NCBI GenBank assembly: GCA_948099385.1
Contig: CANUEZ040000002.1
Coordinates: 1,488,001 to 1,552,000, forward strand
Length of the DNA stretch: 64,000 nt
Direction of reading: 5' to 3'
From: Fasciola hepatica
Lineage: Eukaryota; Platyhelminthes; Trematoda; Plagiorchiida; Fasciolidae
A program made the translations under genes and the position numbers. Of this stretch, positions 1 through 64,000 are shown one piece after another. Positions within the stretch are counted from its first letter, which is position 1. Each line of letters begins with the position of its first letter. The notes under the pieces are model-generated. The model ran no database searches. It had not been told where the DNA came from and saw only the letters and a program-made list of their open reading frames with translations.

Positions 1-457
1 CTTCGCTTGAGTGATGTTGGCGTGGTCACATAAAAATCAAATAGTCCAGGAGCTTGCAACCAGGTTCCACTGAACTCTTCCCCCCGAGTGCGGCACCAGA
101 AGGCACAGTTTCAAGCTACAGAGGGCATGCTCAGGGCTCGAAACAAAGAATAATTTTTTTCACAAATAGGGTAGCACCTACGTGGAATGGACGGTCAGGG
201 GACGCTGTTGAATTAAGCGGTGTACCACCTTTCAAAGATGGCCTAGGTTCACGCTCGAACACAGAGCTAGCTGTGTAAACGAGTGATGAGGTAGGAAACC
301 CCTGGTATTTTCGTCAACGAATTTATGTCTGCGAAGATTGTACTGCCTCGCAAGTTCTGCCTTTAAAAAAACGCTCAATGCGCAGTGTAGAGGGCCAAGG
401 AAGCTCGCCGACAACAAAACGATCTGGACGCTCGATTGGTCTCTGCCAATTTGTCCT
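1..457 (+). mobile_element. CR1-like LINE 3' end, 5'-truncated (LINE C)
   Basis: The stretch from about 120 to 278 encodes a decayed C-terminal tail of a CR1-like reverse transcriptase: a TNRVAPTWNG block followed by GVPPFKDGLG, matching the NRV..WN..(P)..FK pattern that ends LINEs A and B in this window. The rest, about 280-457, is 3' untranslated sequence resembling the 3' end of LINE B at 16.32-16.52 kb (GCCGACAACA then TCTGGAC.CTCGATTGG). The left limit is uncertain because bases 21-66 also resemble 6376-6416. It is followed directly by a LINE A fragment. Confidence 0.6.
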
Positions 458-458
458 G

Positions 459-1138
459 CCTAGAGAAAGTCCAACGTCTCGCCACGCGAATGGTTGAAGG
501 GCAGAGGGGTAAGACTTACGAACAGAGGCTCTGTGATCTGAATCTTTTCTCGTTGTAGAGGACAAGAAATCGAGGAGACCTCATGGATAGTTCAAGGTAA
601 TGAAGGGCTTTTCTGGCCTTAGACCAGATAGTCCATTCCAAGTGGCCCTAGATTCCCGAACAATGGGACAAGAAAAGAAGCTAATAAAAGCCCGATCTAT
701 GTTGACGGCTGGATAACACTTCTTCAGCAACGGGGATGTGAACAGTTGGAGCGGTCTGCCTGGTCGAATGATAGATCAGCAGACCGTCCAATCCTTCAAA
801 GGTGTCCTAAATCACAAGTGGTACGAAATACTTCCTCGTAGTGAGCCTTGAGTATATCAACTAGATGGATGAAGGGTAGCACTGTGGTCCTTCTGGAGTA
901 TGTTTGAATAGACTTTTCGCTCATTGCATACTGTCTCAGTGAAAGCTCACAAAGCATAATGTCTCTCGCAGTTGATATGCAATGAGGTTTTCCGTTACCC
1001 TCTCATTTTTAGAGGGGATTCGACGACATACACTCGGAAGTGGTGAGTGTATAACTGGTGTGCATACCGTCAAAGGAAATGTGGACGCTCGATTGGCCGT
1101 GGCCATTACCTGTCCTGTGCAAACTGATCTGAACGCAG
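459..1138 (+). mobile_element. LINE A, 5'-truncated CR1-like fragment
   Basis: This is a close copy of 17588-18260: last part of the reverse transcriptase ORF, stop codon near 849, and the 3' UTR, including a CTCATTTTTAGAGGGG segment and the terminal GATTGGCCGTGGCCATTACC block. The coding part is broken by small indels and substitutions, for example around 555-585, so it is a dead copy. It ends in CTGATCTGAAC, a short version of the (CTGAA)n tail seen at 18.25 kb. The junction with the upstream LINE C fragment has a CCTG microhomology. Confidence 0.8.
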
Positions 1139-1243
1139 GAAATAATAAGGGTTACACCTGACAGCCCAAAATTTGTCATAGTCTCGCTGAGAACGGGCAC
1201 ACCTGATCTTAAGAGGCCGAATCTACATATAGCGAAACTGGAG

Positions 1244-1726
1244 ATGACCTTTCTTGGGAAGTCAACACCTAAGGCCCAAGGAGTAGTTCAGGTACCGAAG
1301 GTGGCTTCAGGTGCAGGTAAACAAAAAGCCAAAGTTCAGGAAGTTCGAAAGACCAAAAAGAAGGGGACTCGCAAGGCATTCAATCTGGTTGGTGTTGAGA
1401 ACGTGCAGCCAGCCAGCCCGATTCTAAAGGAGACTCCCAAAAGGTTCTCTCTGGTGCAACCAGCAAAGTTGGAGGTATCAGAGGGAAAAGCCGAGGAAAC
1501 CAGTTGGGCTGAGGTGGTCGCAAGACCATCCCGGGCCATCGGTGTGGCGAATCAAAAGGGGGTAAGGTCCTCTGTGCATGTTGATCCCGACACCGGGTCG
1601 ACGGGTGGGAAAGAAAAAGCCAAGAAACTCAGAATGTCACTTGATATCCAAGATGCGGCACAGCCGACACCTTTGGAGGCAAAAAACGGAGCATCTCCCC
1701 GGAGATTGCGCCCGAGGCTATCCTAG
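1244..1726 (+). CDS. LINE B ORF1-like protein
   Basis: This is a 160-residue open frame starting with ATG, rich in Lys, Ala and Pro and strongly basic (KTKKKGTRK near residue 40, RRLRPRLS at the end), with no clear zinc knuckle or PHD finger. It lies just upstream of the endonuclease frame, where a CR1-like LINE carries ORF1. ORF1 proteins of this class bind the element RNA; that role is inferred from position and charge only. The frame may be truncated, since most CR1-like ORF1 proteins are longer and some carry a PHD finger (compare 48.5-49.7 kb). Confidence 0.5.
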   Translation: MTFLGKSTPKAQGVVQVPKVASGAGKQKAKVQEVRKTKKKGTRKAFNLVGVENVQPASPILKETPKRFSLVQPAKLEVSEGKAEETSWAEVVARPSRAIGVANQKGVRSSVHVDPDTGSTGGKEKAKKLRMSLDIQDAAQPTPLEAKNGASPRRLRPRLS

Positions 1727-1740
1727 CCGTAAAATTAGCA

Positions 1741-1968
1741 ATGAAGTCGGTAACGAGGACCAGGGAACCGTCAATATGGTACACCAAAACCTGCAGTCTG
1801 CCGGGAAAAAGAGGGGAGTTGACGACTAGGATCGCCGAGTTTGATGTCGTTGCATTGACGGAAACTTGGATAAAGCCAGATGCTGACATGCGCTTTCAGA
1901 GATACGCTGCCTACAGGCAAGATAGAACAGATGGGAGGCAGGGGCGGAGTAGCGCTTCTAATACGGAC
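1741..1968 (+). pseudogene. LINE B endonuclease, N-terminal part
   Basis: The translation shows the APE-type endonuclease hallmark LTETWIKP (catalytic Glu) after FDVVA. A one-base frameshift near 1930 precedes the GGVALLIR strand. The BEL/Pao LTR begins at 1969 and cuts the domain here; the remainder resumes at 13792. In a CR1-like LINE this domain nicks the target for target-primed reverse transcription. It is inactive here. Confidence 0.8.
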
Positions 1969-2343
1969 TGTAAAGAACGTTTGAGCAAAGCGTAGCCAAA
2001 TTCGCAACGGATTCCGAAATCAAATGACGTTTATCCGCGATATTCTACGATACTAGATTATTACATGAACAATGACATCAAAAATATACAAACCCCAATA
2101 ATACGATCACAAGGACTCAACAACGAGAAACCGAATAGCAGCGTATGAGCAAACAGCACGTGCGTCACACAGGTCCTGAACAAGGATGTGCCAAATTAGC
2201 GCTCTGGGAGCGAACAAACAACAATTGGTCCATAGAAACAACCAGTTCGTAAAGACAAGCCAATAGTGTAGGCAAATGAGTGATGTTAGGAAAAACACTG
2301 AACCGCGAGGGAAAAAGGGGTTTTTCCACGACCGGCTGTTACA
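1969..2343 (-). repeat. BEL/Pao 3' LTR
   Basis: This 375-bp direct repeat matches 13413-13786. It begins TGTAAAGAACG and ends GCTGTTACA, with terminal inverted bases TGTAA/TTACA. The central part, from about 2000 to 2320, is base-for-base identical with the other LTR, whereas roughly 30 bases at each end carry all the differences. Confidence 0.92.
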
Positions 2344-3073
2344 CCGAACACCAAAATCCTCCCGGATCCTTGGCAGAGTCAAAGGTTCGGTATAAATGTA
2401 ATGATTCTTTCTACCTACCTAGGCCCTGCTGTCAGTGAGCGCGTCTAATGCTCGTCGTCAAAGTTCTGCCACTGGTCGCGCCTAACCCATTGGCTACATA
2501 GGCGTTAGGCTAGTCTACATCTTCCACAAGACCGAATGACCGATGACGGGCGTGAGGGGGGCACGTAGATGCCGTCATTGTAAAAGGCCGTCCTGTCCTG
2601 AATGTATGTGCTTGATTGATTGAGTGCGTGTATGTGTGTGTGCCGGGGTGTACAATGGAATCACGGGTATGACTGCACATCAAAGGAGGACTTTCTGCAA
2701 TGTCAACCAAAGGCTGTAAGGCAAAAACGAGTAAAATGTAGGCATGTGTGTGACCTAAGCTCCGCTACTTCTACATATGCAAGGGTCAATCGGTAACGTC
2801 AAAAAAACCAAACAACGAACGCTGTCACACGTTCGGTGGGGTTACGGGGTGTAGAGTGCGTCGGGCATGTGTGTATGCTTCGGGATGTACAATGGGATCG
2901 TATTTATCACCACATTTCGGAAAAAACCTTCTGTAATGTTAACGGAAGACCGTGAGCACTGTAACGTGTTTGACGGAGACCGTGTGGTATACATGGTGTT
3001 TCTTTATCCACCTCGATGACTAGTGCGAAAAGGTCTACTGGGCCTCGGAGTTACCATCTCCTCCGCCTTCGCT
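2344..3073 (-). other. BEL/Pao 3' non-coding region with diverged tandem repeat
   Basis: No coding frame is seen between the DUF5641-like tail and the 3' LTR. Two similar units of about 240 bp lie at roughly 2580-2820 and 2830-3000. Each has a TG-rich run (GTGTATGTGTGTGT or CATGTGTGTATGC), then GGG.TGTACAATGG.ATC and a CTGTAATGT/CTGCAATGT block. Confidence 0.5.
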
Positions 3074-4645
3074 CTAGAGTAGGTTAATACTGCGTATATC
3101 ACTAATGAGCACTCTGTTGGCTGTCCTAACCTTCACCGTTCTTATCATTCCGTCAGTGCTTTTGATGGTTTCCGTAACTACTCCCAAAGACCAAGTGCTG
3201 AAATGCGCGCGTTCGTCGGTGATCATAACCACATCCCCAACTTTGAATGGCCTTGTTTTCACCAGCCACTTCTGTCGAGTCTGCAGAGCCGGTAGGTACT
3301 CCCGTAGCCATCGCCTCCAGAAGACCTTGACCAGATAGTTCGCTTGCTTCCTTCCGGGGAGGTAGCTCCCGCGAAGGTTTACCGGCCCTTGGAAACCCTC
3401 GTTCCACTTTCACGTCAATTAGTCGTTGGGGGTGAACGCCAGGTGGGCGAGGCCGTCGTTTATTACTGGAACCAGGGGGCGGTTGTTCAGGATTCTCTCC
3501 ACCTCAGTCATGACGGTGTTCAGCGTCTCGTCGTCGGGCGGTTGCTGCTCCATGGTTGACAGCAATATCCGTCTGGCGGACCGGATCATGCGTTCCCATA
3601 CGCCGCCTCGGTGGCTGGCCTGTGGGTGGTTGAAATGTCGTCGTATGCCGTAGGCCACGGTTCGATCCTGCAGTTTGCCCTGTTTATGTTCTTGTGCCAA
3701 CGCTGCAATTCCCGGTGAGCGCCCACAAAGTTCGATCCATTATCTGAGTATATATCGGCCGGTACGCCTCTTCGGTTGATAAATCTCTGCAAGGCCCGTA
3801 GAAACGAATCGGTCGTCACTGAATGTGCGACTTTTAGGTGTACCGCACGTGATTTCATGCACGTCATGATACATCCATATCGCTTTTCAAATCTCCCCCC
3901 GCACTTGATCCACAAGGGCCCGAAATAGTCCAACCCGGTGTCGCTGAACGGCCACCAGCCCGCAGTCACCCTGCATTCTGGTAGTGGGGCCATGAGTTGT
4001 TTGACCGCCGTGGCATTGCGTCTCCTACATTGCACACACCGTCGGATTACGCGTTTTACAGTCTCTCGTCCTCTCAACAACCAAAGACGCTTTCGGATGA
4101 CGCTCGTCACGTGACTCTCCTCGGAATGTCCCTCCATGGCGTGGACGTGTTGAATCATTAGCTCTACTAAAGGTTGTCGCGCAGGCAGCAGTATAGGATA
4201 CTTTGTGTCGAAGTTCAGGTGGGCGTTGGTCAGCCTACCATCCACCCGCAGCAGTCCATCAATGAGTTTGGGGTTTAAACGCTTCAAGTCGCCTCTTGGA
4301 AATGATATTTCTTTGTTGATTGGTCCCACTTCTTCCGCCCTCTCGAGCTCTCGGACGAAATCCTCTCGTTGTATCATTCGGAGAATATCGTATTCTGCAG
4401 CTTGTAGCTCATCGGGACTTATCGGGCCGACCCGTATCCGGCCTGAGGGCCGTAGCCCTTTCATGACCAGTAAATTTCTCTTGAACCTGGTTAACCAAAC
4501 TAGCGAGCGAAGCGTCTTCATTCAGGAAAAAAACCTGACCAGTCGCGATAGAATGGATGTTGGCCGCTATCACTACGCCTTTGATTTCCGGTTCTACTTC
4601 TGTAGGAGGTTTTAATTCGAACACGGGCCAGTCCTGTTTGGGCAA
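3074..4645 (-). pseudogene. BEL/Pao integrase and DUF5641-like C-terminal domain
   Basis: Reading from 4645 down, the frames give a linker (FLRLPKQDWP upstream of 4645), an HHCC zinc-binding domain (HVHAMEGHSEESH ... CVQCRRRN), then the DDE core: Asp in DTGLDYFGPLW, Asp in DIYSDNGSNFVG and Glu in GGVWERMIRSA. Next comes the ILNNRPLVP region and a DUF5641-like tail (FKVGDVVMITDE ... WSLGVV). At least three frame changes, near 4.45, 3.65 and 3.3 kb, break the polyprotein, so it cannot be made whole from this copy. Integrase would insert the cDNA into the host genome. Confidence 0.88.
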
Positions 4646-4679
4646 GCGCAGGAAGTTTGGCCCTCTCGTCCACGTGTCT

Positions 4680-4715
4680 AGTTGATGATAATGATAATGA
4701 TAATGATAATGGTCT
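4680..4715 (-). repeat. (ATTATC)n 3' tail of LINE-2
   Basis: The plus strand reads GATGATAATGATAATGATAATG, a hexamer repeat directly beside the ACGTG duplication. Short tandem repeats rather than poly(A) are normal at 3' ends of CR1-like and RTE LINEs. A related junction with (AAT)n followed by GGTTTATCTCGGGG occurs at 13.99-14.06 kb. Confidence 0.7.
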
Positions 4716-6920
4716 ATTTCGGATAACCCGAGGCATGCTGTAACGCAAGATCAAACGGTACAATTGGACGTAGAGTCCGAATTCCAAGAGGTTGGTTAAG
4801 GTATGTGCACTCAATATTGTACAGGAGGAAGTATTTAAGTCACTCTCTGTGGCGGCGCCCGGCAAATTTGAACTCAAGGTCGGGTGGCCAGCCCGGTCAA
4901 GTCAGGGTCGAGCTGGTCGAAGGTAGCTGACTCTTCCTGAAACAGTACAAAAAGAAGTGCTATGCAACAAGAGAATCAAACAGAATTGACGAAAGTTTTG
5001 TTCACTTCGAGGGAAAAGAAGTTTCCGAGGGAGACATGAACCAGTTATTGCGATCTGCGGAGTATGGCAGGGCTTTGGATTGGAAATCAGACGATGAGAG
5101 GAATGAATTTGCAGACAAAGAACAATCAAAATCTTTCGAAGATTTTCCTTGAAACGTTCAGCGACCAAATATCAGCTGAGTCCATTAAATACCCAATGAA
5201 GGACTCATTTGTAGAGAGTGATTGCCTAGGTGATGGTAAAAGAAGTGACCGGACGCAAGCATGTAATCGTTGCGCACATTGCTAACGTTCATGAGGGGGG
5301 AATGTGATGCACCAAAATAGAAATGGGTACTGGGCGACAAATCAGTTTGTGATGCGTAGCCATGATACTAGCAGACACACGGTTTGCACAGATGAGTATT
5401 TAAATGGCAGGTAAGTATTTACGTTTGACTATCGTTATCTAAGGGCCGAAAATAAAGACCAGAGGGATGCAAGAATCAAAATTGTCTGGGAGGATTTACC
5501 GAGATAGAATACCGGATATGAAAAAGCACCAACAAACGCTGAATACAGTTGCGAAGTTGGGCGGCTGGATGTGGGTGGAGTCCGTGATAAACCAAACGGA
5601 CATCACATCTGGCGAGGTCGCTGGAGTGATGGTGGAAGAAGTGGCAGGATGTAAACATGTAATCGTTGCGCACATTGCTTACTTTCATAAAGGTGAAATG
5701 TGATGCACCAAAATAGAAATGGGTACTGGGCGAGTATTTAAATGGCAGGTAAGTATTTACGTTTGACTATCGTTATCTAAGGGCCAAACATGATGACCGG
5801 AGAGATGCAAGAATGAAAATTGTCTGGGAGGATTTACCAAGATAGAAACCGGACATTGTGGTACGGAAGTGTATGGCAACAATAAATGTGACTTTTGCAA
5901 ATATACTGATAACTTATAAAATAAAAGCGAGTTTTATCTCGGGGATTGGTTAAGTTTGCTAATAGGACAAGCTGGCAGTTTGGCACGAATCATCGGGAAA
6001 AAAAGGATCATGAACGGTAAGCCGAGTACGGAAACGGTCTTTTAACCCCGCGATAATTATGTGCTAGGGAAAGTAGATTTTTCTGGGCGTAAGAAGCGGT
6101 AAGGTAAGGTTGCGAAGATGGAGACAAGTACGATGAAAAATAAGCGGTAACTGGGGGAGATAGTTCCATATTTGTAGCATTTCGGGTGAATGATTTTTGC
6201 TGTGACCGGTGCTGGTGGGTGGGGCTGACCGTGCGCGGGACACCCAACCTGAAAACCGTTTTTGTTGACAGGTGCCATCCGCAATCCTATCTGTGTCCGC
6301 ACATCGTTGCAGACGTCCTGCACGCCCGATGTGCGTCGGCCAATGTGATGGATCTGACCGCGGCCCGCTGCGTTGTCACATAGAGATCGAATAATCCAGG
6401 AGCTTGCGACCAGGTTGCGAGGGGTCCTGGAGAGCATGGCCTGTGTGGTAGTGACGAAATGACGAGCAGGCATCGAGTTTTCAGCGGGAAATGTGGGACA
6501 GGTATTAAGCCAAGCCATCGAAGGGAAGGCATCATCAGTGGTTGTCTGGAAAAGTAAAAATAGGAAAACGCAGTCTGGGGTGCTCCCAGCTGAGGATCAG
6601 CGGTCAGTAGTAAAGAAAAACCTCTAGTATCTAGAAATTGGAATTACTCGGGGGATGGTTCGATTTTGCTAAACACAAGGTTTTACGCGAAAGATTAATG
6701 AAACTTGAGTGGTATTTATGGCGACTTTTGTGGTACGTAGGTCTCGTGGCCCCCGACTCAGACCCGCGTGTCAGTAACCCAAACCAACTTCGTACGCTCG
6801 CTCCTCCGAAGTGTATGGATCATTGTTTGATACGAGTGTCAGGACATCAAGCCGTTTGTTTAATTCCTCTTTGAATCTCGGCAAGTGGCTTATTGCACGG
6901 ACATTTGGTGGAAGTTTATT
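4716..6920 (-). other. LINE-2 3' non-coding region or further nested repeats
   Basis: No convincing coding frame is present. The region contains a spaced direct duplication (5250-5853), two TATCTCGGGGATTGGTT-like motifs (5931-5973 and 6641-6681) that resemble the sequence beside the LINE-2 tail, and a GC-rich block (6190-6480). Bases 6376-6416 resemble 21-66 of this window. It may be a genuine long 3' UTR or a mixture of small insertions. Confidence 0.4.
5250..5853. repeat. Spaced direct duplication, unit repeat of about 395 bp
   Basis: The segment 5250-5515 recurs at 5645-5853: GTAATCGTTGCGCACATTGC, then ATGTGATGCACCAAAATAG, then TATTTAAATGGCAGGTAAG and TTGTCTGGGAGGATTTACC. The second copy lacks about 60 bp present in the first (5332-5393). 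The intervening 130 bp is unique. No known family was recognised. Confidence 0.75.
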
Positions 6921-9584
6921 CTACATTTGTGAGTATTTAACAATGAAGAAATTGGACCGTAGGCTGGTTCTCGAGGACGGCACAGTGACCGAATGACTGC
7001 TGTGTCGTAACGAATACCTTAGGCTTAATGGGTCTCGTACCACAGGGGAGGCTTTGCAGGATCTATATTTTAATAGTGAGTGGAAAAAAGACAAGTTGTT
7101 CTTTATCCGTCGGAGCCAAAGGGGTTCGAGGTGTAGCAGGTCACAGCGTTGTTTATAGTTGAGACTAGACGAATATCCAACTATTTGTTTAGTAAAGGTG
7201 CGCTGGACATTTTCGATGGCGATCCTATCAGTCTGGCGCATGTTGGAGCCAACTATTGAACTATACTCTAGCAATGGTCTAACGTGTGTTGTATAGACAC
7301 TGAGTTTACTTTCACGCAAACGGAATGTTTTGTGGACAAGTCCTATTAACCTGCGGGACCTAGCAATTTGAGTGTCTGTTTGCTCCGAGAAGTTGAACGA
7401 ACAGGAGTAGTATATTCCCAGGTCGCGTACTGATGATTTGTTGGGGATCAGGTGACCACCTATACTAAACGTTTCGGGAGGGACATGACACTTGTATGTA
7501 AGAATGCAGCTTTTGTCCGCCGAGAACTTCATTAGACAATCGGTACACCACGAATTGAGCATCCGCAGGCCCTCAGATATTTTTGCTATAGTATTACCCA
7601 ATGAATTATGGTCGAAGGTGTACAACAACTTTACATCATCAGCGAATAAAAAAGGAGTTCCATGACGAACCACGGTAAATATGTCATTTATGTACATGAG
7701 AAACAACAACGGGCCCAGTACACTACCTTGAATCACACCGCTGGTTACAGGGCTGGGTGTGGAAGTTGTGCCATCAACGTTTACCACTTGACTGCGCGAG
7801 GACAAGTACGATTCTAGCCAGGCATATAGTGGGTCAACAATGCCGAATGTCTTAGCCTTTGACAACAAACGAATGTGAGACACCCGGTCGAAGGCCTTAG
7901 ACATGTCTAAAAAGACTGAGATCACTGCCTTACCATCATTGGCAGCTTTCGTAATAAGGTTCAGAAAGTCAGTCATACAAGTTGCACAGGATCGATGTTT
8001 CGGGAAACCGTGCTGACCTTCACTTATAAGGTGGTTTTTAAGGAGGTGATCTGTTAGTTTAACTTTTATTAATCTTTCCATTATCCTCGATACTACTGGG
8101 GTATGATTCACAGGCCGGTAGTTGGCCGGGTCCTCCCATGTTCCCTTCTTATGAATTGGAATAATAACCGACGTTTTCCACTGTGTAGGATACCAACTAA
8201 AATGCATAGACAAATCGAATAAATTCGATAAAAGAATTGGGATATCTGGGCCACCCAATTTAAAGATGGCCGATGGTAACGAGTCCGACCCGGGGTGGAA
8301 AGACATTTTGATATTTGAAATTAAAGGCTCCATTTCGGAGGGCAGGAATGTTACTGCAGAAAGTGGCTCATATGATGGTACTGGTGGATTGCAGAAAAAT
8401 GGTGCTGTGTCACTAATTAAGGAAGAAGCAAAAAACGTGTTAAGCGCTTCTGCAATGTCCAGCGGTTTGTCGAGGCATGTGTTATTGAACGAGATAGAAG
8501 AGATAGATGAAGTTGTTTTGGGGTTCCTCGACTTCATCAGTTTTGCAAGAATCTCGACTTTCTTGGAATCACGTAAGGCCCTGAGTTCCTGTTGTATCAT
8601 TTCACTCTCGGGGTACAGTTTTATCGTTTCAGCCAGACGATTCAACTGTATAAACAGCGAAAAGTCCCTTGTTTTAAGATAAACGCGTTGGAGTCTACTT
8701 AACTTCAAGTTGAGACGAGACAATTTATTGTCTTTAGGGCGGATTGACGACCCTTGTGACGGAGTTATTCGGTTGAGGCATCGTTCAAAGATGGAGTAAA
8801 ACTGATCTGCCGCCAGCTGGGGATCTGCACTTAAAAAGAAGGTGTCCCAATTTTGGCTCCGAATCAGAGAAGGTAGTATATTCCAGTTAGCCTTATGATA
8901 TGGTCTATGCGGGGGTGTCGGCTGTTTATCTTTTATGGGCACTGTGAAGCAGCAGTGGACAGTTGCGTGATCACTTCCGGGTAGGTTATTCTGAACTTTT
9001 GTTACAACCTGGGTTAATCCTATTGACAAGATTAAGTCAAGAGTGTGGTCGCGTCTGGTTGGGGACGTGACGTGCTGCTTCCATCCTCCTAGGTGAATTG
9101 CATTCAAAAACTGTGGTAAATGGCGTGGTGCTGTGAGTGATGTCCAGCATATTTCTGGTGCATTAAAGTCACCAGCTTTCAATTTTGGGCCTATTTTAAG
9201 ATCACCAATCAGGTTGAGTGCCTCTATAATTTGCTTGAAACTATTAGGACTGGATCTAGGCGGACGGTATACGCAACCTAGTATCAGTTCTTGACGTTCA
9301 ACTTCAACGTTCAGCCATACAGAGTCGACAATGCCGTCTAGGATAGGGTGCTGAAAGCTTGTCGCCCTGAGAGTTTCCTTTACATACACTAGACAGCCTC
9401 CACCACGTTGATGTGTTCTGCCTTTGCTGAAGGATTTGTAGCCGAGTACCTCAATATCCTCTACTAGATAGGAGTCCGATATCCAAGATTCCGTCACTAA
9501 AATGAAGTTATAGTCATTTGTTAGTGCAGCTGATCTTATGTATTGGATTCTGTTCCTAATAGATCGTGCATTGACCAATAGCAA
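6921..9584 (-). CDS. LINE-2 ORF2: endonuclease and reverse transcriptase
   Basis: This is an 887-codon uninterrupted frame encoding the enzyme that nicks target DNA and copies the element RNA. The first 225 residues or so are an APE-type endonuclease: VNARSIRNR near the N-terminus, LVTESW (catalytic Glu), KAGDFNAPEI and GSDHATVHC (catalytic Asp-His). The reverse transcriptase follows, with FLDMSKAFDR, GVIQGSVLGPLLF and FLFADDVKLL (the FADD active site near residue 630), then a conserved C-terminal extension. A stop precedes the first codon in this frame and the likely N-terminal extension is in another frame, so one frameshift near 9590 is probable and the annotated start is not a true ATG. 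Otherwise it looks potentially functional. Confidence 0.88.
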   Translation of the reverse strand: MLLVNARSIRNRIQYIRSAALTNDYNFILVTESWISDSYLVEDIEVLGYKSFSKGRTHQRGGGCLVYVKETLRATSFQHPILDGIVDSVWLNVEVERQELILGCVYRPPRSSPNSFKQIIEALNLIGDLKIGPKLKAGDFNAPEICWTSLTAPRHLPQFLNAIHLGGWKQHVTSPTRRDHTLDLILSIGLTQVVTKVQNNLPGSDHATVHCCFTVPIKDKQPTPPHRPYHKANWNILPSLIRSQNWDTFFLSADPQLAADQFYSIFERCLNRITPSQGSSIRPKDNKLSRLNLKLSRLQRVYLKTRDFSLFIQLNRLAETIKLYPESEMIQQELRALRDSKKVEILAKLMKSRNPKTTSSISSISFNNTCLDKPLDIAEALNTFFASSLISDTAPFFCNPPVPSYEPLSAVTFLPSEMEPLISNIKMSFHPGSDSLPSAIFKLGGPDIPILLSNLFDLSMHFSWYPTQWKTSVIIPIHKKGTWEDPANYRPVNHTPVVSRIMERLIKVKLTDHLLKNHLISEGQHGFPKHRSCATCMTDFLNLITKAANDGKAVISVFLDMSKAFDRVSHIRLLSKAKTFGIVDPLYAWLESYLSSRSQVVNVDGTTSTPSPVTSGVIQGSVLGPLLFLMYINDIFTVVRHGTPFLFADDVKLLYTFDHNSLGNTIAKISEGLRMLNSWCTDCLMKFSADKSCILTYKCHVPPETFSIGGHLIPNKSSVRDLGIYYSCSFNFSEQTDTQIARSRRLIGLVHKTFRLRESKLSVYTTHVRPLLEYSSIVGSNMRQTDRIAIENVQRTFTKQIVGYSSSLNYKQRCDLLHLEPLWLRRIKNNLSFFHSLLKYRSCKASPVVRDPLSLRYSLRHSSHSVTVPSSRTSLRSNFFIVKYSQM

Positions 9585-9835
9585 TGTGAAATTTCAGTGC
9601 TTCTGACGTCATCATTGATATTAGTACTTACCGTTTGTTGACTGCTGCATTTAACCTGGAAAGAATCATCAGCGCAAGATGCAAGCCCGCCTAAGTTGTC
9701 ATTAGCAAAGGGAGGACTTGGGTCTGCGTGTGGAATAATAAATGATAGGGTATTAGGTATTACACTACTATAGGGATGATGAGAACAATTCATAATAGGC
9801 ATATCTGGGTTATGGGGCCATGTTGTTCCCACGGT
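9585..9835 (-). pseudogene. LINE-2 5' region, probable out-of-frame N-terminus of ORF2
   Basis: A frame on the minus strand runs through this segment (NPDMPIMNCSHH ... STEISHCYW) and overlaps the ORF2 frame near 9560. It is low complexity and Ser/Asn-rich, as N-terminal leaders of such ORF2 proteins can be. No separate ORF1 was found before the boundary with BEL sequence at 9836, so this copy may be 5'-truncated. Confidence 0.45.
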
Positions 9836-9840
9836 ACGTG

Positions 9841-10484
9841 CCTGAAGTTGTTTGCAACTCGGGAGCACAGGTCTGCCGGATTATCTCCAGACCTGACATG
9901 ATTCCACTGGTTCGTAGCTGACTCATCGTGGATAATCGTGAGTCGGTTAGCAACGAAAGTATTAAACCGGCTCCGGACGTTGTTGATATAGTAAAGTACT
10001 ATCGTTGAATCCGTCCAGAAGCTAACCAACCGAATGTAGAGGTCGAAACATGTCTTCACAGCTTGCACCGCCCTGACTGCCAACACGGCTGCGCTGAGTT
10101 CAAGGAGTGGGATTGAGACCGACTTCAGTGGAGCAACGCGGGCTTTAGCGAACAGGATCCTCGTAGTACATTGTCCATCTCCGGTGCACCATCGTCCGTA
10201 CACCGCAGCTCCATAACCGACTTCGGATCATCGGAAAAGGCATGTAGTTCTCCAGTCCGCGTCGTATGGCCAGGAGTCAAACATCGTGGGATTCTTATGT
10301 CCCCTAATTTCTTCAAGGTGTTCAAACATTCTTCCCAGTCCAACCGGTTCCCCCGGTCCAGTGACTGGTCCCAATCAATCTTCCTGCGGCACAGCCACTG
10401 CAGCAAGATCTTTCCGGGTATAAGCCATGGTGAGACGAAACCAAGAGGCTCGAACAAAACTTGAGACAGCAGATAGGATGCCAC
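9841..10484 (-). pseudogene. BEL/Pao RNase H region
   Basis: Two overlapping minus frames encode the domain. The upstream one gives FEPLGFVSPW, DWEECLNTLKKL and ELHAFSDD (first catalytic Asp region). After a frameshift near 10180 the second gives SIPLLELSAAVLAVR, FWTDSTIVLYYINN (catalytic Asp) and NPADLCSR. RNase H removes the RNA strand during reverse transcription. The coding continuity breaks at 9836-9840 where LINE-2 is inserted. Confidence 0.85.
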
Positions 10485-11253
10485 GACGGGTTATTGGCAG
10501 CTCGGGAACGTTTAGTTCGAAAACAAGGTCGTCCGTTTCCGCATTCCATTGTATTCCTAAAGTGCGCTCGATAGGAAGTGGAGAGCCGTCCAAGTCTCCT
10601 ACCCTTTCGGCCTTTTCGTGATACAAGATGACCTTCAGCACTTCTGAAGCGTTCGACATCCATTCCGTTAGATGGAAGTCGCATTCTTCCAGCAATCCAA
10701 CTCTGAAATGCTCTAGAGCTGATTCCACATCGTCGAATGACCCAAGGTAGTCGTCGACGTAGAAGTTCCTGCTGACGCTATCTACCACCGTCCGATGGAC
10801 TAGATCGCAATGTTTGTTCGCTGATTCTCGGAGGGCGTAGTTCGCACAAAATGGTGACGATATGGCTCCGAATGGGTGGACGGTCATTCTATAACTCACC
10901 ACTGCGTTGTCTCGGTCGCTCCCTTCCCACCACAGGAAAAGCAACGCATCTCGTTCTCCTACCGAAATCTTCACCTGATGAAACATTTCCCTAATGTCAG
11001 CAGACAAAGCCACTTTACCCACTCTGAAACGGCACAAAACATCGATCATTGGTGTGGTCCAGTCAGGTCCTTGTGGTAAGCGATCGTTTAACGACTTGCC
11101 CTGGAACTTGGCCGCACAGCCGAAAACCACCTGCAGTTTTCCGGGCTTCTTGGGGTTGATAACCGGATGGTGAGGCAGATACCAGATACCCCTTTTGCTG
11201 TCGGTGTTAACAGGCACCTTTTCAACGTAACCGAGGGCTTCGTTTTGCGTCAA
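10375..11253 (-). pseudogene. BEL/Pao reverse transcriptase
   Basis: The frame has 292 codons. It begins in the fingers (LGYVEKVPV ... GIWYLPHHPV), contains SADIREMFHQV (first Asp), HPFGAISSPFCANYAL, and the active-site NFYVDDYLGSF (YVDD). The sequence around WYLPHHPV and VFGCAAKFQGKSLND is typical of BEL/Pao. A frameshift separates it from the protease region near 11260, and a second leads into the RNase H frame near 10.4 kb. Confidence 0.9.
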
Positions 11254-11303
11254 TAAATCAGCGTATTGTTCCCACAGATTCTGGTCTCGAATGAAGCGTT
11301 CTT

Positions 11304-12245
11304 TTAGTCGTAGTAATCGTTGGAGAACATAGTTTCTGTTGGCAGTCCACAGGTCGACAGATGTGCGCCGTGGGAGGGGAACCTCGAACTGTTTTTGAGG
11401 CCCCTAGTGCCTTGCCGCACCGTTTGTAGAGCGAAGTGATTCTCTTGAGACAACGTTCGTCTTTCGTCTCCAACGTCATGAAACTCCTTTTCATACAGCG
11501 GCTGCAAATGGTATTCTACGCGGTCCGTTTCGGGGGATAAGTAACTCACGGAACCACGTACCCCTACTGGACCGTATAAGATCCATCCCAGAGCCTCGCG
11601 TACGGCATAAGGTGCCTGGCGGTCGCCCGCTCTCTGGTCAAGCACCCAATGCACCTCTGGCACGTCGCAGCCGATGAGGAGATCCACTTCGTCGTCTTCC
11701 CAGTCTGCAACGGTTACATCCTGCAGGTGGGGCCATCGAGTCAAGATTGCGTTGACCGACCTTGGTGCTCGCATGGGGAGATCCGCTAACGTGAATGCCT
11801 CCGTTGGTTCAATTTCCTCGTTAGTGTCCAGAGAGATGAGTTGCAGCCTTAATCTACCGGCAGTCATTACCTGTGTTCCGCCCACCGTGCTCACTGCTAA
11901 CGAAGTCGCACCTTTAGCCAGTTGGTGTTTGTCGGCAAACCGCCCTTTCACTAGAGTAGTGTCGGATCCATTATCGACGAAAGCCAACGCCTTGACTATC
12001 CCAGTCGGAGTCACTACTCCCACGGCCACTACGCCTAAATGTGCCGCTTTGCTGGCAGATCGTGACGTTGAACAAATCACACTGGGCTTGGTACTCGCCT
12101 CGGGTAAGGTTACTCTCGCCTGGTGCAGCAGCCGATGGTGTCTGCCCGTGCAGCCCTCGTAACCACAACGGTTCCTTGTCCTACAGGCTGCCGCCCGAAG
12201 AGTGGTGTTGAGACAAATAAAACACGCTCCTGCAATCCTCGCCAT
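11304..12245 (-). pseudogene. BEL/Pao zinc-knuckle region and retropepsin
   Basis: This is a 313-codon open stretch within the polyprotein. It starts with a Cys/His cluster, CFICLNTTLRAAACR then CGYEGCTGRHHRLLH, which is the nucleic-acid-binding knuckle. About 60 residues later comes the aspartic protease strand ALAFVDNGSDTTLVKG; the catalytic triplet reads Asp-Asn-Gly-Ser where many retropepsins have Asp-Thr/Ser-Gly. It continues with DDEVDLLIGCDVPEVHW and ALGWILYGPVG, both typical of BEL/Pao. Confidence 0.85.
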
Positions 12246-12485
12246 TCCCCACCTTTCGTCTATTGTGGCGCTGCCGAACTTGGGGCATTCTGGTGGGCCA
12301 TGGCTAGCACCACAGGATCTGCAATTGGGTTGCGCCGTAACATCGCGTGAAGTGGCATGTGCATTGGTCCAAGGCTGGTATTTTGGATGTTCCCGTACAG
12401 GGGTTTGAGCTTGGCTAGTACTGGGCTTGTTTGCTCGGTTGCTGTCCCGGATGAGTCGACCAAACCTGCTGTCACCTATCTTGGT

Positions 12486-13301
12486 TTACCTGTCCAAGTA
12501 TTCCGTCAGGTCTTCGAAGTTAGCTTCCCTGTCGCTTCGGCTTATCCGTTCTGCTTCTTCCGCCCACCGACCCTGCAGTTCGGGAGGAAGGTGACGGACT
12601 ATGTTATCCAAAGTGTGCATCTCATCTAAGTCAGCCCTGTAACCTAAATGGTCGGGGGCTATTGAGCAGTTTCGCATCTTGGTCAGCAGATCGGCCATTG
12701 TGTAGACGTCGCCCTTGGTTTTATTTGCCTCTGCCATCACGCCCTCTATTAGGTTACGGGCTATTTTGAATGGTTGGCCAAACAAGTCCTTTAGAATCTT
12801 CCTTGCTCTTGTGCAGCCTTGTTCCGGGTCGAGCATGGTACTACTGTCGATAGCTTCTCTTGCATGGCCTCGACAGTAGTGAGTAAGGTAGAGGAGCCTT
12901 TGCCCAGGGTCGGTTACCTTATTTTCAACGAACGTCTCGAACTGCTTGACAAACTTGCAGTATTGTTCAGCTCGCCCGTCCAAAACCGTTAGTTCCACTC
13001 TGAGCAGATCGATCGATGGTGGTTTGTAGTCGGCGACCGGCGTGGGGTTCCCTATCTTATTGCACCCTAATCTATCAGAAGTGTCGAAGTCGCTGGTCTC
13101 ATGCTCTCGCTCTTTCTGGGTACACTTCTTCCCTGCTTCCTGTGCCTGTGGTCTAGCCGATAGTAACTGTTGTTCTAGGTCTATTATTATCAGCCTATAT
13201 AAATCAACATCCTTGCGATCAGTATTGCTCTCATTAACACATGAACTAGCACTGACAGGACTAGGCCATCTAACATTAACAAAAGAATCAAATGTACCCA
13301 A
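12486..13301 (-). pseudogene. BEL/Pao gag (DUF1759-like)
   Basis: This is a 271-codon frame near the 5' LTR. It has a Cys-, Glu- and Lys-rich N-terminal part (IIDLEQQLLSA), then a capsid-like region: YCKFVKQFETFVENKV, GQRLLYLTHYCRGHAREAI, ARKILKDLFGQP and LDNIVRHLPPELQ. This pattern is the DUF1759 region found in BEL/Pao gag. A frame change near 12480 leads into the Pro-rich stretch before the zinc knuckle. Gag forms the particle in which reverse transcription occurs. Confidence 0.85.
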
Positions 13302-13384
13302 AACCTCCCCAGAGACTTGCCGTGTTACTTCCTGTCAGGCTTCCAATTTTTTTCTATCCTATTTTTGGCATTTTGTGTGTTTTT

Positions 13385-13394
13385 CCTCGCACCA
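13385..13394 (-). promoter_or_regulatory. Candidate primer-binding site
   Basis: On the minus strand, 18 nt downstream of the 5' LTR, the sequence reads TGGTGCGAGG. It begins with TGG, complementary to a tRNA 3' CCA end. The offset from the LTR is larger than usual, so the assignment is tentative. Confidence 0.3.
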
Positions 13395-13412
13395 AATTGA
13401 TCTATTGAGTAT

Positions 13413-13786
13413 TGTAACGAACGCTTGAGCAATGCGCAGCCAAATTCGCAACGGATTCCGAAATCAAATGACGTTTATCCGCGATATTCTACGATACTAG
13501 ATTATTACATGAACAATGACATCAAAAATATACAAACCCCAATAATACGATCACAAGGACTCAACAACGAGAAACCGAATAGCAGCGTATGAGCAAACAG
13601 CACGTGCGTCACACAGGTCCTGAACAAGGATGTGCCAAATTAGCGCTCTGGGAGCGAACAAACAACAATTGGTCCATAGAAACAACCAGTTCGTAAAGAC
13701 AAGCCAATAGTGTAGGCAAATGAGTGATGTTAGGAAAAACACTGAACCGCGAGGGAAAAAGGGTTTTTCCAAGAACGATTGTTACA
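13413..13786 (-). repeat. BEL/Pao 5' LTR
   Basis: This 374-bp copy pairs with 1969-2343. It starts TGTAACGAACG and ends GATTGTTACA, giving a 6-base terminal inverted repeat TGTAAC/GTTACA. It is followed on the right by TGGAC, the second copy of the target-site duplication, and then by the rest of the LINE B endonuclease. Confidence 0.92.
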
Positions 13787-13791
13787 TGGAC

Positions 13792-13980
13792 CGACATAGG
13801 CCACTGGTAGGCCCCGTTCAACTTGGTCTCCGGTAATGTACAGGCCAGATCCTGCTTTATCAGGATCGAGGTGCGAACATTATGCATTATCTTTATCTAC
13901 AGAGCACCGCTAGCAACAACTGAGGATGGAGTTGAGCTCTTGCAGGTGCTGGATGCGGTGCTGGCACAGACGAAGGGGTT
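13792..13980 (+). pseudogene. LINE B endonuclease, middle part
   Basis: This continues the frame left at 1968: TDIGHW, a stop at TAG, then NLVSGNVQARSCFIRIEV, IIFIYRAPLATTEDG and VLAQTKGFI. The next expected element, the catalytic GDFN loop, is missing and replaced by the microsatellite insertion at 13981. Confidence 0.8.
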
Positions 13981-13984
13981 CATC

Positions 13985-14044
<60 letters not shown>

Positions 14045-14075
14045 GTTTATCTCGGGGACACGCGAAGCATGCTCG
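13981..14075 (-). mobile_element. Short LINE-2-type 3' end with (AAT)n tract
   Basis: About 19 AAT units (13986-14042) are followed by GGTTTATCTCGGGGACACGCGAAGCATGC, which resembles GGTCTATTTCGGATAACCCGAGGCATGC beside the LINE-2 tail at 4713. It is best explained as a severely 5'-truncated minus-strand insertion whose 3' tail is (ATT)n. It removed the GDFN loop of the LINE B endonuclease. Confidence 0.6.
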
Positions 14076-14076
14076 A

Positions 14077-14745
14077 TTGCATGATCATGTGATCTCAACC
14101 TGTCTGAAATCAACCGGTGGACAGCACCCGTCTTTCCTTGATTTAATCATAAAGCGGCACCATCTGGACGTTAATGAAATTAAGTGGGAAGGGCCACTTA
14201 GAAAAAGTGATCATGTAGTCCTGAGGGTCACACTAAGACTAAACAAGGCGCCGAAGGAAATCGAGCTACGCCGGCGCTATGGGAGAATCAATATAGGTGA
14301 ACCAAAGAGGGCGGTGTTGGAAGTCCAGTGGACACCGAGACACAGAAACGCTTCCGTGAGGGAACTTTGGGAGGCCATCAAGATGGGGCTACTCGAACTT
14401 ACAGAGGAGTTTGCACCCCTGAGGGTGGCTAGCAGTAGGAATCTACCCCGGCGGTGGAAGTCAAAAGTCAGCAAGGCTATGGTTATTCGTAGGCAACGAT
14501 GGGCGGCGTACAAGCTGTACAGAACTCAGGGGGCATGGAATAGCTATAAGATGGCTAGGAACAGGGCTCAAGAGATCCAAAGAGTGGAGAAATATGCCTT
14601 CGAGCGTCGGTTAGCGGCGTCGGTCCGCACAAACCCAAAGCGATTCTACGCCTACGTGCAATCTCACAAAACGTATGAGAGAGAGCGTAGCAACTTTGGA
14701 AGGAGCACAGGGACGACTAGCTCTAAACGACGAAGACAAGGCTGA
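14077..14745 (+). pseudogene. LINE B endonuclease C-terminus and linker
   Basis: The frame encodes HDHVISTCLKSTGGQHP, FLDLIIKRHHLDV and RKSDHVVLRVTLRL, the last strands of an APE-type endonuclease with the catalytic Ser-Asp-His. A basic linker follows (KSKVSKAMVIRRQRWAAYK, FERRLAASVRTNPKRFYAYV). It overlaps the reverse transcriptase frame; a single frameshift near 14675-14690 separates them. Confidence 0.85.
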
Positions 14746-16321
14746 CACGCTCTTGGAATTCTTCAAGAGCATATATCGACCAGAAAATAGTTTGGAGGAA
14801 AGGATGGAGGGCCCACAGGCGCCTCCAATACCCGAACTTACTGTAGGAGAAGATGAAGTGTACGCGGAGTTGCAAACTTTGAATAGAAATAAAGCAGCAG
14901 GTCCAGACGGGATTCATCCAGCAATCGTTCAGCCTCTGGCCGAGGTCCTGAAGGCTCCGGTGACGAAGCTGTATGAAACGTCACTTAGAGAGGGAATTGT
15001 GCTGGGAGACTGGAGGAGAGCAACAGTGGTAGGCATTTACAAGAGTGTACCCCGGCAAAAGGCCGAAAATTACCGGCCGGTTAGCTTAACTTCAGTACTG
15101 TGTAAGTGCCTGGAGCGAATAGTCAGGAAGCAGATCTCTAGGCATTTGGTTCAACACAACCTCATATCAAATGCCCAGCATTGGTTTGTGGCAGGACGAT
15201 CCTGTCTGACGAATCTCCTGCTGTTCCTCGATGAGGTAACCAAGCGTCTGGACGAAGGGCAATCGATTGCGGTCTGTTACTTGGACTTCAGCAAGGCATT
15301 TGATTCCGTGAACCACAGATTTCTGGACGTCAAACTGCAGTCTATGGGAATTGTTGGAAAGGCAAGACGATGGATAAGTAGTTTCTTAGCAGGGCGAACC
15401 TTTAGTGTTAAGGTGGGGAACCATGTTTCAAAACCGGAAGGTGTAACAAGTGGGGTGCCACAGGGCTCGGTGCTCGGCCCTCTGCTCTTCCTCATCTTCA
15501 TCAACGACCTAGCACGTGGGCTTACAAACCCCACCTTTATGTTTGCCGATGACGTCAAGATAGCGGGAGTAGATATAGAACTTGATGTGTTAGCAGTACA
15601 AAACTGGGCACGGAAATGGGACCTTCCACTTAACCTCACCAAATGTCAATGCTTGACCACAAATACAGGGGCTAGTTGGAATGGTGTGGGTTCGTTGCAA
15701 GTGGTCTCGCAGGTCAAAGACTTGGGCGTTATAATGGACAACAGCTTTAAGCCGTCAAAGCAGTGCACCTCAGCAGCCAATACGGCCAGGAGGGAACTCT
15801 TTCGAGTTAGATCCATTATGTCGTGTAGAGATCCGGAGATTTTCGTTCCGATATATCAGGCCATAGTTAGGCCGCATATGGAGTACTGCGTGCAGGCCTG
15901 GGCACCGTACTACCAGAAAGATATCGACTGTCTGGAGAAAGTGCAAGGGCTAGCCACTAGAATGGTGGCTGGGCAAAGGGGGTTTAACTACACAGAGCGT
16001 CTCCGTGCCCTAGACCTATTCTCGATGGAAAGACGGCGCATTCGCGGGGATTTGATAGAAACCTTCAAGGTAATGAAAGGACTGTCAGGAATAAGTCGAG
16101 AAGACCTTTTTTCGCTGATCCCCGAGAGAGGCACAAGGGGGCATAGCCTTAGATTACAAAGGAAACATTCGAGGCTCCAAATTAGGGCGAAGTACTTCTC
16201 AAATAGAGTGGTACCCTATTGGAATAAGCTTCCGGAAGAGGTCATAAATAGCACAACAGTGAAGGCCTTTAAGAAAGCAGTAGACTTATGTTGGGTGGCA
16301 GTATACCCCGAGTTATGTTAA
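14675..16321 (+). CDS. LINE B reverse transcriptase domain
   Basis: About 548 codons are open. Landmarks in order: NKAAGPDGIHPAIVQP, AENYRPVSLTSVLCKCLERI, YLDFSKAFDSVNHRF, TSGVPQGSVLGPLLFLIF and FMFADDVKIAG (FADD active site). The C-terminal extension has RRRIRGDLIETFKVMK, FSNRVVPYWNKLP and FKKAVDLCW, then a stop. This is a CR1-type reverse transcriptase. The frame itself is intact but the 5' half of ORF2 is destroyed. Confidence 0.88.
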   Translation: MRESVATLEGAQGRLALNDEDKADTLLEFFKSIYRPENSLEERMEGPQAPPIPELTVGEDEVYAELQTLNRNKAAGPDGIHPAIVQPLAEVLKAPVTKLYETSLREGIVLGDWRRATVVGIYKSVPRQKAENYRPVSLTSVLCKCLERIVRKQISRHLVQHNLISNAQHWFVAGRSCLTNLLLFLDEVTKRLDEGQSIAVCYLDFSKAFDSVNHRFLDVKLQSMGIVGKARRWISSFLAGRTFSVKVGNHVSKPEGVTSGVPQGSVLGPLLFLIFINDLARGLTNPTFMFADDVKIAGVDIELDVLAVQNWARKWDLPLNLTKCQCLTTNTGASWNGVGSLQVVSQVKDLGVIMDNSFKPSKQCTSAANTARRELFRVRSIMSCRDPEIFVPIYQAIVRPHMEYCVQAWAPYYQKDIDCLEKVQGLATRMVAGQRGFNYTERLRALDLFSMERRRIRGDLIETFKVMKGLSGISREDLFSLIPERGTRGHSLRLQRKHSRLQIRAKYFSNRVVPYWNKLPEEVINSTTVKAFKKAVDLCWVAVYPELC

Positions 16322-16521
16322 GCAGCTTTTAGGGTCAGATGCAATTTACTTATTGTTTCCACCTTACTCTGCCAGGGCTGATACTGCACAAAATTTCTGC
16401 CTTTCAGAAAAAGAAAATCACGCAGTGTTGGGAGCTACGGAAACGCGCCGACAACACAACTATCTGGACACACGATTGGCTCTAGCCACACCAAGTCCTG
16501 TGCAAACTGAACTGAACAGCC
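16322..16521 (+). other. LINE B 3' UTR and (CTGAA)n-type tail
   Basis: This follows the LINE B stop codon. It contains GCCGACAACACAACTATCTGGAC, ATTGGCTCTAGCC and the end CCTGTGCAAACTGAACTGAAC, matching the 3' ends of LINE A and LINE C. The next bases belong to a 5'-truncated LINE A, so one open frame runs artificially across this boundary. Confidence 0.75.
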
Positions 16522-18291
16522 ACAGGTCAGCGGGCCCAGATGGCATTCATCCAGCTATCATCAAGCCGTTGGCGGATATCATAGCTCCATCGGTATGCAG
16601 ATTGTATAGATCCACGTTCGACCAGGGAAAGCTGCCTCAGGACTGGAAAGTCGCGGCAGTCGTGGCAATACATAAGAGTGGGCCTAAGTCGGATGTGCAG
16701 AACTACAGGCCGGTAAGCCTAACTAGCATTCTCTGTAAAGTTCTCGAGAAGATCATCCGTGCTCATATCTGCCAGCACTTACTGCAGCACTCCATGCTAA
16801 GCCCGGCGCAGCATGGATTCCTGAAAAATAGATCTTGCCTGACCAATCTCCTGTGCTTCTTAGATGAAGTAACTCGACGACTGGACGAAGGTAAGCAAGT
16901 TGAGGTATGTTGCCTCGACTTTAGCAAGGCGTTCGACTCCGTTAATCATCGTCTTTTGCTATGCAAGATGGAGACTTTCGGGATAAGTGGGCCAGTATAT
17001 AGGTGGCTGGAGGACTTCCTCTCCCACAGGACGCTTTATGTCAAAGTGGGGGACAGGTGCTCCAGTTTGGTGAACGTCACCAGTGGTGTACCTCAGGGAT
17101 CCGTCCTAGGCCCAGTCCTATTCTTGTTATTTATTAATGACCTAGCATCCACTCTTCAATCGCCCAGCTTTATTTTTGCGGATGATGTGAAGATTGTTGG
17201 ATCTAAGGGTAGGGCGGACTTGGGCAGGGAAATAGGCACCGTCCTAAACTGGGCATACAAATGGGACTTACCTCTAAACGCTCAAAAAAGCCATTTGTTG
17301 TCAAGGGCAACAGAGAGCCTAACTGTCGCTCATGATCAAGGGCTGTTCACCGTAGAGGCAGCCAGTAGGGTTAAAGACCTGGGGATCACCATGAAAAGTG
17401 ACTTCAAATGGTCGGAGCAGTGCAACGCGGCTGCGCATAAGGCTCGTGGGGAGCTCTTTAGACTGCGATCGGCTTTGTCTTGCCGGAAGCCGGAGGTATT
17501 CGTACCTATTTACATGGCTATAGTACGACCTCACCTAGAAGGTAGTGTGCAGGCTTGGTCACCCTTCTACAAAAAGGACGCCGCCTGCCTAGAGAAAGTC
17601 CAACGTCTCGCCACGCGGATGGTTGAAGGGCAGAGGGGTAAGACTTACGAGCAGAGACTCTGTGACCTGAATCTCTTCTCGTTGGAAAGGAGGAGAAGTC
17701 GAGGAGATCTCATAGAAACGTTCAAGGTAATGAAGGGCTTTTCTGGCCTCAGACCAGATAGTCTATTCCAATTGGCCGTAGACTCCAGAACAAGGGGACA
17801 CGAAAAGAAGTTGATAAAAGCCCGATCTAGGTTGATGGCTAGATCGCACTTCTTCAGCAACAGGGTTGTGAACAGTTGGAACGGTCTGCCTAGTGAAATG
17901 GTAGATCTGCAGACAGTCCAATCCTTCAAATGTGCCCTTGATCGCAAGTGGTACGAGATCTTTCCTTGTAGTGAGCCTTAAGAATATCAACTAGATGGAT
18001 GACGGGTAGCACTGTGGTCCTTCTGGAGTATGTTTTAGCAGACTTTTTCCCTCATTGCACACTGTCTCAGTGAACGCTCACGATGCATAATGTCTCTCGC
18101 AGTTGATGTGCGATGAGGTTTTCCGTTACCCTCTCATTTTTAGAGGGGATTCGACGAAATGCACTCGGCAGTGGTGGGTGCATAACTGGTGTGCATACCA
18201 TCGAAGGAATTCTGGATGCTCGATTGGCCGTGGCCATTACCTGTCCTGTGCAGACTGAACTGAACTGAACTGAACTGAACTGAACTGAACT
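16522..18291 (+). mobile_element. LINE A, 5'-truncated CR1-like LINE
   Basis: The copy starts abruptly inside the reverse transcriptase (SAGPDGIHP) immediately after the tail of LINE B. It runs through a complete C-terminal coding region, stop at 17981, a 3' UTR and a (CTGAA)n tail. The 459-1138 fragment is a second, more decayed copy of its 3' part. Confidence 0.85.
16524..17981 (+). CDS. LINE A reverse transcriptase domain (5'-truncated)
   Basis: About 485 codons are open. Landmarks: SAGPDGIHPAIIKPLAD, QNYRPVSLTSILCKVLEK, CLDFSKAFDSVNHRLL, TSGVPQGSVLGPVLFLLF and FIFADDVKIVG (FADD). The C-terminal extension has LERRRSRGDLIETFK, FFSNRVVNSWNGLP and FKCALDRKW. The endonuclease and the first reverse transcriptase segments are missing, so it cannot act alone. 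The absence of frameshifts suggests a fairly recent insertion. Confidence 0.88.
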   Translation, partial: RSAGPDGIHPAIIKPLADIIAPSVCRLYRSTFDQGKLPQDWKVAAVVAIHKSGPKSDVQNYRPVSLTSILCKVLEKIIRAHICQHLLQHSMLSPAQHGFLKNRSCLTNLLCFLDEVTRRLDEGKQVEVCCLDFSKAFDSVNHRLLLCKMETFGISGPVYRWLEDFLSHRTLYVKVGDRCSSLVNVTSGVPQGSVLGPVLFLLFINDLASTLQSPSFIFADDVKIVGSKGRADLGREIGTVLNWAYKWDLPLNAQKSHLLSRATESLTVAHDQGLFTVEAASRVKDLGITMKSDFKWSEQCNAAAHKARGELFRLRSALSCRKPEVFVPIYMAIVRPHLEGSVQAWSPFYKKDAACLEKVQRLATRMVEGQRGKTYEQRLCDLNLFSLERRRSRGDLIETFKVMKGFSGLRPDSLFQLAVDSRTRGHEKKLIKARSRLMARSHFFSNRVVNSWNGLPSEMVDLQTVQSFKCALDRKWYEIFPCSEP

Positions 18292-18300
18292 GATCTGATC
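18248..18300 (+). repeat. (CTGAA)n tail of LINE A
   Basis: The sequence reads GCAGACTGAACTGAACTGAAC repeated about seven times, ending CTGATCTGATCTGACC. It is the 3' terminal microsatellite of LINE A. Confidence 0.85.
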
Positions 18301-18861
18301 TGACCTTCAAAATGGCGCTGTGCTTGAGAGAGCGCCAAGTAGGCAAGTTGTGTTTTGTTTTTCCATGAGGATCTTGTGCAACATTTGCATATTCTGGTCG
18401 AAAAAATGGTCATTGTTGTCATTTATTTTGTGTGTGCAATACTAGTCGAAGGCAAAGGCACTCGCGTGACTTTTGATATGACTGTGGTTTGGTGGTAACG
18501 ACTGGCCACGGTCAAAGAGACTCTTGTGCTGCCTGGGGTTCTGAATGCATTGCAGTTATTCTTGATATCTCATTCGCGGTTGCAGAGTTAAATGCCTTGG
18601 GGGAAGTCATTGTTTTTATCCCATGAGGTTAGTCTAAGGAAAATGGATGCAAGCAAATTTTCACCGTTTTAGATCCCCTACGTCATAAACAGATGTACTA
18701 GTTTTGTTCTTCATTTTTCGAATTTAGAATGGTTTCAGCCTCATCACGAGATGTCGGTTCAGCGCGTGTGTGCACGTGGACAACTCCTTAGGTATTCACA
18801 CTGGTATGCCTTGTTCCCTAGTAGATGCCACATGCAGGTCATGCGTGTGCTCAGTTTTGCG
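18301..18861. other. Non-coding stretch, nothing recognised
   Basis: No long open frame and no clear repeat family was seen. It may be older host sequence between LINE insertions. Confidence 0.5.
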
Positions 18862-21480
18862 TTCAGGTCAAGTCAGGTCACAGGACTTTAGGCTCGACGC
18901 AGTAAAGAAGTCCAGATTCTTGCACCAGTGATCTTCAAGCTGAAACCCACCGGGTCGCGAATTTCGCGATAGCGTTATGCTCCTTTTGCTTACTCTGTAG
19001 ATGACAGGGTTCGGACCCAGTTCGCTGTCGGGAGAGTGTAGCAGTACCACAGTTACGAACAGGGTCTTTCTTCAGGTCTAGCTCCCGCCAACAGTGTCAC
19101 ATATATAAACAGTGTTTAGATAGCGTTATTAATGGTAAATTATGCAGAAGGACAATAAGATGTGGGATGGTGGAGAAGGGGTGAGGTCGAAAGTTAAAGA
19201 GAGGTATTGTGCCGATGGATAGTGGTGACAGAATGGGGAATGGCACTGCATCCAGTATTGCCACCTAATGGCGTAGACTTAGATGTACTCAGGGAATACA
19301 CCACGCCTTAAAACCTACCACTGACGTGGCAGACACCAACTCAGCCAGCAGTGCGTTCCATGGGATAGCGTCGCGGTGCGCAAAGAAATTTCTCCTTATG
19401 CTCTTCGAGGCTCTGGATTTGACGGGCTTAAACCCGTGTTCTCTGAGTATAGAATCCCGTGTCAATACCAACAACAGCTCCGTTGGGATGGATAGTCCTT
19501 TAGTTTAGAGGTCTCTATCAGATCCCCCCTAAGTCTTCTACTTTTCATAGCGAAGAGTTTTAGCCCCATTAACCTTTCCGTGTACGTTATGTATGAGCCC
19601 CAGTACCGTTTTAGTAAAGTTTCGCCGAACTTTCTCAAGAATAACAGTGTCCTGTGCAAGAGCTGGGACACTATTCTAGGTGTGGCCTAACTGGCGTTGT
19701 GTAGAAAGGCAACAGCGAAAGCTCTTCCAGACGTTACTGTGTGCAATAGTTGGTGGAGCACCCGTTTAACCTTAGTCACGGTGGCCAGGCACTGCATAGA
19801 TGGCTGGTAGCAATCGTTCATCAGGACTTTAAGGTCAGCGATGCCTGTAATCTTCCTTTTTGTTTTGTGGGTTTTGGGGGTCTGGGTATATTGATTCTCT
19901 GCCGATGTCCTGGGTGAGATGCCTACAATTCCCTATTTTGAGCGGCAGTTTCCACTGAGTGGTCCAGGCGTGAACTCTTGAAATCCCCGAAGCGATGCGG
20001 TTCCGGACGCACTCACCAGTTTTGTCATCCGCAAACAGGTAGCCTGGGTTTTGTATGCCCTCTAGTGGATCGTTGACGTAGATCAAAAATAGAAAGGAGA
20101 CCGAGGACTGACCCATGTGGGACTCCACTGTTAGCCGTAGCCCTCGTGGATCTGCTCCCATCCACCCTTACTTAATACGTTCGGTTTGTAAGAGATACCC
20201 GGATCCATTTCAGCACCTGAGGCGCTATGCCCAGCGCTTCCATTTTGCGTCCTAGTAGGCGGTTGTTTACAGAGTCAAAGGCCTTTTGGAAGTCCAAATT
20301 GCAGACCACGTGGCCCCTAATCAAGCCCTCCATTATTTTTAGAGGTACAGGCAGCAGACTGACCGGTCAATAGTTGTGTACTCCTGCCTTCAACCCTCCC
20401 TCGTTTTTCGTGACGAGGGACGAGATTCTGTTTTTTTCCTCTACCTGTCCCTCCTGACTAGTAATCGACGACTTTGTTGGTGTTTTGAAGCTCCCTTTAG
20501 GGTTTGGGATACTTTTGTGGTCTGGGGAGGCGGTGCTGTAATTATCAATGCTAGTACAAAGTGGTCGGCTTTTCCCAGGGTTGGCTTTGTTTTTGCTGGT
20601 AGACACTCGTCAACTGACCGGGTTATCTGGTTCCATAATAAATGCTGCTTGGGTGGCGGCCCTAACCAGTTCCGCCGAAGCCAAGAGCGCATCCCTCTCT
20701 CTAAGGTTTGCAAACTAGATGATTACCGACCTAGGGTCAGTTGGTCACCTCTATAGTCCCGCCTACCAAGCCTGACGACTCTCTTCGGTACAGATTGCCC
20801 TGGAAGGCCCGCTGTCCCTAGTAGACTTGGTACGTTGTGTCGAACATCTCTGTCCCTTTGTCTGGCTGTCTAACAGACAGGCTCAGGAATACCTTTCATC
20901 ACTACATTGCGGTTTCTACCCGGGGTCATTTCCGTATTATTTAGTAACTTGCCGAGGGTGAGTGGTACTGTGTCTGACTTGTCCCTGAAAGCCTCCAAGT
21001 CCGCTTCTTAACTGTCAACTTTTTGTCGCATTTGAGACATTTCTCTCCCAAGGCTTTTACAGCTTGTTACTACCGAAACTACTTGGTATGGAGTTGAGAT
21101 TTTGGGGTTCTTCCAATGACCATCCAGCCCCAAGGGAGCCGGAGCAGTTCGTAACTGCCAGTCTACCTGACATCTTGACCGCCGGACGTTTACCTTTGCA
21201 GATGTCAAGGCAATTTCAGCAGACCCATTTAGGACATTGGTGTCCATCGTATAAACCAAAAACCTTAAGGGACAATCGACTACGTTTCCGATGGCACCAG
21301 CTGTGGCAGACATCACACCTTATTCCTCCCTCTACCGCATGAGAGCACTTGGTATTCCCGTAAATGAAATTGGCTTTTATCTGCCTAATGGCACTGGTAT
21401 CCACACGTTTTAGTCTCTGACTTACTTGAGCAGTGAATGAAAAATCCGTGACAGTGAACAATGGAAGTTTTCGTAGCTTT
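18862..21480 (-). mobile_element. LINE D: decayed CR1-like LINE with PHD-finger ORF1
   Basis: Minus-strand pieces in sense order: a PHD-like zinc finger ORF1 (21461-21008), linker debris (20713-20441), reverse transcriptase with NLDFQKAFDSVNNRLL-like residues near 20.25 kb, FLFLIYVNDPLEGI and YLFADDKTG (20161-19835), then YTERLMGLKLFAM, RRLRGDLIET and the C-terminal NFFAHRDAIPWN near 19.4 kb. The endonuclease is largely missing. A TCAGGTCAAGTCAGGTCA motif at 18865 may be its 3' tail in reverse. Many stops and frameshifts show it is old. Confidence 0.7.
21008..21461 (-). pseudogene. LINE D ORF1 fragment with PHD-like finger
   Basis: The minus strand encodes a Cys/His cluster, NTKCSHAVEGGIRCDVCHSWCH, followed after a frameshift by CPKWVC-like and further Cys residues. 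This C..C...C..C..H pattern is a PHD-type finger like the one in ORF1 of LINE-3 (48.5-49.7 kb). Some CR1-like LINEs carry PHD fingers in ORF1. The frame is broken near 21.3 kb. Confidence 0.6.
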
Positions 21481-21980
21481 GACAGTGGGTTATTTTAAAG
21501 GAGGCCAAGTAAAGAATGCACTGCTACTATAGCAACCCAAATGGTAAGGGGTATCAACACAGGTTGTTAGGGACTCACCAGCCTCTTTGCTACAGACCCT
21601 TCGAGCAGAACCAAATCTGCCCCCTGTTCCGTTGATTTCAACGACCAGGTTGCCGCACTAATTGAAAGTCTTGTATCTTCCTGTTGGTCCACACAAGTGA
21701 ATTCCTAATACTGTGTCGAATTTCTGCGGATGGTAGCAATCTTTTGTTCCTATCCGTACGTACTTGCTAACAGATCGATCGCCACACAGGACCACGTCAC
21801 GGTGTGGCTCGTTCGGTGTAATCGGAATGGTTGGAAGACTGCACAAATTGTAGCGCAACCAGTTTCCTTAGCAACCAAAGGGGACATCCAAACAATAACT
21901 CGCTCGGAGGCTGATGTAGATCAGCTTTCACCGGACTGTGATTGCCTAAGACGAAACAGCCTTAGTGCTCCGGATCATAA
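21481..21980. other. Unassigned, possible 5' leader of LINE D
   Basis: No clear coding frame. A minus-strand 66-codon frame at 21858-21658 has no recognisable motif. The RTE-1 5' end begins near 21981. Confidence 0.4.
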
Positions 21981-22984
21981 CGAGGCTGCACCTTGACGTG
22001 GTTCAATGGCTGGCGTGCCCCTGTGACCCAAAGAGCTATACAGGATGGCTTCTTTAAGTCGGAGATGCAATCACGCCTGAAAGGTCAACGGGTAGAGGCC
22101 AGACAAAGTCCAGTCTCCTGGTCCTCCACGTTGGGGGTTGATTTGAGCTGGCAACTCAATCGGCAAAATCGGTGGAAGAATAATTGATCCAGGCAAATGA
22201 GCCATCCCGCTGCCTTGTGGGTAGATTCTTGTTAGAACTAAAGGCTTTGGACGAGAACCCTAATCGTTCTCCTGCTTTGTGGCTGGACACCCTAACAGTA
22301 CCTGTCCAACATCTCCCATGAACTGCACGAATAGAAAGAATTCCATACTGCATCGGTCGTCGTGCAGAATAATCAGGACCGCGCTGCCCATTGCATCGAG
22401 CGGGGTGGGTAGTGATAAGCAGGCTGCTGCTCAGAGTCTCCTCTCTTTTACTCAGTCTTTGTGTTCTGCCTTCACCCACCTCATTGCCCCCACTATCCAC
22501 TGATAATGATCCTACTGATAATTGTCGACACTCGCTACGGTTCATCGTCAAATAATGTCGGGAATAATCTTCTATCTTGTAACTGACATTTTCTCAATCC
22601 TCGTCAGCCTCTGAGTCTCGGCTCCTTCAACGTGCGTACTCTCATGCAGGCCGGTCGGCAGGCGTGCCTTACGCTCACAATAGATTCTCTGGAGATCGAT
22701 GTCTGTTGCGTAAGTGAAACGCATATCCAGAATTGGAGTAGTGTGATTCAACTAACTGCTCCTGCTATTTCATTCAGTAATTCCCCCACTCACTTCAGGA
22801 TACGAAGTAGCTTTGGCTGTGGGTCAACAAGGTATAGGAATAGTCTTGACTGACAAGGCTGAGGCTGCCCTCTTAGACTGGATCCCTGTTAACAGTCGTT
22901 TATGTGCTGTGAGACTCCAAGGGTCATTTGGCGTTCGAAAGGATAGCTGTGTTAAACGCAATCTATTTGTAGTCTCGGCATGTG
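21981..22984 (+). mobile_element. RTE-1 copy a: 5' region and start of endonuclease
   Basis: It starts at GCTGCACCTTGACGTGGTTCAATGG, matching the start of the full-length RTE-1 at 52.5 kb. It encodes FNVRTLMQAGRQACL, DVCCVSETHIQ (catalytic Glu) and, after damage at 22.77-22.81 kb, LTDKAEAALLDWIPVNSRL up to NLFVVSAC. Here the sequence jumps, at 22984/22985, to the 3' part of the element. Confidence 0.85.
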
Positions 22985-23373
22985 TCCTACTCCGTTCCTC
23001 CTGAGGAGGGGAAGGGACCACGTGGAGGTCAACAGATGACTTGGCAACGAGGAATGAGAAAATGTACAGCAGACTTAGGAAAAGTAGGTGCTTCACGTCT
23101 TCGTGGTTGGGGTCCAAAAGATCCGTCTACCAGTTGGCTGGAGATACTGAAGGATATGGCTGCGAACCGCGAACAGTGGCGATCGTGTTGTCACTTTCTA
23201 TCGAATCAGAATGACTGATCGATGTGCGTTTGTACAGTTAGACTGTGTATTCCGTGTGTTGGATACTAGGGCATTGTTTCCTTTTCCCACCCGTGTAGGT
23301 GCACTCCGTGTCCATCTTGTATATTCATACTTTCTAATTCAGCGTGCAACATGGTGAGAAAGACAGTGGTCAG
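22985..23373 (+). mobile_element. RTE-1 3' terminal piece embedded out of order
   Basis: This encodes the last ~75 residues of RTE-1 ORF2 (PRGGQQMTWQRGMRKCTADL, GWGPKDPSTSWLEILKDMAA, REQWRSCCHF) and its 3' UTR to GTGAGAAAGACAGTGGTCAG. It lacks the terminal (GAT)n repeat and is followed at 23374 by the end of the endonuclease and the reverse transcriptase. Thus 3' sequence lies between two earlier segments, in the same orientation. Confidence 0.8.
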
Positions 23374-26300
23374 AAGTACGCACCCAGTACGAGCAGAAGT
23401 TAGCACATGAGCTAGGATCTACGACGAACGGTGATGTAGATGAGCATTGGGCTCATATCAAACAGGCGATGCACGTTGCAGCTGGTTTTGCTTGTGGTCC
23501 TAGATCCGTTGTCCATCAAAGACACTGGATCTCACAAGAGTCGCTGAGTATAATGGAGCAAAAGCGTCAGCTCTCGAACCGTAAAGAGATGAATAAGTTG
23601 CGGAGAAAGCTGCAGAGGCAAGTTACGAAAGGCCTTAAGAATGATCGCGAAAATTGGTGGGTCACGGTAGCCGAAGAAAGGGAAATAGCAGCTGCTTCAG
23701 GTAACAGTCAAAGACTGTTCAAACTTATTCGCGACACCGGTGGACGGCGCATCCAGGTCAGTGAAGCGATATGCGATAGGAATGGAGAACCCATCCATAG
23801 CAAACAACAAAGGCTGGACCGTTGGGCCGAATACTTCAAGGAACAGTTTAGCTGGCTTCACCCTGGTGTAGTTACTCCTGTATCAACAACGGCGACTCCT
23901 TGGGTGGAATCACCTGAGGTCCATCGGAAGTAGAAGTAGAGTCATGCATTCAGTCACTAAAGCAAGGTAAAGTGGCAGGTCCCGACGAACTTCCCCAGTT
24001 CTTTTCAAACTGGGTGGTAATGTTTTGATAAAATCACTTACCGCTTTGCTCCTTGACATTTGGAACGAGGAGCGTATTCCGTTAATATGGAATTAGTCAT
24101 TAATCGTTCCCATATTCAAGAAGGGAATACGCAATGACTGTAGTAACCATCGTGGGATTAGCTTAATTCCCATAATCAACAAAGTATTAGCCTCAATTCT
24201 ACTGCACCATCTTACACCGGCTCGCAAGAGGAACACCCAAGAACAGCAGGCTGAATTTCGCCCAGGTCGAGGATGCATCGACCAGATTTTCATTCTTCGT
24301 CTACTACTTGAAACGCGTCACACGCACCGCCGACCGACAATAATGATTTTCTTAGACTTGAAAGGCGCCTTTGATCCAGTTGGTCGAGCAGCGCTTTTCA
24401 GTACTCTTCATCGAAAAGGTATGCCCCAGAAGTTCGTGAATCTACTGAGATGATTGTATTCTCATACTTCTGGCCGCGTTAGAGTTTACGGTGAACTATC
24501 CGGTCGGTTCGGAACGACCAGTGGTGTTCGACAGGGATGTCCCATGTCTCCATTCCTGTTCAACTTCGTCATGGATGAGATAATGGATGGCGTGTTGCAA
24601 AATCTTCTTAATGTAGGCGTCTAACTAGGAAATCGTGAAAGGCTATGCGAGGTCGAATACGCGGACGATGTTGTCTGCTTGTTCGAATCCACGGACCATG
24701 CTCAACGTGCACTAGATAGGCTCGTAAGAGTTGTAGCTCCATTCGGCATGCGCTTTGCACCTTCAAAGTTTCTAGCGATGTTACAAGACTGGACGTCAAC
24801 GATTCCGAGCTTGATGCTCGATGAGGAGGTGCTGGAAATAGTCGACTGCTCCATCTACACCGGCAGCATGGGTGACGACAGATGGGATCACAGTAGTAGA
24901 GGTCGACGGTGCGTGTGACGCGTTTCAAGTAGTAAGCGAAGAGTGAAAATCGGGTTGATGCATCCTCGACCTGAGCGAAATTCAGCCTGCTGTTCTTGGG
25001 TGTTCTTCTCGCGAACCGGTGTAAGACGACGCATCAAAATCGAAGCTAATACCTTGGTGACTATTCGAATTAGGCTAATCCCACGATGATTACCACAGTC
25101 ATTGCGTATTCCTTCTAGAAGATAGGTACAATCAGTGACTCACTCCATATTAAAGGAATACGCACCGCGTTCTAAATGTCACAGAGCAAAGTGATAAGTG
25201 AATTTACCAAAGCATCCCCACTCAGTTTGATAGGAACTGGGGGAAGTTCGTCGGGACCGGCCACTTTCTCACCATTTAGTAATCGAATGTTCGATTCCAC
25301 TTCCATTTCCGATGGGGGATCGAGTGATACCACCCAAGGAGTCGCAGATGTTGGAGTAAGTACATTAGAGCGCGGCCAGCTAAACTGCTCTTCGAAGTAT
25401 TCGGCCCAACGGTCCAGCCTTTGTTGTTTGCTATGGATGGGTTCTCCATTTCTATCGCATATCGCTTCACTGACCTGGGTGCGCCGTCCACCGGTGTCAC
25501 AAATAAGTGTGAACAGTCTTTGACTGTTACCTGAAGCAGCTGCTATTTCCATTTCTTCGGCTAGCTTGACCCACCGATTTTCGCGATCATCCTAAGGCTT
25601 TTCGTAGCTTGCCTTTGTGGTTTCCTACGTATCTTGTTTATCTCCTTACTGTTTGAGAGCTGACGTCTTCTCTCTATTAGCCTGATCGACTCTTGCGAAA
25701 TTGAGTGTCTTTCATGGACATCGGATCTGGGACTGTAGAGGAAATTTTCTGCCACGTGCATTGTCCGCTGGATATGGGCCCAATGCTCATCTACATTACT
25801 GTTCGTCGTAGATCCTAGCTCATGTGCTTACTTCTGTTCATAACGGGTGTGTTCTTCTGGGTCACACGTACGTTGCACGGTAAACCGGTTTGTGACGATT
25901 ACCATGGGGCTGGGGAGATAATCGCATTAAAACTAATGCATAGTCCGACTTTACGTACGTCGGCCCGTAGGATCTACAGTTCTGAATAGAACTGCACCAC
26001 TGGTAGTTTACGGTGATATGATCACTCTGACTCAAAGTACCTGCAGATTTAGAGTGTCATGTCACCGTGCGACGCGAGCTGTGTCGGAAATGGGTGCTAG
26101 ACAAGAACAGTCGATTCTATGCACAAAACTGGAGAAGTCTATCCCCGTTATCTGTACGCTCAACGGGTAAAGCGCAGCGGCCACCTAAACAAGCTCCTGA
26201 CACACTGAGTTTGCCAACTTGTGCATGAAGTCACCAGCTAGCGCTACAATGTCAGAACCTTTGCTGCTGCGAACAAGAGTTGTCACTTCATCATAGAACT

Positions 26301-27645
26301 CATCCTTCTGCATGTCAGAGCTGCAGTCCGTTGGAGCATATGCCTAGACTACAAACAAGCTGTGCTTAACACAACTATCCTTTCGAACGCCAACTGACCG
26401 TTGGAGTCTCACAGCACACAAACGACTGTTAACAGGAATCCAGTCTAAGAGGGCAGCCTCAGCCTTGTCAGTCAAGACTTTTCCTACGTCATGTTAACCC
26501 GTAGCTCGAGCTATCTCGTCTCCTGAAGTGCGCAGAAAATACTTCGATGAGATACCAGGAGCAGTTAGTTGAATTACACTGCTCTTATCCTGAATACGCG
26601 TTTCACTCGCGCAGCATACGCCAGTCTTCAGAGAGCGCTGGGCACACCTGCTGGCCGGCGTGCATGAGTGTATGCACGTCGAAGGAGCCGAGATTCAGAG
26701 GCTGACGAAGCTTGAGAAAATGTGAGTTTTCAGAGGGAGGATCATTCACCCTTTTTGAGAACCAGCCTTTGCGAGTATCGGCCGTGTTATCAATGGGAGC
26801 AATGTGGCTAGGTATTGGGGATAGAGAGGCGGTTGGGGACAGAAGACAAAGGTTGAATAAAAGAGGGAACACGCGCATATCGAAAGCTCGATCGGCGTAC
26901 GCTAAACTGAAGCCCCTGCGGCGCCGACCTAATATTTCGCTGAAGTTGAAAAGTTGTATGTACTGTGCCACAGTGCGTTCAGTTTTTTTATGTGATTGTG
27001 GGACTTGGGGTTTGCATTTAGAAGATATCCGTCGTCTTCAAGTTTTCGACCACTTATGTTTGCCTGGTATCACGAAGATTGGATGAAATGACCGAATGAG
27101 CAACGCTGAAGCCAGAAACCGAGTATTGGGTACCAGTTCAGGTTGTTCTCTATCACAGCATATCCAGCTTAGTAGGCTTCGTTGCTTAGAGCACGTGTTA
27201 GTATAGCAAACGTACGTCTACCGTACTGTGCACTGTTTTCCGTCCCTCCTGGGAAATGTAAGAAACCACGTGGAGGTCAACAAATGACTTGAAAACGGGG
27301 CATGAGAAAATGTAGAGCGAATTCAGGAAAATCAGTTACCTCTCTTTTTCGTGGTTGGGGTCCAAAAGATCCCTCAATCACCTGGCTGGAACAGTGGCGA
27401 TCGTGTTGTCACTCTTTGTCGAATTAGAATGATTGATCAAAGTGCGTCTGTAAAGTTAGACTGTGTATTCCGTATGTTGGCTACTAGGGTGTTGTTTCTT
27501 TTCCTCTCTCGCGTAGGTGCACTCCGTGTCCATCTTGTATATTCATACTTTCTGGTTCCACGTGCAATATGGTGAGAAAGGCAGTGGTCAGTGGGGCTTG
27601 CCCTGCTGTTTAACGCTGTAAAATGACGATGGTGATGATGTGATG
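23374..27645 (+). mobile_element. RTE-1 copy: reverse transcriptase half, split by an inverted block
   Basis: Plus-strand RTE-1 sequence occupies 23374-24904 and 26870-27645. The first part covers the end of the endonuclease region, the linker (DEHWAHIKQAMHVAAGF, LRRKLQRQVTKGL, NGEPIHSKQQRLDRWAEYF) and the reverse transcriptase palm (DLKGAFDPVGRAALF, GVRQGCPMSPFLFNFVMDE, EYADDVVCLFESTDH). The second begins at RISKARSAYAKLK and runs to the 3' UTR and a GATGGTGATGATG tail near 27.63 kb. The two parts are contiguous in element coordinates: one stops at GTAGTAGAGGT and the other resumes at the next codons. Stops and frameshifts abound. Confidence 0.8.
24905..26869 (-). mobile_element. Inverted RTE-1 segment (5' region to reverse transcriptase fingers)
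   Basis: On the minus strand this covers the 5' leader (26869-26700), endonuclease (LNLGSFDVHTLMHAGQ at 26.7 kb, SDYAL near 25.94 kb), linker (NGEPIHSKQ at 25.44 kb) and the start of the reverse transcriptase, ending at CACACGCACCG. It lacks the second half of ORF2 and has no 3' tail. It sits exactly between two contiguous parts of a plus-strand copy. This geometry recalls twin-primed inversion, or a segmental inversion. Confidence 0.75.
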
Positions 27646-28749
27646 CGAAGAACTACAGTGAGACGAACATTGGAGCTTGATGTATGAAAACCAGGTATCA
27701 CTTTCGTCAATACGTCGAGAAGACCAGTGTGCGAGGTGGTATTATTTTGTTCACGTGTTTCATACGCGGACGTAAAACAACCTGGCTTTTAGAGTATATA
27801 GTCTGAACAAAAAACGAACGAACAATTTTAGTGAACACATGTTTGAATACTTCCACACAGTCAGGGTATGACAGTTAGCTCTATAATAAGTGGAATAATG
27901 GGGATGGCATGTTTTGCATGCCAGATATATAGCACATTAGAGTCTGAAGTTGTTCAAAGAATCATCTGAATTGCAGCCGATGTTTTTAAAGTGAGTACCG
28001 ACATTAACGTAGCATAAAAAAAGAGAACTATGAAATAGACAGCGTGTTTGCTGAACATAATTCACCAGAAATTCTGAGTATGCTCTAAAATATAAATATG
28101 AACATAATCAACCACACTAATATGAAATACGGAGCGGTTAGTCTCCATTAAGAGTAGATTACATAGCACTGCCACACTAAAATTCGGAAGTTTCATTCCG
28201 TTACGCAAAGCGGAAGGAGGTAGTCACAGTAATGCTAGCAGAAGTGCGTTCGGGGATTCAACAGATACGACAATGAATTAGAAAGAACCGCTGAGCTATG
28301 AGGCCGCGCCGAAGAGCTTCTGATTTTTTGTATCTAAATCACAGTTTATCTCCCTAGATTACAGTAGCACATGGCATTCGCCACGGTGAGCTAGCTTATA
28401 ATTTGGTTGCCTACAGCAGAATTTCCCTATGTATTACCGGCGTCCAACAATTCAATATATTGAGCATATTTGGTTTCGCATTAGAATTTGGTAAATTTGA
28501 CTGATCTGCCAGATTTCCATCGTATTCTTCCGCATCTTTGCCGCAGACGGTTGTTCTCGACGTAGGCAAAAGTTCTTTCAAGCTTCTCATCACGGCTGAG
28601 TCCGTCTATTACACGTTAAAAGCAGCTAACCCCATTACTAAAGCCAGACAAGACGCGCTTGAATTGGTCGCCGCAAGCGTCACAAACCGAAAATTGATGG
28701 TACGCGTTTCCCAAATCCACCGCACTATACAGCCGGTGTCAAGATGATT
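27646..28749. other. Unassigned AT-rich stretch
   Basis: No homology was recognised on either strand. A 69-codon plus frame at 28538-28747 and a 60-codon minus frame at 28593-28411 overlap and show no motif. The composition is more AT-rich than the flanking LINEs, so this may be ordinary host intergenic sequence. Confidence 0.45.
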
Positions 28750-29128
28750 TCTCCGCCATTTCATCGATCCTCAGCATCAGATAAGCTTCAGATCGGCGAA
28801 GCAGTTTCAGTTTCAGTTTATACAACAAATAAACTCGCTCTTCTGTGCTCTGGTTTCGGTTGCTACCTTCCAGCATCGTCCAGTGAAGGGCAGGAACCAC
28901 AAAACCATCAAGTGAGATAGATCCAAAAATCAAAGTAATAAACGGGAGTCACGAACACAAGGAAAGAGTCCGAATGCCACTACACCACTGGCCGCGATTC
29001 TTAGCCATATCACCTAATATCTCCAACCATTTGGTAGGCGGATCACGTGGACCCCAACTTAGAATTCTAACACGGCCAACGTGGCCAAGTCCACTGCTCA
29101 AGGTTTTCATACCTTTTTACCATGTCAT

Positions 29129-29305
29129 TGAAACGTAGGCCAGCAACGGAATCGGCAAAATCAGTATGATTGAGGAGACGGAGTCAGAGTGAGAACGCTT
29201 TACTCGTCTAATAATGGGAGTATATCAGCTGAAACGTAAAAGGAGAGCTGTTCATGAGATGCTATGTAAAACGAAAAGAGCAGGCGTACGAAAATTTATA
29301 CAGCA
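29129..29305 (-). repeat. Gypsy 3' LTR
   Basis: This shares GGAATCGGCAAAATCAGTAT, GAGAACGCTTTACTCGTCTA and GAGCTGTTCATGAGATGC with 32595-32771 at the same spacing, with scattered substitutions. Confidence 0.8.
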
Positions 29306-30465
29306 TTCGTCCTGGCTAGAAAAGAGTCGTTCGTCATAATTTTTTCTTGTAAAAGAGAGAGGGGCAGGTAGTGGACCAGATGTAACCAACATTTTGTAGT
29401 GTTCATCCATGCTTGTCGATTACGTAGAGAGTATGCACATGTACTCTGCTGTCGATTAAGTAATTCAGATAGATTGTCGTCTTTGGGATCCATGTATGTC
29501 TGTACATCATCGGTAACATGCACTGTAAGACTATCACTAACGTCGGAACCTGTTGACTGGTCCTGTGGTAGGTCGCTGGGTGGTGTTCCTAATGGGAATC
29601 CATTGGTGGATGGCGGAGATGTATCGCCTGGAGAAACCAATCGGTGAATAGAAACGTTTTCTGTTCTTGCATCCGGCAGTTTTACAAGAGCATAATGGGG
29701 ATTACAAATGATTGGATCTACTTCCTCCACCAAGGTATCATACTTTGAGGACCCATCCATGTGCTTCAGTAACACAGGGCCAGGAATGGTCGACCACGTA
29801 GGTATCGAAGTCCCAATAGTCAAGCGTCGAACATAACACAACAGTCGCTCATGTGGAGTGGTGTTTGTGGCAATGCAGAGTACTGAGCGAATTGAATGGA
29901 GTGAGTCTGAACGCACTGATTCCCATTGCGAAATCGGGAGGTTTCTTGTTTTTAGAGCCAGAGAGATTACCTTCCATAGGGTTCCATTCAAACGCTCCAC
30001 TGGGCCATTAGCTCAAGGATTGTATGCCGTCGTGTGACTGAGTGCCACCCCCTTAGCTCGTAGAAACTGTGTTAGCTCCGATGACACGAAAGTGGATCCT
30101 CGGTCAGAGTGTATGTAGGTGGGTATTTCGAATAAAACAGATAGTTGACACAGGTACTTTATCACCGTAGTTGCCGGTATATCTGGACAAGCGAATGCAA
30201 ACGGGAAACGAGAGTACTCATCAATAACAGTCAGGAGGCAGCGATATTGGGTATTGGAAGGCAGTGAACCTTTAAAGTCAATACTCAGCCGCTCGAACGG
30301 TTGCGTGGCTTTGATTAGGTGACCCTCGGTGGGTTTGTAAAACGGCGGTTTCATCTCCGCACAGACCGGGCACCGGGAGATCATGTTTCTGACTTCATCC
30401 ACATAGTAAGGGAAATTTTCGGCGGGCACAAAGTGAAGCACGCGAGTTATCCCAGGATGACACAA
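29306..30465 (-). pseudogene. Gypsy integrase and C-terminal tail
   Basis: The first frame (30465-30013) gives the zinc-binding region (CHPGITRVLHF ... CPVCAEMKPPF) and the core Asp residues in RLSIDFKGSLP and YIHSDRGSTFVSSEL. An in-frame TGA follows at about 30014-30016. The next frame (30000-29296) begins with NGPVERLNGTLWK, carrying the catalytic Glu, and continues through PHERLLCYVRR to a Ser/Pro-rich tail. Integrase inserts the element cDNA. The stop codon between the second Asp and the Glu makes it a pseudogene. Confidence 0.85.
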
Positions 30466-30573
30466 GGAGTCACGTAAGTATTTCAGCTGAGTTCCGTTTA
30501 CATTAGAAGCACAGGTCCTGCGAGAAAGTGTATCAGCTACATGATTGTCTTTACCGGGCCGGTAGGTTACGTC

Positions 30574-31230
30574 CTAATGGTAGGCTGATAGCTCAAGCCG
30601 CCACTTCTGGATCTTATCGGTCTTGATTTTGCTTGACTGCTTTCCGTCATACATGAAGGTCACGGATCTTTGATCGGTAATTAGCTTGAAATGAGTACCC
30701 AGGAGATAATGGCGCCATCTTCGGATAGCTTCGACAATTGCACAAGCTTCCTTTTCGATAACCAAATGATGCCTCTCACTAGTAGTCAAGGTGCGAGAGA
30801 AGAAAGCCACCGGTGGGTTGTTTTGGCTCAATGAAGCACCGATCGCTGTATCTGAAGCGCCCGTCTCGACTAGTGCAATATTATAGTCCACTGTTACGAC
30901 CATAGCACTCTCCAAGTCTAGTTTGAAACGTTCAAATGCCTCTCGCGCAGGTACAGTAAGAGGAAGTGTTTATATTCTGAACGAGCGGCCTGATTTTATC
31001 GGAAAATGAAGGTATTCACTGAGAATAGTAAACAAACATGCCAACCACCCGTCGTTGAGATTTCAGGTCACTAGGAGGCGGGACCTCGCGCAGTGGTTTT
31101 ATGCGGTAATGGTCGGGCTTGATGGCACCCTGGGTTACATAATAACCGAGGAGTTTTATTTCCTTTTTGGCAGTAACAGTTTTTGAAGCATTTAACGTTA
31201 TTCCATATTTTGCTACTGTTTTTAGAAAAC
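30574..31230 (-). pseudogene. Gypsy reverse transcriptase end and RNase H
   Basis: From 31230 leftward the frame encodes the thumb and connection, KEIKLLGYYVTQGAIKPDHY and RRVVGMFVYYSQ, then stops. The RNase H frame (30915-30574) has ETGASDTAIGASLSQ, PVAFFSRTLTTSERHH, EKEACAIVEAIRRWRHYLLG and LITDQRSVTFMYDGKQ. The first catalytic residue, usually Asp in ETDAS, is Gly here. The KIKTDKIQKWRLELSAYH motif ends the domain. The upstream palm and fingers are absent because of the RTE-1 insertion and deletion. Confidence 0.85.
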
Positions 31231-31233
31231 GTT

Positions 31234-32594
31234 GTCATCATCATCATCGTACAGCGTTAAACAGTAGGGCAAGCCCCACTGACCACTGCCTTTATCACCA
31301 TGTTGCACGTTGAGTTAGAAAGTATCAATATACAAGATGGACACGGGGTGCACCTACGCGAGAGAGGAAAAGAAACAACACCCTAGTATCCAACACACAG
31401 AATACACAGTCTAACTGTACAAACGCACGTCGATCAGTCATTCTGATTCGATAGAAAGTGACAACACGATCGCCACTGTTCGCGGTTCGCAGCCATATCC
31501 TTCAGTATCTCCAGCCAACTGGTAGACGGATCTTTTGGACCCCAACCACGAAGACGTGAAGCACCTACTTTTCCTAAGTCTGCTGTACATTTTCTCATTC
31601 CCCGTTGCCACGTCATCTGTTGACCTCCACGTGGTTTCTTCCACTCCCTAGGAGGAACGGAGAATAGGACACGGTACGGTAGGCGTGTGCTTGCCATACG
31701 TAACACGTGTCCCAACCAACGAAGTCTACTAAGCTGGATACGCTGTGATAGAACGTTCTCTGAATTAGTACCCAATGCCCGATTTCTGACCTCATCGTTG
31801 CTTACTCGGCTGTTCCACTCAATCCTAGCGATACTACGTAAACATCGATGGTCGAAAACCTCAAGACGACGAATATCTTCAGCACGCATACTCCAAGTTT
31901 CGCAACCATACAACACAACTGAACGCACTGCAGCACAGTATACACGACCTTTCAACTTCAGTGAAATATATGGTCGGTGCCACAAGTGCTTCAGTCCAGC
32001 GTGCGCCACTCGAGCCTTGGATATCCGCGTACTCACCTCTACTACTGTGCTCCCATCCGTCGTCAAGCAGCTACCGAGGTAGGTGAAGTGGTCGACAACT
32101 GACAGCACCTCCCCATCGAGCATCAAGCTCGGAATCGTTGACGTCCAGTCTTGTAACATCACTAAACACTTTGAAGGTGCAAAGCGCATGCCGAATGGAG
32201 CTACAGCTCTTGCGAGATTATCTAGTGCACGCTGAGCATGGTCCGTGGATTCGAACAAGTAGACAACGTCGTCCGCGTAATCTAGGTCACAGCTTTCCAC
32301 TATTTCCTAGTTCGACGCTTACATCCTGGAGATTTTGCAGCGCACTCTCCATTATTTCGTCCATGACGAAGCTGAACAGGAATGGAGACAAAGGGCATCC
32401 CTGTCGAACACCACTGGTCGTCTCGAACCGACCAGATAGTTCACCGTAAACTCTAACGCGGCCAGAAGTATGAGAATACAATGATCTCATTAGATTCACG
32501 AACTTCTTGGGCATACCTTTTCGATGAAGAACACTGAAAAGCGATGTTCGATCAACTGAATCGAAAGCGCCTTTCAGGTCTAAGAAAAGCATTA
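31234..32594 (-). mobile_element. RTE-1 copy b, 5'-truncated, inside the Gypsy element
   Basis: The 3' tail is the CATCATCATCATCG run at 31236-31249. In sense order it encodes FLDLKGAFDSVDRTSLF, TSGVRQGCPLSPFLF and, after a frameshift near 32.3 kb, a 288-codon stretch (32300-31434): LDYADDVVYLFESTDHAQRA, FTYLGSCLTTDGSTVVEVST, VVLYGCETWSMRAEDIRRLE and the C-terminal GWGPKDPSTSWLEILKDMA ending in a stop. The YADD active site is present. It is the best-preserved RTE-1 reverse transcriptase C-terminal half here, truncated at the RT fingers. Confidence 0.88.
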
Positions 32595-32771
32595 TCGTCC
32601 GTAGACTAGCGACGGAATCGGCAAAATCAGTATAATTGAGAAGACGGAGTCAGAGTGAGAACGCTTTACTCGTCTAATAATTGGAGTACATCAGCTGAAA
32701 CGTAAAAGGAGAGCTGTTCATGAGATGCTATGTAAAACGAAACGAGCAGGCGTACGGAAATTTATAGAACA
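32595..32771 (-). repeat. Gypsy 5' LTR
   Basis: This is the partner of 29129-29305. Its outer edge ends GAACA and is followed by GTTAT then RTE-2 sequence (GGACTGACCACCTCGACC). Its inner edge lies directly against the truncated 5' end of RTE-1 copy b, so the primer-binding site and gag start are lost. Confidence 0.75.
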
Positions 32772-32776
32772 GTTAT

Positions 32777-34260
32777 GGACTGACCACCTCGACCTACCTT
32801 CCAATCACCATCTGCCTAAAAGAGCAGCGTACGTTGAGGAATTCTATCGGTGGGCATGCATCACAAATGTCCCAACCACCTCAACGTGTCTAGATTCGGT
32901 ACCTGATCCAGAGGCTGACCTCTGGTTCCCAAAACCTTACGTCGAACCTCAGCATTGCTGGTATAGTGTTCCCACCATACTCGGGCAATGCTACGGAGAC
33001 ATCGGTGCTCGAACACCAACAGTCTTCACCTAGATTCTACCCCCAACGGCCATTTTTCTGAACCGTGTAAAAGAACAAACCTAACCACCGCATTGTACAC
33101 TCTGCCTATAACAGACAGTCAGATGTCACATTGACGCCAAAAGTGGTGGAGGTTGGCAAAAGCCAAACGCGTCTTCTGTAGACGCGATGACACTTCATCC
33201 GATATCTGTCAACCTGGTGAGATGTAACTGTCCAGATAACAAAATAATTCGGCACCAGCTAGAGCTCCCCCTGCCAAGAAGAGGTTTTTTGTTGAACCAA
33301 CCCAGTCCTGCCACTTTGGAGGCGCAAAACGCATCTTAAACATTCCTACACTGTTGTTTAGGCTATCTATCTTGCAACTTACCTGGATCTTCACTCAGAA
33401 GAACAATATCGTCCGCATACTCCAAGTCAGACAGTTTACTGCCTGAGCAAAAATCGATACCACTATTCTAACACGAGGATAGGGCTATCTCAAGAATCAT
33501 TTCAACCACAAAATTGAAAAGGAAGATCTATAGAGAGCAATTCTGACGAACACCACTTTCCGTGATGAACTCGGGTGAAAGATAGCTGTAAACACGAACT
33601 CGGCTTCGGCTGTTCGCATACAAACACTGGAAAAGAGAAATAAACTTCTCTGGCACACCCCTCAATAAGAGGTAGCGCCAGAGAACTGTGCGGTCGACTA
33701 AGTCGAACGCCGCTTTCAGATCAAGAAAGACTGAGATTGTGGGCCTATGGAAGATGTATCTGTGCTCTGAGATTTGCCGAAGAGTAAAAGATATGGTCGA
33801 TACAACCCCGACCGGGTCCGGAACCGGCTTGATTTTCTCGCGTACACATTTCGCGGGCACTGGATAATCGGTGGAGAATAAGACCGATGAGCAGTCTAGA
33901 CACGATACTTACCAAACTAATTCCTCTGTGGTTCTCACAAGAGGACCTGTCACCTTCCTTGTAAATCGGCACAACCACCGATTTACACCATTCCCTTGGA
34001 ATCTGCTCAATATCTCAAATGCAGAGGAGTTTTGTTAACTCCGAAACCAAAACTTCACCTCCATCCTGGAAAGAAGATGGAGACAACCCATCCTGTCCAG
34101 CGGCTTTGTACCTATTCCAGTAACCCATTTCCCGCATAATCTCCATCTCTGATGGAGGACCGATATCCACCTGCATCGTTTCTCTAGCAGGTATATTTGG
34201 AAGGTCCACCGTTGAAGTGGGCCAACTGTATTGTTACCTAAAGTGCTACTTTCGACGGTC
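32777..34260 (-). pseudogene. RTE-2 reverse transcriptase (broken)
   Basis: Scattered minus frames give, in sense order, EMGYWNRYKAAGQDGLSPSS (34.1 kb), VVPIYKEGDRSSCENHRGIS (33.97 kb), FLDLKAAFDLVDRTVLWRYL and ESGVRQNCSL (33.7-33.53 kb), GMFKMRFAPPKWQDW (33.3 kb) and the CYLDSYISPG region. Several frameshifts and stops interrupt it. Confidence 0.8.
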
Positions 34261-34588
34261 CAGACGATGTCTCTGAGTGTGAGTCAGTGAGCCATCGGAT
34301 TTCGTAATTAACTCACACCAGGCTTCCGTGGGCCGGTACCTCTAATCAAACGGAAAAAATTGCGAGCATTGCCCATGGACGCAGCCTTTTTCCATTTCCT
34401 TACATTTCGCAATCCACCACTGTTCACGCCTATTTCTCAGGCTCCTAGTCAGTTGGCATCTCAGGGATTTACACACTTTATTGAATGTGGCATTCGAGGG
34501 ACGGATCGGCGAGCATCTAACAGAGTAACTGATGTTCAAGATATCCATCGTTTGTGAGACCAAATTGAACCAGAGTCCTGGATGGCAT

Positions 34589-35666
34589 TCAAAGCGGCAT
34601 ACTAGGCTTCCTTAACCTGTTGCCAGCGTTCATTTGGGTCCTGAACATTTGGTTGCATCGATAACTACGTAGACAGCTCCGCTTGGAAACTCGCTGGTTA
34701 TAGTCTAAAAGCAACTTCGTGGGACGCGTGGCATTTATTTTGGTGTGACCATGGACGAGGCGTAAACACAAGCGAGCACATACCAAGGCGTGATTTGAGT
34801 CCACAGGTTTGAACCAAAATGGATGACAATCTTCAATTGATCCACGCCAGCGGTGACCAATCACAGTATGGTCAATTTGAGTCCAACGTCGTGAAGACGA
34901 AGGAGGACGCAATGTGAGTCGATGCCGCTTCTCATGGCAGAATTTCGTACTTGCGAGAAACAATCTGTGGTCAGAACACAGCTGAACGAGACGATCGCCG
35001 TTATCGGTACGATCGGCTGGGATGGCAAATGGGCCTCCGATATGCCTTTCGCAGTCTCCAAAACGACCAGCTTGGGTGTTTGAATCCCCAGCTATGACCA
35101 CCGCGTCCGTTGAACGTGCGCTTCGAAGCAGGTGAGACAAATCCTGATAGAATTCATCCTTGGTCTCAGAGGAACTGCAGTCAGTCGGCGCGACGCCTCA
35201 GTTTGCTGTTGTTAACACGAGCAGAACCGTCCAAACGAACTGCACACAAACGGCTGCTGACTAGAATCCAGTCTAGCAATGCACGCTCAGCTCTCATGCT
35301 AAAAGCAATCCAAACGTCAGCCTGACCACGAACACTGGATACCGGACCACCCAACACGTGAAGAGTTAAGCGAGGAACTAAGGTTGTATCTGGGGTGCGA
35401 AAAGTGACTACAGAAATGGGGTCTTGTGTGCGTGTTTCGGAGACAGCATCTATTTTAGGGATGTCAAGTGTTTTGTCGAGGACAGCCTGTTCTACCTGAC
35501 ATAGTGTGCGGACGTTGAAGGTAGCCAAGTGAAGTGAACATTTAAGCTTGAGTACATTCGATTTATACTCGACTCCTGAACTAATGTTTTCTTCAGAACC
35601 GCAATAACCCATGGCGTTTTGTATCGATCTTGAATTAGGGGAGGAAAAGTTGGTAAGGTCGACCAT
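34589..35666 (-). pseudogene. RTE-2 endonuclease (broken)
   Basis: In sense order, the upstream frame (35666-35181) encodes LHLATFNVRTLCQVEQ, DAVSETRTQDPIS (catalytic Glu) and ALLDWILVSSRLCAVRLDG. After a frameshift the second (35140-34589) gives VVIAGDSNTQAGRFGDCERH (the usual GDFN reads GDSN) and PVDSNHALVCARL (the usual SDH reads SNH). Both substitutions affect catalytic or core positions, so this copy would be inactive even without the frameshift. Confidence 0.85.
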
Positions 35667-36589
35667 CTTTCTTGATCGGGGAAGCAGTTGATCGTTTTAT
35701 ATACCTTTTGTGCGGCTGTCTTTAAGAGAATACGAGCCGGTTTCATGGGCGTCGCGGATTGTGCCTGCCCATGAACGGTAGTCAGAAGCGAGATTGAAAC
35801 TCGAGAATCTAGTTCCAGTTCCGGAGATGAGCATCGCAAGCAGACCGGAGTCCCAATCGCTCGACGTCCGACTCGACAGTGTTGATCCATGTTCTCAGTT
35901 GTCCTCCCATGCAGAAGCACCAGCGTTGGTGTGGAACGGGTGATGGGCACTATTTTCAGATCTCGGTGTTCGGATATGTCCGAATCACTGCAATCGACGA
36001 CGTTGAAAGAATAACGACAACTTTTCACAGTGAACACACTGTTCTCATCGTTTTTTTTAATACCTCATCGCACAAGGCCCTTTTGAAAATCATTCGCAGG
36101 CATCGGTGGTTAACTGCTTCCAGCTTTCTGATGTCCTCGACGCGTAATGACTTAGTTTCACAACCGTAGGTCAATATGGGGTGGATGGCGACTTCGTAGA
36201 TGCGATTTTTTGTTTCGGAGACTGATGTCGTTTCGCACCCAAAGTGACTTAAGTAGCTGAAAAGACGCTCTACTGGTGCTGTCAATTCGCATTTTCACTT
36301 CGCCCTTGGATTGGCCATTTGAGGGAATCGTGGATCCCATGTATTTGAGTGCTTGCGTGTGCTTAATTAACTCGCCGTTGATGCATATTGGTTGCGTGTA
36401 CTGCGCAGCGCAGGTTCAAAAACTCTGAGTCTTTGATGTATCGACTTCTAGCCCCACTGTTTTGGCGAGGAGGACTACACGATTCAGAATTGGCTGTAGG
36501 ATAGTGGACTGTTACCAGGCTAGCAATATCGTCCGCGAATTCCAAATAAGCTCAGAGAATGTCTGGGCTGAGCTGTGGACAACTGAACC

Positions 36590-37690
36590 ATGGACTCTCA
36601 TACAAATTCGCTTTCATCTCACTCTCTTTCATGCTCGTTCGCCATCGCTAGATCATATGCTCATCCACCACCACACTCGGAACGTATCCACCCTCTCTGT
36701 ACCTCTCCCGTTTCTTTATGTGCCAGACACGTCGCTACCCCGCAGCAAAACTGCCTTACTACTGCCGCCGCTTGTGACCAAACTTCCGCTAGAACCGTCT
36801 GCACTACGACTGTCGCAGCAAATCATACCACCGAGCCCATCTTTCTTCAACCTCGCCTACGATTCAAACTGGCCAGCTGCAACGTACACACGCTTATGCA
36901 GATCGGACAACAAGCGAGTCTAGCTCGCACACTGGAATCGCTTTCGATCGATTTCTGCTACCACTCAGAGACAAGACTGCAAGACGCAAGCTCCACGATC
37001 AAACTAACGTCTCCACCTAATCCCAATACCAAGTTTCATCTACACCTGTCTGGAGACCCGGACGCTTCAGTAGCCGGCCGGGCCCGTGTTGGTGTTGCTC
37101 TGAGCCATAGAGCTGAAGTGGCCATGTCAGACTGGATTCCTGTAAATGGTCGACTTTGTGCAGTCTAGCGGTGAGGTTCTTGCCGAGTAACTAGACGTCG
37201 AGATCGCACACGCGACTTATTCGTAATTTCCACCTACGCCCCGACAGACTGCAGTCCGGAGGTGGAGAAAGATGAATTCTACCAACAGCTTCATATGCCC
37301 CTGCTTACAACGCGCCGGTCAGATATCGTGGTCCTCGCCGGAGATCTTAACGCGCGCGTCGGTCGCCTGACAGCAAGTGAACGTCATCTAGGAGGGCAGC
37401 TTCGCCTCAGCTCCAGTCGTTCGGACAATGGGGACAAATTGCTGGCAATATGTGCTGATCGCCAGCTTTTTCTAACAGGCTCAAACTTTCGCAACTCCAA
37501 ACGACGTATTGCCACGTGGCGTCCCTCTTCCTCAGCACAGGAATGGTCTCAAATCGATTATATAGGGATTAGCCACCGTTGGCGCGGCAGCGTGTTCGAT
37601 TGTCGCTCTTACTGATCAACCTGCCTCGATTCTGATCACGCGTTAGTCAGCTCTGCGATCTACTTGTTGTTTGGGGGCTCGAAGAACTCG
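36590..37690 (+). pseudogene. RTE-3 endonuclease (broken)
   Basis: The first frame (36590-37168) includes a long Ser/Thr/His-rich leader, then FKLASCNVHTLMQIGQQ, DFCYHSETRLQDAS and AMSDWIPVNGRLCAV, then a stop. The second (37262-37615) gives DIVVLAGDLNARVGRL, RSDNGDKLLAICADRQLFL and WSQIDYIGISHRWRGS. LDSDHALV (catalytic Ser-Asp-His) follows in the next frame near 37.63 kb. The GDFN motif reads GDLN. Confidence 0.85.
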
Positions 37691-37732
37691 AATCATGCTC
37701 GCCCAAATATAGACAAGCTGAACTAAACTCTA

Positions 37733-39685
37733 GTGCTGGAATCCTTTCAGACTACGTTAGCCCAGGCACTGGAATTCACCGCCCCACCTAATGTCGATGA
37801 GCACTGGGAGCGACTGAAGAAAGCCTTACTGAACGCCGGCCTGACCAGTTGTGGTACGGTCCGCCATACCCGGGGAAGTTGGTTTTCTTCAAACGCCTTG
37901 TTACTGCTTGAGAACCGCCGGCATATCTCTGCTGATGCAAGATACAATGAAGCACGCCGTGAACTCCGTTCGCGTTTGAAGAACAGTTTACATGCTGATC
38001 GTGAGACGTAGTGGTCAGAACGTGCCCTCGAGATAGAAGCAGCTTCTGCCTCTGGCAACTCCACGAAGCTCTTTCAACTCATTCCTGCCACCGGACGGCG
38101 AAATACAGGTGTAAGCGAGACTGTCCGCGAAGCCGATGAGACACCAATCACCAACCTGTCGCGCAGACTAGACCGCTGGTCAGAACACTTTCGCTCCCAG
38201 TTTAGCTGGCCACTGGCTGCCTTTACTGCACACGGAACACTTACACTTTCTGCGTGGTCTATTCCGGACAGTCACTCGACAAAAGCGGAAATTCGGAAAG
38301 AACTACAAGCCCTCAAGCGCAACAAGGCATACGGATCAGATCGTATCCCTCCTACGCTTTTCGAAGATAGCGAGATGGTTCTGGTGAGAGAATTGACAGC
38401 CCTGTTCTCAAAGGTTTGGACGGAAGAAAAAGTTTCTACACCCTGTGGGGGGGGGGGAATCGACGATCGTGCCCATCTTTAAAAAGGGTAGCCGTACACT
38501 GTGTTCTAATCATCAGGGAATAAGCCTGATCTCTGTTGCTTCAAAACTCCTAGTGTCCATTATCCTCCGCCGACTTTCTCCATTGCGCTAGCCCCATTGT
38601 CGTGAAGAACAAGCTGGGTTCCGTCCCGGCCGTGGTTGCGCGGATCAAATCTCAACTCTTCGCCTCCTGCTTGAACACTGTCGCGTGTATCAAAGGCCAA
38701 CTATCGTTGTATTTCTGGACATTGGGGCTGCCTTCGACTCTGTCGATAGGACTGCCCTATGGACTTTCCCGTTGAGGAACGGCGTGCTCTAGAAATACGT
38801 TTCCTATCTGAAAGCTCTCGATCGACAGACCTCGAGCAGGGTAAGGGTCAGTGGGCAACTATCCGAGCCCTTTGTCGTCTCAAGTGGCGTTCGGCAAGGA
38901 TGCTCTATTTCCCCGCCCCTTTTCAATTTCATAATGGATGACCTGCTTCAAGGGGCCTTTAACGGTGTTACAAACAGTGGAGTGGAACTTCTACCGGACA
39001 CCAGAGTTGTAGACTTGGATTATGCTGACGACGTCGCCTTGTTCGGAGACGACCCCCAAGTCGTCCAAGATGCCTTAAACCACTTGGCCATCGAAGTCAC
39101 CGAGTATGGCATGCAATTTGCTCCATCCAAATTCAAAAAGCTTCTTCAAGATTGGCAAGGAGATTCTCCTGCACTCACTCTTGTGGGGAAAGTTTGGAAA
39201 CTGTCAGCAGCTTTGTGTACCTGGGCAGTTGTATTTCCACTGGTGGAGGTGTCGGAGACGAGATCTCTCTGCACATCTATAAGGCCCGTTCGGCTTTTTC
39301 CAACCTAAGACACCTGTGGCGTCGTCACGACACCAGGCTTTCCCTAAGGGGAAGAGTCTATAACGCCGTAGTTCGATCGGTGCTACTTTATGGATGCGAA
39401 ACCTGGCCAGTTCAAGAAGATTTGTGCCGGCTGACCGTATTCGACCACCGTTGTCTACGGACAATCACACGAGCATGGTGGCAACATCACGTCAGTAAGG
39501 ACGAAGTGCAGAGGAGAGTATTCGGGATGGACTGTTTATCACTCAGGGTAATTGTTTCTCTTCTTCGGCTACGGTGGTTAGGTCATATCTTGCGGATGCT
39601 TGCTCAGCGTTTACCTCGCCGCGCTTTATTCGCGCTCACTGGACAGGATTGGAAACGGCGGCGTGGTGAACAACCGATGGCCTGA
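37733..39685 (+). pseudogene. RTE-3 reverse transcriptase (broken)
   Basis: In order: VDEHWERLKKALLNAGL linker, a G-run (38447-38458) causing a frameshift, RPGRGCADQISTLRLLL near 38.65 kb, FLDIGAAFDSVDRTAL, MDDLLQGAFNGVTNSG and LDYADDVALFGDDPQ (YADD active site, 39.0 kb). After another frameshift come SSFVYLGSCISTGGGVGDEI, SVLLYGCETWP and LRLRWLGHILRMLAQRLPRR. It ends at the GEQPMA stop near 39.68 kb, shorter than RTE-1, whose C-terminal GWGP motif it lacks. Confidence 0.85.
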
Positions 39686-40029
39686 AGGAGAAGTTTAAAA
39701 AAGCTGACTTCCCGTTTAGCCGCAGTGGGCCCCTGTCGCCTACCACGTTGGAGCAAGAATGACACCGAAAACAGTTGACTTGATACGCTGGCGGATATGG
39801 CCCGAAACCGGAGTCAGTGGAGTCAATGCTGTATGGAATGCTGTGTTGGCCCTCCATCCTTCCCCTTCCATATATGAAAACCACAAACGATACGAACGAA
39901 AAAACCAAACCGTGTGTGGAAAAACATGCAAAGAAATCTTTCTAGCATTTCTGTCCTTTTTCTTTTCGTACATTGTTTTCCTATTATCCCATGGTCTCTT
40001 TGGCACGCTGTCTGTACCAGATCCGTGTC

Positions 40030-40034
<5 letters not shown>

Positions 40035-40081
<47 letters not shown>
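40035..40081 (+). repeat. (TA)n tail of RTE-3
   Basis: About 23 TA units end exactly at the GTGGAC target duplication. Open frames through it are artefacts of Ile/Tyr codons. Confidence 0.9.
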
Positions 40082-40084
<3 letters not shown>

Positions 40085-41330
40085 GACCGCAGTAATTGCT
40101 GAGCGCTTGCCGCATTATCCAGTGAATAGCGTAGTTAAATAAGACTGGCGACAACAGGCAGCCCTGTCAGACACCGGAGTTGAGGGAGAATTCGCCAGAT
40201 TCTCCATAAAATCTTAGTCTTGCACACGTAGTCGAGTAGTGTGATTTCATAAGACTGTCAGGTTCTTTCGGCATGCTGTCTGCCTGCAGAATGATCCATA
40301 ATGCATGTCTGCCAGTTGAGTCAAATGCTGTGCGAAGTCAGCGAAACAGGCTGATGTCGGTTGTTGAAATTCGTAGCGATGTTCTAGTGCTCGATAAACA
40401 GTAGTTATCTTGTCCGCGCATCACCTGCCGTGGCGGAAACCCCCTTGATCAGAACAAGTGCGTGTGTCCCTCACGGTTAAGAAGCAGTTCAGTAAGAGTA
40501 CGGAGAATATCTTTGCGGCCACATCTACCAGGCTGATTTCTTGGTAGTTGTCGCACACTGTCCTGTCACCCTTTTTGGAGAGGGAGTGGGATTGTGGTTC
40601 CCAAGAACTTGGGAAGTTGTTCTTCTTCCGAAACTAAACAGAACAACAAGTGGAGGGGCTTTACCAGTGTCGGAATGCATGATTTATATAACTCCGGTCC
40701 GATGCCGTCTTCTCCCGGGGCCTTTCGGTTCTTTAGGTTGTGTACCACGGTAATAATATCCTCTAGGGACGGAAGGCTGGTACTGATGTCATAGATTCCA
40801 CTCTGGATTGTGGGGATTTGATTTTTCAAGCTCACCGTGGAACGGTTCAGCAGATTGTCGAAGTGCTCGATCTATCTCCATCTGTTTTTCGTTGTTCCAG
40901 GATCAGTAGTCCGATAGCGTCGCAAAATAGGGGTTCTATTGGCTGTCGCTTGCAGGATGCATTTCTAATGAGACGGAAAAGTTTTGCGAAGTCACTACAA
41001 CTAGCCACTATCCCTATATTGCTCGTGATTTCGAACCAGTAGTTGTTTCGGTCTTTTCTCGCCAATCCGGTTGCTTTTCATCGAACCTCCCGAATGCCAG
41101 CGAGGCCATTCAGGTGGATATCTAGCCGTTTTCGACAGATGGAGGGTCATCCTCGATATCCAGTTCTTCTGTCGTCGTATAGTGCCCAGTTCGTCGACCA
41201 CAGATTGTTCGAGACGATTTTAGTGACTTCCATTGTTGTTCCACCGATGTGATGCCACTGACTGGGTGATCGGTTAGGTGGTCGGTGATACAATCTGGTA
41301 CTGCTTGCAACTATATCGGCTACCACCGGC

Positions 41331-41759
41331 TACAGTTATATCATAATCAGAGCAATCTGAAATGAATTTGCACACTGATGAGGAGACATAGGTCAGGACT
41401 AACAGCAAACCTGAAAATACAAAAGATCATCACCAACAGCACAAATGCACTGACGATGTCACCTCGACCGGTGATGAATCGTTTGCAATCTAAAAGCCAA
41501 GCTCAGCGGTCAGAACATCATGGCAACCAATAAACCAAGCTACAACCAACACAAATATATAAAACCATTGAGACAGTTCATCAATTTTCAGTTTATCTGG
41601 GTTATGTGCACAAATAGAGTCTATGAAGTTGGTGGATATGCGTATCCAGTGTATCCAAGCCTCGGCTGCGTTCGGAGAATTCGGATATTCGGAAAACCGA
41701 CCAGGTCGGAAAAGACGGTCTCGGTTGAATACACTTCAATACTAGCAGAATAGCAGTAG
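41331..41759. other. Unassigned spacer
   Basis: No motif was recognised. TCAGTTTATCTGGGTTATG at 41589 faintly resembles the sequence beside the putative RTE-2 tail at 28.81 kb. Confidence 0.4.
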
Positions 41760-42100
41760 CACTAATAGAATAATACTTCGCTCTGGTTTTGGTTGTTACC
41801 TCCCATCATTGTCAAGTTGAAGGCAGAATGAATTGAAGCATAAAGTGAGAAAGAGACGAAGACAAAGTAATAAGCGGAAATCACGAAGACAAGGAAAGAG
41901 TTCGAATGCAACTGCGCCACTGGCCGCGGCAGGTCTTCATACCACTTAATATCTCCGACCGTCCTATAGGTGGGTTCATGGACATCAACCCACAAATCAG
42001 ATCTATCATACCTGGTCAAGGTCCTCATACGTTTTTGTCATGAACTGACCACCTCGACCCACTTTCCAACCACTATCTGTCTCGGAGAACAGCGTACGCC
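41760..42100 (-). mobile_element. RTE-2 copy c, 3' fragment
   Basis: It matches the C-terminal and 3' UTR part of RTE-2 copies at 28.8-29.1 and 52.0-52.3 kb: GGTTTTGGTTGTTACCTCCC, CGAAGACAAGGAAAGAG, CACTGGCCGCGGC and, beyond the coding end, AACTGACCACCTCGACCCAC. It is truncated at about 42100, near an inverted piece of the same family. Confidence 0.7.
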
Positions 42101-42198
42101 GGGGAAGCCCATCAATAGGCGCGTGTGACGCGTGGTGACACGGCTAGGTGCTGCGGCCAGTGACGTAGTTGCATTCGGGCCCTTTCTTCGTCTATACG
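41884..42198. repeat. Imperfect inverted repeat of RTE-2 origin
   Basis: The arm 41884-41937 (ACGAAGACAAGGAAAGAGTTC ... CACTGGCCGCGGCAG) is the reverse complement, with mismatches, of 42146-42198 (GGTGCTGCGGCCAGTGACG ... TTTCTTCGTC). The loop is about 208 nt. It results from two RTE-2 3' fragments in opposite orientation and lies about 550 bp upstream of the first visible SCFD1 exon. Confidence 0.7.
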
Positions 42199-42746
42199 AT
42201 TTTCACATAACTTTTCTCGACTTGTTTGTTTTTTGTGCTTCTACTTGTTTTGCTCTTGACTCAACGATGTTGAGGGGTAGCAACCCTGATTAGAGCCCAA
42301 AAATGCGAGGCTAATGGTTGAGAAAACCAACTTGCACTCGATAAACTCACAATTGCCGTGATCCTATTCACTGGGCTGTTTGAAATTCTAAAGTGTAAAT
42401 TGCTGGATCAAGGTTGTTATTCGATAAATAATACTAGACGGGGGTTATCAGAGTTGCATTTGGCCGTTATCGTTACCCATATCCACCAAAAATAATTCTA
42501 CATTTATATCACCATCGAGCAGCGCCACATTTAGCGTCGCAGTTCTGGACGATGTCTTGTCCCTCTATACGACTGTTCACTCCAAGTCTCAGTGTTTTAG
42601 ATTCCGGCTCTACTTATAGTCCTGTGAACTACGTTTGGGAAAAGTATACGTCTTCCTCTGGTTTATTCTTGTTTAAAGTTTGCTTCGATGGAATTGATGT
42701 TATATGGTGTGCAGTACTTTGTTTACCTGTTTGATTCTCATCTCAG
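42199..42746 (+). other. Upstream region of SCFD1, first exon not resolved
   Basis: This stretch should contain the 5' UTR or first coding exon, or an intron leading to it. A frame from ATG at 42552 (SCPSIRLF) includes Ser-Ile-Arg as in the start of SLY1 proteins, but the following residues do not match, so I do not annotate it. A TTTGATTCTCATCTCAG acceptor ends the stretch. Confidence 0.4.
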
Positions 42747-42811
42747 AATCGATAAAATGCATGCTCAATTTCAACTCTCCGCCGTCAACTACCGATGTTC
42801 CCCAGTGGAAG
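42747..42811 (+). CDS. SCFD1: SCFD1/SLY1, first visible exon
   Basis: SCFD1 (SLY1) is a Sec1/Munc18-family protein. It binds the Golgi syntaxin STX5 and SNARE complexes to promote vesicle fusion between ER and Golgi. This exon follows acceptor CTCATCTCAG and encodes SIKCMLNFNSPPSTTDVPQW-K, aligning with the conserved ALKRMLNFN...VWK start of the family. It ends at AAG before donor GTGAGT, phase 0. The true start codon probably lies in an earlier exon; the exon enters in phase 1. The downstream exons (42854-43327 and 50585-50994) continue the family alignment in order without gaps. Together the five exons cover roughly the N-terminal 40 percent of the protein. The rest lies beyond this window. 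Confidence 0.85.
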
Positions 42812-42853
42812 GTGAGTGTTCGCCTGGGTTCCCGTTTAATCTCATCGTGACAG

Positions 42854-42942
42854 GTCTTAATCTACGACCATTTTGGTCGCGATATTATATCCCCATTGTT
42901 GACTGTTAAAGAACTACGTGCACTCGGAGTAACCCTTCATCT
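42854..42942 (+). CDS. SCFD1: SCFD1/SLY1 exon (second visible)
   Basis: Acceptor GTGACAG and donor CT|GTAAGT frame an exon encoding VLIYDHFGRDIISPLLTVKE then LRALGVTLHL. This is the highly conserved first beta strand of Sec1/Munc18 domain 1 (LIYDRFGQDIISPLLSVKEL in animals). It enters in phase 0 and leaves in phase 2. The intron before it is 42 nt. Confidence 0.93.
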
Positions 42943-42985
42943 GTAAGTTTGTAATCAAATTTTTGTCCACCTAACTCCCAGATAG

Positions 42986-43076
42986 CCTTTTGGATTCGTC
43001 ACGTGAAAATATCCCCGATGTGCCTGCCATTTATTTTGTCTATCCTTCCGAGGAGAATATCTTCAGCATATGCAAA
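42986..43076 (+). CDS. SCFD1: SCFD1/SLY1 exon (third visible)
   Basis: The exon encodes LLDSSRENIPDVPAIYFVYP then SEENIFSICK, matching the IPDVPAVYFV.PTEENI segment of the family. The acceptor is CCCAGATAG, choosing the second AG: the first AG would put a stop in frame, the second gives the conserved Leu-Leu. The preceding intron is 43 nt. The donor is AAA|GTATTT, phase 0. Confidence 0.92.
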
Positions 43077-43116
43077 GTATTTGACTTAATCACTTTAACC
43101 CTTTTTATGTTCCTAG

Positions 43117-43327
43117 GATTTTGAAGCGGATCGATACGAGTCTTACTACCTCAACTTTATCAGTCCGATTTCTCGTGAATTGCTGGAATCCGTTGCTCAG
43201 ACTGCTCTTTCCGAGGACTGTGTGCAACGAATTACAAAAGTATTTGACCAGTATACAAACTTCATCTGCCTAGAGGATGATCTGGTTGTGCTTCGACCGC
43301 CGGCATCACAGTCACCTTCCTACTATG
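43117..43327 (+). CDS. SCFD1: SCFD1/SLY1 exon (fourth visible)
   Basis: After a 40-nt intron (acceptor TTCCTAG), 70 codons encode DFEADRYESYYLNFISPISR, VFDQYTNFICLEDDLVVLRP and SQSPSYY. They match the YESYYLNFIS and KVFDQYLNFI.LEDDMFVL blocks of SLY1. The last base G joins CA of the next exon to give Ala. The donor is G|GTAAGT. The following intron is 7257 nt and full of mobile elements. Confidence 0.95.
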
Positions 43328-44943
43328 GTAAGTCCTCGTGTATGTGTATGTATGTGTGACGTCACTGATGCGATTAACCGCAATCGAAATCCGAACGCGA
43401 GCACCGATCCCCGATCCCCGTTTTCTTGTTTTTCTGTTGCATTTACGATAGCAAACCGATTAGCTTTAGTTACGAATGATGTTGTGTCGTACATCGTGTG
43501 GAATACAGAACAGAATGCAATCCCGTTCACATAATAAGTATAAGAAAACAGATTATAAAGTGTCTCCGATAGCCTCGGTCGTTGTGTCCCGACATCCCGG
43601 TTGCAGTCCAAAATGAGGGTTCTCTCATTAAAAATAGAGCTTTTATAGACCCACAGTAGCGCAATAAAACTGCTTGACGCTAACGGAGACATGATCGGAG
43701 TTGACGGAAGGATCAGTATGATCGAGTCTGGGATGCAACTCCGTCATCCTCAGCTTATTGCGGCTCGGTACACTCGGATCCACAGCTGGGTCGAAGAGCT
43801 AGTGCACCAAGTGGCGCAAAGGAGACTAAAGCGTCTCACTAGGGTGGATCGGGTGGTAATCCAAACAACAAAAAACATTCTCCTCGTTTCCCGAGCAGCT
43901 CAGCTCAGTCCAAACAACTGTTAACGATACACAGGGTGCGATAGCTTTGGTTGCTATCTCTCAGCGGGAACCTTAACCGCACGAAGCCGAAACATACATC
44001 ATTGTTCACACCTCGGTAAACCGCTAGGCAGGCAGGCCAAACCAGATTGGAGGGTGGCTGAGGTCTAGAAACCCCGGCGAGACGATGCTCAGCATGCAGA
44101 GACAGCTGCTCTTGAATGAACAGACGAGGTCTACTGCTTGATCCACTGGCCAAAACGGAAAACTGTTCAACGAACAAGGTCGCATGGGCCCCTGGGTCAC
44201 GGCCACTTTAACCGAGTGGCGAACGAGCTCCTAAAGAGCCATCGGCAACCATGCGTCAAGATCACATTGGATACTTTGGGCGTCCCGGATTGGTTGACCA
44301 CCATCCAGAAAGCGTACAAACTGCTCCATCGGTAACCGACTCTCAATATACAAACTTCCTGTCGCCCGATAGGAAGCACTTCGTTGTGCATGGGCTAGAG
44401 ATACAACCTCGAACAAAAGCCGAGTGACGCTGGGGACGCCACTTTATACACTATTCCCACGGAACCCGATATCCCCTCGAACCGCTGTAGCTCGTTTTAG
44501 TTCCTCGCCTCTGAACATATCGTTACAATCTACGCTCTGACATTAACATTCCAAGACACCGAAGTGAGTTCTACTACAGGTTGCAGAAAGTGGTCAACAA
44601 TGTCTCAAACCGAGATAGGCTCGTTACGGAGGACTAGAACGCTCGCACTGGTCCTTCAGATCAAGCAACTGGACACGTCTTAGGGATATATGGCCTTAGA
44701 CAGCAATGCGACAGTGGTGTTCATCTCGTCAGTTTCGCAGACTACAACGGACCATCCGTCTCCAGCTTCCAACACTCCAGGTAACACTTGCTGACGTGGT
44801 ACTCAAACGACGATCACACCATATGGTGGTCTCATCATCCCCGTCTATCCTTTGTTTATATGTGCGTTTAGTGCACTCGGTAAACACAAGTGCATCTTCC
44901 GACATAACTTCCCGGTGCACGCCACGCTTTAGTCTCTCCGTGT
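43328..44943 (+). other. SCFD1 intron, 5' part, unassigned sequence
   Basis: No coding similarity was recognised. Several frames of 60-97 codons occur on both strands (for example 43905-44177 minus) without motifs. The block 43690-44420 is GC-richer than its surroundings and may be an unrecognised repeat. Confidence 0.4.
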
Positions 44944-45685
44944 CACCATCATCATCATCATCATCGTACAGCGGTAAACGGAAGCGGGAACCCCACTAAC
45001 TGCTGCTATTCTTACCATTTTGCACGTGGAACTAGAACGTATGAATATACAAGATGGACACGGAGTGCACCTACGCGAGAGAGAAAAAGAAACAACACCC
45101 TAGTAGCCAACATACGGAATACACAGTCTAACTGTACAGACGCACTTTGATCAATCATTCTAAGTCGACAAAGAGTGACAACACGATCGCCAGTGTTCGC
45201 GGTTCGCAGTTATATCCTTCAGTGTCTTTAGCCAACCGGTAGACGGATTTTTCGGACCCTAACCACTCAGACGCGAGGCACCTACTTTCCCTAAGTTCGG
45301 TGCACATTTTATCATTCCCCGTTTTCAAGTCATCTGTTGACCTCCACGTGGTTTCTTTCACTCCCTAGGAGGAACGGAAAACAGGACACGGTACGGTAGA
45401 CGTACGTTTGCTATACTAACACGCGCCCTAACCAACGAATCATCCCCGCCATCACGGATTACTTTAGTGGTAGACAGTAATCTACTGTTGCCACACCTGA
45501 CCTATTGGGACTTCATGTGGTTCTTCACCAATCCAAGTCTCGGGGTTCGGTTACCGGTTATCCCCAATAGTGCAGTGAGGCCTCGTAGCTATGGGGTATA
45601 TACCCCTTCCACTGCACTCATGTCTTCAGTCTTCAGGTAAAGGGCAGTGGGAAGTCATCCCGTATGAGCCCCATCACATCGTATT

Positions 45686-48560
45686 CTATTGACTCGGCTG
45701 GATGTCGGTGCTCCGCCAATAAACCTTCAGGGTCTGGTCCAATTTCCTCTTGAATAGTGTCTCGGTTTCCTCTTCCACCACTTCGGTCGGTAGAGCGTTC
45801 CAGAGATTGGTCACCCTCCTTGACAATCGATAGATGGCCGGTAAGCCGGTGGAATTCACCTTACGAAGCGTCAGAGTGTGTCCTCTGATACGATCATTAT
45901 TCCTGAGCGGGAATTCCGACTGTAGTTCCCGGCCCAACTCACAGCGGATTATTCGCCTGGCATAGATGAGGTCGCCTCGAAGACGTCGATAGGCAATGGA
46001 AAACAACTCGGTGACTTCTAGGCGTTCCTCATAGCTGAACCCACGCAGTCCGGCCACGAGGCGTGTGGCAGCACGTTGCATTCTTTCCAGTTTGGCTACT
46101 TTCTCCGCCGTGCACGGGTAGACAGCCGGACCGCCATATTCCAAACGAGGACGTACATGTGAGACATAAAGCAGTCGGAAAGTGTCCCGGGGTAGAGGCC
46201 CAAATGAACGGCGGGTGGGACCAAGTATCTTCCACGCTGAGGCGCACGCTCTCTCAGTGTGTGCTCTTGTCTTCAGATTGTTGGTGACAACAACTCCTAG
46301 GTCCTTTTCCTCCTGCGTGAGACGGAGTACCATACTCCCAAGGCAGTAGCCGGAATTATCGTTGGGGCCACCAATCCTCATGCTCGCGCATTTTTCCGTT
46401 TATCGGTAGACCCCAGGTGGTCGACCAATTGACGAGAGCCTGCAGATCCTCCTGTAGTATCTCGCGATCCTCTGCCGATCGAATGGTGCGCCAGATCTTT
46501 AGGTCATCGGCGTAGATAAGGCATTGGGATCGAATGGTCTGTGGTAGGTCGTTCACAAACACTAGAAACAACAGGGGTCCTAGCACGGAGCCTTGCGGCA
46601 CGTCACTGCCAACTGGATACCACGCGGACTGGGACTGTGCAACTCTCACGGAAAAGGTTCTCTCGACCAAGGAGTCCTAAATCAAGTGAAGCATGGGCCC
46701 TGAGATGCCGATGGCCCGGAGTTTCATCAACAGCCCATTGTGAGGAACTTTGTCAAACGCCTTACTAAAGTCCACGAAGATGACGTCCGTGACATAACCC
46801 TCGGCCTTGGAGTTCGACCAACTTTCACGGGCAGTCAACAGGTTTGACAGACATGACCTGTTTCGCCAAAAACCGTGCTGCTCTGCGCATAGCAGTTGAC
46901 AGCTCTCCAGATGTTCACGTATGCGAGCAGCCACCAGCCTTTCCAGCTACGGAAGTGAGGCTAACTGGGCGGTAGTTGGCCGAGGTGGATTTTGTCCCAC
47001 CCTTGTACAGCGGAACAACGACTGCTTTTTCCACTCCTGAGGTAGACTTCCAGTGGCCAACGATGAATTGAACAACCGCGTCAGTGGTGTAGTTAGCTGG
47101 TCCGCCAACTCCTTCAACATCAACGGATGCACGTCGTCCGGTCCCGGTGACTTATGGGTTTTGGTGGATTTGAGCATCTTATTCACTTCCGGCTCCCCAA
47201 AATCATACATAATGAACAGCGGCGAGCTATCCACCATCGGGATTGGCGCACCTTCCTCCACAGAATAAACTGACAGGTAATGTTTGGCTAATGTTTCAGC
47301 CTTTCCGTCATCTGTTGCAACCATTTCGTCGTTGTTCATCAGCGCCGGCATACCTACCTTCGCTCTGGTGCGGTGCTTTAAGAATGCAAACAGGCGCTTG
47401 GGTGCTCGCACTGCATTAACCGCAAGGGCCTCCTCGAATGCCATCCGCTTGATCCGTTTTGGTTCGGTACATTGGTTACGAATCCTGCGATAGAGATCAT
47501 AACCCTCACCTGTGGATCGGAACCGCTGCCAGGCCCGAATTCGTCGTTTGAGCAGGCGTCTGAGCCCCAGATCAAACCACGGCGATCCCTTCACCCGGGG
47601 TCTACGCCGGTTGAGGGGGCAGTAGATATTGATAAGGTACAAGATACCGTCACGAATAAACGCCCAAGCCTCGTTCACATCGTGGTGGACATCTGAATCC
47701 GTGGGAAACCAGTTGACGTCTAACACCGCTCTCCGGACATCTTCGAATGGAGTACGCCAAACATTACGTCCGATGTGTGGTCTAGGGGATGGACAAGAAT
47801 CACTGCGCCAGTGAATTTCTAGCACCATATGGTCACTGCTTCCAAGTGGAGGGAGATGTTCAACCTTATCGACGTCGGAGCTCCTGAGAGAAATCACCAG
47901 ATCTAGAATGGAACCGTGACCGGATTGCCTCCGGGTTGATTCCTGAACATGTTGGTGTAGTGCCAGTTCTTGGACCGTTGTCAGTAATTCCCGAGAGAAA
48001 GGATCTGCGCCGGCCTCTGTCCTGCCTGATGTCCAATAAATATGCGGAGCATTGAAGTCGCCCAGGACAAGGCAGTGGCCGTCGCACGCCCATCTCGTCA
48101 ATAAATTCATCATATCTGGAGGAGTGACCGCAGGTGTCCGACAGATGACTCCAACTGTCCTAAAGCCTCCGGCGGTAAGCTTGACGCGGCACCAGATAGC
48201 TTCACCGAATCCCTGCGGGTCTGCGAATGCCTCTAGCTGCGCGGTTGGGATGTCTGATCGTACGAACAATGCTACGCCTCCACCAGCTCTGATAGAGTCC
48301 CTATCGACTCGGAATAGGGTGTAGCCAGGGAGGGACACCCCAGAGTCTAGAACATTGTTACTCAGCCACGTCTCCGTCAGTGCTATCATAGTAGGTGAGC
48401 TGGGCTGCAGCAAGTGTTCCAGGTCATCTCTCTTGTTCAGCAGACCACGGACGTTAGACAACAGGATGACGACGCTGCCTCGGACCGCTACCACCTCCGT
48501 TTGTTCAGGGCGTCCTAGCTTGGGGGGACTGACAGGGACACTAGCGTCAGTGGCCTCCAT
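45686..48560 (-). pseudogene. LINE-3 ORF2: endonuclease and reverse transcriptase, lightly damaged
   Basis: It starts at ATG 48560. The endonuclease has VILLSNVRGLLNKRDD, IALTETWLSNNVLD (Glu), GGGVALFVRSDI, CLVLGDFNAPHIYW and LGSSDHMVLEIHW. The reverse transcriptase starts with THKSPGPDDVHPLMLK. A frameshift near 47030 leads to the 46934 frame (AEQHGFWRNRSCLSNLL, FVDFSKAFDKVPHNGLL), a stop near 46677, then VPQGSVLGPLLFLVFVND and LIYADDLKIW (YADD) to 46356, a frameshift, and a 231-codon C-terminal frame (RRLRGDLIYARRI, RRVTNLWNALPTEVV, FKRKLDQTL). Three or four small lesions separate it from an open frame. Confidence 0.88.
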
Positions 48561-49666
48561 CGGAAGTGAGGGCGCCGTTTCTGCACCCGGAAATCCCGAA
48601 TGATCAAGTCCGTTTCTCCTTGTTCCATTCGTTCACGTCGTTCAATCAACGCATTTCTGTATTTCTCACGATCCGCAGGGTCTAGATCTCGGTGCAGCCG
48701 CACTTGCTCGCCTTTTAGCCGGTGGGATCTTCCTAACACAGAAGTCGCGGCTTCCTCAGAGTCCAGCACTACTTTCAGTGGACGGGGGCGTTCAGCGTCA
48801 CTAGCTTTGCCAATTCGGAATGCTGATTTTACCCGCAACTTCTCCGCGGTCTCCTCCTCCCCGGGGACAAAAAGTTTTGTTAGTATACTCCGGAGACTCG
48901 CAATATCGTGGTCCAGACGTGCCTGTGTCGTGGTCTCCTTTGTCTCGGACAAGTTCACTATTAGGAAACACTGTTTCCTCGACGGTGGCGTTCTTCGTGG
49001 ACGATCCGCTGTTGTTATCCAGGCCGGTCTACTTTCATCCGCGGTGGTGCTCTGTTGGTTGGGTTTTGTTCCTATGATACCGTCCTGTGCTTGAGTGGCC
49101 ACATCAGTGCCAACTGGGTCCGCATTGTGGCAGGCAGACTTAGGTAGCTTCTGGCATTTACGGCGTTTTGTTCCGGTTGGCTCAATGACCGATGTTGAAG
49201 CCACCTCTGCATACGTAGCACAGTCAGGAATAGATACCTCGGCGGAATTTTCCCCTTCTAACGGCGATGATGTCGGCGAGAGTGATGATATTGGCGAAGA
49301 AAAAGACGATGATGATGCCGCTGATTCTGCTGCTATTGATGGCGATGAACTGATTGATGGTGCTAATGATGATGAGGACGACGAAGTTGATGACGCTGCC
49401 GTATCTGTGACAGGAAGAGCCATTTTCGCCGACTGCTTTGCCGGCCACACAGGTGTTGATAGCTCGGTGCATTTGATGCACAGCACCTTGAGCAACTTTG
49501 CACGGCATTTGTCCAGGGCTTCGTAAAGATCAATACTTATTTCGAAACACTCAAGATGGACCCAACCATCACAACCATCACACTGAAGAGATCTGTCGCG
49601 TGAGCGAACAATTTTTGAACAAACTAGGCACTTGGATGCAACATTTTCGACTCTTTTTGGAGGCAT
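48515..49666 (-). CDS. LINE-3 ORF1: PHD-finger protein
   Basis: The ATG at 49666-49664 (MPPKRVENVASK) is preferred over the longer upstream frame because it gives the usual short leader. About 383 codons are open. Residues about 14-70 form a PHD-type finger: KCLVCSKIV, LQCDGCDGWVHLECF and LCIKC supply Cys4-His-Cys3. A Ser-rich low-complexity stretch follows, then a conserved C-terminal region (KQCFLIVNLSETK, VKSAFRIGKASDAERPRPLK, VRLHRDLDPADREKY) of the type found in CR1-like ORF1 proteins that bind RNA. It overlaps the ORF2 start by 46 nt in a different frame. No lesion is visible. Confidence 0.85.
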   Translation of the reverse strand: MPPKRVENVASKCLVCSKIVRSRDRSLQCDGCDGWVHLECFEISIDLYEALDKCRAKLLKVLCIKCTELSTPVWPAKQSAKMALPVTDTAASSTSSSSSSLAPSISSSPSIAAESAASSSSFSSPISSLSPTSSPLEGENSAEVSIPDCATYAEVASTSVIEPTGTKRRKCQKLPKSACHNADPVGTDVATQAQDGIIGTKPNQQSTTADESRPAWITTADRPRRTPPSRKQCFLIVNLSETKETTTQARLDHDIASLRSILTKLFVPGEEETAEKLRVKSAFRIGKASDAERPRPLKVVLDSEEAATSVLGRSHRLKGEQVRLHRDLDPADREKYRNALIERRERMEQGETDLIIRDFRVQKRRPHFRWRPLTLVSLSVPPS

Positions 49667-49844
49667 TGTGGGCAAATTATAGTCCACAGAATGACATAAC
49701 CACAGAAAATGCAATTCCACGTATCACATCGGAAGACTTGCCGGTGTAGCGCAGTTCAGTTCAGGTCATGCGAAAGCATGTACTAAAAAAAACGAAGTCT
49801 ACTAAGCTGAATATGCTGTGATAGAATATTCTCTCTCTCAACCG

Positions 49845-50027
49845 AAGCAGAGTTCGGGCTTACGTGACCTATCACCCGAGTTCATCACGAAAAGTTATGT
49901 ACTTTATAGTTGGTCCCTCTTCCCGTTGCTCTCTAACTTTGCAATTGATATGGTCCTAGAGGCCGCACATTTGCCAGATGAGGATAGGGGTATTGAACTC
50001 CCTCTGGTGGAAAGTGTCAGATCCTGA
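49845..50027 (+). mobile_element. RTE-2 copy d, reverse transcriptase fragment
   Basis: The plus strand encodes LRDLSPEFITKSYVLYSWSL and LLSNFAIDMVLEAAHLP, corresponding to the YSYLSPEFITESGVRQ and following region of RTE-2. It is a short relic directly after the RTE-1 fragment. Confidence 0.7.
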
Positions 50028-50584
50028 ATGTATTTCATACAGAATAATCTTTTCGTGTTGTAATTCGTTACAGTAATGAGTTGGCCTAGTTGTAAAATAA
50101 CGAACTTCAGGTTGCCATAATTTCAGTTTCCATTTCCGCTTGTGCTGCATGTAACCGCTGGTGGTCAAGTAGTCATCGTGGCGAACTTTAGACCCTTCTT
50201 TTCCAAATTTGAATTCTGCCGCCACCGGATACTCCACAGTTAGTGGCCAAAAATCGGCGGCAAACCCCTTCTCGAAATATTGCACCTTTATTACGGAAAA
50301 AAGAAAGCAAGTAGAAGAAACTGAGTATGTCAGAACCAGGCGAATTTCGGAGTATATCAAAGAGTCGATACACCGTATGCTGTGGTTTTTGAAATGTACC
50401 AATGTCGAAAACAATGTTTTCAGTAGAGATTAAAATTAGGCTAGGCTTATTGTAAGCTCTACCGACAACTCCATGCTTTTGACACTGAAACTTTTAAATA
50501 ATGAATAGGTAAATGACCGGTATTAGTTACTGCGTTGGATAAAACACTTATTTAGTTTTTCGCGGTCTCTTTATCCTCCGAAAG
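50028..50584 (+). other. SCFD1 intron, 3' part
   Basis: No element was recognised. A 152-codon minus frame (50414-49956) has no motif, overlaps the RTE-2 relic and is probably chance. The intron ends with the acceptor TATCCTCCGAAAG. Confidence 0.45.
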
Positions 50585-50994
50585 CACTAAATCGGGCTAA
50601 AGCTTCCGATATTGATGTGGAGCATGTGATTGACACAATTGTGGACGGTCTGTTCTCCGTGTTTGCCACCCTCGGTGTGATTCCGATCATTCGATGTCCT
50701 AGGGGTGACGCATCCGAGATGGTAGCCACTCGTTTGGAGGCGAAACTACGTGACAGTCTACGTGATTCACGAAATTCTCTGTTCCTCACCTCGGAAGCCG
50801 GCCGGACGGCGGTTGGGACAGCTCCGATGCCCAGTGCACGAGACACTTCTGTGACCGGTGAGCATCGTTCAGGTGGTCCTTCGTTTCCCACTCTGTTTCA
50901 ACGACCACTTCTCGTCTTATTGGATCGCAATTTGGATTTGGCCACCCCGTTGCATCATGAGATGTCATATCAAAGTTTGGTGCACGATATTTTT
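50585..50994 (+). CDS. SCFD1: SCFD1/SLY1 exon (fifth visible)
   Basis: This exon encodes ALNRAKASDIDVEHVIDTIV, GLFSVFATLGVIPIIRCPRG, ASEMVATRLEAKLRDSLRDS and FQRPLLVLLDRNLDLATPLH, ending HHEMSYQSLVHDIF before donor GTAAGT. The blocks match DTIVDSLF, TLGAVPIIRC.RG, EMVA.KL and FQRPLLVL.DRN.DLATPLHH of animal SLY1. Between RNSLF and FQRPLL it has a Ser/Thr/Gly-rich loop of about 35 residues, clearly longer than in vertebrates. The frame is open for 136 codons after the split Ala codon, leaving in phase 0. The gene continues outside the window or in exons I could not identify. Confidence 0.95.
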
Positions 50995-52011
50995 GTAAGT
51001 TATTGTTCAACTTCAACTTCAAGTCCCACCCTAGCCGAATCTTTTCTATCTAAGATACACATTGTGGGTAATAATTTCTCATGCGGTCTTTAAGCCGAGT
51101 GCGTTTTCAGTCTCAGTTTGATCAGCTAATAATCATGCTCTGGGTATGTCGCTTCTGGCTGTTATCTCTCACCAAACCCCAATCGAAAGCAAAATTACAA
51201 GATTCCAAGAATGGTAAATATAATAATAATAACGATAGTCGCTTTGTTGATAGGTATGTGAATACTAGGACGGCTAAGACTGACCAGGCCATAACATAAG
51301 AATGATAATTCACACCAACACCATGATTTCTTCGATTCAACGCTTACTCCCCAAGCTTCAGTCTTACCGATGATATGAATCAGTTTTTTTATGCTGATTT
51401 TTTGCGCCCTATTCCCCCTCCCCCTATTTGATAGACCACTTGTCTGACTCAGTTGTGCATGTGTGTGCTAAGCCCGTCTGATGAGTTCTAAAAGCATTTG
51501 TCATCTCTAGGCCTTGCAAACTTGTATCATAGCGGGTAAATTTATTTTAGTCGACAGATGTTTTCTTGCTCTATGTGCATGAGTGTGACAAAACGGGAAA
51601 TCCTAATAACCGAAGGGACTCCTTCAGCGCACTAGCGAAAAGTAACGATTGTAACACTTATTCGTGTTATTCTGTTTACTTCGTAGTCGAACTCTGCATT
51701 GGACTATTTTGTTGCCTGCAATATCATTGATCGGTTTTTCTGTTCTCTCTTTTGACTGGCCAGCCATCTTGATGTCGACCTTTTTTTTTCCGGACCATCA
51801 AGCGACGGTGTGTCCTGTCTAGAATTATCGGTTACTCACCTCGACTGGAGGTTTAGGTTCTGTCACTCATTTCCGTCTTATTTATTACCACATGTTTCGC
51901 GGACATAATTACTTTTTAGTTCAGAATCACTATTGTACCAAGAGTTTGGACTACCTGACATTCTATTGACCTCGGGTGTTCAGTTCAGACTACCATTACA
52001 TGAACTGGGTG
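50995..52011 (+). other. SCFD1 downstream intron sequence
   Basis: This begins with the GTAAGT donor. No exon matching the next conserved SLY1 block was found here or in the remaining 12 kb. Short ATA runs occur at 51220. Confidence 0.5.
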
Positions 52012-52849
52012 AGGTGGCTGTGGTTGCTATTTCCTAACGCCAACCACAAGACAAAATAATGAAAAACAAAAGATTGTGAAAAATGTAAAGAAGAAAGTTT
52101 GTGGATACAAGAGCGCCACTGATCGTTAGACCTAGTTATTCCCTCTAATATATCTAACCACTTAGTGAGAGGGTTTATTGAACCCCACCCAAGAAGTCCA
52201 ACACGCCCTACATGGCCAAGTCCCTTGGTTGAGCTTTCCAAACCTTTCTTCCATGTCATGGATTGATCACCCTCCAACCGTTACTCGCTACGGCAAACAT
52301 AGCACGCCAAGGAATCCTGTCAGAGAACGTGCGCAACACATGTCCTGACCATCTTAGCCTGGTGAGCTTGAATGCTTCATCTGATGATTTAGTTCGTGAA
52401 CCTAAGACTCCCTGCTGAACCTCAACATTTCTTATGAGGTGTTCCCACCAGATTCGAGCAATGCTACGAAAACATCGGTGTTTAAATGCCGACCATCACG
52501 ACGAGACTGCACCTTGACGTGGTGTGATGGCTTGCGCGCCTCTATAACCCAAAGAGCTATACAGGATGGCTTCTTTAAGCCGGAGATGCAATCATACCTG
52601 ACAGGTCAATGGATTGAGATCAAACAAAGTCCACTCTCCTTGTCCTCCAGGTTGGGGGTCGATTTGAGCTGGCAACTCAATCGGCAAAATCGGTGGAAGA
52701 ACAATTGATCCAAGCAAGTAGGCTTCCACTAAGCCATTCCGCTGCCTTGCGGATAGATTCTTGTTAGAACTAAAGGCTTTGGACGAGGACCCTAATCGTT
52801 CTCCTGCTTTGTGGCTTAACACCCTAACAATACCTGTCCAACATCTCCC

Positions 52850-54037
52850 ATGAACTGCACGAATAGAAAGAATTCCATACTGCATCGGTCGTCGTGCAGG
52901 ATAATCAGGACCACGCTGCCCATTGCATCGAGTGGGGTGGTTAGTGATAAGCAGGCTACTGCTCAGAGTTCCCTCTCTTTTATTCTACCTTTGTCTTCTG
53001 TCCCCAACCATCTCTCATTGCCTCATCTTTCTTCCCATAATGCTCCCACTGATAACGCTACCGATACTCGCAACGATTCATTGTCAAACAGTGTCGGGAA
53101 TGGTCCTCTGTCTGGTAACTCACATTTTCTCAATCCTCGTCAGCCTCTGAATCTCGGCTCCTTCAACGTGCGTACACTCACGCAGGCCGGTCGGCAGGCG
53201 TGCCTAGTCCTCACATTAGATTATCTGAAGATTGATGTATGCTGCTTAAGTGAAACGCGTATACAGGATTCGAGCAGTGTGATTCAACTAACTGCTCCTG
53301 GTATCTCATCGAGGTATTTTCTGCGCACTTCAGGAGACGAGATAGCTCGAGCTACGGGTCAACGTGGTGTAGGAAAAGTCTTGACTGACAAGGCTGAGGC
53401 TGCCCTCTTAGACTGGATTCCTGTTAACAGTCGTTTGTGTGCTGTGAGACTCCAACGGTCAGTTGGCGTTCGAAAGGATAGTTGTGTTAAGCACAGCTTG
53501 TTTGTACTCTCGGCATATGCTCCAACGGACTGCAGCTCTGACATGCAGAAGGATGAGTTCTATGATGAAGTGACAGCTCTTGTTCGCAGCAGCAAAGGTT
53601 CTGACATTGTAGTGCTAGCTGGTGACTTCAATGCACAAGTTGGCAAACTCAGTGTGTCAGAAGCTTGTTTAGGTGGGCGTTGTGCTTTACCTGCTGAGCG
53701 TACAGATAACGGGGATAGACTTCTCCAGTTTTGTGCAGACAATCGATTGTTGTTGTCTAGCACCAATTTCCTACACAGCTCGCGTCGCACGGTGAAATGG
53801 CGCTCTAAATCTGCAGTTACTTTGAGTCAATTTCATCATATCGCCGTAAGCTACCGATGGTGCAGTTCTGTTCACAGCTGCAGATCTTACTGGTCCACGT
53901 ACGTAGAGTCGGACTATGCATTAGTTTTAATGCGATTATCTCTCCAGCTCCATGGTCATCGTCGCAAACCGCAAACCCGGTTAGCCGTGCAACGTTTGTG
54001 TGATCTAGAAGTACTCACCCGTTATGAACAGAAATAA
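52850..54037 (+). CDS. RTE-1 endonuclease domain (open frame)
   Basis: A 395-codon frame. The first 100 or so residues are a leader rich in Ser, Asn and Leu. The APE-type endonuclease follows: LNLGSFNVRTLTQAG, DVCCLSETRIQDSSS (catalytic Glu), ALLDWIPVNSRLCAVRLQ, FVLSAYAPTDCSSDMQKDEF, DIVVLAGDFNAQVGKLSV (Asp-Asn), ERTDNGDRLLQFCADNRLLL and VESDYALVLMRL. The last motif is normally Ser-Asp-His; here the catalytic His is Tyr (TAT). The same SDY occurs in the inverted RTE-1 copy near 25.94 kb. A stop follows, close to the nested insertion, so no endonuclease-RT fusion could be made. Confidence 0.85.
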   Translation: MNCTNRKNSILHRSSCRIIRTTLPIASSGVVSDKQATAQSSLSFILPLSSVPNHLSLPHLSSHNAPTDNATDTRNDSLSNSVGNGPLSGNSHFLNPRQPLNLGSFNVRTLTQAGRQACLVLTLDYLKIDVCCLSETRIQDSSSVIQLTAPGISSRYFLRTSGDEIARATGQRGVGKVLTDKAEAALLDWIPVNSRLCAVRLQRSVGVRKDSCVKHSLFVLSAYAPTDCSSDMQKDEFYDEVTALVRSSKGSDIVVLAGDFNAQVGKLSVSEACLGGRCALPAERTDNGDRLLQFCADNRLLLSSTNFLHSSRRTVKWRSKSAVTLSQFHHIAVSYRWCSSVHSCRSYWSTYVESDYALVLMRLSLQLHGHRRKPQTRLAVQRLCDLEVLTRYEQK

Positions 54038-54054
54038 GCACATGAGCTAGGATC

Positions 54055-54902
54055 TCATCATCGTCATCGTACAGCGTTAAACAGTAGAGCAAGCCCCACT
54101 GACAACTGCCTTTCTCACCATGTTGCACGTTGAATTAGAAAGTATAAATATACAAGATGGACAGGGAGTGGACCTACACGGGTGGGAAAAGGAAAGAATG
54201 CCCTAGTAGCCAACACACGGAATACACAGTCTAACTGTACAAACGCACGTCGATCAGTCATTCTGATTCGATAGAAAGTGACAACACGATCGCCACTGTT
54301 CGCGGTTCGCAGCCATATCCTTCAGTGTCCGCAGCCAATTGGTACGCGGATCTTTTGGACCCTAACCACGAAGACGTGAAGCACCTACTCTTCCTAAGTC
54401 CGCTGTACATTTTCTCATTCCTCGTTGCCAAGTCACCTGTTGACCTCCACGTGGTCTCTTCCACTCACTAGGATGAACGGAGAATAGGACACGGTACGGT
54501 AGACGTGTGTTTGCCATACGTAACACGTGTCCCAACCAACGAAGTCTACTAAGCCGGATACGCTGTGACAAAACATTCTCCGAATAAGTACCCAATACTC
54601 GATTTCTGACCTCATCGTTGCTTACTCGGCTATTCCACCCAATCCTAGCGATACTTCGTAAACATCGATGGTCGAAAACCTCAAGACGACGAATATCTTC
54701 AGCACGCAGACTCCAAGTTTCGCAACCATACAACAAAACTGAACGCACTGCTGCACAGTATACAAGACCTTTCAACTTCAGTGAAATATATGGTCGGTGC
54801 CACAAGTGCTTCAGTCAAGCGTACGCCACTCGAGCCTTGGATATACGCGTGCTCACCTCTACTACAGTGCTCCCGTCCGTCGTCAAGCAGCTACCGAGGT
54901 AG
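54055..54902 (-). mobile_element. RTE-1 copy e, 5'-truncated, nested in copy d
   Basis: A CATCATCGTCATCG tail at 54055 is followed, on the minus strand, by the 3' UTR and the C-terminal half of the reverse transcriptase: LWHRPYISLKLKG-like, SVLLYGCETWSLRAEDIRRL, FDHRCLRSIARIGWNSRVSN and RGGQQVTWQRGMRKCTADLG. It ends near CTACCGAGGTAG. The host RTE-1 resumes with GACGAAAAGTAATGTAGATG. Confidence 0.85.
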
Positions 54903-54912
54903 CTGCGTGGCG

Positions 54913-56940
54913 ACGAAAAGTAATGTAGATGAGCATTGGGCTCATATCAAACAGGCGATACACGTTGCAGCTGGTTTTGCCCGTGGTCCTAGATCCACTA
55001 TCCATCTAAGACACTGGATCCCGTAAGAGTCGCTGAGTATAATGGGGCAAAAGCGTCGGCTCTCGAACTGTTAGGAGACGAATAAGATGCGGAGAAATCT
55101 ACAAAGGCAAGTTACGTAAAGCCTTTAGAGTGATCGCGGAAATTGGTGGGTCAAAGTAGCCGAAGAAATTTACATAGCAGCTGCTTCAGGTAACAGTCAG
55201 AGACTGTTCAAACTTCTTCGTGACCCCGTTGGACAGCGCATCTAGGTCAGTGAAACGGTTTGCGATAGAAATGGAGAACCCATCTATAGCAAACATCAAA
55301 GGCTTGACCATTGGGCCGAGTACTTCAAGGAACAGTTTAGCTGGCCACACCCTGGTGTAGTTACTCCTGTATCAACAACTGCGACTCCTTGGGTGGTATC
55401 ACTTGAGCCCCCATCGGGAGTAGAAGTGCAGTCATGTATTCGATTACTAAAGCAAGGTAAAGCGGCAGGTCCCGACGAACTACCCCCAGTTCTTAACATC
55501 TGGAGATAGGAGCGTATTCCGTTGATATGGAGCGAGTCATTGATCGTACCCATATTCAAGAAGGGAATACGCAATGACTGTGGTAATCATCGTGGGATTA
55601 GCTTATTTCGACTAGTCACCAAGGTATTAGCTTCGATTTTGATGCGTCGTCTTACACCGGTTCGCGAGAAGAACACCCAAAAACAGCAGGCTGAATTCCG
55701 CCCAGGTCGAGGATGCATCGACCCGATTTTCACTCTTCGCTTACTACTTGAAACGCGTCACACGCACAGTCCACCGACAATAATGATTTTCTCAGACCTG
55801 AAAGGCGCCTTTGATCCAGTTGGTCGAGCAGCGCTTTTCAGTGTTCTTCATCGAAAAGGTATGCCCCAGAAGTTCGTGAACCTACTGAGATGATTGTATT
55901 CTCATACTTCTGGCCGCGTTAGAGTTTACGGTGAACTATCCGGTCGGTTCGAAACGACCAGTGGTGTTCGACAGGGATGTCCCATGTCTCCATTCCTGTT
56001 CAACTTCGTCATGGATGAAATAATGGATGGCGTGTTGCAAAATCTTCTTAATGTAGGCGTCTAACTAGGAAATCGTGAAAGGATATGCGAGGTCGAATAC
56101 GCGGACGATGTTGTCTGCTTGTTCGAATCCACGGACCATGCTCAACGTGCACTAGATAGGCTCTTAAGAGCTGTAGCTCCATTCGGCATGCGCTTTGCAC
56201 CTTCAAAGTGCAAGGTGATGTTACAAGACTGGACGTCAACAATTCCGAGCTTGATGCTCGATGGGGAGGTGTTGACAGTTTTCGACTGCTTCATATACCT
56301 CTGCAGCAGGGTGACGACAGATGGGAGCACTGTAGTAGAGGTGAGCACCCGGATATCCAAGGCTCGAGTGGCATACGCTTGACTGAAGCACTTGTGGCAC
56401 CGACCATATATTTCACTGAAGTTGAAAGGTCTTGTATACTGTGCAGCAGTGCGTTCAGTTTTGTTGTATGGTTGCGAAACTTGGAGTCTGCGTGCTGAAG
56501 ATATTCGTCGTCTTGAGGTTTTCGACCATCGATGTTTACGAAGTATCGCTAGGATTGGGTGGAATAGCCGAGTAAGCAACGATGAGGTCAGAAATCGGGT
56601 ATTGGGTGGTAATTCGGAGAACATTCTGTCACGTCGTGTCCAGATTAGTAGGCTTCGTTGGTTAGGGCACGTGTTACATATGAGAAACACACGTCTACCG
56701 TACCGTGTTCCTATTTACCGTTTCTCTTAGGGAGTGTAAAGAACCTTGTGGAGGTCAACAGATGACTTGATAACGGTGAGTGAGAAAATGTGCATCGAAC
56801 TTAGGAAGAGTAGGTGGCTCGCGTCTTCGTTGTTGGGGTCCAAAAGATCCGTGTACCAATTGGCTGCGGACACTGAAGGATATGGCTGCGAACCGCGAAC
56901 AGTGGCGATCGTGTTGTCACTTTCTATCGAATCAGAATGA
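54913..56940 (+). pseudogene. RTE-1 copy d reverse transcriptase (heavily broken)
   Basis: In order: DEHWAHIKQAIHVAAGFARG, a damaged linker, SLIVPIFKKGIRNDCGNHRG (55.55 kb), AEFRPGRGCIDPIFTLRLLL, FSDLKGAFDPVGRAALFSVL, SGVRQGCPMSPFLFNFVMDE, EYADDVVCLFESTDHAQRAL (YADD) near 56.1 kb, FAPSKCKVMLQDWTSTIPSL, and the C-terminal VLLYGCETWSLRAEDIRRLE block to a stop near 56.94 kb. At least eight stops or frameshifts interrupt it, in contrast to the open endonuclease frame. Confidence 0.85.
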
Positions 56941-58640
56941 CTGATCGACGTGCGTTTGTACAGTTAGACTGTGTATTCTGTGTGTTGGATACTAGGGTGT
57001 TGTTTCTTTTCCTCTCTCGCGTAGGTGCACCCCGTGTCCATCTTGTATATTGATACTTTCTAACTCAACGTGCAACATGGTGAGAAAGGCAGTGGTTAGT
57101 TGGGCTTGCCCTACTGTTTACCGCCTTACGATGATGATGATGATAAATCTTCGCTATCCTCTGCCCGAAATGGCCTTGTCTCCGAACCATACAAAGCACT
57201 GACCAGACTGCTGCGGGGTACACTCGGCCTTTGATGGTTAAGTGCATGTCATTTCGACAACACAGATGACTTAGATTGACAAAAGCCAAACAAGCCTTTT
57301 GTATACGCAACGACACCTCATCCGATATCCGAATTCCGGGTGAAACGCAGCTCCGCAGATAACAGAACTTATCTACCATGTTTATAATCTCAGATACTGA
57401 ATGGTTTGGCGCTGGACAAACCCAGTTCTGCAACAGCAACTTGGACTTTGAAGGTGCAAAACGCATACCAAACATTGCTACGCAATCCGTCAAGCTGTTT
57501 TAAAAGCTTGCAACTTACCTGGATCTTCCCTTAGAAGAATAATGTCGTCCGCATATTCAAGGCCTGATACCTTTCCATCCGGGAAAAGTTCAATCCCACC
57601 ATCATCACCTGAGAAAAGTACGGTCTCTGGGATCATATCATTCACAAAGTTAGAGAGTAAAGGAGAAAGGGGCCAACCGTGACTTACACCACTTCTCGTG
57701 GTGAGCTCGAGTGAAGGATCATATAAGCCTGAACTCAGCTTCGGTTATTCATATACAGGGACTTTATAGTACAAATGAATTTCTCCGGTACACCCTTCAG
57801 CAGCAGACAACACCAGAGAACTGTGCGGTCAACTGAATAGAAGGCCGTTTCCAGAGCAAGAAAAACGGAAATGTCCCCATATTTTGCAATTTGTCGAAAA
57901 GTGACAGTGTGATCAATACAACCCCGACTAGGTCTAAACCCAGTTTGATTCTCGCACGACCATTGTTCGCGGGCGTTAGATATGCGGTGAAAAATAATAT
58001 CAGCGAGCAGTTTGGATGTGATGCTAAACAGACTTGTTCCCCCGTGGTTTTCACAGGAGGACCTGTCGCCTTTTTTATACATCGGCTCGATCACCGATTC
58101 CCACTAGCTCTTTGGAACTTGTTCCTTATCCCATATCAAACCGAGGAGTTGTACAACTCCAGTGAAAGTGCCGAGCCGCCGTTCTAGAAAATAGATGGAG
58201 GCAGCTCATCCGGTCTGGCAGCCTTATGTCGTTTAAGGTAGCCTATCTTGCGGAGAATGTTCGTTTCTAACGATGGACTGGTATCTACAAATAGAGGTGT
58301 ACCCATCGTGTGAGTGAGCAAGCATGTCGTGGATAAACGCCAATTAAACTGTTTCTCGAAATGTTCCGCCCAACGTGTTAGACGACGCTCTTGACTTTGA
58401 ATCAGCGAGTCGTTCGCCTCTTTGATCAATTCGCTAATGTCTGGTTTACGTGGACCGGTTTGTCTAATCAAACGGAAAAGGTTACGGCTGTTGCCAATCG
58501 CCACCGCTCCTTCCATCTTCTTACACTTCGCAACTCACCACTGCTCTCGGTCCGTTTTCATTCTCTGAATCTCGCCGATGGTTATCGTCCAGTATCAACT
58601 GCGGGGGACGGGTAGTAAGCGATCACAGAACGTGAGTTGT

Positions 58641-60150
58641 GGAATTTTTCTGCGACAACGGTAACCGTGATCCTATGATCTGGCTCGCGGAACCACAGAA
58701 GAACTCGGTAGCTCAAGCACGGTGACAAGCCAGTTGACCATCTGAGTGATATCCACGACCACATTTGATCGACGATGGCGTGGCTCTGACCTCACGTCCC
58801 ATACTCGACAGTCCATTGCCCATATCACTCGATCACCCTGTGGCTCTTTGGCCAACGTCTTTTGCCATTACTCCAATATTCGTGTATTGCTTAATTCTAA
58901 CTGATCGGATCAGTGCCTGAGATTCGGACGACCGTACGTCCTTTAATGCCGCTAAAACCGATAGCTTTTCTGTTTCCTTTAAGCAAAAGTTTAATTTCCC
59001 AGCTGTCACTTTCAACTCCACTACTCAGTCCCACATCTTTTTCGAATTTTCCTAACCTTCCGTTTTTCAATTCCCTTTTTTGGCCTCCACATGTAATTGT
59101 TCTTGCTTCCATGGCATCAGAACAGATTTTCGTGTTAGACATTTCTTACATCCACCTAACTTCATGTTCCATACACGGTTCAAATTCGTTCCATTCTTGT
59201 ATATTACATTCATTTTTGAAGTCTCGTTCTCTTCATTGTCTATCCACGACCTTGTTCAATAGAAAGTCGTTGGTCGCACCAACGACCTCAGGTTGACCTG
59301 CACAGTCAGTAGCCTATCGCCGAGCCGATGCTTCACTTCCTCTCCATCTTCTACCGTTGTTGCCATGTATTCTGTTCTCAGGAACTTGCTTCTGTGTTCT
59401 TGATTCCTTTTGTTATCAATCGTCTGTGAAACAAGCCATCCATGCAGACTAACTATCCCAACCTGTCGCACTTTGAGCTTTAATTCTTCGTCTTTCTCCG
59501 ATAACTGAAATTTTGTGGTACACCCTTCCCCTCTCCGTATTTCCTCCTTCAAACAGAGTCAAGAAGCTGATTTTTTACATTAGTGTTCCCCGTATCGAAG
59601 CCCTATTTTACAGTTAATCTTTAGACTGGGATTTTTCCCTTCTACCGTAACTGAAGTTCATCATGTAATTAAAAACCACGGATACCGACCATTGGGTTTA
59701 GGAGGCTGTTAAACCTCCAGGCATAATCGTGTTTGCAGTTGGCCAGCTGTTTGTTTGCATTCTAATTCCTCATTGAGCATATGGACACAAAGTATAAAAT
59801 GTTGAAAATCGTAGGTAATAACTACGAAGAGAGAAGCTCCCGTTAATATCGATCCATGCGACGAGAGAGGTTCTTAAACGGTGACTGTTGGCTTTCAAAC
59901 AATAAAAAGATACGACAGATTATCTTACAGAATTTTGTACCAAGAAATCTTGGTTTAGATGAGTTAAACTGCATGCTAAACAGCATAGCACAGACTTCGT
60001 TTCCCATCCAAAAGCAATTTATATCGATCGAAACGCAGCATAGGAATTCTAAGTCAAGGGAGACTCAAGGATAACCAGTTTGAGGATGAGATTCAAGACA
60101 CTATCTTTGGCGGGAATATGCATTTTAAATCCACCTTGACCTGTTGCCGA
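58641..60150. other. Unassigned region
   Basis: A series of minus-strand frames (59552-59256, 59142-58897, 59021-58833) is Lys/Glu-rich without a recognisable motif. A plus frame lies at 59856-60074 (RRERFLNGDCWLSNNKK). None has supporting splice sites or similarity that I recognise. The minus frames could be the leader of an unknown retroelement. Confidence 0.35.
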
Positions 60151-61600
60151 TCAAAGGAAAGTCAATTGAAGTCGGACAGCGGTGTCATAGTCCTGGGGAT
60201 AGCCGGGTGAATCCAGTCCTTGGAAGTGTTTCATGCACCTGAAGGTGTGGATGTGTATGGCCAAAGACCATTTGGACTTAAACGTGAATGTCTGCAGTGG
60301 CTTAAAGTTGACCAATGCCACTACTTTACTAATGTAGACCGGGTCGTCGGGTGAATGGAACATGGTGCACGGTGAATACCGGAAAAGTGTGTAGAGTGTG
60401 TGGTTCACAAATATTGGAGGGGTCTTAGAACGTCTACTATTATCAGCCTGAAGATGACGGTTAGAAAATAATACAGTGGCCCTCTTGAAACAGCGGAATG
60501 AAAACAGTATCATGCCAGGATAAACACAAATCGAGTGTCTTATAATAGAAAATTCACTTGCATTTTTCGCATCTAGGACTCCAACACAGTTATTCACCAG
60601 ATGTATATCCACCCCGATGTAAAGCGATGATTACTTGGTCATATATGATGGGGATAACATTGATCTATCGCAATTTGCGTCAGCCGTGGTTCTCAGGATA
60701 ATAGCAAAATAATCACCATGTCTATTTAAAATTGTGGTCCATGCATCACTTAGGAGATTTCTTGGGTGCTGTGTGGACATGGTGGTGACGGGGGCTCAGC
60801 AATGGCCACCTACTATAACGGAAAACAGTGTAAATCTGGATTGGAAAACAACACACACTCGTTCTCTCCAGAACCAGAGAGCACTTAGTCGGTATTTTTG
60901 AAGACCAACATAGCCTGGTCGCCCGTTCCACTATTTACTGTTTTATTTCCATTACCGATCACACAATTCAAGATCGCATGTATGTGCTGATGTAAAAGCA
61001 TGATAATGAATAACTAGTTTATGAACAATCATCAAGCCCACCACAATGCTAATGAGGCTTTGATTTTTTTTAGTCTCTGAGGCATTGGATGGCCAAGCGT
61101 TTAGAGCGTCCCAACACAAGTTCAGTAGGTATTTGCGAATCAGAGTCAACAAATGTGGAACTTGGAACAACATCCCTAAACCTATTCCAGACAACGGAGT
61201 GGTTTTTCTGTGATAATAATTAAATAGAAAAGGTGGTGTCTTTGATAGCAATCAACCCAAGTGACGAAGGTTCGGTTTCAGTGACGACGAAGGCATAGAC
61301 AAAGGCATGTCCAGTTTGATCATCGAGAGAAGCATTAGATGAGCTCAGATAGGTAATGTATGTCCAGTTATTCCCCTTGTAACAATATCAGTCTGATGTG
61401 GTTGAAAAATAAGCATAACAGGACGTGGAACAGAAGTGTGAATTAAGGATTCGACACTATCAGTGTCCATAATGAAATCAAGTTGAATTGCACCACCAAT
61501 GAGAAATGGACGGGTTGTGTCGGTGATATGTATCCACCACTGAGACAGCACCATTGGACAGATCTTTAGAAGAATCAAATCTGTATTTGGAAAGATATGC
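60151..61600 (-). other. Possible remnant of a CUB-like gene
   Basis: Minus-strand frames at 61578-61345, 61251-60952, 60931-60746 and 60612-60151 are separated by short gaps. The last ends LDSPGYPQDYDTAVRLQL, which resembles the start of a CUB domain (SPGYP..Y). Two frames share an YT(V/L)FRYS motif (60.85 and 60.39 kb), hinting at a duplicated module. I could not show splice continuity, and the conserved CUB cysteines are not evident. It could be exons, a pseudogene or chance. Confidence 0.2.
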
Positions 61601-62956
61601 GGACGATTGTCTGGACGAGGTTTGAATATGACCTAGGTTACCACATCTGTGATATGTAACATTGCGAAAGGGCCCGGTTGAACGTGAATGGAATTTACCA
61701 CAAGAATCTCATTTACCTAATGAATTGATCACCGAAATGAAGTCGTTGTGACTACGAACACGTGTTCACTATTCGCAGTTTGCAAACAGGTCAGAATAAT
61801 GACCTCCGATAGATGACGGGCTACCATCTTCGCCTAATGTATGGCAACCTTTTTCTCGTTATATGTGTAGCGCATTATTGCAATTCCGATTACAAATACC
61901 AACGACTCTGCATTTCACATAGAGTGAAAAAGAAAGTAAATAGTGTATGACATGTAATGAAATTCAACGGAGCACTTAAGTGACGATGATAAAGCTAACC
62001 GGGCCATTTGTTCCTATCTCAAACAATGTTCGACGCAAAGGATTCTTCGAATACACAAGTCAAAAGTGTTAGATTGCACGATCTATTTCGGAGCATTTCG
62101 CCCATCTTTACCAGTGCGTACTTCAGTCAAGGTGGTTGATTTTGGTCTTTTAAACGTCTTCCAGGCAGTTAACATGCACTCGTATCATGGATGCCGCTCT
62201 GATACAAACCAGGGTATGTTCACAGAACAAAAATTGATTAAATAAACATGTTGACGCTGGGGATAAAATGAGGGTAAATCCAGCTCTCACCCGTGGCGGT
62301 GACCCGTGTGGACTATTAATTATCATATTTCATCTTCATTAACATTACATATGCTTAGAACGAATATATCAACTACAAAATCTTCGTTCATTGCTAAGAT
62401 GGAGCCTAGATCCATTAATCTGCGTAAAATATCGGTCAAGTCCGCGATCGTGCCTCTCCATCGTGCAGTTTTCACGTATACTTTTCTATTTGTGGTTGTT
62501 GCCTTATTTTGCCCACTAACACGCTTCTGGGTGGTAAGTTGCGAGATTCGACCTCTCCAGGGTGCCCTCAGATTTATTGTCCACACTGTACAGAAAACAA
62601 AGGGGTCTGTCAATACAGTTTTGATTTGATCATCTGAATGATAAATAAAAATGATACATCTTAAGATTTAGATTCACTAAAATTCAGAGAACCGGAAGAG
62701 GACCGGTTTACAATATCGTCTAGTCTACTTTTGATTATGGGAGTGACCTCTGCCCTAGAATGCTCACATCCGAAAATGACACCGTTTGCATATTTACATG
62801 GAATAAATGAATATGGAATAGGTGATTGCTTCACGTGCAAGAAGAATTAGGATGAAACGATAGCGCCTTGTAAGATACCATCATTGACAGGAGGTGGAGA
62901 GAGTGCCATTCTTTTAAAGGACGTAAACTGAGTCCTTTCAGTGAAGTAGTCACGAA
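61601..62956. other. Unassigned region
   Basis: No convincing coding similarity. Opposed frames at 62306-62629 (plus, with a hydrophobic LFVVVALFC run) and 62613-62323 (minus) overlap; neither has a known motif. Confidence 0.35.
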
Positions 62957-63506
62957 TCAGTCTGTATGTGAGCTCTGATCATTTCTTAATTCGAATAACA
63001 AATTGCGCAACACTGATCTATCGAGACTGCTGAAAGCATTTTTAGAGTCCAGGAAAAGCATCCTTACCATTCTACATTTCTTATCTAAAGCGGCCGCAAC
63101 AGGGTTTACTAGGTAGGGTTTGGCATCAGAGGCGGATCGCGACAATCTGTATACAAACTGATAGATATCTTCTACAGCACTCAATGACAGCATGTGGTAG
63201 CACAATTTTCTCCAACGTCTTGAGCATCTTAGATGCATATGAAGTGCAGCGGTATGTACTAGGCTCCTGTTTTAGGACGGGCGTTATCTTTACTGGTTCC
63301 CATAGGTTGGGAATCTTACCGGTTTTCAGACAACAATTAGAAATATCTGTCAATGGATCCGACAGGGCATCGATGTATACTTTCAGGACGACAGAGGACA
63401 AACCATCAGGACCTGAGGCTTTGGTCGTCTTCGGTGCGTTCAGCTGCTGCCAACCAGCCGTGGGCTGGATTTGAGAAACCTCGATAGTGCTTCTCAAGAC
63501 AGGCAA
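62957..63506 (-). pseudogene. Degenerate LINE reverse transcriptase (LINE-E)
   Basis: The minus strand encodes, in sense order, LNAPKTTKASGPDGLSSVVL, LTDISNCCLKTGKIPNLWEP, VKITPVLKQ, KMLKTLEKIVLPH and, after a frameshift near 63.2 kb, QFVYRLSRSASDAKPYLVN and RMLFLDSKNAFSSLDRSVLR. The order KA.GPDG, W....ITPV.K, K..EKIV and FLD...AF is that of a LINE reverse transcriptase fingers and palm. The DD motif region is not found to the left, so it is truncated. It differs from the other LINEs here and resembles L2-type sequences more; the clade is uncertain. Confidence 0.7.
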
Positions 63507-64000
63507 ACAGATATCCTGAGCAAACCAAGACCCTTGTTGGATTTTTTTACGTCCGCGTAACTGTTCGCGATCCTCAAGTTATTGCCACAAAACCTCACAG
63601 CACGCCACGTGTCCCGAAAACTTGAGTTTCCCAGGATGACATCTACATATAGCCTGTTTAGGAGTTCAATTTTACCAGCTTAGTAACCCGCTTCACTTCA
63701 GACCTTCGTCTGCATTTGTAGGCCTGCTCTTTCCTCCTACATTGTTTAAGTAAGGGAGAGAAAAATCGGTCGGTGGTGGTTTTAAATGGACAGCAATTTT
63801 CAAAATACAAATTAAGATAATCGGTTAGATTCTCACGAAGTATTGAAGGATTCTGATTGTAAAACAGTAAGATCGGCGGAATTCACAACGGCTCGTATGT
63901 GTACTAGAGTTCCGAAAGAGCGGTTTCTTTGTTTGGCAGCTCTGCATCTTCGTTTCAATAATGTGTCGATTTTCCTTGCTGTAGGTAGTTGGACAAACTT
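63507..64000 (-). other. Probable upstream part of LINE-E, unresolved
   Basis: No clean frame is seen. On the minus strand this would be the linker and endonuclease side of LINE-E, which runs off the window. Confidence 0.35.

Follow-up and report, generated by a model that had tools for sequence, protein, structure and literature searches.

The locus considered here, part of a 64-kb stretch of the Fasciola hepatica genome (the window), raises the question how three retrotransposons came to lie one within the other, and in which order they arrived. An initial annotation had described a LINE (LINE B) interrupted by a BEL/Pao element that itself holds a second LINE (LINE-2), with outer limits at 1139 and 16521 and a "strict" order of insertion. 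Target-site duplications, together with the collinearity of the host elements across both insertion sites, confirm the three-element nest: LINE B (1135-16517, which corrects the earlier limits) contains BEL/Pao (1969-13786), which contains LINE-2 (4677-9834). BEL interrupts the endonuclease domain of LINE B and runs on the minus strand, opposite to its host on the plus strand; LINE-2 is inserted into BEL between RNase H and integrase and shares its orientation.

It is highly probable that three successive retrotransposition events produced this arrangement, LINE B being followed by BEL and BEL by LINE-2. This remains the most likely order, but it is not a forced one as "strict" had implied, since BEL with LINE-2 already inside could move as a unit. 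Judging from family membership, LINE B, an endonuclease-type non-LTR element, would have been copied in by target-primed reverse transcription. BEL (about 6.7 kb) would then have been integrated by its own integrase at a 5-bp staggered cut in the LINE B endonuclease sequence, in opposite orientation. LINE-2, a microsatellite-tailed endonuclease-type non-LTR element, would finally have been copied into the region between RNase H and integrase, with a duplication of at least 5 bp, presumably when BEL already sat in LINE B. Nests of elements within elements are commonplace in repeat-rich genomes. The joints are well preserved here, but an individual locus of this kind, its copies broken and from known superfamilies, does not answer any open question.

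LINE B and the insertion site of BEL/Pao

The left part of LINE B (1135-1968, plus strand) begins behind the CTGATCTGAAC tail of the preceding LINE A, whose end at 1134 was used to set the limit. It comprises an ORF (1244-1726) that is possibly a remainder of ORF1, and the start of the endonuclease up to the segment GGVALLIR, with tblastn matches of relatives to 1774-1968. The right part (13792-16517, plus strand) continues with the rest of the endonuclease, the reverse transcriptase (ORF 14675-16321; PF00078, E 4e-34) and a 3' end with a CTGAACTGAAC tail. At least 120 relatives were found, and those among the matches listed include Dicrocoelium dendriticum proteins (51% over the whole query). 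In all 14 relatives tested, endonuclease and reverse transcriptase are collinear with LINE B, and both sides of BEL are matched in collinear order.

The endonuclease had been described as split at 1968/13792, and this holds: GGVALLIR and TDIGHW read in one continuous frame once the right-hand 5-bp copy is dropped. The flanking copies CGGAC (1964-1968) and TGGAC (13787-13791) lie directly beside the BEL LTRs, as had also been proposed, and differ at one position in five. Five of the 14 relatives have a match to GGVALLIR and a further match soon past the joint, the other nine having no sufficiently close anchor. The number of residues between these anchors equals that in the window exactly in P0094, P0097, P0102 and P0107 (5, 5, 15 and 4 residues, respectively) and differs by one in P0112. 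The GGVALLIR matches extend over only 8-16 residues with E values of 0.08-0.55 each; their weight lies in position, not in score.

The endonuclease carries a further, small insert on the minus strand (13986-14087, inner limit uncertain at about 14076-14087), which replaces some 27 residues (161-187 of P0094 are absent). It consists of (TAA)19, detected by TRF at 13986-14043, and a short stretch resembling the LINE-2 3' end. Aligned with LINE-2 (4685-4753), it gives 70 bp at 77%, 26 bp of which are simple repeat. Outside the repeat, the score against the LINE-2 3' end was reached in none of 5000 shuffles and by 3 of 6384 stretches of the window, a count that includes any over the tail of LINE-2 itself. 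A blastn search with 13960-14100 as query returned only the query itself at E 0.01, and a pattern search allowing up to nine mismatches missed the LINE-2 tail. The comparison supports the presence in LINE B of a small (TAA)n-tailed LINE remnant with a LINE-2-like 3' end.

The BEL/Pao element and its terminal repeats

Without LINE-2 and one duplicate, the element at 1969-13786 measures 6,655 bp and is a BEL/Pao LTR retrotransposon as classified by Pfam profiles and motifs. All its parts lie on the minus strand. Its 5' LTR (374 bp, 13413-13786) and 3' LTR (375 bp, 1969-2343) both have TGTAA...TTACA ends, and the domains follow in the order gag, protease, reverse transcriptase, RNase H and integrase. 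The frame-slipped 5' part (9840-13412) contains gag with Cys-His boxes (12323-12123), the protease motif DNGS (11975), LIGCD (11678), the reverse transcriptase motif YVDD (10761) and RNase H with NPAD (9882). The Pao peptidase profile PF05380 matches at 10203-9793 (E 1.3e-12, 48.4 bits versus a cut-off of 22.3), and weaker matches to PF00078, PF03564 and PF05585 stay below their cut-offs. The first and third Cys-His boxes fit, the second (CFICLNTTLRAAAC) being without His as read. The 3' part (2344-4671), likewise frame-slipped, comprises the end of the RNase H-integrase linker, the integrase (H2C2 and catalytic core, motifs at 4149-3587) and a 3' untranslated part; it is supported by PF17921 and relatives P0210-P0232, with a match to PF00665 below cut-off. 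Among the matches listed, the best named ones to the integrase come from Schistosoma haematobium and S. mekongi.

Sinbad of Schistosoma mansoni is similar in LTR length (386 versus 375 bp), total size (6,287 versus 6,655 bp), domain order, Cys-His boxes, LIGCD and YVDD, and also in being a copy with several stops and frameshifts and very similar LTRs (PMC554778). Differences from the same account are the LINE between RNase H and integrase, non-identical LTRs (those of Sinbad are identical), DNG in place of DSG in the protease, and the second Cys-His box without His (PMC554778). The DAS motif given there for the RNase H of Sinbad (PMC554778) was not detected in any frame of 10500-9840, where the BEL frame breaks.

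Do the LTRs tell when BEL arrived? At face value, 366 of 375 identical columns (97.6%) would speak for a recent insertion of BEL, with BEL and LINE-2 coming in quick succession. All nine differences, however, lie within the outer 25 and 27 columns (columns 6-25 and 349-368) around 323 identical bases, and a difference-free gap of 324 columns was reached in none of 200,000 random placements. Taken by themselves, the ends have nine differences in 52 columns, and many frame breaks interrupt the coding part of BEL. Because every difference falls at one of the two ends, the LTR pair is not a usable clock for this copy, and we regard a recent insertion as improbable. Conversion between the LTRs, or their collapse during assembly, explains the pattern better than youth; LTR conversion has been proposed as widespread in plants (PMC7251063). 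A relative order derived from nesting needs no molecular clock, which is useful here since the LTR pair would imply a young BEL.

The LTRs are not the only repeats with such a pattern. Of the 14 repeat pairs compared in the window (at least 200 bp and at least 85% alike), five, the LTR pair included, share identical blocks unmatched in 2000 shuffles; polishing or collapse is possible, and assembly may have homogenised some of these otherwise divergent repeats. This raises the question if the nest itself, lying in repeat-dense DNA, was wholly or partly misjoined from repeat copies. A misjoin is not expected to yield a duplication plus host collinearity at two independent insertion sites, and we consider this explanation very unlikely.

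LINE-2 and its insertion into BEL/Pao

The second of these sites agrees with the earlier description of a BEL split at 9835/4677: exact copies of ACGTG lie at 4672-4676 and 9835-9839. The flanking bases may even form an imperfect duplication of 13-15 bp (CAACT...CACGT on both sides). Two of the 23 BEL relatives, P0225 and P0221, span LINE-2, their sequence continuing between the end of RNase H (near 9859) and the WxxGP motif (4672). Of the remainder, 19 reach at most one side, and the last two, P0220 and P0232, reach both but lack the joint stretch. Five of the 23 were inspected residue by residue at this joint. The BEL frame slips a few codons ahead of the insertion site, and from the end of NPAD-SR to WxxGP the window has 23 bases versus 11 (P0225) and 12 (P0221) residues. 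Given this shortened linker, continuity of BEL rests on the relatives and not on an open frame. The RNase H-side match of P0225 reaches as far as 9814, 21 bases inside LINE-2, and a chance reading W..HGP there resembles the linker. We rejected this reading as BEL sequence; on the integrase side, 35 residues of P0225 fit (E 2.8e-4 when compared with 18.5 kb, 4.7e-7 with the short stretches).

LINE-2 (minus strand) comprises an endonuclease-reverse transcriptase ORF2 with its main frame at 9584-6921, a 3' untranslated part of about 2.1 kb and a tail of ATGATA repeats (4685-4711). PF03372, PF14529 and PF00078 each match above cut-off. LINE B and LINE-2 are presumably CR1-like; endonuclease LINEs of this kind have an ORF2 with endonuclease and reverse transcriptase, as seen in LINE-2 by all three profiles and in LINE B by PF00078. 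Trematode CR1 elements are treated in PMC8392823. The nearest relative of LINE-2 found among the 7992 best candidates scored is only 53% identical. The initial annotation had credited LINE-2 with an unbroken ORF2. Its frame of 887 codons is indeed open, but a TAG (6923-6921) lies 49 codons ahead of the next in-frame stop and cuts off the last 49 residues, as judged from the translated remainder and from relatives P0001-P0010, whose alignments stay in frame beyond it and end between 6855 and 6774. The N-terminal part of ORF2 probably sits in another frame. An intact ORF2 is thus rejected; by its reading frames LINE-2 is itself broken.

Stops or frame breaks interrupt all three copies, which are probably no longer active. 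A rough manual count of coding lesions gives at least four for LINE B (about 2.7 kb), at least six for BEL (about 5.1 kb) and two, including a probable one, for LINE-2 (about 2.9 kb). This agrees with LINE-2 being the youngest but does not rank LINE B against BEL, and the numbers are too small for proof. The same geometry and the same duplications would be expected if LINE-2 had entered BEL elsewhere and both (11.8 kb) had then entered LINE B with the help of an intact BEL in trans. Such a joint move is logically allowed, and the two elements do share their orientation. It requires, however, trans-complementation and an over-long RNA, and nothing at the locus favours it. According to a survey of plant LTR elements, nested pairs are probably not mobilised jointly, although chimeric elements may move and be reshaped (PMC6911290). 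We therefore consider a joint move very unlikely and retain successive insertion.

No near copies of the nest elements were reached, and neither an empty site nor a second copy was found. The alignment A1 yielded 11 loci in genome contigs and one in viral contigs, all at 41% identity or less and none a near copy. Scans of viral contigs with LINE-2 and with the BEL reverse transcriptase piece gave nothing, and the 3' part of LINE-2 had no match in E. coli genomes, a comparison of low informativeness.

CTGAAC repeats at the ends of LINE B

LINE B sits head-to-tail between two related LINEs (A-B-C, plus strand), with joints at CTGAAC repeats. Runs of at least two CTGAW units, a pattern picked after the tails had been seen, occur five times in the 64 kb versus 0.16 expected from dinucleotide shuffles. 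Those ending at 1134 and 16517 directly precede LINE B and LINE C; a third forms the tail of LINE C, with no recognised LINE after it. The joint of LINE A with the preceding element has no such run. Of the two on the minus strand, 49764-49754 lies just before LINE D, an element without an independently defined 5' end, and 51988-51978 lies beside no recognised LINE. We rejected these two CTGAACTGAAC runs as LINE tails, the sequence upstream being unlike the 3' ends of LINEs A, B and C.

A tentative reading, which we hold to be possible rather than probable, is that the LINE B family prefers CTGAAC repeats, its own 3' tails included, as insertion sites and so strings copies head-to-tail. If true, the nest would rest on a self-targeting LINE array. 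The joints are the best lead from this locus and could be used to test whether microsatellites or tails direct the insertion of LINEs in flatworms. Among the papers listed in our literature search, none was seen to describe this nest or a CTGAAC-tailed LINE, though either may have been published elsewhere. Elements inside elements are likewise described in work on plant LTR nests (PMC6911290) and on Zepp of Coccomyxa, a LINE whose clusters are made of nested copies (PMC3446292). In contrast to both, an LTR element is mixed with LINEs here, and neighbouring LINEs meet at a short-repeat tail.

LINE B and the BEL/Pao element inserted in it

The three-level nest is genuine: LINE B, a non-LTR element (1135-16517, plus strand), contains a BEL/Pao LTR element (BEL; 1969-13786, minus strand), which in turn holds a second LINE, LINE-2 (4677-9834, minus strand). 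Its members are broken retrotransposons from known superfamilies, and the nest is ordinary in kind. The splitting of LINE B at 1968/13792 by BEL, as proposed in the initial annotation, is borne out by the LTR pair, by the flanks (CGGAC before the left and TGGAC after the right LTR) and by collinear relatives. Fourteen LINE B relatives, among 120 matches listed, were compared against each side of BEL separately, and all of them gave collinear matches on both sides. Five of the 14 matched both the endonuclease stretch GGVALLIR, left of the joint, and a segment closely following the joint on its right side; their alignments to GGVALLIR, which are short (E 0.08-0.55), were weighed by position. With one 5-bp copy discounted, the number of residues spanning the joint is the same as in the window for P0094 (5), P0097 (5), P0102 (15) and P0107 (4), and P0112 has a spacing of 17 residues versus 16 in the window. 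The frame claimed around GGVALLIR holds locally; farther out, the LINE B frame is interrupted by a slip immediately before GGVALLIR and, on the right of the insertion, by a stop after DIGHW.

The LTRs (1969-2343, 375 bp; 13413-13786, 374 bp) match in 366 of 375 columns, beginning with TGTAA and ending with TTACA. Between them lie, in minus-strand order, Cys-His boxes, a protease motif pair, YVDD, an RNase H region and an integrase. The RNase H region matches PF05380 (Pao peptidase; E 1.3e-12) and the integrase PF17921; gag, protease, RT and integrase-core profiles scored under their cut-offs, the His is missing from the second Cys-His box, and a DAS motif looked for in the RNase H was not found. 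The best named integrase relatives come from Schistosoma. Minus LINE-2 and one duplicate, BEL measures 6,655 bp, compared with 6,287 bp, including LTRs of 386 bp, given for Sinbad of S. mansoni (PMC554778).

A further small insert, a (TAA)19 array followed by a short LINE-2-like 3' end, lies in the LINE B endonuclease (13986-14087), where it replaces about 27 residues at the position of the relatives' GDFN motif. It matches the LINE-2 3' end over 70 bp at 77%, 26 bp of simple repeat included; outside the simple repeat, the score was reached by none of 5000 shuffles.

The window's DNA is of animal origin, probably from a flatworm. The named matches of LINE B have mixed origins. Those from Dicrocoelium dendriticum span the entire query at 51%, those from the stork Mycteria americana span 74% of it at 44%, with a score above that of D. 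dendriticum, and those from the prawn Penaeus indicus span 65% at 57%. Animal-type LINE proteins are also found under Streptococcus, Paraclostridium and Cetobacterium labels (P0003-P0005, P0098, P0103, P0120 and P0122), most likely from contaminated assemblies.

LINE-2 within BEL

LINE-2 is bordered by ACGTG on either side, and this duplication, together with the relatives' homology across the joint, confirms that it splits BEL at 9835/4677. Two of the 23 BEL relatives (P0225 and P0221) extend from the RNase H side to the WxxGP motif at 4672, two (P0220 and P0232) cover both sides with the joint stretch missing, and 19 have coverage not on both sides. From the SR of the NPAD-SR motif to WxxGP the window has 23 bases, versus 11 and 12 residues in P0225 and P0221, so that the BEL linker is shortened and frame-slipped. 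The left match of P0225 runs 21 bases into LINE-2, which we take as chance. Support for this joint comes from homology and the duplication, not from an open frame.

ORF2 of LINE-2, described initially as unbroken, carries a TAG (6923-6921) that ends an 887-codon frame, the next in-frame stop being 49 codons on; all ten closest relatives (P0001-P0010) align beyond it in the same frame, ending between 6855 and 6774. Upstream of about 9590 the main frame contains stops and another frame is open, and the relatives' N-termini gave no alignment there; a frame break near the N-terminus is likely, short of proof. From the coding end (about 6770) to the tail, LINE-2 spans 2.1 kb with internal duplicates (5230-5337/5626-5733 and 5394-5519/5732-5856; 88-92% alike), and this part may hold a further insert. 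It also has 47 bp (6370-6416) in common with the left window edge (20-66), at 87%.

Order of insertion and age

The nesting geometry implies that LINE B was present before BEL inserted into it, and that the BEL sequence predates the arrival of LINE-2. The proposed order LINE B, BEL, LINE-2 fits, but not as a strict one: the geometry also allows that BEL already held LINE-2 and brought it along into LINE B. Our own count, which is small and in part judgement-based, gives four or more lesions for LINE B (about 2.7 kb), six or more for BEL (about 5.1 kb) and two for LINE-2 (about 2.9 kb). This fits LINE-2 being the youngest and does not tell the ages of LINE B and BEL apart.

LTR identity is no guide to the age of BEL, since the nine differences are confined to the LTR ends (columns 6-25 and 349-368, within the outer 25 and 27 columns) around an identical 323-bp core; a gap between differences as large as the 324 columns seen was reached in none of 200,000 random placements. 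Gene conversion between LTRs, a cause proposed in plants, might have produced this core; in the plant study (PMC7251063), about a fourth of nested plant elements had LTRs more divergent than those of their host elements. Assembly homogenisation explains the core equally well, because five of 14 repeat pairs within the window (at least 200 bp, at least 85% alike), the LTR pair included, hold identical runs that 2000 shuffles never reached; such runs could also owe something to selection acting unevenly along coding repeats. Identical blocks of 138-224 bp in repeats otherwise 88-94% alike (31295-31506/57083-56872, 54600-54823/56597-56374, 23051-23222/31601-31430 and 26350-26487/53506-53369) reflect either conversion or assembly homogenisation.

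CTGAAC joints and neighbouring elements

The CTGAAC joints are the sole lead of the nest worth a family-wide test. LINEs A, B and C lie head to tail: LINE A, on the left, closes with CTGATCTGAAC at 1134 and LINE B begins directly after; LINE B ends in CTGAACTGAAC at 16517, directly followed by LINE C, which ends in a CTGAA array (18255-18300). LINEs A and C share 89% identity along 682 bp, and LINE B belongs to another subfamily (65% in the shared block). CTGAAC-repeat tails or targets lie at 1112-1134, 16495-16517, 18243-18300, 49764-49754 and 51988-51978, five runs in the window versus 0.16 expected from dinucleotide shuffles. This suggests, rather than shows, that the LINEs inserted at CTGAAC repeats, and the case is weakened by the run at 51988-51978, which adjoins no recognised LINE, and by the joint preceding LINE A, which has no such run. 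LINE D (45686-49720, minus strand), with an ORF1 that presumably resembles a PHD finger and a broken endonuclease-RT ORF, lies just after CTGAACTGAAC at 49764-49754, its exact 5' end not being fixed. Direct repeats of 172 nt (29134-29305/32600-32771; 94% alike) lie beside an ORF (29296-30000, minus strand) that we take to resemble the end of a Gypsy-type integrase.
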